Shown here: in pieces, positions 1-64,000 of the stretch
Numbering within the stretch: the stretch's first letter is position 1
Layout: each line of letters begins with the position of its first letter
Assembly (NCBI GenBank): GCA_001986395.2
Contig: MQVO02000002.1
Location: 2,356,001 to 2,420,000, forward strand
Reading direction: 5' to 3'
Length of the DNA stretch: 64,000 bases
Source: Irpex lacteus
Lineage: Eukaryota > Basidiomycota > Agaricomycetes > Polyporales > Irpicaceae
Translations under genes and position numbers: made by a program
The notes under the pieces: model-generated
Database searches by the model: none
What the model was told of the DNA's origin: nothing
Seen by the model: only the letters and a program-made list of their open reading frames with translations

Positions 1-1454
1 ACTCGGCGTCGTTCGATCTATGAGAGGTGTCGTACAATGCGGCTTGTATGGCAGCGTCCAGACGTTGGGGATTGCGGAACAAGTATTCGGCGACACCGAT
101 CCATAGCCTGAATATCGGTGTCGCGGCGAGTTCGAGGTGGATGTAAGGTTGTATGCCCAGACGAGCCCAACAGTCCACCATGGCGAGGAGTGAGAGATGA
201 GAGTTGGCTGTTGTGCCACCACCAGGCGGAGTGTCCACGTCTTTAGGCTTCTTTCCGAGACTAAATCGATCGAATATGTCTTCTGAGAGCAGAATTGGTT
301 GACGATCCCCCGCTCCGAAGACTTTGTCGCGCGCGTCATAGATTCGTTTCCGAAGACCTGCTTCATCTGCGGAGAGCATAAGCTTGAAGATCTCTGTCGT
401 GCTACGAGCGAATTGGTCTATTTGGACACGGGCGGAGGGGTTGAGGATGGCTAGACCGGCGTATACGTGCCATTTGTTGGAGTATATGCGCAACATGATG
501 TTGACTTTGACTGTCTCGATACCTTTGACGTAGTATCCGTGTTCCCATGGGTATGACTGCTCGCCTGCCCAAGCGGTACCCATACTGCAGAGGTGTTAGG
601 GCTCGTTTGTCTTACGCTCTGATGTATTGCGTACCTCAGGAATGCGGCATGTGTTACCGCTTGAGTGTTTGCAGTGACGATATCGTGCTCGTCGTAAGAG
701 AGGTAGACGAAGCGGGACTTGAGCGGTTTCAAAATACTCTCGACAAGTTGAACGGACTCTGCGGGGGCCCGATGATTTATAATCACCTGGTGCAAATTTT
801 CCTGTTAGTCCCTTCAAGGTACATAAATGCAGGGCGCACTGACCAGCGGCTGGCCGAGTGGTGATACTGTGGGTCCGTGCAGCGAGTGACATGAGACTAT
901 GTGTACATCGTTTGGGAGATACTTCTCGAATGCTGCGCGCTCTGGTGCCTTGACAGATGTCTGACTAGCGACAACGGCACCTACTTTCGTAGCTGAGGGA
1001 AAGGAAGCTTCTTAGCTTGATGAACCGGAGGGAAGGTAAATGATCGTACAAGGACCGTATTCAGCAACTACCCGGTCAATGTACTCGGCTTCGACAGAGT
1101 ACATGATCCAATCAGAGATCCGCGACACGGCGTGACCGTCCCGAAGAACAGTGATAGAGGGATTGCCTGAGGGGTGGGGTAAACAGGCGATCTTCAAACA
1201 CACCTCACAGGGAGCGACGCATACCCTCATAGGTCTTCTGCAGCGCTTCAAACTTGCTTGGTAGATCACAAATGAAGATCCTAAGAGGACCAGTCAATGA
1301 AACCACTATAGAACGGTCTGTGGCTATCGTACCTTTTCCATCCCGCTGCCGCAAGCTGTTTCGCATACATGGTGCCCATCGCACCCATCCCAATCAGACC
1401 AATTGCTGGCTGCTCCTCCACCGGCGCATCTGGCGTTACATCTGGCTTCACCAT
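1..1454 (-). CDS. TYR1: Prephenate dehydrogenase (NADP+), C-terminus cut by window edge
   Basis: Oxidatively decarboxylates prephenate to 4-hydroxyphenylpyruvate in tyrosine biosynthesis. Five exons can be joined on the minus strand. Exon 1 starts at the ATG at 1454 and encodes the Rossmann dinucleotide motif GLIGMGAMG, followed by an intron at 1281-1332 and ICDLPSKFEALQ. Next come VLRDGHAVSRISDWIMYSVE, the segment around VGAVVASQTSVKAPE with CHSLHGP, NHRAPAESVQLVE, and DEHDIVTANTQAVTHAAFLS joined to MGTAWAGEQSYPW. The rest runs off the window at base 1. Donors (GTACG, GTATG, GTCAG) and acceptors fit basidiomycete introns of about 50-70 bp, and every junction keeps frame. Motif order matches yeast Tyr1, including the D-E-H-D and T-Q-A-V-T-H-A signature. 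No internal break is seen. Confidence 0.93.
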
Positions 1455-3753
1455 CCTTTAGTGTCGTAGGTTATGGCACAAGTTCAACTGTTGTCTTGGC
1501 TGGTCTTGTTGATGAAGCTCTGCTGCTGCAGCTGGTCCTGGTCAAAGTTTTCAGCTTCGGCTCGAACGGGATGGAATGGCAAGGGCATACTCACAAGACC
1601 TCCGTTTCACGAGGTCAGCACGGATATTGGATGCGAATATATAGTCCATCGTCTACCTCTGCGTCTACGCAAATAGATGATGACTAGATGACTCGTTGAG
1701 TAGCTGAGGGCTTTACCCGGGCGAGAGGGAATCATTTACCGCAGGCGCCCATATGATTTCGCTTCCCATCAGTGCCAGTGCGTTCACCTCATTGTCGCGG
1801 AGGTGGCCAAGCACGCTCAGCGTAAAAACACGCCGCTCACAAGTTCTAATCAGACAATCTCAGCACCGAGTAGGCACGGGGAATTCTACAGCGAGCAATA
1901 CGCGCAAGGGTTGACGAAATACTCGCATGCTGCCGTGCTAAACCTACATCTACTATTCGTCTACTGCCAGTGTAACTTACGTGCATTGATCATCAGCAGT
2001 CCCAAGTGCATTCAGATTAACATCCGTCTACAATGATCGTCCCTTCTATAATCTATCGCTGGTCCGAGCATTAGGTCCTGCAAATTTGGGAAATGGGTAG
2101 CTGTCTCAAGGTACATAATGTTACATGTAAGAGTACGATAACTTACGTATGTAGAATTTGAGCACGGCGTATCTGCCAGCGTATCTGAGTTGGAAGCGTG
2201 CATAAAGCAGATCATCAGAAGAGGAGCGGAGATCAGAGGATATGAAAATTCAGCGGGGCGTTCTCTTCGAAGCAGCCAGAGAAGGAACAACGTGCGGTTG
2301 ATGTTAGGTATCATGTTCATTGTGAGAACCTTCGCGGTAATTCTGCGCCCTGCGTAATAACTTCGTCAGATCTCGCGAAGATAAGGATAGGTCCGAGCTT
2401 TACTCACCAATCCGCCGTGTTGACGAAGTTCACGTCATTCATCCAACTGCTCCATGGTAAAGTCTTCTAAACAGATACTTGCATATCAGTAGAGCCTCGG
2501 TATTCTAAAACACATATGAGCGATGTTAATTGTCAAAGGTTAATGCGTACCATTGATCACACTACCGGTACTCTGGGAGGATAACCAAGAATTGTGAGGT
2601 TACGTAGCAGATTTCTTTCTAAATCAAAGCTGTCTGTCATGCGAGTTAAAAATGAGTCTGTACTGTAGCCGTAAACAAGATAGACGACCCGCAAGTTTTC
2701 CATAGGTATTGCATGTTCGCTACGTACTAGAGTCATAATAGCGTACCCTTCACGTGTAGCGGGCTGCTACAGGCTGCTACCGATGTCCTTTCCGAACATT
2801 ATGTAGAGAGCTGCTCGCAATTACGAGAGCCGTGTCACGCGTGTTGGTGTTGTCCTAAATGACCACAAGTACCAGGTGGTAGCGAGGACTAAGCCTGTGA
2901 GAGCTTGGCGCTGACAGGCGAAGCTTACATCCGATGGGCTTACCATAAAGGGAAGTTATACCGGTAATTTCCGCTGCCTCCACTGGCAGTGAGACTCGGA
3001 CTCGGACTTCGTGGTACTTGCATCACGTTCAGTGTCTTGTTTTATCCCACGACGTATCTAGGCAAACTGATTGATTGCACCAATGTGTACGGAATGGAGG
3101 AGACAGGATCAAAATGTTGAACTTTCTACACCTTGATATTCTCATCGGCCTCTCCGCACATCAGTTACCTGGGCGCATGTGAAGGTCCTGAAGGAGACGA
3201 ACATCTTATGATGGTCCTCCTCGAGGCGAACGAACAGATATCTTTGTGTAGGACTCACAGCCTCTCAATACTAATATGCCATATACGTGCTCACCTATGG
3301 TGTTGCTATTTGACAGATAAAGATGCCATCCCGTGCTACCGTAGACCACTGCTCTCGTTCCCATACTGTGCTCACCGCGGTGACCATCTAGCATTCAAAT
3401 ACACATCGGGTGCCGACTCTGCCACCGGTGAGGTTCACTGCTCGCACTTGCCCGTTCTCTCGTCCTCGTTGGGCTGTATCTTCTTCCAACAGTAAGTTGT
3501 TTTCATAGTGAATCTTCTGTGACATACTCATCGCAGCTCAACGTCTAGGATGCTATACAGCACTGTGGAAGTAGGATACGTTGTACTTATCGAGGTTTCT
3601 CAGTCAATGCCTGTGCGGGTCCCACCAGCGAAACTAACTTGCAAACATGCATGGCGTATTGCAGGAGGAACATGTCTCGAGCATTGTTGGTAGGTGCCCG
3701 TATGTGTTTGCATTTAATTGCGTACTCACTGATAACTGTTGGATGGTTACTCG
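1455..3753. other. Intergenic stretch, no supported gene
   Basis: About 2.3 kb between TYR1 and the membrane-protein gene. Short open frames exist (2012-2320 minus, 3133-3495 plus) but neither shows a recognisable domain. The 3100-3740 part contains GT/AG pairs and may hold 5' exons (a signal peptide, for example) of the downstream membrane-protein gene; I could not connect them with confidence. The shared promoter of the divergent genes should lie here. Confidence 0.4.
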
Positions 3754-5040
3754 ATGTTTTACCCAAATTATGGGACCGTAGAACACTGCCACTCGGATGT
3801 TGCGTGCATCAGCACTTACTTTCCCCCAGACACACGCTTCGCTCTCCCGCCGGGGCCAATTCACATCACATTCGATACGAGCAGTAGCAGCAGCACTTCC
3901 TATCCAACTTCTTCATCGGTTTTAGAGAGTGCTTCATCTACCACAGCAACTCCCTCATTGCCAATAGCTGGCTCCACAACCGAAAACACGCCTGGCCCAA
4001 GCTCCCAATCTCAATACCAATATAGCAGCTCTGGAACGCCAACAGCAATATCATCCTCAACTCCCATAAGCCTCAGTAAAAGCGCCAGCTCCTCGATATC
4101 TCCACCGTCATCCAAAGAACATTTCTCCCCATCTTTAGTCCCCTCCGAGTCTAACTTTGACTCCCCGGACTCCCCACTGCATAGTACAGTACTAGTCGTA
4201 ACGTCTACTTCCTCGGAATCTTCCCACACGTCCATGCCACAGGAAACACAGACGCAACCGACTCCGGAGCAGGCCCTCTCATTGAGACATTCCTCAAGAG
4301 CCGGCCCTATCGCAGGAGGCGTAATCGGCGGCCTCCTCCTAGTTGCTGCTCTTCTCCTACTCTGGCTCTACAGAAAGAGAATCCTCAATCGTTGGAGCGG
4401 AAGACATCGTGTTGCACCAAGCTCAGAGTTCCTCAACGCCGGTATACGCGCACTCACCCCTCGGGATGGTATGCTCGGTGCAGAGCGACAGCAACGCGTG
4501 ATGAGCGTGCACGAAGACAGCCGTACCGTACTGACTGGTCCTTACGTGGTGACTCAGCATATCCGAAGAAGTAGCAGTGTTCCGCCTTCCAGCCCTCTAT
4601 CTTCTCCTCAAGGCGTTTTTGCAGAGAGGCTGGGGAACTCGCAGTGGTTGAACGATGCTTCGAGGAGACGGGAGGAGCTCTACCAAGCTGCTGCTTCCAG
4701 CGGGTCCACTGACAGTCAACAAGATCTCGTCGCTTCTGCTTACCCGAGGTCCCCTCCACCTTTGATGGTGCACTATACACCTCCTGCATTATATCCCTCC
4801 TCGCCACGAGACGTCAGCTCGCATGCGAGGCAGGAATCGGGTACCACTGTACAAGCGTCACATGGAGGTTCTGGTCGTAGAAATTCGGACCCTTTCCAAG
4901 ACCAGAGTGATTCTGAGGAGGCTATGCAAACTACGAGTCCCATGTTGAGCCCGAGCAAGGCGAACCGGGTGGATGCGCAGGCAGATGCAGCGACAGGGAC
5001 GAACGTAACAGTGGCTGAAGAAATCGGGTGGGCTGTCTAG
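3754..5040 (+). CDS. Ser/Thr/Pro-rich single-pass membrane protein
   Basis: The frame is open from 3739 to the TAG at 5038-5040; the first in-frame ATG is at 3754, but an upstream exon is likely because no signal peptide precedes the ectodomain and a plausible 3' splice site (CCGTAG) lies near 3780. The N-terminal part has four Cys/His residues (EHCHSDVAC), then about 110 residues dominated by Ser/Thr/Pro, probably O-glycosylated. One transmembrane helix follows (GGVIGGLLLVAALLLLWLY, encoded about 4315-4374), then the basic stop-transfer RKRILNRW. The cytosolic tail of about 215 residues is Ser/Pro-rich. The architecture resembles fungal Mid2/Wsc-like wall sensors in outline only; no family-defining domain is visible, so function is unassigned. 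Confidence 0.7.
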   Translation: MFYPNYGTVEHCHSDVACISTYFPPDTRFALPPGPIHITFDTSSSSSTSYPTSSSVLESASSTTATPSLPIAGSTTENTPGPSSQSQYQYSSSGTPTAISSSTPISLSKSASSSISPPSSKEHFSPSLVPSESNFDSPDSPLHSTVLVVTSTSSESSHTSMPQETQTQPTPEQALSLRHSSRAGPIAGGVIGGLLLVAALLLLWLYRKRILNRWSGRHRVAPSSEFLNAGIRALTPRDGMLGAERQQRVMSVHEDSRTVLTGPYVVTQHIRRSSSVPPSSPLSSPQGVFAERLGNSQWLNDASRRREELYQAAASSGSTDSQQDLVASAYPRSPPPLMVHYTPPALYPSSPRDVSSHARQESGTTVQASHGGSGRRNSDPFQDQSDSEEAMQTTSPMLSPSKANRVDAQADAATGTNVTVAEEIGWAV

Positions 5041-5217
5041 GAATAGTAATATTGGACTCTCGTTCACCTGGATATTTGATACTCAGGACCATGATTCTGG
5101 GTATGGACTCTTTCTGTCGTTTACACGTGTACATTTTAGCTGTAGTCGTACCCGCTCGCCGGTACTGTTAAATACGTTCGTTATTTGGGATTCGACTTGA
5201 GAAATACCTTTATACCA

Positions 5218-7145
5218 CTACTCCCTCGGGATCTCATATGCGCTTCTCTTTCCTTTCACGTCCTTCGCCCTATAATACTCAAACTCATCATCCACCGCCT
5301 CAATAAGATCAGCTTTCTCCAAGAACTCCAACGCGTCTCTGAAGCTTACAATATAAGATTCAGTCTTTCTCCAAGTTAAGGGTCAAAGTACTTACATGGT
5401 ATCGCTGTAGGATATGTTATCCTGACTATGAGTCCTCTTGACGTGTTGCGCGATCACTCGTATATGTACACCTCCGGAACCACCGTCTTCTTTGATCTTG
5501 AGTAAAATACTTCTCTGGAGTAACGTGAGATGAGATAATGGATCTCGTGTAGATAGTTGAGGCCTCCGGTTATTGGTAGTACGTTCCGTCGCAGGTGAGG
5601 CAGGTGTCGACGACCTAGAATCCCTAGATGAGGAACTGCCAGCGGCGGTTGCGGCACGTGTAGAGGTATCCGCACGACGGCTATCTGGAGTGGGAGACTT
5701 GGGTGTTGGACTCGATTCGGTAGCTGCTCCTTTTCCCTTACTCTTGCTTGTGCTAGTGGCAGTGGAAGAGGCGGATCTGGTCTGCTTAGACCCAGGACTA
5801 TTTATGGCAAGCGATCCCGTTCCACTATCAGAAGGGGACGTAGCGCTTGCGTCTCTCCAAATCTCACGGCGGCTCTCCGGGGCAGGAGCGGTTGGAGTCG
5901 GTTCGGTCGCGACACCTTTGTCTTTCCATCTACCCTTAACAGTAGTGCTAGGACTAGTGGTGAACCTAGTCTGCTTAGAGCCAGCCTGAGCTCCACTAGC
6001 CTCGGCCGCACCTGCGGGACTATTCAAGTTGAGAGACTCCATAGCATCGGTCGGGGACGTAGGAGACTGTGCTCTTGTACTTGTTCTACGCGATGGCTTC
6101 GTAGGGGTATGCGGTGGGGAGGGAACGGAAGGTGGATTGTGGGGAGACTGTCGAGGTGCTCGAGGTGCGGATATCGTTCTTGCCGGAGCGGGCGTGTTCG
6201 TAGGGTGGTCCTTTAGTACGCTGGGTTCGTACATGTCGTCGTCGTCGCTATCCGAACTGTCGCTGGAGTCTGCGTCCACCTGTCGACCCTTGCCTTTCAC
6301 GTCCTTATGATCATTGGCCTCAGGTTCACGTCGTATGATCGAACCGGGCTATTAAGAATGAGTATATCAGATCACGATGTATTGGATCGAAACGTGAAGG
6401 ACACTGTTATGACATGATAGAAAACTCACCGGTGGGCCTCGTTCGTACATTAACTCGGTCTTAACAACCTCCAATGCATGATAATACGGCTCATGAGGAT
6501 CGGCCACAGGTCTCATATAGTCGATCCTCAGAAAGTTCTTTCCACCCCCGAATTTCGACTCGTCCACGCGTCCTACGATACTCACATACCGCAGGCTTGG
6601 CAGCACACCCCGTTCGGATCTGGGAAGCAGGGGAGCATACTCGTCTGAATCTATGCCAGACAAGGACGCAAAGAGTGGCTGGTTCGGGTTGATGGTCCCG
6701 TCGTCGAGTTTGTAGGTGGCGTAGGAACGGTTGATGTTCTCTTCTCGGATCGTGGCTACGATGCGTACCTATAGTATATGGAACGAATAAGTACATAAGT
6801 ACACCGCAACTTTTGAGAATGTAGACAGATGAGACTTGGATTTCATACAAAAGATTTGAATGGGGAAATACAAATCACTTGGACGTACGGATTGAAAACT
6901 ACGTCCGTTAAGCACAAACAGCTTGGTCGCTGGATCACGCTGTGCTTTCAGGAGTTGGCGTAATGTCACCGGTCGAAGGACGTCTTTCGGAGATATTTTC
7001 TATTCCAGATCTTAGTGAGGGTGTTTTGAAATCTCTCCGTGGCTCTGTACACTGTATTGAAGATACACACCCATTTTGATTGAGAAGCGGATGACTGTTC
7101 GAGTTCAAGTTCATCAGCGCTACCATCCGCTTGAGTCCCAGCCAT
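5218..7145 (-). CDS. Divergent RPA32 (RPA2-like) paralogue with long acidic linker
   Basis: Probable single-stranded-DNA-binding protein related to the 32-kDa subunit of replication protein A. Exon 1 is 7071-7145 (MAGTQADGSADELELEQ...), followed by PVTLRQLLKAQRDPATKLF, then the OB-fold segment with VRIVATIREENINRSYATYK, YVSIVGRVDESKF and FLRIDYMRPVADPHEPYYH. A long exon (about 5390-6354) encodes an acidic, Ser/Pro/Thr-rich linker of about 260 residues, then DPLSHLTLLQRSILLKI and GGVHIRVIAQHV. The last exon has RDALEFLEKADLIEAVDDEF and stops at 5218. That C-terminus is the winged helix of RPA2. It is roughly twice the usual 270-290 residues because of the linker. The canonical RPA2 lies at 21857-23116 in the same orientation. 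A meiosis- or stress-specific role is possible but not shown. Confidence 0.8.
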
Positions 7146-7889
7146 CTACGACAATTCGGCGTGGAAGTCGGAATTCCTTTCGATCGTGATTAGTCGTAGT
7201 TGTGGCAAGGCCGGTTGTAAGCTCTATGCAGTAAACTGGAGAGATACGCGACAACGGAGACTCTTGGTTACTGAGCCCACGACAACCGTGGGTACTAACG
7301 CTGATCTAGTACGGATGATTCAACATTCAGATCTCAGTGAGTATCGTGACGTACTAGAGTCAGTGGCGTCGCAAGCAATGTATTCGTATTGCAGGTCCTG
7401 GGTTGAACGTTGAACGTTGAGTGGCCCAGGTGAGAGCACTGTGATCACTGGCATGGTCAGGGTCATACATGCCTTCCCACGTGGGAGACTCGGAGCATAT
7501 ATACTCATGGTCTCGGATCACTCTTTACAACACCTGCCTTCATCCCTTCATCTCCTTCAACGCCTCAGCACTTCAGCACTTTGGTACTCACATGCCCCAA
7601 GTTCACAAATATGTCTTCGGCGGAAAATATAGGCTCTGGGTACCAAATGGCCACAATTAATCTTGCGGAGCTCTTGTCATGAGACATTCTGTGCTAGGTT
7701 ATACCCGTCATTGAACTTGAAGGTAGCTACTTCGAGGGTGTAGTCCTTGAAGCTGCACATCTTAATATCACGAAGAGAAGGCAAAATAGTATCTGGTGCG
7801 TGCGCGAGATGAGCTCTCTCTGCGGCTCGGCTGATCTCGCACTTGCTTCTCCAGCAGCACCCCCGTCTTATTTTGGACTGATGTCAAAC

Positions 7890-7978
7890 AACGCGTCGCC
7901 GCGTCGCGATCGAACACGGCTGACGGTTTGTTTGGCTCGTCTTATGTCAGCCGTGGTGGCGGTAGGATTCCTATAAAG
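7890..7978 (+). promoter_or_regulatory. TATA module of unit 1
   Basis: ACGCGTCG and CGCGTCGCGATCGAAC precede a perfect 10-bp inverted repeat, CACGGCTGAC (7915-7924) with GTCAGCCGTG (7946-7955). A CTATAAAG box follows at 7971-7978, then a CT-rich stretch typical of strong fungal Pol II start regions. Confidence 0.55.
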
Positions 7979-8621
7979 TCCCCCTCGTCGTCGCAAGTCA
8001 ACCCTCATCTCTCTTTCCTCTCTTCCACCACCTTCCCTCCTCTTGACTGCCTCCTCTAGGGCTCGTTCGTCGCAGCGAGTCAACATCTGTGTCACATACA
8101 GTCTGGCTGCTTTACCCAATGTCTCTCTGGCCGTCGCCGTTGTCGTTCCTCCGTTGCTCAACGTTCGTCGTGACGCCCTTCGTGCCGTGACATGGCTTCA
8201 ACCTTCCAACGTCTGGCAGTAGCCTACCCTCTCTACCATCCACCACTCCGGATGGTATTCACCCCTTGACATGCGATGCTCGGGATCGTGTCCCTCGTCG
8301 CTACTCAGAGGTCATCCACTCAACTTTCCTTGTGTAGTTGACAGGGTCTTTCGGTGAGCACTTTAGGTTGTTTACGACTCACATCAGTCGCTGACAGCCT
8401 GTTAGCAGGCGCCATGTCTTGTGCTCTCCCTGGGGTTTACCCTGCCGGCTGGGTCTCCGATAACTACGTGCAACCTTCATGCTGGCCACCTTGGCTGGAC
8501 TCTTCTCTCTCCGGCGACATCCTCTATGGCTCTCAGCTTCTCTGACACGTCTAGAACGATCACTTCAGTCTTCCGAGGGCTAGCCACCACTCGACTCACT
8601 TCAGGCGTTTGCAGGATATAC

Positions 8622-8790
8622 GGCTGCGAAGAAAATGCAGAACGGGGGCTGCGTTGGTGGTGGTGATGAAAAGATGACGATGAATTTGCGGGAATCATTT
8701 CTATTACTAGGCTGCGAAGAAAATGCAGAACTGGGGGCTGCGTTGGCGGGGGTGATGAAGAGAATTTGCTTATCAACATCGAGAAAATGG
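8622..8790 (+). repeat. GGCTGCGAAGAAAATGCAG minisatellite, 2 units (unit 1)
   Basis: Two copies of the 19-bp core at 8622 and 8710, each followed by a divergent GGGGGCTGCGTTGGnGGnGG / GATGAA tail of about 60-70 bp. Confidence 0.8.
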
Positions 8791-8799
8791 CTGGCATCT

Positions 8800-9960
8800 A
8801 TCTGTGTTACTCTGTCCTGTGGCTAGCGGTCGACGTCTGATCTGTTCGGTTCTTGTGTTGTGTTCGTACTTGGACTTCTTCCACGAATTGGATCAGATCT
8901 TCGCCTCCTCTCGTTCTCTCCCTTCACCAAACGTTTGAGCACCAAGTACAACGAAAGGTCAAAACAGCAACTGGTACGTGCGCGAGGAGAGCCTCTCTCT
9001 ACGACCGGACTGACTCCTGTCAGCCGCCCCGTTCCATTCGAACTGGACCGCCGCGTTATGATCGAACATGGGCTGACGGTTTGTTTGGCTTAGGCTTCTC
9101 TTATGTCAGCTGTGGTGGTTGGATTTCTATAAAGTCCCCCTCGTCGTCGCAAGTCAACCCTCATCTCTCTTTCCTCTCTTCCACCACCTTCCCTCCTCTT
9201 GACTGCCTCCTCTAGGGCTCGAAGTCAATGACTGTGTCGCCTACTACAGTCTGCTGGCTCTACGCTATGCCTATCTGGCCCTCCCCTCTTGTCGTCGATG
9301 TCGCTCCCTTGTCGCTCATTGTCTTTCGCGGCGCCCTCCACGCTGTGATGTAGCCTGCAACCAGCAGTAACATACCCTCTCTGTCATCCACCACCGCTCA
9401 TGCGATGCTTGGGGTCGCGGCACCCATCGTTACTCGGAGGTCATACAGTCGAGTCTTTCGGTGAGCAATTCCGTTTGTTGACGATCCACGCTGGTGGCTG
9501 ACAGCCCGTCAGTAGGAGCTCTCCTGCGCTGTGCCTAGCTGTGCCTCCCTTCACGTCTGGCGACTACGCTCAACCTTCATGCTAGACACCTTCGCTGGAC
9601 TCTCCTCCCCGGCAACATCTTCTCTCGCTATCTGGCACTCTCCTCAGACGCATCTACTCTAGCACGACTACCTCAGCCTTCCTAGGGCCAACCACCACTC
9701 GGCTCACTATGGGCATTTGTAGGATACAAGGCTGCGAAGAAAATGCAGAACTGGGTGCCCGTAGCGGCGTTGACGGGGCGATGAAAAGATGACGATGAAC
9801 ACGCGGGGATCGCTTGTTTTACTAGGCTGCGAAGAAAATGCAGAACGGGGGCTGCGTTGACGGGGGTGATGAAAAGACGACGATGAACTAGTTGGTCATT
9901 TCTAAGGCTGCGAAGAAAATGCAGAACTGGGGGCTGCGTTGGCGGTGATGCGAAAGAGAA
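8800..9960 (+). repeat. Spliced-unit repeat, copy 2 (type A intron)
   Basis: Same layout as copy 1. TATA is at 9127, the intron is 9461-9515 (TCTTTCG before the GTGAGCA donor, CTGAC branch, GTCAGTAG acceptor) and three minisatellite cores lie at 9730-9924. The distance from TATA to donor is 334 bp, against 383 bp in copy 1. No conserved reading frame is seen. Confidence 0.6.
9045..9134 (+). promoter_or_regulatory. TATA module of unit 2
   Basis: CCGCCGCGTT and GATCGAACATG, then GGCTGAC (9071-9077) with a one-base-mutated partner GTCAGCT, then CTATAAAG at 9127-9134. Confidence 0.5.
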
Positions 9961-9990
9961 ATAGCTTATCGATATCGAGAAAATGGCTGG
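9730..9990 (+). repeat. GGCTGCGAAGAAAATGCAG minisatellite, 3 units (unit 2)
   Basis: Cores at 9730, 9825 and 9906, identical over 19 bp. The spacing is 95 and 81 bp. The last copy carries the GGGGGCTGCG-type tail, as do the last copies of the other arrays. Confidence 0.8.
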
Positions 9991-10451
9991 CATCGTCTCT
10001 GTCTTTGTTGCTCTGGTGTCATGGAATATCTTGTCGACGTCGCTGGCGGACGGATCTGTTCGGTTCTCATCTTGTCTTCGTACTTGGGCTTCTTCGGCGA
10101 ATGCGATCGGAACTTCGTCTCTATCTACGCTTCAGCACTTCAGCACTCTGCAGGACCCATGCCTTTTGAACACGTCTTCAAGAGACAATATAGGCTGTCC
10201 TTGTGACATTAGACACCCAACGGTTACTATCGCCTTGCGGAACTCTCGTGGTGAGACGTTCTATGCCGAGTACATGAATATCCCAATCGACTGCTTCGAG
10301 GGTGCAGTTCTCGAAACTGCACACCTGAATACAACGAAGGAAACTTAGGATCGTATCTGGTGCGTACGCCAAGAGAGACTCCCACTGCGGCTCGGCTGAC
10401 TTCACACTGGCTTCTCCAGCCGCACCCCCGTTTCATTCTGAACCTGCGCCA

Positions 10452-10544
10452 AACGACGCGTCGTCGGGTCGCGATCGAACATGGCTGTCGGTCTGTTTGG
10501 CTCGTCTTATGTCAGCCGTGGTGGCGGTTGGATTTCCTATAAAG
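10452..10544 (+). promoter_or_regulatory. TATA module of unit 3
   Basis: GACGCGTCG and TCGCGATCGAACATG, then a left arm with one substitution (GGCTGTC), the intact right arm GTCAGCCGTG, and CTATAAAG at 10537-10544. Confidence 0.5.
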
Positions 10545-11091
10545 CCCTTCCCCCTACCCCCGTCGTCGAAAGTCAACCTTCACCGCTCTTTGCTCTCTAC
10601 TACCCTCTAGAGTGCTTGCACGTCGCAGCGAGTCACAACGAGTCAGCGTATGTACCATCTCCGGTCTATCTGTTCTACGGCATGTCTCTCTCTCCTGCGT
10701 CGTCGTCGTTCCTCCGTTGTACATCGTCTTCCGCGCCGTGACCTAGCCTGTAACCTGCCAACATCCACTGGCAGCAGCTCACCCTCTTGACCCTCGACCA
10801 CTCCTCATGGCATACACTGGTAGTTGAAAGCCCTCCACACCCCGACTCGCTAGCTGTGGCCCTTCCTCCGTTGGTCATGATCACACAAGTTGGCCTTCAT
10901 ACGCCGGTGAGTACCTATTCCTCCCATCTATATCTCCTCGGAGCTAATCGTTTTACATGCAGACTTGGGTGGTGCTAGTTGAGACGTCAACCCGCTCGGT
11001 TTAACGGGACGCTACGGTCACTCTCGACTGCCTCCCCAACCTTTCTCGAGCTTCAAAGCTTCAGAATTCAACAAAGAGATGAACATGACAA

Positions 11092-11330
11092 GGCTGCGAA
11101 GAAAATGCAGAACTGGGTGCCCGTAGCGGCGTTGATGGGGGTGATGCAAAGATGTCGATGAACTTGCAGGATCTATTACTAGGCTGCGAAGAAAATGCAG
11201 ACATGGGTGCCCATAGCGGCGTTGGTGGTGATGATGCAAAGATGTCGATGAACTTGCTGGATCGTTTCCGTTACTTATAGGCTGCGAAGAAAATGCAGAA
11301 TTGGGGGCTGCGTTGGTGGTGGTGATGAAG
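11092..11330 (+). repeat. GGCTGCGAAGAAAATGCAG minisatellite, 3 units (unit 3)
   Basis: Cores at 11092, 11182 and 11280 (spacing 90 and 98 bp). Unit tails contain TAGCGGCGTTG and GATGTCGATGAACTTGC. Confidence 0.8.
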
Positions 11331-11340
11331 AGAATGAGCT

Positions 11341-12389
11341 CGACAAACTAGCACTGGCGATGGACCGTTTCTGTCTGTGTTGCTCTGATCCTTGGAATGT
11401 CCTGTCGCTGGAGGACTGATCTGCTCGGCTGTTGTCTTGTGTTCGTACTCGAACTTCTTCGGCGAATTTGATCGGTTGTTCGTCTGCTCTTGCGCTCGCT
11501 CTTTCAACGCTTCACATGCGCTGCGTTCTTAAACATGTCTTTATGGGACGATGTAAGTTGACATTCTTTCTTTAGGGCCCCAACGACCACAGTTACCTTT
11601 GCAGAGTTCTTGTCATGTGATATTCCGTGCTGGCCAGAAATAGACACCAGCGATCTTCATGTCCCATATGCATATCCAGGCGTATGTCTCCGTCGGGTGT
11701 CAAAACATACACATATGAACATTACTATCTCCGGCTCGAGGACCGTGACCGTCAGGTTTGGGGTATCCACATTGACAATATTCGGGATAAAGCAGTCAGG
11801 CAGTCATCTATACTACAAAAATGCTCGGGGGGAGTCGAGCAACTTCATTGGTGGAGACATGGAAGGATTCCGATTCGCTCTGGCGTCGTTTACGGCCTCT
11901 GATAGGCCACGGTTATAATAGGCCGTCGCTGGCTCCGTGTCATAAATCTTTCGTAGTCTGGGCCCTAGAGCCTAAGTGCTTACTGCCCCTTATGGCAATG
12001 ATCCCGAACTCTACACCTTCTGGGGGAGTCGGAGTCTTACACGGTGGTCGGGGGTCAGAGCATGCGGTCTCATTTGGATCGTACCCCTTGGCATGAGCCG
12101 CATGACGCTGTACTAGGGTCTGGTGTCTGAGTAAACTCGGTATGGACGTACTGCCAGATACTCTCTGGAGACATGCCAGTGTGTTGCTGCCCCTTCGAGC
12201 CATGTAAACGGGCACATACTCTGCGTCTACTGGGGGAGTCGGAGTCGTAACGCGGTCGGGGGTTTGACACTAGCGCGAAGTTGTAGGGCTTGCAAGTCGG
12301 GTGTTGTCTCATATTCGTGGCGAACTCGCACTGTGCGCCTGACCGTTCGCGAATTTCGCTTTTTGAGAATCAGCGCCATTCAGGAAAGA
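11341..12389 (+). repeat. Truncated fourth unit, then direct repeats
   Basis: 11341-11650 repeats the 5' part of a unit (TGTTCGTACT, CTTCTTCGGCGAA, GAGTTCTTGTCATG) but has no TATA module, intron or minisatellite. Farther on, two partial direct repeats of TGGGGGAGTCGGAGTC followed by GGTCGGGGGT occur at about 12019 and 12231. No gene is supported here. Confidence 0.45.
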
Positions 12390-12768
12390 ATTTAGTCTAG
12401 TGTCAATTATGACCCCTAGGCCTTCTGTCGCTGCACGGCCGCTCGGCTGCGCGATGAGCTTCACTCCCTGCAATGATGGCCACGACGCAGTCGTCCACGG
12501 TGATACTACTAGAGACATGTTGCCCACGCTCAACTCTATGTGTACGGACTATGCGGTGTTTGTCAGCGGCGTTGTTTCTTCACTCTGTTGTATTCCACGC
12601 GCAGCTTATAAAATGGGTCAGAGCGTTGAGAGGCATGATTCGTCAGCTCGGACTGAAAGGAGAAGACCTGGGCGCAGAACTTCTTCAGAACCCTTTGATC
12701 AAACGCTTTCACAGCACTGGCATCCGATGCTCCACACCACTATCTTGATGAGCTTTTGCTCCGGGTGA
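12390..12768 (+). pseudogene. Degenerate partial duplicate of the adjacent HNH gene
   Basis: Two pieces of the downstream HNH-type protein lie nearly fused and in different frames. The first (12404-12560) has AARPLGCAMSFTPCNDGHD, matching VARVLGFALRLAPNDAGRD of the intact gene. The second (about 12610-12740) has MIRQLGLKGEDLGAELLQNP, matching MLERYGAFKAEELGDEVLHS. The middle, with the catalytic His region, is missing, and the frame shifts between the pieces. It lies immediately upstream of the intact-looking copy in the same orientation, consistent with tandem duplication and decay. Confidence 0.6.
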
Positions 12769-12983
12769 CTCCCACCTCCGTGTTAGCCATGGGCTACGAC
12801 GAGTAGCGACCGAGAATGTACTACTCGCAGATAGCAGCTACATATATATATTGTTTAACGGTAGGCTTCTCGGAATACGATATTTATCTCACTCACTTTG
12901 AAATTTGAAGGGCGTGAGAGTCTGGAGCGTCAGCGCTCAGACGGCGGCTGAAGCGCTGAAGCTACTCTTTGTTTCCAACCACG

Positions 12984-14329
12984 ATGTCGCTTGTGAACTG
13001 GGGCCCCCAAAACCTACCACCAAACGGGTACAGCAAAAACACCGCAACACATACCGCCTATGACCATTGTCTATGGTTTGAAAACTTTGTCAGCTGGGAT
13101 ACACTCCTCAACGGGCTCCAACAGAACGTGAGCGAGGAGTTCACAACAGACATGCCTCCTGCCATTGTCGCGCGAGTGCTTGGCTTCGCACTACGCCTCG
13201 CCCCCAATGACGCTGGCCGCGATTATCTCGTCCACAATATCCTCATCTGCGAAAAAGATCCGGGACTCTTGGCTCGGCTCGCTCACCTCTATGTTTATGG
13301 GTTATGCCGCATTTGTACGTGACCTTGTTCATTCGTTCTGGTGCCTCTATGTAATCTACGAACAGTCTATAGTCCCAGAGGCCCAACACTCGATATGTCT
13401 AGTACCGACACACCCAGGTTGTCCTTCGAGGTCGTCGCAAACGGCTCGGCTATTCTGTCGTCGTCGTTCACCAGCGACACGGCACGTTTGCGGGTGCAGG
13501 TGCAAACCTTTCTTTTTTCGCCCTGTAAATTTTAACACATCAGTGTAGACCTTGCTTCGTGACAATATTCGTTGTGTATTCACCGGTCATATGGACACTA
13601 ACCAAAGGCTGAAACATCAGCGGGCTACAGGGGATTACCCTCATGGTCAAGGCGCGCCCACGAATGTGGCGCATATAATCAGCCAATCCTTGTCGGAGAA
13701 TATAGAGGGGGGTTCACCAGCTGCCGTAGCCAAGGTATCGTGTAGGATGTTTCCACCTCAAATTGATTTCTCACACTAGTTCCTAGTTCCAATGGGCCGG
13801 GACGGCGGGAGTCATGCTGGAGCGCTACGGAGCGTTCAAAGCTGAAGAGCTTGGCGATGAAGTTCTACACAGCCCTATGAACGTGTTTACAGCATCTGTA
13901 CCTCCACGCCACCTTTTCAATGACCTTCAGCTTTGGTTGACGCCAGCGATAACCATGGTGTGCTCGCTTTTTACGCACTCATCTCTGTGGTTGACTTGTT
14001 ATCAGGATGGGGAAACCCAAATTACCATACCGAATACTTATGAGGTCGAGTACCGTCCAGGTGTTGACATGGAAGTCCCAGGAGGCCTCAGCTCTCATGT
14101 CACGTTCGATACGTATGAAGTCGACGGTATCTTCATCCCAGCTCCTGATCCCCGACTCATCGCCCTCCATGCAGCATGTGCGAGAGCCGTCAACATATCA
14201 GGCGCGGCGAAATACATTGAGGAGCGTTATAGGGATACAGACCCAATCGCAGTCATGACTGCACCGAATGCTGTGTACGAATTGACCCGAGCCCTGACAG
14301 CGATACAGATGATTAGCGGTAGAGCGTAG
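12984..14329 (+). CDS. HNH_2-type endonuclease-domain protein (basidiomycete family)
   Basis: The exons join in frame from the ATG at 12984 (MSLVNWGPQNLPPN) to the TAG at 14329. Introns: GTACGTGA...ACAG near 13316-13370, GTGCAAACC...GTGTAG near 13504-13549, GTATCG...CCTAG near 13735-13790, and probably GTGTGC...ATCAG near 13958-14005. The product contains ARVLGFALRLAPNDAGRDYL, then LLRDNIRCVFTGHMD and VAHIISQSL (the AHI histidine motif), then MNVFTASVPPRHLFNDLQLW (Asn and His of the HNH fold). The C-terminus holds DPRLIALHAACARAVNISGA. This order matches the family of HNH nuclease-domain proteins expanded in Agaricomycetes. Its biological role is unknown; nuclease activity is inferred from the motif only. 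Confidence 0.72.
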
Positions 14330-16042
14330 AGTACTATTATACCTATAAAGTTACAGGTTGCAAAAGAGACATAAGTTGCAAATCGACATCCCGCACCTTC
14401 CACAGTAAGCTATTGATACCGGTAAAGTCGTGTGGACATGTAAACATACTCGACAATCATTTCTATCAAGTCACGAAAATATTCCGAGACTGTACCTAGC
14501 AAAGCGAGCATTACCGGCATGTTTTGCAACATCGAGTCTGAAGCTATCTGGCAAGATCCTAAAGATCCTCCCCGGCGCTGAGCTCAGTGTTAAAAGTCTG
14601 AATAATACAGGCCCGCTACCGAAGTGTAGCGGGTCTTTGGATTCCAGGGTGGACGAAATCGTTCGCGAATTACCTTTTTTTCACGTGGCCTCCGGTTCTC
14701 CGAGTCGGTGCATGGTATGGTTCTCTGCGTACTTATGCAGTGTGTAAGACCTGTGTTTTATACTAGAGCCCTGAAGTACTAGGTCACGGTGCGCAAAGTA
14801 TGTATTGGCTTTACTCGGGCGCCTGCGCACAAAGCTGCTCGCCGCAGGCGCGCAGGCCCGCAGCGATCCGTTCCTACAGCTGCTGCTGTATGTATTTACC
14901 TGCGCTCTTTCTATACTTAACGGCTGGTAGCTGCGAACGCAGCGTTGGTGAATTATATTATAAGCGCCCATATATTCGCGACAAGAATGAGACATGTCAC
15001 TTCACGTGCGGATCTACACCCGCCCTATACGTATACAAAATCCACCAGCCATCGAGACTATATAGGGCAGGAAGATCTTTACCACCGAAAATTTTTAAAG
15101 ATCTTAAACTTTAGTTTGTAATATATAGGAAATTTGGGTCTTTATATACATTTTTCTGAGGCTATTTTACTAAGATAAAACTACTCAATTCCCCGTGCTT
15201 TATAAGACGAAGTGAAATGATAGGAGAAACGGAACGGAACTAACAAAAAAGGAAGGCGGGCTACTCAACGCCCTCAGCCCTGGTCGGCGCTACGCGCCGC
15301 CATCATCGGGATAAACCCGCTGACGCCCGAATAAACAACACCCCGCCCGTGCGCTCAATGCCCCGACGCCATCAGATATCGTGATCGCCGCGCGGAGTAT
15401 CTCCGGTGGCGCTCCCGCTCCCGTCCTCGTCGTCCCCAGCGATGATGACACTTCTATAGACTTCTATGCTATTCCGAGTCCTCCTCCCCCTCGTCGATTC
15501 TCTCCGTCGTTTTTTGTATTATAGGGTAAATTGATACGTAGATTACGAATACAATGTTTGTTTATTTATCAGCCCGCAGGATCTTGATCTGAACACCAGA
15601 TCTGGTGTGGCCACACAAGTAAACACCCTTCTGTACATGCAACTACGAAGTGTACCCGCTAGTGACTCCACTATCGGGGTGTAAAATGTATATATACTAT
15701 ACAGAAGATGTTAAACTAGGTATTAGGCTTATAGGAGTGACCCCATGCACTAGGTATGCTGGCCACCATAGGAGGGTGGCCACACATATACAGAAGCGTG
15801 TGGGAGGCATTCTTAATGATGCAAACATATCTCTTATATGTATTCATTGTTAATATACTGTCCGATCAGCCTCGTACTTGCGGAATCCCCTTCCGGGCAG
15901 ATGTTCTCCTCCTCCCCTCCTAGACATGGAAGGCGCCCTCCCATGGGCAGGGAACTTACGGCGCGCACGAAATAACGTCACAGACATCAAGTATATACTA
16001 CATACTGATACTATGCAGGTTTTTACGAGTCTCGTTTACCTG
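14330..16042. other. Gene-poor stretch with small palindromes
   Basis: No supported gene. Visible structures include a GC-rich hairpin near 14818-14857 (GCGCCTGCGC with GCAGGCGCGC), a perfect 14-bp palindrome CACCAGATCTGGTG near 15594-15607, TGTGGCCACA nearby, and GGCCACC...GGTGGCC near 15762-15782. 15450-15870 is AT-rich. These may be remnants of mobile elements. Confidence 0.4.
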
Positions 16043-16209
16043 TGTGTGACGCTATAAGGTGTATGATAGTGGTAAGTGCGGTCACACTGGCACTGTGTCA
16101 AAACCTATGTATTACTCTGTATAAGTGCGTACACAAAAGGGGGGGGGGGCTAAAGTAAGTGTCGGAACATATTCTACATACACAATAACATACTACTAGC
16201 ACTTTACCG
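16043..16209 (+). repeat. 167-bp inverted repeat, left arm
   Basis: Pairs with 19119-19285 in reverse orientation with a single visible mismatch. Both arms contain an uninterrupted G11/C11 run of the same length. Outer and inner flanks differ, which fixes the arm ends. Confidence 0.9.
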
Positions 16210-19118
16210 AGAACGATTCGAAGCCCTGTGGCCTCAGATATGCTGAAAACCATGTGGAGAGCAGTGCAAACACGTAAAGTCGCGTACATTTCCCTCATCG
16301 CGAAAAAAACATTTAGTATACCTAACTATAGGTAGCAATAAAAAGGGCATCTCGCAATATCACCCGGTTCGAACGAGGGTAAGTGGCAGAAAAGGTGACA
16401 TCGACATCGTATAACTTTGGCAAGATATATCACCTTTGCCATTATGGCGCATGTTTATCACCGTGATTCACGGTGGCAGGCCTTTACCACCTTGTGCCAT
16501 AATGCGACATTTTATCACGCATTGTCATGCTGATCCACGGTATGTCAAGCTTCTGCGGGTATATTAGCTAGCTGGGCTGTTGTTGTGCACTGGGCTGCTC
16601 AAATCACTCCGAATTGGTAGAGCAAATGCAAATATCGTATTGTTACATGTACTGGTAAGCTAAGAATACAGTGGCGAGTCCGTGTCATGCAAAGGAAAGT
16701 CCGTAAGTCAAGTCCGAGAGGAATGTGGTAAAGGCGAGCACGCCTGTGAGGACGAATGCAGTCATGCGAGGCGAGGCGAGTTCTTGCACTAGGAGGCGGC
16801 AGACACAGAGCGGGTGAGAATCCGGACAAATACAGCGTGGGTGGCAGTGCGAGGCGAGGCGATGGGAATTCTTGCAATATGGGGTGATGGAAACAGAGCA
16901 TCGGGGTACGGCAAGGTTGACAAGTGGGCACGTAGAGAGCCGAACGATAAAGCAATGAGGTATAGGGGAATAGAGCGAGAGGTAACGAAAGCACTGCAAG
17001 GAGCCCGAAGAGCGAGATGAAGTGATGGTGTACAGGGTTCTTAAAATTGCGAGGATCCGAGTTAGCAAATGCTGAAGGTAACGAGTAGCCATGAGTAACT
17101 TGAACATCGCGTAAATGCGGCGTGAAACACTCACGGTAGTACGTACTAGTACTGTTGTGTGGTGAGCCGCCAAGTGGTTGAAATATGCGATCAGCTCGCA
17201 TATATGCATGCCACAGCGAGTATAAACGAGGACTTACAGAATTTAGATACTTACCAACGTGTTTTACGCTTGCGGCGAGGAACGCGATGTCGGCCTCGAG
17301 GTCGAAAGGAGCACAAACAACGATCCATACTGCACACCAAGCTTCCTGCGCTCCTTTACGTGATTCATTAGTGTATATATGCGAGTGGTTCTGAATCGAA
17401 ATACACGTACAGCTTCTTAAGAAACACTTCAACATGCAAGGAGAGTGCGGGAGGCTCTCCCTCGGCGTCGTCAGTTGTAATGCAAATCTTGAGTCTGATG
17501 GCTAGCCCGAAGAACCTATGAATACACCTCGCTGTTCTGCGAAGGTTTTCGTCGGAGCATCTCCGTGGTATGGGTAAGTGAGTGCTAATGATATGCAAGA
17601 CGAGGTTACAGTGGCTTACTTGAGAATGGCTTTGCCCCCCTACAAATTCTCGCAGTCGCGGGGAGGCCGTAGGGCAATCTTCGACGATTCTTCGTCTTCA
17701 GACTCAGACTCGGTCTCGGTCTCGAAGTCTTCTGTGCACTTGTTCCCTTGTTTCTCCTCGTCCTCGTCCTCCTCTTCTCGCTGACTTGGAACGAGGACGA
17801 GGGCATCAGAAGGCGGTGGCGGCGGTCAGGGAGCTCTGAGGCTGCTGGCCTTCGAAGAGGAAGACTTGTGCGTAGTGGTGAATTTTGGCGAGATATTTTT
17901 AGCTGAAACCATGATGATGGTGGTGGTGGTGGAAACGGAGGAAGAAACGGCTCCGAGCAAAGCAAGAATTTATGGCTGCTCTCAGTAAGGTTTGACAGGA
18001 TGCGTAACACTTGTCACAACGCGTTCAGGCCAGTATAAGAGGCGGCTATCACATGATCGTGACATGTGCGCTTTGGTAACGAGTGCTTGCTCCAAGTCGA
18101 GGCTCTTGTCTCTACTAGCATGCGGCTGGTAGAGGTAGTCGCATTTGTGGCTATTTACTCTACCCGTTCTCGTTAAGAACCCACGATGCTCAACCTGCGA
18201 TCAAATGTTCGCCAAGCCGCACAGTCTTCGTACACATGAAGGTATAGATGGCCACTACAGCGTCGATGGAATGAGCAGGAAGTTGAAGCCGAGAGAGAGC
18301 AGCTACGAGGGACGTTGAATAAGGTGCGTATATCACGAACTTTTTCCTTGTCATCAACTTTATACTGACAAAATTATAGCTTGAATCCTCTTCACCACAA
18401 ACAGAGGTGATTCTATCACATGGGAATCGGGCGAGATGGACGGCACACAGCTAGTAAGAGCAAGAAGACAAAGAGGACGACGACTCCGAACAAGAGGAGT
18501 ACGGCCACGGAACTAGCGAGAATAACAAAGCAGAAGGAGAAGACAATGGCGACGAGCAGGGCAACCGCACAGGATCTACAGAAGCTGGCAGTGGATTACT
18601 AGATAGCGAAGAAGACAAGGACGTCGAGGATGAATACGGTGATCTGAGCTTCGCCCGTTCCCAGGCTGACTCGCTCAGCCTGGGAATGCTTATTCTGTTA
18701 TCATGGCATGTATTATCGATTTAGACCCCTCGTAAAAACTCACAGTACAAGTACAACTGTAAAACATGATAGAAACAACAAAAACGATGTGTCTAGGCAC
18801 GGCCTGAGGGCTCCAGAACCACTATCTACGTATACGCGTGAATATTCGATAACTATCTAGGTAAGACCAAGTCACCCTATACCTTCTTATATCACCCTGA
18901 GCGAGTATGGTTCAAGTAGCTAAAGCCAAACGATTATGGCATAGGGAGGTATAGGGTGGCAAACGAACGCCACAAAGGCATACCATTAGACGCCTAGGCA
19001 AACTCTGCCACGCATTCCCATGTTAGGTCCCGTTTTGATTTTTTTCCCGATGCTGTTCACCAGTGTCACCCAAGCCGTGTTGAGATGTATCTAGGGCTAC
19101 AGAACTTCAATTCGCTCG
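16210..19118. other. 2.9-kb segment between the 167-bp inverted repeats
   Basis: Contains a palindrome CACCGTGATTCACGGTG near 16459, a 12-bp pair CACCCTATACCT / AGGTATAGGGTG near 18872 and 18944, and acidic open stretches on the minus strand near 17640-17780 (EDEEKQG...ESESEDEESSK) and the plus strand near 18460-18650 (EDDDSEQEEYG, LLDSEEDKDVEDEYGDL). These could be remnants of transposon genes, but no transposase motif is recognisable. The long minus frame at 16599-17435 is not convincing (see rejected). Confidence 0.35.
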
Positions 19119-19285
19119 CGGTAAAGTGCTAGTAGTATGCTATTGTGTATGTAGAATATGTTCCGACACTTACTTTAGCCCCCCCCCCCTTTTGTGTACG
19201 CACTTATACAGAGTAATACATAGGTTTTGACACAGTGCCAGTGTGACCGCACTTACCACTATCATACACCTTATAGCGTCACACA
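19119..19285 (-). repeat. 167-bp inverted repeat, right arm
   Basis: Reverse complement of 16043-16209. It abuts the second cluster of spliced units. Confidence 0.9.
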
Positions 19286-19484
19286 ACGCACGTTTATATC
19301 CCAATCGTTTTTGCAATATTGGTGGCTACTTCGAAAATGCAGACCTCGAAGCGGCACATCTGAATATAACGAAGAAAAGTCAAAATAGTGACTGGTGCGT
19401 GCGCGAGAAAAAAACTCTCTGCAGCTCGGCTGACGTCGCACTTGTCAGCCGCCTCGTTTTATTCGAACTGGACCGACGCCACAC

Positions 19485-19579
19485 AACGCGTCGTCGCGTT
19501 GCGATCGAACAGGACTGACGGTTTGTTTGGCTTCGGCTTCTCTTATGTCAGCCGTGGTGGTGGTTGGATTTCTATAAAG
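19485..19579 (+). promoter_or_regulatory. TATA module of unit 4
   Basis: ACGCGTCG and GCGATCGAACA, a left arm with one substitution (GGACTGAC), intact right arm GTCAGCCGTG, and CTATAAAG at 19572-19579. Confidence 0.5.
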
Positions 19580-20191
19580 CCCCCTCGTCGTTGCAAGTCA
19601 GCCCTCACTGCTCTTTCCTCTCTTCCACCATCATCTCTTCTCTTGTCCGCCTCCTCTTGGGCTTGAAGTCAATGTCTGTGTCGTCTACAGTCTGCTGGCT
19701 CTACGCTATGCCTCTCTAGCCTTCGTCCCTCGTCGCCCTCGTCCTCGTCGGTGTCGGCCCCCTGTTGCCCATCGTCTATCGTGGTGCCCTCCACGCCGTG
19801 ACCTAGCCTGTAACCTGCCAACATCCAGCTGTGACCTACGCTCCCTGTCATCCACCACTCCTCATGCGATGCTTGGGGTCGCGGATCCCATCGTTGCTCA
19901 GAGGTTATACAGTCGTCTTTCGGTGAGCAATTCAGTTTGTCTACAACTCACGCTGGTGGCTAACAATCCGTCAGTAGACGCTATATCTCGTGCTCTGAAC
20001 TCTCCTGCTGGCTGTGCCTCCCTTCACGTCTGGCGACTACGCTCAATCTTCATGTTAGCCACCTTCGCCGGACTCTCCTCTCCAGCGAAATCCTCGCTCG
20101 CTATCTTGTTCCCTTCTCCGACGCATCTAGAACGACCAACTTAGCTTTCCGAACCACTACTCGGCTCGCTGTCGGCGTCTGTAGGATATAA

Positions 20192-20430
20192 GGCTGCGAA
20201 GAAAATGCAGAACTGGGTGCCCGTAGCGGCGTTGACGGGGGTGATGCAAAGATGACGATGAACTTGCAGGATGTATTACTAGGCTGCGAAGAAAATGCAG
20301 ACATGGGTGCCCATAGCGGCGTTGACGGGGATGATGTAAAGATGACGATGAACTCGCGGGGATCTCTACTATTACTAGGCTGCGAAGAAAATGCAGAACT
20401 GAGGGCTGCGTTGGGGATGATGCGAAAGAG
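20192..20430 (+). repeat. GGCTGCGAAGAAAATGCAG minisatellite, 3 units (unit 4)
   Basis: Cores at 20192, 20282 and 20378 (spacing 90 and 96 bp), matching the spacing in unit 3. Confidence 0.8.
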
Positions 20431-20739
20431 AACTATTTAGCTTATCAACATCGAGAAACTGGCGGGATCGTCTCTCTGTCTTTCTTGCTCTGTCCTGTGG
20501 CTGGCGGACTGATCTGTTCGGCTCTCATCCTGTTTTCGTACTTCAAGTTGAACTTCTTGCGCGAATTGGATCAGATCTTCGTCTCCTTCTCGTTCTCTCT
20601 CCTTCACCAAACGTTTGAGCACTAAGTACCACGAAAGGTCAAAACAGTAACTGGTACGTGCGCGAGGAGAGCCTCTCTCTACGACCGGACTGACTTCCTA
20701 CTTCCTTCCTGTCAGCCGCCCCGTTCATTCGAAGTGGAC

Positions 20740-20820
20740 CGCCGCGTCGAGATCGAACATGGCTGACAGGTTGTTTGGCTCGTCTTATGTCAGCCGTGTG
20801 GTGGTTGGTTTCCTATAAAA
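20740..20820 (+). promoter_or_regulatory. TATA module of unit 5
   Basis: CCGCCGCGTCGAGATCGAAC, then the pair GGCTGAC / GTCAGCC intact over 7 bp, then CCTATAAAAT at 20812-20820. Confidence 0.5.
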
Positions 20821-21387
20821 TCCCCCGTCGTCGCAACTCAACCCTCACCACTCTTTCCTCTCTTCCACCACCTTCACTCCTCTCGACTGCCTCCTGTGTG
20901 GCTTGCAAGTCGCAGCGATTCAACGTCTGTGTCCTCTACAGTCTCTCTGCTCTACTCTATGTCTCTCTCTCCTTCGTCGTCGATGTCGTCCCCTTGTTGC
21001 TCATCGTCTGTCGTGACGCTCTCCACGTCGTGACCTAGCCTGCAACCTGCCAACGTACAGCAGTAGCCTACCCTCTTGACTCTCAACTATTCATCATGAC
21101 ATTCACTGTTAGTTGAAAGCCCCACACACCCTCCGACTCGTTGGCCGTGTCCCTTCCTCGATCACGCAAGTTGGCCTTCATACGCCGGTGAGCACCTACT
21201 CCTTCGATCAAGCTCTCCTCAGAGCTAATCATTTTCCCTGCAGACTTGGGTAGACTTGGCCATGGGTGGTGCCAGTTGAGACGTCGACCCGCCCGTTTAA
21301 CGGGACGTTATAGTCACTCTCGACTGCCTCCCCAACCTTTCTCGAGCTTCAAAGCTTCAGAATTCAACAAAGAGATGGACATGATAA

Positions 21388-21545
21388 GGCTGCGAAGAAA
21401 ATGCAGACATGGGTGCCCATAGCGGCGTTGGTCGTGGTGATGAAAAGATGCCGATGAATTCGAACTCGCGGGATCGTTTCTATTATGAGGCTGCGAAGAA
21501 AATGCAGAACGGGGGCTGCGTTGGCGGGGGTGATGAAGAGAATCA
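21388..21545 (+). repeat. GGCTGCGAAGAAAATGCAG minisatellite, 2 units (unit 5)
   Basis: Cores at 21388 and 21489. The array ends in AAGAGAATC like the other arrays. About 310 bp of non-repeated DNA without a supported gene follows before RPA2. Confidence 0.8.
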
Positions 21546-21856
21546 GTCTATATACGAGCTGGCGAGAACCGTGTCTATTCGTGCTGCATTGCTAGAGCGC
21601 GAATGGCCATGTCTAGTTCTCACCTTGTTTGAATTCGTACTTCGACTTCGACTTCTTCGGGCAGTTCAATGTTGTCGACGTCTTTGCTGGTGCAGATGCT
21701 TAATTAGGTCACGGTTGATGGTGTGGCGTGGATGGTCTGAACATGTCCTGGCCATGGAAAAGCAGGGGATTATTCAAACACGCGCATGTATTGTACACAA
21801 ACTTCAAAGCGACACCGATAGCAAACAGAAACAGTGCAACACACTAAAAATTGGGC

Positions 21857-23116
21857 CTAGATCGAGACATCGTAGTGACTCTCGTCAGAAGTCGTATAGA
21901 CATGCCCGTCGTCCATCAGCGCGTCCAGAGCGTTACTATAACACATTTTATTAACCCAATATCCAGTTTTTGTTGAGTAGACCCACCTAATAGCAACAGC
22001 ATCACCCCCCACAGCCCTCGCAATAGCAGCAATATGCACCCCCTCAGTATGGTTCGCCTGCGCCAAAATAAAGTTGACGATTCTGCGCTGTGTAGGCGGG
22101 AGGTGCGCGTATGCGTCGTGTTGCACGCCCGCTCCAGGGGTGTATGCGTTGGTGTTGCCGTTGGTGTTGGTGCCGTTGAGGGGACGGGGTTTGAGTTCTT
22201 CGCCGGGGCGGGGTGGCTATGGGGAGGGGGTGGTTAGTTATGGGAGGAAGGGAAGGCAGAGGAGGGAAGAGAGGGAGGGAGGGAAGAGAGGGAGGGAGGG
22301 AAGGGAGGGGGAAGGGAGGGGGAAGGGAGGAGGGACGTACGGGGCCGCGTTGGACGATGAGGGTGACGGTGCACGCGTCGAGGATGTGGAAGTATTGTTC
22401 GTGGTGGTCTTTGACGGGGCGGATGTGGATTGCGTTTATGAATCTGTTGTTCCCGAAGGATTTGAGGTTGCCGACTATGCGGATGTATGCTTGTTCTCTA
22501 CCATCAACAAACAAACAGAATGCACGTCAAGTCCCGTTCTAATGCGAGTGTGGACAAAGAGAGAGAAAGGGAGAGCAGAAGAGGGAGACAAAGCGTACTT
22601 GATATCGTCGTCCTCACCGGACTGTGAAGGGTCCACCCAGTGCCGCGCCTGGATCTGACCCGTCCCGTCGTCGAGGTCGTACGTGATATTCGTAGCCTGC
22701 GGGTTAATCTTGATAACTTGCGCAACCACAGTGACCTATCACTTCAACTTTAGCACATATCTACATCACACCCTCCGGGCACTGTAAGTGTATGCACGTA
22801 CTGGACCGATCTCCGTGTCGTCAATGTGCCAGTCCGCATCCGCGTGTGCCTGCGTAGCTTCTCGCAGTTGCTTTATAGTCGTTGGGCGCAGGGATTGTTG
22901 TATACCAGAACGCTAGTGAACAATAGAGGCGTTCAGAAGGAGGTTAGGATTAAAGGAAGAGGAGAAGCACCTTCATAGCCCCTCCAGGACTCCCGCCTTG
23001 GCTTCCACCTGGCGAGGGCATGTACCCTCCGCCACCGCCATAATAGGGGCTGTCATCTGTATTATCTTCAATAAAGAGTGGCCAAGGGAACTTTGCGAGG
23101 ACGTACATTGACTCAT
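21857..23116 (-). CDS. RPA2: Replication protein A 32-kDa subunit
   Basis: Subunit of the heterotrimeric ssDNA-binding complex of replication and repair. Exon 1 is only 10 bp (23107-23116, ATGAGTCAAT), followed by exon 2 (22971-23056) with the Gly-rich start YGGGGGYMPSPGG, where the phosphorylation-prone N-terminus normally lies. Exon 3 starts at 22915 with RPTTIKQLREATQAH. The OB fold follows: VTVVAQVIKINPQATNITYD, ARHWVDPSQSG, IRIVGNLKSFGNNRFINA, IRPVKDHHEQYFHILDA. The C-terminal winged helix has LPPTQRRIVNFILAQA, EGVHIAAIARAV and ALDALMDDGHVYTTSDESHY, ending at the TAG at 21857. All seven junctions keep frame. One intron (about 22217-22340) is a long (GGGA)n purine tract on the plus strand. 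Length (about 280 residues) is normal. Confidence 0.95.
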
Positions 23117-23162
23117 GGCTGTGTATTTGGCAAACTGGGTGGCCTACTTCTGTGTGTTGTGG

Positions 23163-23290
23163 GGAGAACGCGTTTGAGTCGTGGAGAGAGCAGAGCAGAA
23201 ATACGCGATGCCGCCTGTGACGCGACGCGTATTGTGTCGCGCATGTCACTGTCACACTTGTAACGCGTACTCATTAATTTTCTACGCGAC
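23163..23290 (-). promoter_or_regulatory. MCB-type ACGCGT boxes upstream of RPA2
   Basis: Three exact ACGCGT hexamers at 23168, 23225 and 23263, plus ACGCGA at 23284, lie within 170 bp upstream of the RPA2 start at 23116. ACGCGT is the binding site of the MBF (Mbp1/Swi6-type) G1/S regulator in fungi, which fits an S-phase gene. Confidence 0.6.
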
Positions 23291-23687
23291 TGCAAGCCCA
23301 AAGCACATATTCAAAGAAAAACAAATCCATACGCCCAGAAATTACTAAAGACAAGACCGATAGCGCTTCGCTTGGATTCAAGAAGTAAGAAAAGGTGATC
23401 AGGGTTTCAGAAATTTCAGACGTTGATATACACATCTATCTGTAAGCTTTCGTCCCATATTACTTCTGAGAACTCTTATTTACTACGCTGATCACACCTA
23501 TCCCGAAGTGACAATGATCGAAGCTGGCGCCGTACTTAGTACTACATAGCCAAGGTATTTGTGCCAGGTGTGAGGCCTCGAACCGGATGCGAATAGGTAT
23601 GCTACACCGCAGATAGGGATGCTACATACCATGAGCACATGGTGACCTGGACAAAGAGACAATGTGCTCTATCGTATCATCGATATG

Positions 23688-24183
23688 GCTCTACTGTGCG
23701 AGTTTGCTTCGGGAATCCTCCGGCGGTCCACATCTGTAGGCTGACCATGGCATGTTGCCCGACGGCGCGGGCTGTTCTGCTAGTGCACGTTTTAGTGAAT
23801 GTGAAAATCTAACACTTTGAGAATCCAACTTGCCAGTTGAAGCCAGAGTCGCGTCCGTCAGTGGCGGTGGCACCAACTTGAACACAGTAAGTATCTAACC
23901 TCTGTCCCTATCACTCAGATTGAGGGCTCACGGAGTTACGGTTTTGGCTCAGTGTCTTGTTGAGCAGAAGTCAGGCCATATGGGAGATGTTCTTCGGTTT
24001 GAGACGCTTGCTGCTTGCAGGATATGAGGCAGCCGCAGTTAGAGCAGGGTTGATTACTCCAGCATACAGAAGCTCACGCACCGTGGAAATACCGGCTTCG
24101 AGCCTAAAATGAGGTCTTCCATAGAACTCAGGCTCGCTTCTCCAATCAAAGCAGCAGCAGACGTCAATCCGGTGTTGCTCATG
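23688..24183 (-). CDS. Possible small gene next to retrotransposon insertion site
   Basis: An ATG at about 24183 opens MSNTGLTSAAALIGEASLSS and MEDLILGSKPVFPR, followed by a plausible intron (GTGCGTGAGC...CTCTAAC...AGCAG). An alternative further exon at 23691-23885 encodes FKLVPPPLTDATLAS. The composition looks like protein, but no family is recognised and the exon path is uncertain. The retrotransposon LTR begins only about 20 bp upstream of this ATG, so any promoter or 5' exon of the gene would now be 21 kb away near 45620. Between here and RPA2 nothing else is supported. Confidence 0.3.
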
Positions 24184-24202
24184 GCTGGAAGAGGAGTCTC
24201 AA

Positions 24203-24666
24203 TGTGACGACTCGACCGTCACGTCGGAGGGAACACACGAGGTACGTCCAACGGCGTAGGAGGAACTGAGGTGTATCCTCTCGCTTCTGCGAGAGATCTG
24301 ACGCGCGCCTGATCACGCGTCGGGCGAGCTCGTCGTCGAGCTCGCTAGGCTTCTGACTAAATTCTCCCGGGCCTCTATCAACGCCTTCTGGCGGACAAGG
24401 CAAGTTGGGGGAAAAAGAAGAAGATAACATTCAAGTAGGCGTGGTCGTCGACTATACTACGAGACACCACGCGTTATACACATGCACATGTAAACAAACG
24501 AAAACACGAAGTGTTGGGGCAAACGCCGGTCGGGTAGCTCGGCCTCTCAGCTTCGAGCATACCAGGCCGGGGGTTCGATCCCGACGAGTAGAAGAAACAA
24601 AAGGGAAAACTCGAAAAATACGTTACTTACAGAATTCGACCCGTTTGAAGTCCAAGACCCGTCACA
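24203..24666 (-). repeat. 3' LTR of the gypsy element
   Basis: 464 bp, terminal inverted repeat TGTGACG/CGTCACA. Contains a minus-strand open frame from the ATG at about 24430 (MLSSSFSPNLPCPPEG), open to the LTR end. Confidence 0.92.
24529..24585 (+). other. tRNA-like segment inside LTR, antisense to element
   Basis: GTCGGG (24529) can pair with CCCGAC (24580-24585). Between them are TAGCTCGGCCT (A-box-like, 24535) and GGTTCGATCCC (24572-24582), which matches the Pol III B-box pattern. No complete cloverleaf forms: the T stem is mispaired and the acceptor is short, so it is tRNA-like rather than a tRNA gene. Confidence 0.45.
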
Positions 24667-24678
24667 GAGCCCCCCACT

Positions 24679-25194
24679 TCAGGCGGCCGAATTCAAGCTG
24701 ACGCCTCGTCCTCGAACCACGATAACCTTCAGACGTTCCAAGTTGATGAACCCTTCCCAGGAGTGGCTGCATTCCTCGCCATAGCGCGCGAGGAGATTCT
24801 GCACGTCGTCCTGAGTTGGCAATATCTTCGCCCTCATAGCTGCTCGTTGCCGCACGCGTTTCTTGAGTATCCACGCCCATCGAGCTCGAGTGAGAGGGCG
24901 GGCGTTCGGGGAGGACTGCGCTGCACAGAGCTCTACGCGTTCTTGAAACCATTTCTCGCAGATGCTCGTCCAGTCTAGACCTCCGGTAAGGTACTTGTCG
25001 ACGAGGTCGAGCGGGGGAAACCACGTTTTGTTTCCGTACGTCGAGTCGCCTTCAACAGTCCCGAGCAGGATAGCGATCACCGACGGACTAGGGGCGTCAG
25101 AGTACAGTGTCCGTCCCCAGGCGTTCCCGTACTGCGTCTGATGAGCTCGAGTCGAGGGCCCGTCCAATACCTTAGACATGAGATTAGCGGGGCC
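24679..25194 (-). pseudogene. Accessory retroelement ORF, distal part after TGA
   Basis: Continues in the same frame after the TGA at 25195-25197: six codons lead to an ATG at 25179 and then 166 residues (YGNAWGRTLYSDAP, WFPPLDLVDKYLTGGLDWTS, WFQERVELCAAQ) ending at 24679, just before the polypurine tract. Because the frame is unbroken except for one TGA, I read it as the C-terminus of the upstream ORF rather than a separate gene. Readthrough is an alternative. Confidence 0.6.
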
Positions 25195-26862
25195 TCAGTG
25201 CGTGACGATCCTACCCAGCAAGCTCCCTCTCTGTACAACTCCTACGGCTTCGGGTCGTGCAGCTACTTGAGCGATGCGAGCCACCGCCGTGTCCCACGAG
25301 TCGCGGTTGTTCAGCGTTCGCGGAATGTAAGGGCCAGGCACTACCGCGTCGTAAGCGTTCGGTTCCGTTACGTCCCAGCGATTGCCCTCGGGGTGGAATT
25401 CCTTCGCATCGTTAAGAGTATACGCCAGTTGGAATGGCAGGCCCCAACGAACGGCTTGAGTGAGTATGTCGGTGACGAGAGTATCGGGGTTGAGCCCTTG
25501 GATCAGCGAATAGTGTCGAAGCCGCGCTTCTACCGTGGACGAGACGATAAGGTAGGCGTATAGTGGTATCTTCAGGTTCCAGCGGAGATCGCTCGAGTAC
25601 GCTGCGACAGCGGAGCCAGAGTCTGTAGGTCCAAAAAGACAGTCAGAGATACATACCAAGTCCAAGAGCCTCTGGATCTTGGGGATAGGAGTGGTCCCTT
25701 CGGCGGGAGTGAGTCGAGACAGGAGGCTCCCTGAAGGTAAGCTCCCCTTCTCTTCGTCTGGTAAGGGGAAGGAACGGTCCATGCGGGAGACGAACTCGGA
25801 TCCTGTCATCTCCCTTAGCCCCTTGACTTCGGCCACCCCAATGGTAGGACGATACTTAAAGTCCCACGGAAGATAGATAGCGGCCTTGTCCTTGAGCATC
25901 TTGAGGATCGGATAGGTATGTAGAAGCCGATCGTTGGGGTCAATGAGAGCGCCTACAGTCGGCTCATATAGCAGCCAGTAACGCAAGAACGGGTAGTACA
26001 AGCTTTCGAGTCGACGAGCGGTTTGGGAGCCTACGTGTCGGAGGTTGTAATTCACCGCAGCGATGAACTCGAGGGCTTGGTCTCTGGCTGCCTTGAGCTC
26101 CGTTACCGCGTCTGAAATGCCTCGAGCGTTGGTCAATGACTGAATGGAATAGTTCAAATCGACAGCAAATCGCGACAACTTAGCTCTGTCTCCTAACCAG
26201 TCTAGAATCGACTTTAGCACCCTCATCTCCAGGCTGATGATGCTGACGAGCTCGGGATCGACCCGGGTGCGATCTTGGGGATCCATGAAGTCGTCCGCTT
26301 CCGAGGCGTCGTAGTGGGCGTAAACCCAGGCGATCTTGGTGATCTCGCCTTCGTGAGCTTGGAGGTACCTCGCCGCGTCGGGCAGGTAGGGCTGATGAGG
26401 TAGCAGGGGGTCGTACCAGGAGGCGAAGCGGTATTGAGTGTCGGTTATCTCGGGAGATTCCTTCGCTACCCCTCCAAAGCGGGCTGCAGCGGCGCCCGGC
26501 GGGAGCCTCTCAGCGTTCCCGCCGATGCTTAGCCAAGTCTCACCTCGCTTGACGAAGTGTACATAGTCACGAAGGAGGGGGTGCTCGGAGAAGAGCGGTA
26601 CCTCGTAGATGAGATCCCTCGCCGAATATAGAGGAGTGTCGACAGGCAGATCGCCTGGCCCGACGTCAACTGGGCTGAACCGTATAGGGCTGTCGATACT
26701 GTCGATGTCGGTAGATCCTTCGCGTGGGGAATCCATTGTGCTTGAGGCAGAGGAGAAGAGCGAGAGAGCGATCAGAGAGAGGTAAAGAAAGGATTTGCGG
26801 GGCCTGCCCTTATAATCAACGATATGATCAAGCCCCCCAGGGACTTCGATGGGTCGCTGCAT
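25195..26862 (-). CDS. Accessory ORF downstream of pol (unknown function)
   Basis: Open frame between the pol stop and the 3' LTR, read from the ATG at 26862; a second ATG is at 26736. After a basic segment (GRPRK) comes a hydrophobic stretch FLYLSLIALSLF, resembling a signal anchor, then about 570 mostly soluble residues (PLYSARDLIYEVPLFSEHP, GETWLSIGGNAERLPPG, LESLYYPFLRYWLLYEPTVG, RHYSLIQGLNPDTLVTDILT). It ends at a TGA, beyond which the same frame continues 171 codons, giving about 728 codons in all. This is the position of env-like or other extra genes in some LTR elements, but no Env features beyond the hydrophobic stretch are visible and I recognise no domain. Confidence 0.65.
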   Translation of the reverse strand: MQRPIEVPGGLDHIVDYKGRPRKSFLYLSLIALSLFSSASSTMDSPREGSTDIDSIDSPIRFSPVDVGPGDLPVDTPLYSARDLIYEVPLFSEHPLLRDYVHFVKRGETWLSIGGNAERLPPGAAAARFGGVAKESPEITDTQYRFASWYDPLLPHQPYLPDAARYLQAHEGEITKIAWVYAHYDASEADDFMDPQDRTRVDPELVSIISLEMRVLKSILDWLGDRAKLSRFAVDLNYSIQSLTNARGISDAVTELKAARDQALEFIAAVNYNLRHVGSQTARRLESLYYPFLRYWLLYEPTVGALIDPNDRLLHTYPILKMLKDKAAIYLPWDFKYRPTIGVAEVKGLREMTGSEFVSRMDRSFPLPDEEKGSLPSGSLLSRLTPAEGTTPIPKIQRLLDLVCISDCLFGPTDSGSAVAAYSSDLRWNLKIPLYAYLIVSSTVEARLRHYSLIQGLNPDTLVTDILTQAVRWGLPFQLAYTLNDAKEFHPEGNRWDVTEPNAYDAVVPGPYIPRTLNNRDSWDTAVARIAQVAARPEAVGVVQRGSLLGRIVTH

Positions 26863-26966
26863 CAGGAAGGAGAACGAAGGAACGGAAGATGTTAACGACG
26901 ATAGATACCGGGTATGACAGGTGTTGTACTCGGGTTTGGTTGAAGGTGGGTCGGTTGATTCGGCGC

Positions 26967-29900
26967 CTAGAGATTGTGCGCTTTGCGATAAGCGTACAGG
27001 ATTTTTGGCGCCTTCCTCAGCTCGCTGGCCGTCATCCATAGGTCGAACAAAGGCGAGTAGCCCTCCCACCTGACTAGGTAAGTCATGCAGCGCCTTCGCT
27101 TGTCGTCCTTGTGGCCTACAATTGACTCCACCACGTATTCTTCTTCGGCGGGTTTAACCACTCGAGTATCGCCCATGCGTTCTCTTGGGCCGAACTCTTC
27201 AGGCGACGAATGGTAACGCTTTAAATGATCGATGTTGAACACGAGGTTCCCGGGGTACTCTCTGTCCAGTTTGAGACGGTACGTGTTCTCCGAAATACGT
27301 TGTTGTACTTCGAAAGGACCAATCCACCGCTGCACTAGCTTTGCTCCCTTGCCTTGACTCTCCACCCATTCGAGACCGTGGGGATTGACAAGGACCAGGT
27401 CACCTTCTTTGAACTCTTCCTCCCTCCGACCACGATTGTAAGACTCGGCTTGGTGAAGCTGGGCACGAGCGATGGCTCTCCTAGCGCTTTCCCTGTGCAT
27501 AGCCATGAACCTTATAAAGGCTTCTGAGTCCTGCCCTCTTGACGTCGCCTGGCCGTCCGGTTCTGCCAAGAAGTCTAGAGCAGATCTAGGGTGGAATCCG
27601 TACAATAACAGGTAGGGAGTCGATCCGGTGGAAGCGTGTGGCTTGGAGTTGTACGCCTGTTCCATCATAGGCAGCCATTTCGACCACGAAGCCCGGTCGT
27701 CTGCTACGTAAGCCCTTAGCATGATCTCTAATTGTCGATTGACAATTTCGGTTTGCCCGTCGTGCTGTGGATGGTGCGAGGATGATATTAACGAAGACAT
27801 TTTCAGCGCCGATGCTACTTCTGTCCAGAAATGGGACGTCCAGCGCGGGTCCCGGTCACTGACGATGCTGAGTGGGAGACCAAAGCGACATACGACGTTC
27901 TTGACGAATAAGGACGCAAACCCTTCTGCGTTCAGGCCCGTCGTAGTTGGTATGAACTGGGCGTGTTTGGTGAGGCGGTCCACTACGACCAGTATGGCAT
28001 TATACTCGTCCTCTGACCACGGTAAGTCCACGATTAAGTCCATGGAGACGGAGTCGTATGGTTTCTGAGGAATGTCGTGCGGAGTGAGCCTCCCATATCG
28101 CTTGAAGTTGGATGGTTTGGTTTTCTGACAGGTGTCGCAGGTCTTGCAGAACGTTAACACGTCTTTCTTCATGCGGGGCCAGTAGAACCTTTGGCTCAAT
28201 ATCTCCCAGAGCTTTTCGGGTCCCGCGTGGGCTGACACGGTAGGGCTCTCATGGGCTTCCTTCAACAGCTTTGCTTGCTCCTGCCTCGGAACGCATAGCC
28301 GACCTACGCGGTCGGCATCTCTGAAAAACAGGAGGCCTCTGTCGTCCTTGAAAAATCTGTTCTCTGGGTCCCAAGGTTTGTACTCTTCCGGTTTCGCTTT
28401 AGTCCAACGGTCGCTGAAGGAAGGGTCTGATTCGTAGCCTTCTTGGAATCGCTTAACTGACTCCTCTTCCAGTTTGACGAAAATGGTCGGTGGCCTGTGC
28501 GTAGCTCTCCATAATTCTTTGCTCTGATATGGCCCCCCATCGTCCTCGTCGTCCTCGTCCGCTCCGACGTCTTCCGCTACAGTCTCGCCCCCCACACTTT
28601 CTTTGGCGACCTTGAAACTCTCGCGATGCGCGGGTATGACCCTCACGGGCTCTACCGCGTCTACTAGGGAAGTGATCACCCAGGCGGCTCTCGCTGCAGG
28701 TTTAGCTTGCAGTCTCGCTTCCTCCTCCTTCGCTGCTTCCTCGTCTAATAACAACGGTATACTCTCGTCCTCGAGCGGAGAGATGTGCTGCGGCGGTGCT
28801 CTGGGTAACCGGGAAAGTGGATCTACATTCGAGTGAACTCTTCCTGGGCGATGGACGATTTCTAATCCCGGGGCATATGCGGAGTATACTGCCCCCCACG
28901 CTGCTAATCTCCGGTTCGCGTTTTCATAGGTTTTCGCCCATTGCAACGCGGCGTGGTCGGTAATTAGAATTATCTTTTCCCCTTCGACAAAAGGCTGGAA
29001 CTTGATTAAGGCCTCTTTAGCAGCTAACGCTTCGCGTTCTGTGGCTGAGTACCTTCGCTCCGCGTCGCGGAAGGTGCGTGACCAGTATGCGATGACTCTT
29101 TCGACGTGGACCTCGGTTTCCTCAAACGTGGTTGCCCAAGACGCTTGAGGTCCCTGGTCGTCCACTTTCGTGGATAGTCTAGTCGTTAGAGTTGGCACGG
29201 GAGCGTTCTGGTCGTGCGCTACTTTCAACTTTTCGTACGTCTTGGTTCCCTTCAGATCCTTAACCGTTATAGGCTGAACTTGCTGCAAGCAAGCCCCTAG
29301 GGCTTCGTCCGACGCATCCGTGTACAAGCGATACGGCTTCCCTTCTATGGGATGTCCCAGTACGGGAGTGTTTTCCAAAGCTTTCTTTGCTTCGATAAAC
29401 GCGTGTTCGTGCTCTGCCTTCCACTCCCATTTAGCTCCTTTCCTCAACAGTTGAAAGAACGGACTCGCGATGCTTGCGTAATAAGGTATGAAGGCAGAGA
29501 AATATACTAGCATTCCAAGAAACATTTGCAGTTCTTGTACCTTGGTCGGCCTTGCCAACTCTGTTATGGCCTTGACCTTCTCCGCGTGCGTGGACAAGCC
29601 TAGCCTCGAGACTTTGTGGCCTAACAGCAGTATGGACGAGTAGAACAGGTGGCATTTGGCAGGTGAGAGCGTTATCCCGGCTCTCTCTACTGCTTCTAAC
29701 ACCTTGTCCAGGTGTTCGATGTGTTCTTCGAATCCCTTGGAATACACGACGATGTCGTCGATATACACAAGAGTGAATAGCCATAGGTAAGGCGCGAGTA
29801 CCGACTGCATTACCCTCTGGAAGATTGAAGGTCCGTTCCTCAGCCCGAAGGGCATGCGTTTGAACTGGAACAGTCCTCGGTGGGTGCGAAACGCCGTTTT

Positions 29901-30641
29901 CTCGACGTCTTTCTCGTCTAATTCCAACTGTGTAAATCCCGATAGGGCGTCCAAGGACGAAAGCACCTGCGCGCCCGACAAGGCCGCCAATATTTTGCTT
30001 TGCCTTGGCAGGGGGAACTCGTCGGGGATAGTGACGGCGTTCAGTTTGCGATAGTCCACGCAAAACCTGGCCTTACCATTGCGGTATACTATCACTACTG
30101 GGGCTCCCCAGGGACTCTCTGACGGTTCAATCACTCCTTGTGCGAACCATTTGTCCAGCTGCTCTTCGATGACTCTTCTCTTCGCGGGTGACGATCCGTA
30201 CATTGGCACTGATATGGGCTCGACTCCCTCTTGCGTTCGGATCTTTACCTTGGCATCGAAGTGGCCTAGTCGACCGTCGAACGCAAAGGCTCCCTGACGT
30301 CTGCGCAACATCTCCCACACTCTTGGCTTTAGATTCTCTGGTATCTCGCCTACGTCGAGGATCTTCTCGAGGTCTTCGGAGGAGTAGTCTGTGACTTCCG
30401 GTACTGCTGCCGTCTTCGGCCCTCCTTCTTCGTCGGCGTCGCTCTCACGAGTCCTTTCAGATTCTCGTTTCGCGGCCTCGTCCTCTTCACCGACCTTCTC
30501 TAACTCCTTCTGAGCAGCTATCAGCACTCGCGCCCGATCTGCCCCTTCCAGCATTCTCTCGACTTCCTCCGTCGTTCTAGGTACGTCGTAACACTCCCTC
30601 GCTCTCTTCAATTCAGCGAGGACTTCCCCTTTCCGCAGCAC
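26967..30641 (-). CDS. pol: Gypsy pol: RT, RNase H, integrase, chromodomain
   Basis: 1,224-residue open frame directly continuing gag-pro after a single in-frame TGA (30642-30644). RT: FCVDYRKLNAVT, FRTHRGLFQFKRMPFGLRNG, catalytic YIDD at about residue 292 (29755-29766). RNase H: LYTDASDEALGACL (about 437). Integrase: zinc motif around HAGPEKLWEIL and CKTCDTC, then the catalytic core with SMDLIVDLPWSEDEYNAILV and SDRDPRWTSHFWTEV and the Glu in HDGQTEIVNRQLE. C-terminal chromodomain: EEYVVESIVGHKDD, TYLVRWEGYSPLFDLWMTAS. This order with a chromodomain defines chromoviruses, whose integrase is thought to target modified histone H3. No internal stop occurs, so this part could be functional, although the upstream stop and broken gag argue against autonomy. 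Confidence 0.93.
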   Translation of the reverse strand: MLRKGEVLAELKRARECYDVPRTTEEVERMLEGADRARVLIAAQKELEKVGEEDEAAKRESERTRESDADEEGGPKTAAVPEVTDYSSEDLEKILDVGEIPENLKPRVWEMLRRRQGAFAFDGRLGHFDAKVKIRTQEGVEPISVPMYGSSPAKRRVIEEQLDKWFAQGVIEPSESPWGAPVVIVYRNGKARFCVDYRKLNAVTIPDEFPLPRQSKILAALSGAQVLSSLDALSGFTQLELDEKDVEKTAFRTHRGLFQFKRMPFGLRNGPSIFQRVMQSVLAPYLWLFTLVYIDDIVVYSKGFEEHIEHLDKVLEAVERAGITLSPAKCHLFYSSILLLGHKVSRLGLSTHAEKVKAITELARPTKVQELQMFLGMLVYFSAFIPYYASIASPFFQLLRKGAKWEWKAEHEHAFIEAKKALENTPVLGHPIEGKPYRLYTDASDEALGACLQQVQPITVKDLKGTKTYEKLKVAHDQNAPVPTLTTRLSTKVDDQGPQASWATTFEETEVHVERVIAYWSRTFRDAERRYSATEREALAAKEALIKFQPFVEGEKIILITDHAALQWAKTYENANRRLAAWGAVYSAYAPGLEIVHRPGRVHSNVDPLSRLPRAPPQHISPLEDESIPLLLDEEAAKEEEARLQAKPAARAAWVITSLVDAVEPVRVIPAHRESFKVAKESVGGETVAEDVGADEDDEDDGGPYQSKELWRATHRPPTIFVKLEEESVKRFQEGYESDPSFSDRWTKAKPEEYKPWDPENRFFKDDRGLLFFRDADRVGRLCVPRQEQAKLLKEAHESPTVSAHAGPEKLWEILSQRFYWPRMKKDVLTFCKTCDTCQKTKPSNFKRYGRLTPHDIPQKPYDSVSMDLIVDLPWSEDEYNAILVVVDRLTKHAQFIPTTTGLNAEGFASLFVKNVVCRFGLPLSIVSDRDPRWTSHFWTEVASALKMSSLISSSHHPQHDGQTEIVNRQLEIMLRAYVADDRASWSKWLPMMEQAYNSKPHASTGSTPYLLLYGFHPRSALDFLAEPDGQATSRGQDSEAFIRFMAMHRESARRAIARAQLHQAESYNRGRREEEFKEGDLVLVNPHGLEWVESQGKGAKLVQRWIGPFEVQQRISENTYRLKLDREYPGNLVFNIDHLKRYHSSPEEFGPRERMGDTRVVKPAEEEYVVESIVGHKDDKRRRCMTYLVRWEGYSPLFDLWMTASELRKAPKILYAYRKAHNL

Positions 30642-32370
30642 TCAGACGCGGCTAGTTGGGTTACTCACAGGAAGAAACGGATCCGCAGCGCTGAGTAAGG
30701 TATTCGGTATTACCAGTTGTACCTCCATATCGTTCCCTATCACAGTTCGCTCAACCGCGTACTCGCCTCCTGCTTCGAACTCTCTGTCGACTCCCACTCG
30801 TTTGCACGCATAGGGTGGAATCTTGACGTCTTCCCGGACTCGCAACTCCCTCGCTCGCCGCTCCTGTTGCACTTTCTTCTTGTGTCGCCTCGCTTTATTA
30901 CGACGGTGGATCTTGGAACGGATGAACGAAGCTACTTCAGCCCCGCTGCGGCGTAACTGGTCGAAGTCGCCCGTTTTTCTGACGCCCCGAGCAGGTATCG
31001 TCCAGTTGCCCTGCGGTAATTTTACCGAGGTTCCAAATTCCACGCTGCGACTGACTTGGAGCTCATAATTGATCTGGAAATCTTCTCCCAACAGCAGGGG
31101 TACTGTCATGTCTGGCACGACGAAGGCTTCCGCTGTTAGGCCCAAGATCGCTCCTTGATCAGTGCGCACGAACACGGGAATTTCAGCGTAGCCTTCGATC
31201 TCCTTATCCTTATCCGTAAGTTGCCACAAGCTCATGCGCTTTCCTTTCTTCAACTTAGGCTTCGGATTCAGGCCGTGGTAAAATTCTGCCGATATTAACG
31301 ATATATCTGCGCAGGAGTCCAGTCGCAGGTCAGTGAGGGGCCCGTTCGAGCTTCCGACGGATCCTTGGACAGCTAGCACTGACACCCCTAGGGCGGACTC
31401 TCCACTGCGGTATTTACGCTTCGGGCGAATCCACAACACTTCGGGGGTGGCCTCTCCCTGAGGCTCGACCGAATCATATTCCATCATCGGCTTCTCCTCA
31501 GAACCTACACCTGCTCCGTCCGGTCCATCCTTCGCCGTAGCTGACGAGACGTAAGTCTCCAGTCCTTCCATGGGCTCGATCAAGTAAGTCGTCGCGTGAG
31601 GCTTGGTGTGCTGAATCCAAGAATGGTCGTCTTCCGCGTCTTCGACGGTAGGCTTGAGGGACGAATGGTAGGCTGACTTGAAGGCTATCGCGTCGATCGC
31701 AGGCGGGTCGTCTTCGGGGCTCGGACTCGTAGAGGAATAAGTAGAAAATGCTGCTTGTATAACTAGAGCCTCAAACGATTTGCTATATACATTCTCGAAT
31801 TCTACATCTTCCTGAGCCTCATTCAGATTCGCCGACTTCTTGTACTTGGCCTCCCATAAGCTGAAGAAAGGGCACTCGCGATCCCAATGTTTAGGGCTCC
31901 CACAGCACTTGCACGGCGAGGGAGGTAAGCGTAGCGGACTGACGGTATCGTCTCGGCGCGGGAAAGGGTACCCTCCTTTGGGAGGAGGTCGTTGTCTCTT
32001 CGTCCCCGTCACATATGCTTCTTGCACCACGGGATCGTTAGGAGTAGTGACGTAATAAGGCGAGTCCACGTAATTCTCTCCAAAGTCCTCGTCCTCTTCA
32101 GCGACGTTCTCGAGGTTCGTACCAGAGTCCACGAGGTTGGCTGAACGTTGCGGTCTGAACCGTCGGGCACCACTGATCGAGTTGGACGGCCTTGCAGCGT
32201 CGTCCCTTCGTCTCAGGTCGTACCCTGCGTTCCGTAGTTCCCGGACCAGAGTGTCCAGGTTAGTGCGGTGACCACCCTCCGTTCTGGCAGCTTCGATAAG
32301 CTGGGGTTCCATGTCGCTGACCCGAACCTGTAGTTCGATGACGGAAGGGATATTCTCCAGTACGACACCT
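30642..32370 (-). pseudogene. gag-pro: Gag C-terminus with zinc knuckle, and protease
   Basis: Distal part of Gag cut off by the palindromic insertion at 32371. The frame GVVLENIPSVIELQV leads into the ATG at 32312. Contains one CX2CX4HX4C knuckle (CKCCGSPKHWDREC, about 31871-31915) for RNA binding and an aspartic-protease active site in the variant form LDSCADISLIS (about 31303-31330) followed by ILGLTAEAFVVPDMTVPLLL (flap and C-terminal ILG-like part). It stops at TGA 30642-30644, immediately and in frame before pol. Related basidiomycete elements normally read through as one polyprotein, so this TGA is probably a C-to-T mutation of CGA, or a recoding stop. Confidence 0.85.
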
Positions 32371-32378
32371 CATGGCAT

Positions 32379-33504
32379 AGGTTTGATTAATCATACTACC
32401 ACAACGTTTCACCAGTTTAATCAATCATCTGCTGGGTAGCCGTTGATTAATCAGGTGGCAAGGAAGGGTATGGCAGGTAGGCTGTGGCTGACTAATCTGG
32501 ACTGATGGGGGTGTACCAGAATGGGTAGGACCATCAAATCATGGGCTCCTATTTTATTAAAAGCTGAAAAAGCGGCCACATCAATAAAATAATGATCTCT
32601 GACCCATCAAATGACTAATAGACACATGCTTCTGCTTTGGATTGCCTAAAAGGGTAATGGAGTGCTCTCACCGCCTTCCTGGGCGCTTGGGCGCTTATTT
32701 CGACGTTTTACTCCTTTGGGATGGTGTCACATGACACAAACATATGCAGGTGTCAGAAATGAAAATATGTTTTCTGAACCGGATTTTCTCCAGGATTCCG
32801 AATCTAATCTCAGAATTCCGATAGCTGCACTGGTTCAGGAGATATTTGAGGAACATTGAATATATTTCGCATTTTTGGATTTTCCCAGGCTTTGATCAGC
32901 TTGTTATAGGGCTAGCAGTAGGGATACGGCTTAGTAACTTTAGGATCATGATTCCAGTATATATGGCCTGTGTCTATTAACTTTCTGGGCCACCAGAACA
33001 TCATGCAAGCTGAGAAAACATATGAATTAGACATATAACATTTTGCTTCCCTATTCATGACATGGGGTATTATGGGAGGTTTAGGGTCTCAGATAGCTTT
33101 ATTCATACTATGATAATATGTCTGTAAGGGGGGTTTATGATTGCATCAATGTGCACTACTGTGTGAGGGATGTTCTCCTCCTCCCCTTGGTACCAAAAAA
33201 TGTGCCCTATATAGGACCCTATACTCATTCCCTTGCATATCTATTGCTCGGAACATTTGCCCTATAGTATGAACATATATTCTGGACACTTTAAGGGCTC
33301 AAAAACACGTCCTGAACCTTCTCAGGATGCTCCCAAGCGAAATTCATCGAAAAATACATTTATATTCACTTTACCCTCTCCCATAGGACTCCTAACGTGT
33401 TTACCTTCAGGCACAGCGCGTCAGGACGTGTCATCGTACTATATACACCCCCTTAAATATTTGTAGGCCCTCCCCTCCACCCTTCACCCTCCCATCAGCT
33501 CAGA
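32379..33504 (+). repeat. Palindromic element, left arm
   Basis: 1,126 bp, reverse complement of 33922-35047. Coordinates of any pair sum to 67426, so there is no length difference between the arms. Confidence 0.92.
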
Positions 33505-33921
33505 AGTGCTGGAAAATGCGTTCTGTACTGGTTTTTGAACATATATTTGACATTTGACATCCTCTGACACATCATGAGGGCTATCAAATAATGATATAAC
33601 ACTCTATTAAGGTTCTAAGACATATCTAGTACAATACTTGGGCTTCTAAGCAATAGCTTGAGACACTATAATATGGAAACAGGCTAAGAAGCATGGATGA
33701 AGGTAAGAGCATGTACAGTGCAATGACTTCACTTCTCACTTATGCTGTATTCCTTCTATATCATACCTGCATGTCATGCTACTGAGGAGATCTTTCCTGG
33801 AGCATGTAGGGGTAGTGTATAGGTATCTATTATGACTTTTTATGATATTTATAGGCTATGTAGGAGGCAGTACATGGCAAATGTATGTCAGATTTGGGTG
33901 TTTTGCGCATTTTTTAACATG

Positions 33922-35047
33922 TCTGAGCTGATGGGAGGGTGAGGGGTGGAGGGGAGGGCCTACAAATATTTAAGGGGGTGTATATAGTACGATGACACGT
34001 CCTGACGCGCTGTGCCTGAAGGTAAACACGTTAGGAGTCCTATGGGAGAGGGTAAAGTGAATATAAATGTATTTTTCGATGAATTTCGCTTGGGAGCATC
34101 CTGAGAAGGTTCAGGACGTGTTTTTGAGCCCTTAAAGTGTCCAGAATATATGTTCATACTATAGGGCAAATGTTCCGAGCAATAGATATGCAAGGGAATG
34201 AGTATAGGGTCCTATATAGGGCACATTTTTTGGTACCAAGGGGAGGAGGAGAACATCCCTCACACAGTAGTGCACATTGATGCAATCATAAACCCCCCTT
34301 ACAGACATATTATCATAGTATGAATAAAGCTATCTGAGACCCTAAACCTCCCATAATACCCCATGTCATGAATAGGGAAGCAAAATGTTATATGTCTAAT
34401 TCATATGTTTTCTCAGCTTGCATGATGTTCTGGTGGCCCAGAAAGTTAATAGACACAGGCCATATATACTGGAATCATGATCCTAAAGTTACTAAGCCGT
34501 ATCCCTACTGCTAGCCCTATAACAAGCTGATCAAAGCCTGGGAAAATCCAAAAATGCGAAATATATTCAATGTTCCTCAAATATCTCCTGAACCAGTGCA
34601 GCTATCGGAATTCTGAGATTAGATTCGGAATCCTGGAGAAAATCCGGTTCAGAAAACATATTTTCATTTCTGACACCTGCATATGTTTGTGTCATGTGAC
34701 ACCATCCCAAAGGAGTAAAACGTCGAAATAAGCGCCCAAGCGCCCAGGAAGGCGGTGAGAGCACTCCATTACCCTTTTAGGCAATCCAAAGCAGAAGCAT
34801 GTGTCTATTAGTCATTTGATGGGTCAGAGATCATTATTTTATTGATGTGGCCGCTTTTTCAGCTTTTAATAAAATAGGAGCCCATGATTTGATGGTCCTA
34901 CCCATTCTGGTACACCCCCATCAGTCCAGATTAGTCAGCCACAGCCTACCTGCCATACCCTTCCTTGCCACCTGATTAATCAACGGCTACCCAGCAGATG
35001 ATTGATTAAACTGGTGAAACGTTGTGGTAGTATGATTAATCAAACCT
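33922..35047 (-). repeat. Palindromic element, right arm
   Basis: Mirror of 32379-33504. The symmetry breaks sharply at CAGCTCAGA on the spacer side. Confidence 0.92.
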
Positions 35048-35056
35048 GTTCCATGG

Positions 35057-37010
35057 GCTCAGTACGAGTATGGTCTTCCAGGAAACCGGAGCTTTCTGCA
35101 TGACCTCTCGTACCTCTTCTACCGATCCCGGGACGACGCTGAGGAGCATACGGGCGAAAAGGATTCTCCTTTGGATGTAATCCAACGGCGATTCGTGGGC
35201 GTGGCCTTCCTGGCGGAAGCGCTGCATTGAGTATTCAGTCTGGCGTTCTTGCTGCCATCGGTCGCCCAAGTAGTAGTCGATGATGGTCGTGAGGAAGTTA
35301 CGATAGTGTTCTCTCATCCAGATCTTCCAATCCACGGACAACGAGTGGTACCAAGACCTTACCTTGGACCCTTCTTTGAGTCTCAGCCAAAGATACTGCC
35401 CTAACTGCCACGGCACGTAGTCCCCGTAGCTAGCGAACTCCTGTACCGCCGCGATCCAGCGGATAGCAGTGGCTTTGTTTCCGTCCCATTCTGGCACTTC
35501 CTCGATCTTGAGCTTGTTCTCCATGCGAGAGACCACGATGGTCGGCCTCCCGTGGAAATAATCCCAGCCACGAGCGTAGGGATTCGCATAGGTGGGGCCG
35601 TTATCGTCTTCGTCCGGAGGTCCTGGTCCCCATGGAGGTTCCCCGGGAGGTCCTGGAGGCCCTGGAGGCCCTGGAGGCCCTGGAGGCCCGGGGGGGCCAG
35701 GACGACCTGGTCCTCGGCCTGGATCGGGTCCTCCTCCAGGAGGTCCTGGTGGAGGTCGTCGAGGAGGACGATAAGGTGGTCCTCCGTTGTTACCACCGCT
35801 GCTGCTGCTGTCACTACCTCCACCGCCCCCCGGGGGTCCTTGATGACGACGGTTGGGCGGCTCCTGTGAAGAGCGTTGGTCGGAACCGACAGAGGTTCGC
35901 GACTGAGGACGTGAGGGAGTGAGTGCGGCCTGTCCGTATGGTTGACCAGGGACGGGTGGTAGAGGTCGACTAGGAGTGACGGGATTTTGATATTGAGTTG
36001 GCCCCGTCGCGTAAGGGCGCCTGATCGTCGATACCACCGCGGATGCCGCTCCAGTGAGCACGTCGTACTGCCTCGCGTCGTGAATAGGGGGAACGTGGCT
36101 GAGGTTGGCTCCTTTGCTCCTGCCCCCTATCAACGGCTCGGTTTCGAGTCCTTTTCTCTGTTGCTTGGCTGCTAAGTACAGCTCCTCCGGCCGCGAGCGA
36201 GGCGGATACGCGGGCAGAGGCCTCGAAATGGACGGATGTGGAGTGGTGTCTTTAGTGGGAGGAGCCGATCTGAGTCTAATAACTTCAGCGACTTCCTCCT
36301 CGGAACCGTTGCCCGCGTCGTTGAACGAAGCTGCACGGCGTCTCTGTTGGCGAACATGTTTTGTCCAGAACGACGCGGGTACTTGGAATTGGTCGTCCCC
36401 GAGACTGGTGCGGTTGGCGTTCGCGTGAGGCGTAGCGAGTACTATCTCGTTGCTGGAGTAAGTATATGGTAGAGGTCGATCTTCTGGAGGAACCATGGGG
36501 AAGGAGACAGTTAAGTCGTCTGCCAGCGTAGTCCTCGCATCCAGACGTAGTAAACCGTCCTCCTCGAACTCTGGCTCTCCTTCCCACTTCGTCGAGGGTA
36601 TCACGGTTCTGTACGCCTTGATGAGTTCCCTCGAAGTAGCGGGTTGACTGGGCAGCCGGTGCGTTAAGGAAGACGAGGTGGATACGGGTGATGGAGGAGT
36701 GTCTTCCCCTCTAGCTTCCAGGAGGTACTTGTCGACGAATCGAGTGCCTCGGTAGATGCGTTCTCGTAACAGGTCCCACGTAGCTTGCAGTTCCAGTAGT
36801 GAGCTGCCTCCTTCGAGCGCGGCGCAGAGGGACTTATTCTCGTCGACCTTGTAGTAGTGATCAAGTTGCTTGCGTATTGGGACCTCCATCGCCATGTCGT
36901 AGAGGAATGACTGGAGCCTGTCGACCGTTTCAGAGATCCAAGCCTTCAACGCAGGACGAATGCAGAAGCGTCCCCTAGGACGTTTAGAGTAAGGTCCGAA
37001 ATCGACGATA
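35057..37010 (-). pseudogene. gag: Gag central part with collagen-like tract
   Basis: Middle of the gypsy Gag between the two insertions. It begins IVDFGPYSKRPRGRFCIRP at the Plavaka junction and continues AWISETVDRLQSFLYDMAM, VDKYLLEARG, a Pro-rich stretch and a (GPP)n collagen-like run (about 35627-35730), then the capsid-type segment VPEWDGNKATAIRWIAAVQE, WLRLKEGSKVRSWYHSL, DYYLGDRWQQERQTEYS typical of retrotransposon gag domains. The frame runs to the palindromic element at 35051. No internal stop is seen. Confidence 0.8.
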
Positions 37011-37258
37011 TCTGTTCGCGATAAGAGAATGCATCAGGAAACACGGCTTAGCTACGGAGTTGGTGCACGCAACTTGGCATCTCCGTGGAATTTTGATCCG
37101 CACCGGAGAGCTTGTAGAAGCCCGGAGCTTCATGACGGCTCTCAGTAGCAGTCAGGAGCGGTCGCGCTTTTGCCGCGCGTGAGTTGTTTATAATTTTCAA
37201 CTGGGCGCTCGGGTAGCACTGCCAGCACCTTTCTCTCACTCCGCCACGTCGCGTCACC

Positions 37259-37817
37259 TTGGAACGCGTCAACACCAGAAGTGCCAGCTTAAAGGCCCGG
37301 AAGATAGCAAAACGTGGCATAGGAACACTAGCAAGCCTTGCGATAGATCTTGTGGGAGGGCCTATGGCCGTTGTGCTGGGTGCGGGCCCATCTGGTACGT
37401 GTTTTGTTTTGGTACCCTTTTCCTTTCTCCTCCCTCACTTTCACGGTGCTGCTGTACGGTGCTGCGAAGTGGGTGGGCAGTTGGCACAGGCTTGGCGATG
37501 TGGAAGTCAAGGCTGGCCACGACGGATGCAACGGCGACCTCGAGCCAGCCATGGTCTTTGCCGTTACATCCCTACATGCCTGTGCCAACGAGACGATGAG
37601 GACTGATCGTTCTTCTATCCACAGGTCGCTGCCAGTCCAAGTTCATTGGACAAATAATAGACCTTCAAGGTACTGTGTCGAGCGTCATGGGGCCTGGGGT
37701 ATTCCTCGAGTTAATTCGCGCGAGGGGATTGCGGGCAGCTTGAGGACTTGGCGGACTGGAATGGTCCTTACTGTCATGGTCAAGTACGGCATTTGGAGAC
37801 CTCTGTACACTATGTAG
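37259..37817 (+). CDS. Hypothetical ORF at the left end of the Plavaka element
   Basis: Convergent with the transposase. The frame gives RSASLKARKIAKRGIGTLAS, LAIDLVGGPMAVVLGAGPSG, possibly an intron from about 37397, then a frame with VLLYGAAKWVGSWHRLGDV, HDGCNGDLEPAMVFAV and an AG/GT pair near 37622, ending at 37817. Composition is protein-like but no domain is recognised. It may be a captured host fragment or chance. Confidence 0.3.
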
Positions 37818-37850
37818 TACAATGTACATTGAATAAACACACTGAATACA

Positions 37851-40800
37851 TTAGAACTGCGCGCAACCCTCTCTGTCGCCTATTTCTTCGTCCATGTCTG
37901 CGGTTTCTTCTCCGTCCTCAGCCCCCAGCTCGTCAATAGCCCCATAATCCCGCCCATCCATGTCGTCGTCGTCATCATCCTCGTCGGAACTGTTAGCATC
38001 AGCATCCGAGTCAGCATTGGACGCTTCGTAGCCATAGTCCTGCTCTCCGTCATCGTAGTGGCTGACCGCCGCTACAGTGTCCTCTAGTTCGATGTTGGCC
38101 TGGACGAGCTTACAGGTAACATCAGGTCGTCAGAGGGATCACCAGGTATTGTCAGATCGGACGACCTCTGACCCAGGTGGCACAGGTATCTCAGGTAGTC
38201 CATTACCTGCACAGGTCAGGCTCCTTCGCTTTCGCTGATGTTGCAGCTCAACTATTAGATTGGGTGTACTCGATCCATCTATCTACGAGGAGACGCAGAA
38301 TTACAAAATCTGAATGTCTAAAATAAGGATTGACGAAGAAACGAGTGCTTAGCCGCAAAATCTTCTCCCGAGTCCAACTCTTGTCTATTTCCGCACCGAA
38401 GACAGGAATCAAATGACAGGTACGCTCAACCTGGGAAATAGGGATGATTGATAGACGTCGTTGATGGTTGTGAGTAGAGCGAGAAAGAGAAAACATGCCG
38501 ACGTCTGCATTATAAACACTACCAAGTGGCGTAAACCATTCAACATAGGCCAGAAGATGGCTTGACACTGCTGTATGTTCCGAGGTGAGACGAAACAGCA
38601 CGTGTATTTCACACACGCTGAGCCCTGTACCGTCACAGAAGACATGTCGTCAGCTTATATGTCCCATCTGCCGATGCTGAGTAGCATTTTACATACCGGA
38701 TAGAGGATTTATTGGGCGTGCGTCCCATCGTTGCGCAATCAGGGTCGATGCAGCGTGATCCGAGGCCGTCCTGTATGCAAGAACAGTGGAGAAGTAGGCC
38801 TGTGCTTTCTCTTGGTTGCTTCGCGTCACTGATCCAGGTGGTACCGCCCGAACCGTGTCCATTGTTGGCGTTTTTGAGACGGAGCTGATCACAGGTAAGA
38901 GGCGTTTTGCCTGTGTGTACACGTCGACACATGTTTGACCATCGATTTGTAGGGTCCGGGCTTGTTGAGGGGGAAGCTGGTCCTTCAGATATGCCTTGAG
39001 ACACTGTCCAAAGTTCGGCGCATCCATCGTGGTTTCCACAGTGGAGATCGGTGTTCGTGGGTACGGTGCGCGCTTTGCATGAGTGTACTTTGTCCCTTCG
39101 TCTACAGCCTCCTCTTCGTCATCAGCACTGGCAGCCCTGTCATCATCGTCTTCTTGCACGGCTAGCGGCAAGGCTTTAGCGGAGTCATGAACCATCAGCC
39201 CAGGATAAGAAAATTCGAGGTACGCCTGGAATCGTTGTACCGCATCGTGTCGTCGTAACCACCGTGTCATCTGCTTAATATAGTCCTTCTTGTTGCTGGC
39301 GCGATAGGCAACTTTCGCAAAGTCAATATGGAGACGTTCAGGGCATTCGGTGTTGTAGCCGTCGGCCGTTCCGAAGAGTCGAATAGACTGGACATAGTGA
39401 GTCATAGAGTGAAGCTTCGAGATGTTGAAATGTTCACGGACGCCAAGACGTAAGAACACGCCTTTCGAGGCATGAAACGCTCTCCATGACGCGTCAAGAC
39501 GAGCAAGAGAATCTTCCGTGTGCGCTTCAAAGTGGGCATAGTGTACGAAGTCGAGCACTGCGCGTACTGCTTGTTCAACCTCGGGCTCCGCGGCACCAGC
39601 AATGACCCCAAGGAAGATCTTCTCCATCTGCTTGTATTCGTTTCCGGTCCACTGCGATACGAGAGAGATTCCACGCTTGAAGTGGCGGAGATTACCGTGG
39701 TGAGGCATCGCTTTGAAACGCGAATCGACCTCCGTCTCTCCTCCATTGACACAGGCTGTCGTCCATTTGACCAGGTGATCCTTAAACATCCCCTTGTGCA
39801 GCTGGTGAAGAATATCGGGCGTAAGGGAAAGGAAGATGTCGCAATGGGGTAAGTTGGACCAGAAGGGTGATACCGCACGGATATGGGCACTCTTAACTCC
39901 CTCGCGATCGAATCCAAGAAGGGCATCGTTGATCAAAGACACAGTTTCTTGCGGATTCCGGAATGGTGAGTGAATTGGATCTCCTCGCCGATCAGGACTA
40001 ACACGACATTTCGGACATGCATTCTCCTTTGTACATGCCACCAGGCACTGCTCCGGGTGATCGGCGATATACGCTGCAACAATAGGGTATACGTGTCGAA
40101 CGTACCCATCAGCGCATACCATTTGAACGCCGTTCCTGCCGGCTTCGATCAGTGGCTTTAAGAGGGATGCCATGCATGTGTGAAAGAGCTCGTAGCCCTG
40201 CATGGCTCGCTCAGCTTTCGGGAAGCATTCAAGCTTAGTGACGGGGAGGTAACCAATGAGCACGGTTGCATGGGCTAATGGTGAGCGTCGTACGTCCTTT
40301 GAAATGTTTCCGATGCTGAGATACACTGGCCATGCGGACTTGTCCCCACTAAAGTTCGACAGGTGGGTCTTATCCGAAGCCAGGATGACTGGAACAACAG
40401 TAGCGCCTTGTGGTAGCAGCTTCTAATGTCGCCGAATCGCCCTTCATCAGTATCACTAGCAAAGTATCAGAATATGCTTTAACCCGCTCACCTGGATCTT
40501 TGCCCACCACTCTCCCGTCCACATTTCACTGAAGATTGGCTTCTTTCCCTCCTCGTCTTCAAATAGCCTCTCAGGTTCAAAATGCATATGTTTCGCAAAT
40601 GCCGGATTCGCAAGAAGATCTCGGATGCATTCCACGGGGTCCCGCATCCACAACTCAACCTCCTCCTTCATCACCGTGCCCTGGTCGTCGACAGCTGTGC
40701 CCGTAATGTCAATGACCTCGCAGCTCCATTTCGGTCCTCTCGGCAGAGCGTCGATCTTCTTGAAAAAGGCTCGTTTGTTGGAGAACGATAGTTTCGTGCG

Positions 40801-41488
40801 GTTCCGTGACTATTTTTAACAGGTAAGCCCGTGTTACTATATAACAAACTGACATTTGAAAGCGTACGATTTCAAGTTTCAAAAACTTGTCTATATCTCC
40901 TTGGCTCACTCCGCATTCCACCAGCCACTTCACTAGATCCCACTCTTCCTTGCTCGTGTACGGAGACCATGGATCCTCCTTTCCAGATTCATCGCGGTCC
41001 CTCTCCCTCTTCTCATGAATTGTTTCGTATAGCGTCTTTGCCTTTCCGTAAGTCTTCCCCGCTGAATGACTGCTTCCAGGGTGTTCAACAAACGGATTTC
41101 TCGGTATTCCTCCCAGCTCATATTCCTCCTCTGCATCCTCAACCCGGGCTCGTTTCGACGAACTGGTAGGTTCAGAGTCTGAACGAGGATGTCGATGTGT
41201 ATGTGGAAGTGCTTCTGAGCCTTCTGCTGTACCAGGTGAGTCGAAGTCCAGGCCTTGCATTTCGGCATCATCTTCGCGTATATTCAGGTCTATAGCAGAG
41301 TCTACTTCTGTATTGATATTGTTCTCTCCCAGTTGCAGAGATGGCGAGCAAGAGCGTCTGGCCGATGGTGAGTCGTTACCACGTTTGTAAAACGCAGCTC
41401 GGCATGCGGGTGTGCGTAAGATATGTTTTCTAATAACTGTTGCATTCGGCTTTCTAGTTCCACAGTTGAAGCAGGCAGACGAATCCAT
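37851..41488 (-). CDS. Plavaka transposase
   Basis: Multi-exon gene from the ATG at 41488 to TAA at 37851. It begins with a zinc-finger-like ACFNCGTRKPNATVIRKHIL and CRAAF. Next come WSPYTSKEEWDLVKWLVECG, then KLSFSNKRAFFKKIDALP, EVELWMRDPVECIRDLLANP and FSEMWTGEWW. The core exon (38690-40326) has YLSIGNISKDVRRSPLAHA, VLIGYLPVTKLECF, MVCADGYVRHVYPIVAAYIA, CLVACTKENACPKC (CxxC ribbon), HQLHKGMFKDHLVKW and ECPERLHIDFAKVAYRASN. The last exons give LAYVEWFTPL, IIPISQVERTCHLIPVFG and a very acidic C-terminus (SSDEDDDDDDMDGRDYG). These are hallmarks of Plavaka, a CACTA-related superfamily abundant in Agaricomycetes. No disabling mutation was noticed in the core exon. Confidence 0.88.
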
Positions 41489-41733
41489 ATCAAGGAGGTT
41501 ACAACAGAGACGACTACTGGATGGATGTGCGCTGGACTCAGGTAAGAAGAAAGAAATATGCAGCAACTCGGGATGGGCACCACTAAATTCCGATTTCAGC
41601 GCTCAACCTTCTTTCCACCGAACCACACTGACCTGTCGAGTCAGACGAGCTACAGCGACCTTAAGCTTACACCATCTGGTCTCAGCTCCCGGTACTGTAA
41701 GGTTTGTGTTCGAGACGAGCCTCATTGTCTTAA

Positions 41734-44276
41734 TATGACTAGGACCTCTCGAATGCCGGTGATTTCTGACTCAGATGAGTCAGATGACGATTCACGTGAA
41801 GGTATGGTCTCGTTCAAATAACAATGCTATGTATTCCCTGACTGTTGATCTCTTAGCTACTCACCCCGGCCAGCATACCCGCGAGCCTCCTCGCAAGCGC
41901 AGCGGCAGAAAAGAAGTGGACACCGCGAACATCCTCACTAACGACACTGCGCGGTCACGAACAAGAACCAAGAAGCAACAACTACTTGGTAAGTGCTGGA
42001 TTTCGACTGTGGTACAAGTTCTGTGTATTAACTTACACTCTTCTATATCTCTTATCTTAAGCTAATGACTCTCACCAAAAATTGCAGAAGAAGCTCGACA
42101 AGACAGAGAAGGAATTGCAGAAGATGAAACGGCAAGCACGCCGTACGACTATATTCACTGCGCCTGATTAACATTTTTCGCTTACTGATTTTTGACTCTA
42201 TTTTCAGGTGATGGACAGAACGGACAACCATCAGGCAACGTCTCCAGCGGCCAGCCTGATGCGGCTGTTGACGAAGACAACGAATTCGAGGAGGAGGAGG
42301 AGACAGTGCCCATGTCCGCTGCAAGCGCATTTACTGTAAGGTGTTCCCTATTTTCTGGTCGTCGTTGAAGCTGATCAGCGCAGTCCAAGGGCATTGTTGT
42401 TCAAGATACTCCGAGTCCACCGCAGAAGAAATTGAAACGGCTCTACCATGCTCCTCGGGATGACCGCATCGATGAGTCGTTGCCCCAATCGGATGATAAT
42501 GGTGCGTTTACATGCTTTCGGGTCTCTAACTGTCATTTATATTCATCCATCCGAACAGAATCTTTGGACCAAGCACGTACCAAAAGACGTAGCCAGTCAC
42601 GAGCAGGAAGTCGAGCAGACGACTCGGACGTGGATGACCGTGGACGTGGTATGAGTACTGGAAGTCGTACTGAGGAGCAGAGTTTGTATCTGATAACTAA
42701 AAGTCTTGGATAACCTACTCACGCTGTTTGTACATTGTGCACAGTGCCACCGGCGCGATCCTTGTCACCAGGGCCTTTGTCTGAGCCAGACTCGTCAATC
42801 AATAGTGAGTCTAATCGAACCATTGTTATGTTTACCACAGTGCTGACTGGTGTACTATGCATTACAAGGGCATCGGGTCTCTAACACACTAGAACCGGAC
42901 CGCAACCATGGCCATAGCCAATCGTTGGTGCACTCTGTGCCACCCCACTCCATTCAAAGACGGCCCAATGCACATCATGAGCCACAAGGTCTCTCTGTGG
43001 CCAAGTCTACTAAGCAGGCGCGTTCAGTAGATCAAGAAACGCCAACTGATAGACACTCATCGACAGAACAGTCTCGACGAAAGCGAAGAAGATCCCCTTC
43101 CCCAGCTGCTAATGAACCATACGAGTCGATAGGCTACATCAATAATGATGTCGCTTCGCGCAGCAAGCCCAATCAGAGCGACTACGTGACCGGGACCAAG
43201 AACCTAATCGCAAAGGCGATTGACATCTACATGGTAAATATCTACACAGTTGATATGTTTCCGGATAGTTTGACGGCTCTTGGATGGGCATCGAATTGCT
43301 GGAAGCAATCCTGCAAAGCAGCCGGCGGGAGGAACTTCGATCCAAACGACTCACAGCGCATATACCGACTGGTGAGTTCTTACGGTAACCACCTTCCGAT
43401 CACGATATAGTACTGACTTCGCGCTTATGTAGATTATGAACAGTGCTTCTTCGGGGAGAGGGCATCTGAAAGATAAGATAGTTAAGTATTTCCCTGATAC
43501 GTATGGTATATGCGAAGATGCATCGAAACGCAAACAGAAAGCCGAGAACCGGAAGTGCATCGAACGTTTGAGGGAGGCTGTTAGAGACGGTGATCCGGCA
43601 CGGTTCTGCTATAAGGTCTGTCTGGTTCGTTTCAATCATTATCTCTCATGTACTGATGCTATGGACGGGCCTGCGCTAGAAATGGGATGCAGAAGGACAT
43701 CCGAAGTACTATGCGGAACCCCGTATCGTACTGCGCGGTATCAAGGAGCACCTTTTTAGGAGCGCTGAAGATCTAGGCGTCGTGTACAGGACAAACTTCG
43801 ATCCCTTGCCACTGCCGCTCCTCGCAGCAGGCTTGACAATAGTGAGTGACTGCCGGGTTTCCTGGCGACAGACCGTGGTAAAGCTTATGTATACTGCTAC
43901 AGCTTCAACACGCGATCGACATATGGGTTACTGGACAACGGGACACGAAGACTACTTTCTCAGAAGATGGTTACAAGGTCAAGTACGATCAGCACATCGC
44001 GCAGCTCACCAAATGGACTGGCTTCAATGCCGAAGCCACCAAAGCAGTACGCGAAGATTTATACCAAGGTATTCTGTGAGTCTGCGCTTCAATGTCATTT
44101 CTTTATTCCGCCTGTGCTTACTACATCTGTTACATATACTTAGTCGAAGTGCCGATGTCGGGCTTTCCAAACAACCTGGGGCCGATTTTTCAGAGGATGC
44201 ACAAAGGCAAGCGGAGAGGGACCTGGAGGACCGTGCAAATCACGGTCAAAATAGCTCGGGCTCGGAGAGTGGCTGA
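41734..44276 (+). CDS. DUF6532-domain protein of the Plavaka element
   Basis: Divergent from the transposase with about 245 bp between start codons. From ATG 41734 (MTRTSRMPVISDSDESDD) many short exons encode a basic, Ser/Arg-rich N-terminus with a coiled-coil-like KLQKKLDKTEKELQKMKRQA. The conserved domain follows: NLIAKAIDIYMVNIYTVDMF, ALGWASNCWKQSCKAAGG, IMNSASSGRGHLKDKIVKYF, GIKEHLFRSAEDLGVVYRTN, FDPLPLPLLAAGLTI. After an intron, LQHAIDIWVTGQRDTKTTFS and KYDQHIAQLTKWTGFNAEA follow; the end is SSGSESG at 44276. The order matches DUF6532, often found next to Plavaka transposases; its role, perhaps DNA binding or regulation, is unknown. Confidence 0.78.
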
Positions 44277-44577
44277 TAGTAGCAGAGTATGGCCATCTTC
44301 GTTTGCTGTTATTCCGCTATTGTAGTAAACCATCGTAGTTTTGCAATTTTAACTGTGTTATAACATTCATTTTGATGCCTCGCGGATTGTCAGTAATAAT
44401 TACAGGGTGCACAACGCTACCACCCTACTACGTATACAGATGCGTGTACTACAAACGATACACTGTGCTGCGTATAGCTACGGACAGTGACCAGTCTGCT
44501 ACGGAGTGCTCCAACTTGCATGCCTATATCTACGGGCGCTCCATAACGGGGGTTAAGCTCCCATGCGACTGATTCTA

Positions 44578-45073
44578 CTGAGCGTCCGGAGCACTTCGAA
44601 GACCATGTCGTTTTCCCTGATGTGCGGTTTAGGAGACGTTCGATCGTGGAAAAAAGGGGGGTGCCTTCGGCAGTCGGTCCTTTCAGATACCAACTGTAAA
44701 GCTCATCCACCTTGTTCCTGGGTTGATCTTCGTCGACGTCCTCCTCGGATAACCGATCTAACTCTTCCTTCATGTCGTTGACCTCTTGTTGCGTGAGATG
44801 ACTGAGATCGATTTGTCTAGACGCGGAAGGCGTTGGTATCGCCGCTTGAGTTGCGTCGAACGACTGATCCCGAGCGTAGGAGCCCGGTAGCCTGCGTTGG
44901 CCTGAGATGGCGCTAGCGGGGGGAGCACTCTCGGCTGGATCGATAGACGAGGGCATTACAGTCTTCGCGCGGGGTATTCTCGAGGGTGGTAAGGCGCGTG
45001 GTGTCGCGACGTTGCCTAACAGACATCCGCTTCTACGAGTAGGTTCTTCTGAGTAGTGTTTTCTGCGTGGCAT
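44578..45073 (-). pseudogene. gag: Gag N-terminus (frameshifted)
   Basis: Gag start at the ATG at 45073 (MPRRKHYSEEPTRRSGCLLG), then LTQQEVNDMKEELDRLSEED and ELYSWYLKGPTAEG. At a C6/T6 homopolymer (about 44657-44668) the frame changes by one base: only the shifted frame gives the expected ENDMVFEVLRTLS, which joins IVDFGPYSK beyond the Plavaka insertion. So gag carries a homopolymer indel (mutation, sequencing error or, less likely, frameshift signal) as well as two insertions. Confidence 0.75.
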
Positions 45074-45096
45074 TAACAAGTGACTTAGCTCGATAT

Positions 45097-45378
45097 CTAA
45101 TATTCCTCCTTAGCGGTCGGCACTTGTGTGTATCCCACAATGTCCACCTTTGTGACGACTCGACCGTCACGTCGGAGGGAACACACGAGGTACGTCCAAC
45201 GGCGTAGGAGGAACTGAGGTGTATCCTCTCGCTTCTGCGAGAGATCTGACGCGCGCCTGATCACGCGTCGGGCGAGCTCGTCGTCGAGCTCGCTAGGCTT
45301 CTGACTAAATTCTCCCGGGCCTCTATCAACGCCTTCTGGCGGACAAGGCAAGTTGGGGGAAAAAGAAGAAGATAACAT
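45097..45378 (-). CDS. Leader ORF starting in the 5' LTR
   Basis: Same LTR frame as 24179-24430, but here it runs through the LTR end into the leader and stops 24 bp before the gag ATG (93 codons, ending TQVPTAKEEY). It would act as an upstream ORF on the genomic RNA. No homology is recognised, and it may be fortuitous. Confidence 0.25.
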   Translation of the reverse strand: MLSSSFSPNLPCPPEGVDRGPGEFSQKPSELDDELARRVIRRASDLSQKREDTPQFLLRRWTYLVCSLRRDGRVVTKVDIVGYTQVPTAKEEY

Positions 45379-45614
45379 TCAAGTAGGCGTGGTCGTCGAC
45401 TATACTACGAGACACCACGCGTTATACACATGCACATGTAAACAAACGAAAACACGAAGTGTTGGGGCAAACGCCGGTCGGGTAGCTCGGCCTCTCAGCT
45501 TCGAGCATACCAGGCCGGGGGTTCGATCCCGACGAGTAGAAGAAACAAAAGGGAAAACTCGAAAAATACGTTACTTACAGAATTCGACCCGTTTGAAGTC
45601 CAAGACCCGTCACA
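45151..45614 (-). repeat. 5' LTR of the gypsy element
   Basis: Same 464 bp as 24203-24666; offset 20948. Adjacent TSD CTCAA at 45615-45619. Carries the same antisense tRNA-like segment at 45477-45533 with GGTTCGATCCC at 45520. Confidence 0.92.
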
Positions 45615-46175
45615 CTCAATGTGACCCCGCTTGCTTCGCACTGACCACAGTGACCGGAGACGGGGAACGACGACCGAGATGGAGACTCGAGAAGATGAAT
45701 GTGGCCCATGCCCTCGCTCTCGTCACGGTGTGTGCTATATATCAGTTCCGATATGAGGCAAGTGGCGGTAAAACCTAGATAAGTGTCTGAGCAATGAGAA
45801 CATACTTATGTAGTTAGCACACACCGATGCCAATATGTGGCGGTGGAACCTAATAATGCCTACGTGAACGTCGACCTTGTGACTGCACTAAAGGCGTCGA
45901 AGCTGGTTACTAGGATGTGGAGCTATTTGACAGATATTTGCGACGAGCCACTCTGTGGCTGAAACTCTGGCTGCGGAACCGTATACGAAGGCTGAAGAGA
46001 GCTGGTAACCGTGGGATAGCTATTGGAGGGGAGTGGTATATAAGACCGGCAGTCCGGGCAGCATAAGACGCTAGCTTGAAGTAACGAAGTAAATAGAAAG
46101 TGTTACAGACGTGCCATCTCTGTAATATAAGAGGTATATATATATGGAAACTAAAAGAACCAAGTGTACGAGCGA
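45615..46175. other. Flank between retrotransposon and channel gene
   Basis: Formerly continuous with 24202. No supported gene; a TATATAAG at about 46037 on the plus strand could be a promoter element but leads only into the 3' end of the channel gene. Confidence 0.35.
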
Positions 46176-49100
46176 CTACTGCCGCGACTCAGGCCGTTTC
46201 CGCCTCTCCGGATGATGATAATACGTCGCATACCGCTTCGACCCACTCGCACCCGTAGGCGACTGAACCGTCTCTCCCTCCTCTCCAGACTCTGCATTCC
46301 TACCTCCACCAGTAGCACTACTATCAGGCATCGTAGAGTTCGTCCGTGTGCGCGTCCCAACAACCCCATAATCCTCGTCCGAATCGCTCTCCTCCTCCAA
46401 CCAGTCCCCGTCATCGGGCAACATAATCACACCGGACGCATGGTCGAAACTCAGTCGATGGTGCAGGTGGTTCGTGCGATGTCGTTCTGCTGTGGGGGAG
46501 ACGGCGTCTTGCCATGGGTTGTCTGGGTTTTCGGTGCTAGGTTGGGGAGGTTGTGTGCCGGGGATGCTGGTGGAGGAGTCTTGTTGGTCGGTGGGTTTGG
46601 GACGGGTGGATACGCTGTAGCGTTTGCGGAGGGTTAGGACTACTGCGGGTGTTGAGTCGACTTCGGACGTGAGCGGTGCGGAGGGAGGGCCGTTTTGGAT
46701 GCTTTGGCCTTTCTTGAGTGGGAGCCAGGGCTGGGGTAGGACGCCGTTTAGTGCTGGGTGGCCGTATCGTCGTTTGCCCGTGCTGGAGCGATGTGAGACG
46801 GGTAGGTAATTAGAGTAACGATTATAGCTTACTTGAGCACCCCTGTATACCAGTTGGCCATGGGTGGTTGCGACTGTTTGCGGATCAGATGGAGACGCGA
46901 GCAATGCAGGAATATTACTCACATAATCCGTTCGCTCGTCTTCCGGAGCGACGTACAACGTCTCATCATTCTGAGCATACCTTCGATGGTTCAGATAACT
47001 GTCAAAAACGAATAAAAATAAGTCAAAGCCAACGCATGTCAGTCGCATACACTCACCTCTGCGACCAAGTAACAGGATGCCCACTCCTCAACCTCGCCAC
47101 ATCCACCGTATCCTCCCCCCTCTGCACCTCAAACACCGAACTGAGACTCACATACCGACTCAGCGGCTTAAACTTCTTATCCACGTACCACGCCCACAGC
47201 AGCACGCCGGCCAGGAGCGGGACGAGCAGGGTGGAGAGGACGAAGGATTTGCGGAGGATGAAGATGCCGGACATGAAGATTAGGTGGAGGAGCACGCCCA
47301 GGATTAGGCGGGTGAAGGTTAGGGGCCAGGCTTGCCCTTGGGATTCGTAGGGTTTGTAGAAGACTGGGTGGGCGGGTGGGCGGGCGGGGGAGAAGGAGGG
47401 GGGAGGGGGTTGGTCAGCGGAAAGGACGAGCGGTGAAAGTGGATGGAGACGTACCGAAGAGAAGCTTATACTTATACACGACGTACCCAACGCCAAAGTA
47501 CACGGCACCAAAGATGAGTATAAGAGGCTGTATGATGCTGTACAGGAGCGTCATCGTGAATATCAAGATAGCCTGGGGGTATACGACGCCGTAGTTTATC
47601 ATCGGCGGGGCGTTGAGTTCCGCAAAGTCTTAAGCGAGCGTTAGGTTAGAACTGGTGGTGTGTAGATGGGTATGGTAGTGACTTACCTCGGGGTGTGCGG
47701 GTGATGAACATGCGGTAGAACATCCGTGGGATTATTACGCCGAGGTTGAGTAGTTGTAGTGGCATGATGCCGATACCTACATATAATCAGCCGCAGCATT
47801 AGAAGATAGAGTAGGAGGAAGCTTACCTTGCAGAATAATGTAAGAGACAAAGAAATGCCTTACAAACCCCATCAACCCTTCTGCTCGCATCGCATCGAAA
47901 TAGATGTGGATGAACATACCGAGCGTTACCCTGCTGCAAAGCAGCCGCCAATTTCTCGGGGATCTTAGCAGGGGAGTTGGCCAGATCGCGCACGAGCTGC
48001 CAGTATGTGCTTGCGAAGAGGAAGATGAAGACGACGTTGACTAGGAGGTAGAGGAAGTATCTAATCGGGGTGTGTTAGTGAGAGTAGTGAAAGGCAGTGG
48101 TGGAGGATGCACTGTGACGTACTTCTTTAGGAGAGAGTACTCGATCCAGCTGCGGGCTCGGTAGCCCTGCAGGTACGTGAGAGCTACAATCCATCCATGT
48201 GTAAGTGAGAGTATGGAACGGGTCGAGAGGGGGCCGCCCACCTTCCAGCAAAAACGGCAAACAAGCATTCAACGAAATAATCGCAATCGAAGGCAACGAA
48301 TTCTGCACAATCGCGCCAATCTGTGGGTTCGCCTCAATGAGTCTCGCAAGCGCAGGCCACGTCTTCTTGATCTCCTTATAACTCAGCAACCCCGCCAGCA
48401 CCGACACCGGGAGAACCCAGAATGAGAACAGGAGGATCATGGCGCCGAGGACGATTGCTTCGCGCGTGAGAGAGCCTCGCGGGCCGATGCCCATGTTGGA
48501 CCAGACTATGTCCCGTGGTTCGGGGGCTTGGTAGGTTTTGCATTGGGCGGGGACGGAGGCGTGGACTGTTTGCACTGCGATTTGCTGTTGGAGCGAGTTA
48601 ATAGAGTGAAGGTATGTAACGCGTAGAAAGTACTCACTGCGCTGGACATCTTCTCGAATGTCACGAACGCAACGTGTGTAGCCTTGAACTTCCCCGTCTG
48701 CCTCTTCTTCTTCACCTCCTCGTCCGCCTTCCTAAACTCCTCCTCAAGGTACTCCAACGCGTCCACCTTCCGTCTGAACCACCCAAGCCGTATCGTCGGT
48801 CGTTTCCGATTCGGCACGACCAGTCTCCCGCGCTGCTCCTCTATCGTGCCGTCATCGAGGTTGATAAGGTCCGTCGTGACCGAGTCAGCAGGAGCCGCAC
48901 GGCTAGGGTTGCCCAGGTACTGAACCCACGCGCTCTCGAGCTTCAAGAGAGCTCGCGTCCGTTTATCCAAGAGCGTCTTCAGCGCGTGCACCTCCCTACA
49001 CACGCTCACGCTCTCCACGCTGAGACTCATCGCCTCGAAGTAGTCGGCCAGCGCGCGTTCAGACTGGAGGTGCTTCGGGAGCTGCGTCACCATGACGGTG

Positions 49101-49905
49101 CGTGCGGCTATGGAGTGTACGAGCTCGAGGGAGAAGAGTTGGCGCGCTTTGACGAATTTCTGGTAGTTGCGGTGGATGAAGTAGAGCGTGAGGCCTGTGA
49201 AGAGGTAGGTGAAGAGCAGGTGCACGGAGAGGTAGGAGTTGGCGTCGTTGATGAGGTCGAGCCAGTCTCGGGGGCGGGGTGGGTCTCCGGGTGTGGAAGG
49301 GACGGATATCACGGTGAAGTTGTCACTGGGGGTTTCACCGTCTTCGCGTCCGTCTCCGATGTCTATGTTGTTCTGTGCAATATGTCAGGATCGGCTGTGG
49401 TGGATGAGAGGAAGAGTACCTTTAGGTTGATAGGCATGAGGGCTATTATGGCAAAAATTGAGCACACGGAGAATAGTTGGAATGACATCTTGAAGAAGTT
49501 GAGTAGCTGCAATATATGTTAGAAACGCACGACCGTATGATGACGATTGGGACATACTACGGCGGCATCCAAGCCTACAATCTGCAAGACTGCATACTCC
49601 GACACTCGTATCGTCGGTAGGATCCATCCGAAGAAGGCATTATGGGCGTGGGCTTCGTGAGGCGAGAACGCTAGACAGTATCGTTTGTCAACTACATTGC
49701 CAGACTCCATAAATTAGTGGTACACACCCTTGAGTTTCGTGCGGGGTGCAAAGAGCAAAGGATATCGTGTCCTGCAATACGAGAAGATGAGAAACGAGAT
49801 CACACCAACGATGGCTGAAATCGTGAGCTGCGTCGTAAACCACGGTCCATCGTATTTGACTATACAATCAGCCGCTGTCAGCAGATAGCTTCTATGAATA
49901 GTCAA
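46176..49905 (-). CDS. OSCA/CSC1-type (DUF221, RSN1_7TM) calcium-permeable channel
   Basis: Multi-exon minus-strand gene. N-terminal part: FTTQLTISAIVGVISFLIFS (TM0), RTRYPLLFAPRTK, then HNAFFGWILPTIRVSEYAVL and LQIVGLDAA, MSFQLFSVCSIFAIIALMP, LSVHLLFTYLFTGLTLYFIH. The cytosolic PHM7_cyt domain follows: ARTVMVTQLPKHLQSERALA, DYFEAMSLSVESVSVCREV, THVAFVTFEKMSSA. The channel domain includes IVWSNMGIGPRG, AIISLNACLPFLLEG, AILIFTMTLLYSIIQPLILI and FGVGYVVYKYKLLF. The C-terminal cytosolic tail (GHPALNGVLPQPWLPLKKG, then Ser/acidic-rich) stops at 46176. This is the RSN1_7TM/PHM7_cyt architecture of osmosensitive cation channels. The start codon lies in a small exon upstream of the 49900 region that I could not fix; the tail may contain an intron near 46785-46835. 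Confidence 0.87.
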
Positions 49906-50860
49906 CGTAACGCACTCGTGGGAGGTGCTCCTGGCGGTAGGGGAGTTTCAAGTTCGATCTCACGAGCGCCTACTCCTTGCCTTATCTGTCGCACTTCGCC
50001 TCTGACTTTCCTTCGCTCTCGCTCTCACTCTCACCTCGCTCACTTGCAAGTCTCTCAATGCACGCGCGCTTATCGTGAAATCAAACTGACAGGGTTCACC
50101 GGTGGTGAGTTGGATTACAGACCAGAATAATTACGCTAGATAGGGAGAATGTAAGAGCAGAAGAAAACGTACAGTTCCTCTATGGTACTGTACGCTTCTC
50201 TGCTCGAAAACTCACGTGCTCTGCTTCCAGATCAAGTCTTATGTCCTGGCAAAATGCATATGTTAGCTCGGAGAATGGGCCATAGAAGAGTCGGGAGGCG
50301 GACTTACTGAGCAGAAGGTGTACGCACGAAGTTGCCTATAAAGGCAATTTGGGTGAGTTTCTTGTGTTAATCAGAGGATTTCTGTGACTTACAACGATCG
50401 TCAAGTGCTCTAAAAGCCTTTAATCGCTTTCAAATCACGCCCTCAGTCGAAAGAGACGTTCAGTAAGTCGTTTTTAACTCTATCGAAGGCCGAAATACTC
50501 ACGCAGCTCGCAGATAACCCACAATCGATCCCAACCCCTCGCAAGCCGCTACAAGACTCTGTTAACAACGCTCTAAGTAATCCAGACCGCGGAAACTCAC
50601 CAGAACCCCACGAAGCGACCGCATGAGGGAGGAGAGGCCACGGGGAGGCCAGGGAGGCTGCTGCTGCGCAGCAGCATCGCAACTCAGTGAGTAATCCCCT
50701 CTTTATGCTCGAACGGAGGTTTACTCACCCTAGAACCCCCTCAGAGCATCCAGCCGGCCCACTCCGCATCGCACGAGCAAAGGAGCCCCAGCATACGCCT
50801 ACAAGAGGCTCGTTAGCTGCGAACGAAAGATCGAGGAAGATACGACGTACCTGATCGGCT
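49906..50860. other. Upstream region of channel gene with several short introns
   Basis: Probably contains 5' exons or UTR of the channel gene. Many GTGAGT donors on the minus strand flank pieces of 30-80 bp (around 50500-50800). An intron candidate on the plus strand near 50192-50229 carries AACTCACGTGC. No reading frame can be followed. Confidence 0.3.
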
Positions 50861-50869
50861 GCAAGACCG

Positions 50870-52010
50870 CTAAGACGTCGGCGACAGGACCCCGGTCGCC
50901 GGACGGCGATCCATAGCGTCAAGACCAAGTCGGGGTGTTGACGAGGCATACGAAAGGCCAGGATCGAGTGGTGGAGGTGTGGAGTGTGTTAGAACCGCGG
51001 ACAAGACCTTGTCGGGACATTTACGAAGGTACAAACGCACCCCATGGGTGCGAGACCATCCCCAAGGTGTCGGTGGCGTGACCCCGGTCGCGGGACGTCG
51101 ATCCATAGCCTCAAGACGTAACGGCGACCGAAACGAGTGTCTGCGAAGGTTCTCCAGCGGCCACGCGCGACAGAGAGCCTGGAGGATGCGCTGCTGACCC
51201 GCACCGGGACCCGGTTCGCGGGAAGACGATCCATATAGTCAACGTGCAAGGGCGGTGTCGGTGATGCATGCAAACGGTCAAGACGACATAGGGGAGGTGG
51301 GGAAGCTACCACAGGTACGAAAGAAGTCTTGTCAGGATCGGTGTAAGATCGACACAGGCAGGAACGTACCTCGTTGGTGCCAGACTCCTGTCAAGCGATC
51401 GACGACGTTACCCCGGTCGCGGGACGTCGATCCATAGCGTCGAGGCATCACGACGACACTTACAAGTGCTCGCGAAGAGCTTCGAGGGACAGCAAGGTGG
51501 ATGCGCTGCTTCGCAGCACCAAGACCTGGCTCGCGGGACCTCGATACGTCGCGTCGAGGCTTGATGGGGGCTTTAGGGACTTGTATCAGGTGCGTTCGTA
51601 CTGATTCAAGTTTAGAATATTAGACTAACCTTCCTCAATAAGATACAAAGCCCGTAGGATCCCCTGCAACCGCACTCGCCGGACGCAAGAGGATCGAATC
51701 GAGGTGGCAAGGGCTGTGGATCGATACGACAGAGAACTTGGCCGGACGCAGAAGCTTGGTCTACGAGCACCAGGACCCCAGTCGCCGGACGTCGAAATCC
51801 GCGGTCGAAGTCGCGGGAGGTGATGCGAGGGATGGGCTGGCCGACAGAGCGTGGGACATGGAGTGTAGAACAGCCTGGTGCGGTTCGCGGGATGTCGATA
51901 CATCGTGTCGACACGATGAGCTGCTGGGAGGAGGCTTGGGGTAGAGTATACGGACCGGGCAAGGACAGAGGAGTCGCTGGACGACGATTCGTTGCCGCAG
52001 GGCGGCAAGA
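50870..52010 (-). repeat. Degenerate tandem repeat array, 7-8 copies of a ~36-bp core
   Basis: The core, on the plus strand approximately ACCCCGGTCGCGGGACG followed by TCGATCCATAGCGTCGAG, occurs at about 50889, 51081, 51206, 51410, 51521, 51772 and 51872, with a weak eighth near 51970. Spacing is 100-250 bp. Between cores, GCACC...AGGTACGT on the minus strand recurs, resembling splice donors. Translated, the core falls in different frames in different copies (LDAMDRRPATGV, LRLWIDVPRPGS), arguing against a repeat protein. Confidence 0.6.
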
Positions 52011-52065
52011 CCATTCCAAGGAGTGACGGCGAGGTTGCTAGCGAAGACGATCGAACATTCGACTG

Positions 52066-52470
52066 CTCGGAGTCGAGCGTCGGGAGTCGAACATCGGGAG
52101 TCAAGCGTCGGGCGTCGACGTCGGGCGAAAATTTTCGAGGCCGTTGACCTTCAGATTATGATGTCCGGCGGTATTCAACTGTGCGTCGGGCGTCGAACGT
52201 CGGGCGAAAATTTCGTTTGGACTTCACTGCGAGGGACGACGAGGTGACAAGGTAAATACCAGCACCCCTCGCGAGCGAGGGGTACTGGGCTGTCCGTGAG
52301 TGGCCGCAGCAAGAGGCCAGGGGACAAACAAGGGATATAGTCGGGCGTCGGGAGTCGGGCGAAGAATGTCGGGAGTCAGACGTCAGGAGTGAAGCGTCGG
52401 GCGTTGAGCGTCGGGTGTGATGCGTCGGGCGTCGAACGCCGGGAATCTGACGTCGGGCGTCGATCTCGTT
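52066..52470. repeat. GTCGGGCGTCGA minisatellite
   Basis: Short degenerate repeats of about 9-12 bp (GTCGGGCGTCGAAC, GTCGGGAGTC) in three blocks, about 52066-52138, 52181-52225 and 52335-52470, the first two ending in GGGCGAAAATTTTCG-like sequence. Confidence 0.7.
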
Positions 52471-52479
52471 TATAAGTCA

Positions 52480-53798
52480 TAGCGGGGGCCTTTCAAAATC
52501 ACAAGGTTTGGTAAGTAAATACTCTGTTATTTCGGCCTCGGTTATGAATCTAACTTACGACGTATACAGCACAGCTGACTTTCAAAGTCGGAACGAGGAG
52601 GTTATGTCGAGTAGCAGCTAGATATAACAGATGTAAGTATATGCACGATTTAATTGAATATGTTCATTACCTTCAAACGAGGGCCGTGTGCCCCTTCACG
52701 TGCTGATTTGCGTCGCCTACGGCGATCACTACGAGCCTCCTGAAGCGCATAGAGGTGAGCTGCTTATAACGTAACAATGAGAGGTTAACCTACCAGAGGT
52801 GTACGCATATATGCCATTACCGAGGCCCACGATGACATCGACTCCGCGGGCGCACGATCCGCATATATCCTGACATACCGCAAACGCGTCAGTATCTGAT
52901 GCTCGACGCGTTACGAGGCAACCTAGTGCTTACCGCGTGGATTTATCACGCATACAACGCGTATGCACTCGCGCGACGCGTGAGTGAGCTCGGTATGTGC
53001 TCGAATGGCCTGTGACTTCTGATGAGTATCTAATATGAGCACGGGACCTCTCAGGCTGGCTGTCGCGCGAGCCGTTTAAGAGGCTCGCCCCACCGCCTCT
53101 GCCCGCGCAAACTACGAGTCGACGGCTAGCACGCCTGGAACTCTTGCAGGGTAGTCTTCGACCACACAATGCCAAGGCTGACAACTGGACAAAACACTCA
53201 CCAGCGAGGGACCCACGCCGACTTATGGGGCGGCAACACTGGCAACGGCGAGGAGATGCACTCGTCGGGGACTCGGAGGGTGGTGGGGGTTTGCGAACAA
53301 GCTACAGACGGGCCATGGGGTGGATAGTTGCGATGAAATGATTCTTTGTTTGGGAAGGAGTGCCAGATTGACACCCGATGTCAATTCGGCGCCCCTTCCC
53401 GAACTCGGAGTCCTTTCAAGTTTTCTTGTCTGGTTCGCAGTGAGGATCCTCTGCAGCTGGTGACGGATTTGGTAGGTTTGATCTTCAAACATTTTGTCTT
53501 TGAGAGGAGCCAAGTTCTGTTGCGAGCTTTTATGAGCTGCGAACTTATTCGAACTGAACCTTATCAAATGAATCTGAGTTCTGAGTTCTGAGCGGATCCC
53601 GTTGTGTGACATATCTACATTTCTCATGGTCACCAGAGTAACTTGCTGAACATTACATGAGATATATGTTTTGAACATACAAATGTGAGAGCATTGGTAT
53701 CATTCATGGGCAGCACTTCAGTGAAATCCATCGCGAAAATCCGCATCACTCTGATTCACTCACCTTGTCAAAAAATGTCAGTGGAATAAATTAAGATA
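52480..53798. other. No supported gene; cluster of ACGCGT sites
   Basis: Four exact ACGCGT hexamers at 52884, 52906, 52957 and 52976 within 98 bp could be an MBF-regulated promoter, but no recognisable S-phase gene is attached. The minus frame at 53223-53678 (151 residues) has no recognised domain. Confidence 0.35.
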
Positions 53799-54242
53799 TC
53801 ATTTGAGTTTATCTACGTCAGAACCGTCAATAAACTCATTGGATTTGATGCCGCCTTTGGCATGGCGGTGAATTTCCCGAATTACCATAGGGCGCAGCTG
53901 TCGTTTTTTGCGCTGATCCTCCCGTCCCTTTCGCGTCTCCCTGCGCTTTTGAGCTTCTGCACCAATTAGTGGCTCCAGCGCCGTGCGAACCTCCTCAAAC
54001 TCTTCAGCCGTCAAACGACGGAATCGAATGTCGCCCTCTGCCAGCCACGTCTCAGCCGCCCAATCAACTTCAACAAGCTGATCTAAGTCGGCAAGCAGAA
54101 CGGGATGGCCTTCGGCCACCCTCAGACAGCTGCATGGTGCTTTTGCATGACCTGTCTCCAGTATTGTCGAGGGGATCAGGCCATGCGTGCTGTATCTATT
54201 TTCGCTACAATTGCTGGGGTGGACAAAATCAATACTGATCAA
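53799..54242 (-). CDS. Hypothetical protein, partial exon
   Basis: Open frame entered at TTG or, more likely, from a splice acceptor (GATCAG near 54236). Sequence includes VAEGHPVLLADLDQLVEVDW, RRLTAEEFEEVRTALEPLIG, a Lys/Arg-rich helix (AQKRRETRKGREDQRKKRQL) and a C-terminus FIDGSDVDKLK. Charge pattern and codon use look genuine, but no family is recognised and 5' exons were not found. Confidence 0.4.
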   Translation of the reverse strand: MISIDFVHPSNCSENRYSTHGLIPSTILETGHAKAPCSCLRVAEGHPVLLADLDQLVEVDWAAETWLAEGDIRFRRLTAEEFEEVRTALEPLIGAEAQKRRETRKGREDQRKKRQLRPMVIREIHRHAKGGIKSNEFIDGSDVDKLK

Positions 54243-55555
54243 TTAATTCCACAAATTGAACCTTGCCGAAGAGATGATCAATAAATCTGCCAGCTCACGT
54301 TGACAGGCGTGGAGCTTGTTGTCAAATGAAGACTCTAAGGTTAGCCATGGTCAGTGTATTCCGCTCATTTTCTGCAAAATCTGTACTCACTTTGTTGTGG
54401 TTTCGGTGCTTGAGGCATAGCTCGAGATGGTGAGGTTGCAGAACATATACCTACGGAAAATGTGGCAAGGCCAGTCACACCCGATGTATCTTTATTTTGT
54501 GCATCATACCTGATACGATCCTGTTAAGATTCGTTTTGCGAGCAAGGATGACAGGAACTGACCTTGATGTGCTATTAGATAACGTTCAGATCATGAGCGC
54601 TGAGCGTTCGGACTCAAGATAAGATCCGCCCAAATCCGGACAGCCGCCCTTACAAAAAAGGCAGGTAAGACCTTTGACGCTCGGATGTCGCTTTGCCGCA
54701 CTCAGTTTGTCTCTCGACGTTCATCAAGAGCTCCGAGTCAGACCTCGATCTAATCGCAACACACGGAGCAGTGTGCAACGCGAGCTCACAAAAGGTTTGA
54801 TTTTCAGAATTTTGTATGAATATGCTTTTAAACCGCATACCACAGTAATAATATGAACCATGCCGCAGCTGGACCCTTCCCGCGGAGGCTCGAGACAGTC
54901 TCCGGATTGAAGACCGTTCCCCGCGGCCTGCCATGCATTGCTGGCATGTGCGCATCTTTCTAGTTTGTCCCGAATACTCTACACTGGCAGATGATCCAAT
55001 TGATCAGAGCCCCCTTCTGGCAATGCTATTGAACGACCGCATGTACGAGCTCGGAGGCCTACTGCGATTTTGGCATAACAAAGAAAAAGGTGCGTGGCTT
55101 CTTCTTCGAATATTAATACATGCAACTCATGTTTTTTGCCTTTCTTTTAACTTCCAGGCTTAGCAGTACTCACACGGCAGATGCGCCGCTCTAGATTGCG
55201 CTTTCGGCCGCCAAACGAGCTGACTACAAGTCTGTGTCCCAGACTGATGCCAGTTCGGGTGAACGCCAAACCAAACCACAGCGTGCATTGGAGAACGTTG
55301 GCACGTGAGTCGCTCCGTTGACTCTTCAATGTGGCGTTGAATGTTAAACAGGCTGCCAGATATCGATCGATGTCGTGCGTTTACTTAGGCAAACTCTGAC
55401 GACGGTGGATAGGATCGGGCCCCGACGACATCACACCCGCAAGTGCGCATACCCCGGTGAGTTGTAGTCCACTGTGACGTTGTTGAACCTTGCACATACC
55501 GCCGTATTTGCGCTCAGACCGCACATAGCGAGCTCCGGCTTGCATCCGTGCCCCC
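54243..55555. other. No supported gene
   Basis: Short frames on both strands only (for example 54933-55163 plus, with PLLAMLLNDRMYELGGLLRF). Several GT-AG pairs exist but no continuous reading frame could be built. Confidence 0.3.
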
Positions 55556-55560
55556 GAAAA

Positions 55561-56010
55561 TATGTATATATAAAAAGGTCATTCGAGGGTCGTCAGCGGT
55601 GGGGCGCATCAGGGCTACCACCAAGGTACGTTTACTGTCACTGACTGCAACCGTCATTTCGCAGTTCTCTCACTGATTCGCATCCTTATTGGTGTTCTAG
55701 ACCACTCGGAGGACGTCTGCGCGCCAGTGCAAGGAATGCTGTCAAAGAAAACGAAGTGCGTCATATCAAGTGGGTCGAGTCCCGTCACCTTCACCCTACC
55801 GGAGCTATAGCTAGGTATCAACACCCCGGATCGTTTGCGCACACTGTAAGTATCTATAGTTCTGGAATCGTCCGATTCGACATGCCCTGAATACCGCCTG
55901 TTTAATGCAGACATGTTTCTGTTCCACCCTAACCTTATCCCTTTGTTTCGTATCTTGAGATCGTTCATCACTCGTTCGACGTTCTCCCCCTACCATCTAC
56001 AGCACGTATA
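55561..56010 (+). ncRNA. Candidate TATA-driven spliced transcript
   Basis: A strong TATA (TATATATAAAAAGG, about 55564) is followed by an exon, an intron GTACGTTTAC...CTGAC...TTTCGCAG (about 55626-55665), an exon of about 180 bp, and a second intron GTAAGTATC...TTAATGCAG (about 55847-55910). Reading frames in the exons are short, so it is either a small-peptide gene or a non-coding RNA. Confidence 0.35.
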
Positions 56011-57700
56011 CTTTGTGATCATGCGGCACAACTACTAGTGCTATTAATGCCACCAATGGAGCTCGGATGTATGCGCTTAGAGATCTACTAGTCTAACTAT
56101 TCAACGTTCAACGTTCAACTCCAATGCATATCTCATCTTTGTAGTATTCATGAGAGTAGGCAAGATCTAGGTAAGTATGAAGCTAGTAGTCTATTTAACA
56201 ATCGAAGGCGCACAACGTAGTCGATGTTATGCGAGGTAGCCCACATAATATTAGTATGCGTTCCCTAGCCTCTGAAGCTGCTAACGCCTAGACATGGCTA
56301 CTACGCTATTGTTCGCGCCCTCGAGGACGCCATGATAAGTTGCAATCACGGGCGTCCAACCCAATCACGCTGCTGCCGGAGATTTGCCGAATGTTTGTTT
56401 TTTGCTCGTTTTGCCACCTTTGTTCTCGCACATTGGCTGGTACTCACCCTTATTGACACCGCACCGACGGGGATTACTCAAGGCTAGAAAGCAGCTATAA
56501 GTGGGACGGATAGAGGAGTTGTACAGCGAAGGCGAGGGCGAATGGGATGGTCGAGTTGAAAGGTGTAGAAAGCCGTTATTAGTGAGTTCGATCTACAAGG
56601 TCTCTTGTTGCAGTGCTTACCACCTCGTACTACGTAGTATTTCTGTTGTTATTTGTACACCTCCACTCTCCCGTCGACTAGCGTACCTCTGCGACATCCT
56701 CTTCTCAAACTCAGACACGTTAACCGTCCTGACCGCGGCCATAACTCTCCTAGCCACGACTGCCGTGGATCGGCTGGCTACGCACGACCTCTTGGTGCGT
56801 ACCTGCAGAGACTCCATCTGTCATGAGCCAAGATATCCTCCGCGTAGAGAGCTACATCTGACTTGTCGACGATCTTGAGATTCAAAATCGCGCCGAGTCA
56901 TGTATGTAACGTTCGTTTCGACGTCCGCAAGTCTTCGCTGAGTTCGCTCAACTACCACATAGCTCAGCGATGGTGGGAATGTTTACTGTGAGTACTAGCC
57001 GTCCAATATATTAAATTTCTCGTCTCGTGATCCATTCTTTTGAAGTCAGGGATAGAGGCCTCGGACTGGTTATATGCGCATCAGGTCGGGATGCATGGTA
57101 CGCAACTAGTGTCGCAATCTGGAGCCAAAGTTACATAGGCTAACACGTCTTTATTTAACATTGCCACTCTTGTTTCAGAACGACTTCAAGTCATTATTGC
57201 ACGGTTCGTTACCATGTCTGAAACGCCGCGCTCACAGACTCAGTCGATACAGCCCACGCGCCACTGCACCACGTAGCTACGAGTGACCTTGTTTTGGTGT
57301 GGCAACTGCCAGTGCGAACAGACTGGTGAATATCTAGATATAAGAGGTATTCGAATAATTTAACTGACGGCCGCTGCATACGCCAGATATGGAGCGGTGA
57401 GCCCCGTCTCGATGGTACCGACAGCATTGGACGTGCGGCCACCGGCCGCATTACGGTGACGCTATGAAGAGTGCGATGACAGACGACTGCTCTTCCGTTT
57501 AAGCTTCCAATTTAAAGCATGATTCCGAGAGCATGGAACTTACAACTATAAGAAGCACATCGAGTCGAGCAGTTCATATGCTATAGCCGAGGGTACAGTA
57601 TGCGCCATGCACAACAAATAACGAAGCAGCTCTGATTTCGAAGCCCCAGATGCTGGGTTCTTACTTGGTTCTTACATCAATATTTCAATGGGTGCCTACA
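56011..57700. other. No supported gene
   Basis: Only short frames; the 125-residue frame at 56501-56878 plus lacks any recognised feature and overlaps AT-rich DNA. Confidence 0.3.
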
Positions 57701-60700
57701 TCCGAGTCACTGACAGTGAGTATGATCGTAAACTCTCTTTTCGTCTCTTTTTGTTCAACGAACTCACGTGCTTTAAAGTAGGTTTTGAATCAATCAAACG
57801 ATTGGAGACTGGTACAGACAGTACGTCTTATGTTTTTTTTTTGCTCTTATGAACTCATGTTTAAATGTAACACGCTAGTCTAGTCGCTGCCATAGCATCT
57901 CGAAACTGCTGCTAGACTGCTATAGTGCACGTTAAACAGTATCTACGTTTCCCCACTTCCTCAATATTGGTGTGTTCCATTCCGCAAAGCTCTTCTAGTA
58001 CCCTAATTTCATACGGTAAGTTCGTTCGAGGCCTTCCGAAATAGTAAAGTCAGCTTACCGAGAAGCTCTGCTTCAGCACCATCTGAACCGGAAAATACCA
58101 AGTTGGGTGTGATGAGTACGGCCCAGGCTCGAAGTGAGTGTTCATAGCAAGCCCCTGTACCCCAAAAATACTTTTATTGACAGCTGTTTCTCTACGTCAG
58201 AAACTCGTCTGTGGCGCTAAGTGACCTCCAATGGCGTGCACGCCTTGGTATCGGTGAGTATGCGCTGTGAGCTATTAGATCTGTGTGGGCTTGAGACCTA
58301 GTAAAGTGAGTTTTCGATTTTTCACTCCGTTTCTATGTCTCATCCCACTCTATTTGAGGTTACCATATACACCCTGCGTCGACAACTCCTGCCATTGCTC
58401 ATAGAAGATCCCGTTCACCGAGAATAGTGTTGATCAGCGGTGATCAGAGAACGACAGGTACCTCTTGAACTCTATCAAATTGCCCACTGATTATGCCCGC
58501 ATGGTCTCGATTGTTTACTACTCACTGGATCTCACGGTGAAGCATCTTTCTTGGTCACTCGGATTTCTCGGATATGCTAAATCAATGACGTTCCGGTCCC
58601 TTGGTAGAACGCCTCCAACTTGAAGCTCATCCCGTGTCACTGGCGGGGATATCGTGGACGCAGAACTTCAGGTGCGCCACTATGATGCATGGACTGCATA
58701 TCGACGCATACGGGCTGTGGCCTAGGTCCACTTCAACGTCTAGGTGAAGTCAGAGGCTGTCATGCATCATGCAAACTGAAGTCCAAGACATTCAATTACA
58801 ATACTAGTGACTCCCCTCGCTCTTTAGTATCATGGTATGTTTCTCATACTCCACTTGAACAGTATGACCATACATTAGTCGAGAGACGGGTCCGTCACCA
58901 AACACAGATAACCCGCGTTTACTCAGGATAAAAAGGACCCGTCCAATGCACGCCGTGTGATACACAATATCGGCGATCATCATCTCGCTGGATGGCTATT
59001 CCTTCGGAGTAAGTGAAGCCCTTTCCTATCAGTTCAACAAACTCACGTGCAATCGTGAAATAGGCAAACGACTACTCAGAAGCGGATCGCTGAAGGATTA
59101 CAAGACTAACAAGAATCATTCCCACTGCCAGACTCTGGAGAAGACGATGGGAACGTTATTGATAAGGTGCTCAGCCAAGGTATGTTCCGTTCATCACCAT
59201 CAAACCCTATAATATCAGCCTCGATAGCCTTCGAATACATGGAAGGTCAGTACACGTATATGGACTTTCCGGAGTGTAAACAGACTCACGTGAACCCCAG
59301 AAATATTGACATACATGCATCGCGATGGTGCACGTCTATAATCTCGGAATTCTCGCATTATATTCAAGCAGCAGGACATTCGATTCAGTGTGGCGTGCCC
59401 CATGCCCTGACCAGCGCACACCCAGTGGTATGGTACCGGGACAGACCGTTTGACATCCGCAGAGAGAAGAGGAAGAGGCTTACGTTAATGAGATCAGGTA
59501 GGTCGTATTTTGACTCAGGCGAGCTTTACGGTACTGACATTACGATTATGCCTCTGTAGACCATTAAAGAGACATTAGTAGCGAAAATATGTACGAAAAT
59601 AGGACAATGAAGTGAGTAGGTACCGGTTTTATTTGGCAGAGATCTCTCAAACGGCGCACGGGCATTCACTGTTTCGAATTGAGGCCCCATGTAGTAATTG
59701 TAAACCCGCGCCAGACAGATCTTCGTGAGAAGCACAAGGACTATTGGTGCGTGAAGTCAATCAGATTAAACACAGTGCTGTCACTAACACTGCACCCCGA
59801 ACTCATGTATGTCAACAGATCTCACATGGCATCGAAGGCGAGATCTCCGGCTTTGAGCTTCCATTTCACGAATAAGTTATCTCTATATACTGACACGGAA
59901 TAAAGAGTCATCGAATTTCGCAATTCAGACTGTCGAGCGAGCAGTTTCCGATAACGAAATTAGCTACATGCCACACGACCGGCCTTGAAGCTCGAAGCTT
60001 GATGACCGTCAGCTGGTAAGTAAGTAGATCCCGTCCCAATCAGCTCAACAAACTCATGTGCAGATGTAAATAGGAAAAGGATGCGACAAATTGAATTCGA
60101 AGGCCGTCAGGATTAACGAGAATCATTTCCGGTGACAGCCCAGGAGAAGGACTGGCGGTGCAAATACGGGGCAGCGAGGTATCCTATCAGGTACGTTCCT
60201 TCCATTGATCCATCTAGCATTGGCCCGACGAAAATATGGAAGGTGAGGATCTGCGCTGCACGGATTATCAACAAGCTCACGTGCTGTCCCAACAATACAT
60301 CTGACGTGTCTAAGGTTACGATAGGTGCTTATTCTTTGTCAATAATCTGGGCTCAGCGAGCTCAGGTTGTTCGCAGGCAGCAGGACCCTCAATTCCGTTT
60401 GTTTCGTTGCTCCACGCCTAGACTGATGCCCAGCGGTGCGGTCCTGGGCCAGGCCGTCTGACATGTGCAGAGCGAAGGGGGTTGCGTTAATCAGACTACG
60501 TAGGTTTCAGTTTGATTCACACAAGTCTCTATTGGCGCTGACATTACTCATTGTCATTTGTACTCTCCATTACTGTATGCCACTAATGAGTTAGAATCGA
60601 GGTGCGTACTTCGAACATTTCTGCATTAAGATCTCCTCTAAACGAAATCCATGCTCTATTAGTCTATGTTATTTGCAACTAGCCTTCAAGAAGCCGCATT

Positions 60701-61320
60701 GTCCACGTCTCTCTCTCGAGGCGGATCAGTAAGTACTTGTCGTAGCAAGCGTTGTGTCGATACCTAGACTTATCTCTCGGCATCACGTACCAAATATTAA
60801 CAGGTCATAACTTGAATCCTGTCTATTTACAGTGCTGAACTCCAAATGCACCTGAAAACGATCTCCGAGCTGTAGCTTCCATTCGCCCCCTCATACGTTC
60901 AATCAAAGCGGAGTTGTAAGACGCTGTCTTCTGCATCAAATAAACAGGCTCACGTGCGGTGTTAAGAGGTGCATTTACTGCGCGTGAATCGTAGAACTTT
61001 CAATACGCGTCATGTACCCTAATCAGACGATGACGCGCGACACTCTCCGACCGCCAGCTACGTATTGAGACAGGTTCGTAGTTTGCTTTCTGAGAATACC
61101 AATACATTTGCTCACGTGTCTACGTTTACACGCCGCTCGCAAGAAGCCACGGACAACCCTCGACTCAAAGCTCGAAGCTCTGTGTCATGTGTGGAGACGG
61201 AACCAGCGGAATGGTGTCGTGTTTTGGAAGACACGGTGAAGGATGATGTGCCACTGAACTGTCAAATGTGAGGTCAGACAGCTCGTCCCTGTAAGTTTAT
61301 CACCAATCTTGTGCAATGTC
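57701..61320 (+). repeat. Series of short introns sharing a CTCACGTGC motif
   Basis: Plus-strand GT-AG introns with a common 3' part, (C)AACAAACTCACGTGC, just before the acceptor: 57716-57778, 59009-59063, 59246-59300, 60016-60073, 60243-60314 and 60916-60967; a further ACTCACGTG-like copy is at 61110. Lengths are 52-72 bp. Introns at 59009 and 60016 are alike along their whole length, and the exons after them are also related (GAATCATTyCC... GGAGAAG). Exons of 40-150 bp contain stops in all frames when joined simply, so the product is not a recognisable protein. Confidence 0.5.
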
Positions 61321-62070
61321 TTTTGGAATCAACAATAAACATAACCCGCACTTTCCTCATAGTACAGTGGAAGGACTCATCTTGTGAGCACATGCACAAG
61401 TACTCAGATAAATACTTACTTGGGTGAGTAAACCTGTGTCGGAAACTTGTACGGAGGAGACGAACTGATTACCTCTTCTGTAATGCTTAACTTGAAGCTT
61501 CTCGCCCCAATCAACCATCATCGATTCATCGTCGGAGAGCCTGAGATCCTACGCAGAAGCGCGAGGAATATACAGGTGCTGCGCGAACATGAACTCTATC
61601 ACATTCAACACGGTCACGCGTTGTGGCATCCGTTGAATGAAAGTTTGTACCTCCCGGCCACCGAACTCATTCAGATCCCTGTGATTCCCACCAAGTACGA
61701 ATTCTTCCACCAGCCTTGTGCCGATAGTTCTTGAGTTCCAGAAAGGGGCCCGCGCGTTCAAGACGTGTCAGTAGTACGCCTGGTAAATGCACAGAGCGAA
61801 GAACGCCTCGACATTCGAGGGTGGTGCTCGAATTCCAAGGCAAGGGAACTTTACTTTCCATCATCGTTCGAATTCTCTGACGCGTGCAGGTGGTTGTGAA
61901 CTGTAATGGACGTACGACTGGGAAGCCACGGAATTGGGGTTGAACGTATTTTTCGGAGACTGCGAAGCTGTCATCAACGATTTTAGGATTCAAAGGTGAG
62001 ATTTAATTACTGCTGCATATGGCATACGTCCCGCATACGGGAGATCACGTTCAAGGCGTCTTCCTGTCAG
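61321..62070. other. No supported gene
   Basis: A frame at 61447-61734 plus (MLNLKLLAPINHHRFIVGEP) resembles exons of the preceding array in its CTTGAAGCT motif but stands alone. Confidence 0.3.
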
Positions 62071-62075
62071 GAAGA

Positions 62076-62698
62076 GTATAAAAGGGCGGCGGATTGTGGG
62101 AAGCTCTCCTTATCCCTTCTTTCTTTCCACTCTCCTCCCTCGTCTACTCGCCCTCCCTCGTCTCCTCGGCCCCCTCCCTCGTCTGCTTGCTCAGGTTGCC
62201 CTCTGCTTGCCCTACCGCCCCTGCTCGCCCTACCACCCCTGCTCGCCTTGTCGCCGCCTGCTCGCCCTCCCTCCCCTGCTCACCTTCCCTCCTCTGCTTG
62301 CGCCCCCTCCCCCGCCCCGTGCCGCACGCTATACCATGACCTGGGTATGTTATATTACTTATTCTTACCGTCTTTCATACGTACTTATTCCACTTTATAG
62401 CACACCCCTTCGTCGGGGCCACCAGGCTCGGCCGTCCCGTCCACCTCACCGCTTAGACGTAAGTTATCGTATCCGTTTACATGATAGAACCCTGCTCACC
62501 GTCTCTCTGTCTTTTGTATAGGTGGCCCCCGTTTGCGGAAGCTGTGAGCCTTCGGGACGGGGAGACTATGCCCGTTCGCCGGAACTCCAGAGACCCCTCC
62601 TGCACCTTCGGGACGGGGAGATTATGCTCGTACGTCGCGTGGCGCGGGTGGAAATCTCCTATACACATGGGGAGATTATGTCCCCGTGTTTCTGGTGA
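62076..62698 (+). ncRNA. TATA/CT-rich transcription unit with two introns and 30-codon ORF
   Basis: GTATAAAAGGGCGG at about 62076 is followed by 230 bp of almost pure CT repeats (CTCGCCCTCCCTCGTCT-like), typical of a strong fungal start region. Introns: 62345-62400 (GTATGT...TTATAG) and 62459-62521 (GTAAGT...TATAG); a third donor GTGAGT is at 62696. Splicing gives a short ORF from ATG 62336 to TGA 62547 (MTWHTPSSGPPGSAVPSTSP then LRRGPRLRKL). Exon 3 has three copies of GGGGAGAyTATG. The small ORF may be real or the RNA non-coding. Confidence 0.4.
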
Positions 62699-62759
62699 GT
62701 TATTGCTTTATACATTGGGAAGTACGAGTAGTAGCATCATGTATATTAACCACTTGTGA

Positions 62760-64000
62760 TAATATCATACCCAAAGTACTTACAACACGAATTAAATGTT
62801 TCTGCATGAATGAGGATGCTATTCGATGTCTTACGAGGCCTTGTAGTTGTATTCGGGCCCTCCTAATCACGCGTTTCCGGCCTCTAAGCTTCCCGCCTTT
62901 AAGAGTATTATAGACATAATAATCGAAACATAAAGCTCGAGAGCTCTAGAGATGTGTATTAATGGTCGCATTCAGGGCTTAGTCTACATGCCCGACACTG
63001 CCAGGCTGGCTACTACAGCATAACCACATAAATAAGCAACGTGTAACCGTACTTACGATCCAATTGCGAGCACTGAAGATTTCCTTGAGCCACGCCCGCC
63101 TCGTGCACGCTGCTTAATAACGAACGTCGCCACCGCTTCGTAGGATGCCTCTACTTCCACTGGATACCGCGTTGCATTCTATAAAGTCCTAGAGCTAGAT
63201 CATACCGTTTGATTAGGAGACATAAACGTTAGCGAACCTGTCAATGTTATGGTACAGCACGTATCTCACCATGTTCCCGTTAACTCTATTCCGCCGTCGA
63301 TATCCGCATTGTGACTTGATGAGCAAACTCACATATAGTAGGTGAGCAGCGTACCACGAATACCCCCCGTCTCGTCCTCGTTCAAGTTGAGGTATATTGC
63401 GAGCGAGCCTGTCTAATGTGGAAGATGGGTGACTGGGCGGACGGAGAACCAGGACAGCGAGGGAGGAGTGCTCGTAGCTTGGCTCGTAGTCATGTCGTTA
63501 GCAAATAGCAGCAGTGTAAATCACATTACATTGGCCCAACTTTGACCTTCTATTCTCCGCGAACACACAGTCAGTATAGCTCGGACCTGAGGGCTCAGGA
63601 GTCCGTGCTCGACTAACTTGAGAGTTTCGACGCCAACGAACACTCACCTTTGTAAAGCCAGCCATGGTATATAAACTGTCACACCTCCGTCCCCTCATGT
63701 GCATGATACAAGGTTTCCCGAGCTCCTTATAAGCCGTGAGCAGGCTCGACGTTGTTAGTGACGATAAGCTGTGATTCGAGTGTTCAGTATTGCTCTCGCA
63801 GACCTTGTACGGACGTACCTTCGACAACATCGGCCCAGAGGATGGAAGTGGATGTATATGCAATAAACTGGTAATCACAAGCTAGAGAGTGCGTGAGTAA
63901 TGGTGAGCGTGCAAGTGCAGGAAGTGGTCAAGACCAAGTCTGATCTCAGGGACTCGGCGATCGACCAACCTCGATCGACGACTCCGTGATCGCGGCCAAA
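62760..64000. other. No supported gene at the right edge
   Basis: AT-rich at first, then mixed. A minus frame at 63498-63878 (126 residues) has no recognised domain but could be an exon of a gene beyond the window. Confidence 0.3.

Follow-up and report, generated by a model that had tools for sequence, protein, structure and literature searches.

Units with a nearly invariant terminal 20-base word in Irpex lacteus look like an undescribed family of noncoding RNA genes

Behind the ribosomal RNA genes, the terminator boxes of the rDNA (Sal boxes, TTF-I) stop transcription or block forks. The VSG 16-mer and the conserved elements of Pneumocystis msg belong to large families that encode surface proteins. 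In plants, the TAS loci, i.e., the precursors of trans-acting siRNAs, give noncoding polymerase II transcripts that carry one or two invariant sites of about 20 bases. In S. pombe, meiRNA is the product of a single gene and carries the Mmi1-binding motif. A title cited in a review (PMC8113380) gives it a role as a decoy for Mmi1. We analysed a window of 64,000 nucleotides of the wood-rotting fungus Irpex lacteus (contig MQVO02000002.1, positions 2,356,001 to 2,420,000), in which a set of repeated units was found that, judging from their sequence, seem to be functional genes for noncoding RNAs of a family not yet described. An earlier note on this stretch had spoken of a five-copy family; five is the number in the window, but the search for further copies that it had proposed revealed 27 units on five contigs of the 44.3-Mb genome. 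Such a family was not described among the papers listed by full-text searches of a library with few subscription journals.

The five units of the window are all on the plus strand, and each of them has a TATA box, a CT-rich leader, an intron of 52-56 bp and two or three terminal repeats in the places where the earlier note had put them, the first T of TATAAA being one base downstream of its CTATAAAG starts. Unit 1 (7722-8924) has its TATA at 7972, a GTGAG splice donor at +382 from it and two core modules at 8622 and 8710; unit 2 (8953-10121) has its TATA at 9128, the donor at +333 and three modules at 9730, 9825 and 9906; unit 3 (10291-11506), which has a middle of type B, has its TATA at 10538, the donor at +369 and three modules at 11092, 11182 and 11280. 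Unit 4 (19321-20606; TATA 19573, donor +350) ends in three modules at 20192, 20282 and 20378, and unit 5 (20633-21587; TATA 20814, donor +374), again of middle type B, in two at 21388 and 21489. The first core copies are thus at +651, +603, +555, +620 and +575 from TATA in units 1 to 5, which agrees with the 555-651 bp that had been given for a terminal repeat of two or three copies. The promoter core of unit 1 (7942-7977) consists of TTATGTCAGC, a spacer and TATAAA, and is built likewise in units 2-5, and its first 20-base core (8622-8641) has 12 exact copies at the other core starts of the window. In all five units, the donor is followed by CTGAC, CTAAC or CTAAT and then by a YAG that ends 52-56 bases past the donor; units 1, 2 and 4 have a second AG at 55, which matches the claimed intron length of 55-56 bp. 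The longer self-BLAST matches between these units are about 69-80% identical. The array is split by an insert (11507-19320), which holds a TIR element and the start of which (about 11,510-11,650) is similar by eye to the upstream sequence of the units. There are no tRNA genes within the window.

Throughout the genome, most units are arranged head to tail in arrays on one strand, with an overall difference of about 20% between nearest units. Three DNA searches of the genome had all of their matches in family members; the promoter-profile search covered selected stretches, and the genome-wide unit count rests on the other searches. Two contigs, which have the look of two haplotypes, share four arrays in identical order and on the same strand. 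Contig C23, which is most likely the other haplotype, has two units where the window has five; the arrays therefore expand and contract. C23 and C308 share homologous stretches that have diverged, for which reason a mating-type locus was also considered. It was rejected: STE3 receptors are on C37 and at 1.61 Mb of C308, matches to homeodomains (KN) are on C58 and C187, and none of these is near the units.

The conservation of the units is concentrated in a few parts. The repeat core is the 20-mer GGCTGCGAAGAAAATGCAGA, which is exact at 54 of the 60 counted sites and has one mismatch at four; the remaining two, both in the diverged unit of contig C1, have three mismatches each, and a further degenerate core-like stretch of that unit is off the search pattern and in no count. 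At the 58 sites outside the C1 unit, on which the module counts are based, only four letters of 1160 differ. On a parsimony tree of 26 of the 27 units (all but the coreless unit of C185), we found one change over the 20 core columns compared to a mean of 3.28 per column elsewhere, and the changes of the next slowest 20-column run sum to 4; this is the outcome of the per-site comparison that the earlier note had suggested. In the whole genome and on either strand, there is no core site outside the family within two mismatches, and at three mismatches there are six outside sites versus five in the control. The reversed-pattern control has five sites in all at up to three mismatches and, for the 19-mer, none at up to one mismatch. 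A chance origin of the core repeats is excluded, because the family holds 54 exact 20-mers as against these reversed-pattern counts. The 20-mer is absent from viral contigs and has one match among prokaryote genomes, in a Lysobacterales MAG, which is about the chance expectation in 257 billion bases.

The promoter is kept as well. TTATGTCAGC is present in all 27 units and TATAAA in 26, both being among the slowest columns, and 25 of the 29 genome sites of CTTATGTCAGCC are inside the family; a Pol II-type promoter is conserved in place. Some stretches of the leader, downstream of TATA, change slowly as well. A GTRAG donor, in one case GTAAG, is found in 26 of the 27 units, i.e., in every unit that bears a core; the unit that lost its TATA is also without donor and core. 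The strict pattern GTGAG, CTRAY and YAG is present in 24 of the 27 units. The GGTGAG columns have zero or one change, as do those of CTRAC apart from the R (three), and the acceptor AG has one at each column, compared to mostly 2-11 in the interior of the intron. The two middle types, which are 35-52% identical over the intron block, share the donor-branch-acceptor plan and the ends, and the C1 unit has kept its promoter and splice signals with all of its cores diverged. By this pattern of change, the signals of the predicted spliceosomal intron are kept by selection. All of these comparisons are among copies within one genome, so gene conversion could contribute to the conservation.

Several candidate RNA functions were considered for the module. 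At the gathering score, Rfam had no matches in the window; at E<=5, there were two weak ones with E-values of 2.6 and 3.3, both of which fall far short of the gathering score of their model. One of them is on the minus strand and overlaps the final module of unit 5. No covarying base pairs were found in the module, the covariation term being about 0 across 58 modules, and the folding signal was weak, with mean z-scores of -0.50 for first modules, -0.64 for last modules and -1.27 for the stretch that runs from the first module through the last; the opposite strand gave +0.2 to +0.3. Because of this, a folded RNA has little support and no RNA structure is supported. The hairpin AATGCAG/CTGCGTT was not supported: it shows no covariation, and the T of CTGCG is kept in only 79% of the modules, with no accompanying change in the left arm. 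Neither was pairing between leader and module (mean duplex z -0.52 versus -0.17 in the control, 25 units). A box C/D snoRNA was considered because of the TGATGA in the module and was rejected, since inspection by eye showed no CTGA partner in a fixed place and Rfam had no match at the gathering score. A small-RNA trigger locus like TAS had no source or target elsewhere in the genome above control.

A further question is whether the units code, or once coded, for protein. Codon tests on 25 of the 27 units (all but the unit of C1 and that of C185, which has no core) showed no coding constraint in any frame on either strand, none of the 36 region-by-frame tests exceeding the level of implausible frames, and the allelic exons of neighbouring genes, which served as a control, did show codon-position constraint. 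The core-to-core distances leave remainders of 0, 1 and 2 modulo 3 in 11, 8 and 15 of 34 cases, so no frame is kept, and the readings GCEENAE and AAKKMQN have no homologues at E<=10 among 5.8 billion proteins. Coding on either strand was rejected. It is decidedly improbable that the units are decaying protein genes, i.e., a tandem coding family that lost its frame and has a promoter that is still undecayed; some units contain stretches of up to 188 codons without a stop, and one frame of the core reads GCEENAE, but the third-position bias of the control exons is absent from every frame, the core spacing and the protein searches speak against it, and the core, donor, branch point and TATA belong to the sites that change least, which is the opposite of decay. 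The earlier note had proposed a loss of coding constraint; this part is not supported, because no finding shows an earlier coding state of the family. It is very doubtful that the units are instead genes for short peptides that are secreted or serve in signalling. Such peptides would be read from an ATG that is at a homologous column in 23 of the 27 units, about 100-155 bases past TATA and in many units the first, which opens a short, often Ser-rich frame, and the block with this ATG has the top share of in-phase bases (0.77). However, the A of this ATG changed four times on the tree, 21 of the 368 codons aligned in the frame are stops, and its weak synonymous excess (z 1.79) is not above that of frames that probably do not code (2.30, 2.08 and 2.03).

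The copies on five contigs would fit a non-autonomous mobile element with its own promoter, the other possibility that had been raised for these units, but the one-strand head-to-tail arrays, the order of which two homologous contigs share, make this extremely improbable. Moreover, homology of the four isolated copies begins at -53, -132, -213 and -450 from TATA, so that they share no ends, and the proposed check for target-site duplications found no clear one at their edges, the longest direct repeat there being 6-7 bases. The strongest competing reading, itself rather unlikely, is that the terminal module is a DNA element, the oriented copies of which bind a DNA-binding protein and, like the rDNA terminator boxes, stop transcription or block forks, with the transcript mattering little. 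It would account for a core that is almost invariant without covarying RNA structure, and for the one to three modules (mostly two or three) that close each core-bearing unit in the orientation of the unit, with conservation dropping soon past the last copy; it leaves the retention of the intron in all 26 core-bearing units and the slow parts of the leader unexplained.

The slow promoter motif, TATA, donor, branch point and core, together with the lack of coding constraint, point instead to a multicopy spliced noncoding RNA family, the first of the two readings in the earlier note, and agree with its view that promoter, splice sites and repeat core are what is conserved. Our best explanation, to which we would give an even chance, is that the units are multicopy genes, kept by selection, for spliced noncoding RNAs of Pol II type, the 3' module of which is a binding site for a protein or an RNA; we infer that the units are transcribed and spliced, that RNA is the active form, that it has a binding partner and that it acts as a decoy or scaffold. 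The private promoter (TTATGTCAGC and the TATA box) would start transcription at the CT-rich leader, the spliceosomal intron of about 50-67 bases would be removed, and the second exon would end in one to three copies of the module with its nearly fixed core. The leader and the terminal modules would be the working parts and the middle a spacer. The tandem modules of the 3' exon may form a multivalent site for one RNA-binding protein, or for pairing with one RNA, and the unit RNAs may serve as scaffold or decoy, like repeat-bearing decoy RNAs of the meiRNA type, while copies would be gained and lost by unequal exchange within the arrays. A bolder and unlikely proposal is that the units represent a new class of fungal noncoding RNA gene, a haplotype-variable tandem family of spliced RNAs in which selection sees only promoter and leader, the presence of the intron and one to three modules, and which would capture one partner multivalently, with its dosage set by copy numbers that are unequal in the two nuclei of a dikaryon. 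In fungi, sequence drift makes it difficult to detect families of functional noncoding RNAs; in the present case, 27 diverged copies in one genome expose the constrained letters of promoter, splice signals and 20-base word without other species. What matters within a long noncoding RNA thereby becomes a question for direct testing, as word, copy number and partner are all open to assay. Should the module act as DNA, it would be a new, nearly invariant site for a protein where polymerase II-type units end.

Among the described systems, meiRNA with Mmi1 resembles the Irpex units in that a noncoding RNA carries a short word several times to which a protein binds (both putative in Irpex), but it is a single gene, whereas the Irpex family comprises 27 units with a longer, near-invariant word and an intron in each core-bearing unit. 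The plant TAS loci share the invariant sites of about 20 bases in noncoding polymerase II transcripts, as inferred for the Irpex units; in contrast to them, the Irpex family has no complementary small-RNA locus within two mismatches on either strand genome-wide, and the middle of its units is unconstrained. As in the VSG and msg families, one short word is invariant in a large family, the body of which drifts; those families encode surface proteins, whereas the Irpex units have no coding signal. Like the rDNA terminator boxes, the Irpex words are short, invariant and oriented and are repeated behind a transcription unit, but they end TATA-box units with an intron, and the likeness is one of arrangement, neither of sequence nor of protein.

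The five units of the window, each with a TATA box, a CT-rich leader, an intron and two or three terminal repeats that carry a 20-base core word, are real and lie at the coordinates that the earlier note had given for them. That note had also suggested a search for further copies, and these exist: the family comprises 27 units on five contigs, not just the window's five. Copies on these five contigs were found by a DNA search of the whole genome (44,346,346 bases, 317 contigs) with three probes, while a promoter profile, applied to the fetched stretches only, returned 28 rows for 27 units, as one of the units occupies two rows. By this profile, C308, the contig on which the window spans 2356001-2420000, carries 12 units (five in the window and seven at 2.291-2.308 Mb), C23 carries 10, C185 three, and C257 and C1 one each. 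Genome-wide, the pattern of TTATGTCAGC, a spacer and TATAAA occurs at 26 sites, every one of them within family units. The remaining unit, the 27th, lies at C185:1049k; it reads CAATAAA and has neither donor nor core, one instance of a joint loss of these signals.

The core, GGCTGCGAAGAAAATGCAGA, was found in the genome 54 times exactly and four times with one mismatch, always within units. Two more copies, in the diverged C1 unit, differ from it at three positions each; at this level there are six other sites, and the reversed control gave five. Two or three copies are present in 25 of the 26 core-bearing units and one copy in the remaining unit. Successive cores are 78-107 bases apart, and these 34 distances leave remainders of 0, 1 and 2 on division by three in 11, 8 and 15 cases. 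Past the core, the module also contains GGGnGCnGCGTTG and, in looser form, a TGATG block. A tree built from 26 units had a length of 4.97 substitutions per site; on it, the core changed once in total over its 20 columns, compared with 3.28 changes per column elsewhere, and the second-slowest run of 20 columns summed to four. In the column listing, no more than one change per column was seen in the TATA box, in TTATGTCAGC, in the donor GGTGAG and in the CTRAC branch point, one of whose five columns was the exception. The upstream CGATCGAAC motif and the leader were also slow in parts, and most columns of the middle and of the intron interior had 2-11 changes. The GTRAG donor is present in all 26 core-bearing units (as GTAAG in one), and the C257 and C185:1242k units fail the strict splice pattern with GTAAG and the branch point CTGAA, respectively. 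Unit middles come in two types, of which the second, type B, is found in units 3 and 5 and one C23 unit. Its intron block is 35-52% identical to those of the other units compared; despite this low identity, donor, branch point and acceptor are present at similar spacing, and promoter, leader and modules are common to both types.

The claim that the units are non-coding was supported by a test of synonymous versus other single changes between nearest-unit pairs, in which none of six regions showed clear coding constraint in any of six frames. The top positive z values (2.30, 2.08, 2.03 and 1.79) were scattered over unrelated frames on both strands, the most negative were -3.47 and -3.18, and the in-phase share of aligned bases was only 33-77%. 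In contrast, the control, three exons of neighbouring genes compared between alleles (one of them partial), had no gaps and gave 40, 29 and 34 changes at the third codon position, with no more than 20 at the first or the second. An ATG at a homologous site occurs in 23 of the 27 units, but its A changed four times on the tree.

Window 4237-8262 and 21387-24208 each align in a single piece with L016, a stretch of C23, at 87%, window 2400-7700 corresponds to C23:100.5-105.7k in two pieces (84-90%), and allelic exons of C308 and C23 near the window are 91-93% identical. Because flanks and exons align in this way, C23 most probably represents the second haplotype. Inside the common flanks, C23 has two units, whereas the window has five and a 7.8-kb insert. 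Three further arrays are alike in order and strand on both contigs, with unit counts of 2 and 3, 3 and 3, and 2 and 2. The suggestion of a mobile element is disfavoured: the homology of four isolated units ends at different points, and direct repeats at the edges are only 6-7 bases long. The data fit tandem duplication with unequal exchange rather than transposition.

In two places, genes flanked by arrays of opposite orientation run in reverse on one contig relative to the other. The first of these inverted blocks pairs C308:2293.0-2297.1k with C23:50.9-46.8k (79-81% identity), and the second pairs C308:2301.3-2305.5k with part of C23:66-62k (about 74%). The stretches concerned are L009 6547-9941, L010 53-680 and L010 4954-9058 of C308, against L013, L014 and L015 of C23. 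Outside these blocks, the contigs are colinear and closer, with identities of 94.8% at C308:2286.5-2290.2k and, next to the arrays of the window, 86.8% and 87.3%; identity is 74-81% in the inverted blocks versus 87-95% in the colinear flanks. As exchange between inverted arrays would yield this pattern, it appears that inversions have their breakpoints in the arrays too, and the higher divergence of the blocks looks as if recombination had been low since the inversion. The second block contains the CDC45 gene (L010 5069-7686). Its two exon stretches match C23 at 82% and 76%, with an excess of third-position changes (78 out of 153 and 58 out of 94), compared with 91-93% identity for the allelic exons near the window.

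Other elements and genes were observed nearby. Identical 464-bp direct repeats (LTRs) at window 24203-24666 and 45151-45614 flank a Gypsy-type element with a reverse transcriptase at 26967-30641; between them lies an inverted repeat of 1150 bp (32371-33520 and 33906-35055, 99.3% identical). The C23 flanks join at about L016 8809-8819, and because of this empty site the insertion of about 21 kb appears to be young and present on one haplotype only. A further element, at 16043-19285, consists of about 3.2 kb between terminal inverted repeats (about 198 bp, 95% alike); the one frame that was scanned matched nothing in Pfam, and the element stops just short of unit 4. Directly past unit 5 lies a minus-strand gene with an RPA_C domain (21857-22735), and a second minus-strand gene upstream of unit 1 (5392-6874) resembles it by eye, but two stretches of this second gene were scanned and neither matched a Pfam family. 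The product of a neighbouring gene had three protein matches; the two that carry a name are both from Irpex lacteus, one at 87% over 62% of the query and the other at 45%. Matches to STE3 pheromone receptors and homeodomains (KN) at C37:427-458k, C308:1613k, C58:2744k and C187:165k may mark mating-type loci of the strain.

With promoter and splice signals retained, a spliced RNA would be made, and with the coding signal absent, its product would be the RNA itself or the act of transcribing it. The nearly invariant tandem word close to the end would be where a partner binds. No support was found for a folded RNA, for pairing between leader and module, for a small-RNA partner in the genome search for the core, or for a known RNA family, with no Rfam match at curated scores. 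As these readings are unsupported, a multivalent protein-binding RNA is the leading mechanism that we infer from the sequence. Its chief rival is a DNA-binding terminator or boundary.

Both spliced noncoding RNA genes and decoy RNAs that carry repeats are known kinds. For the variant seen here, which has 27 members, a 20-base terminal word that hardly varies and a copy number that differs between haplotypes, we could find no match: a full-text literature search, with most subscription journals outside its reach, listed no comparable family.
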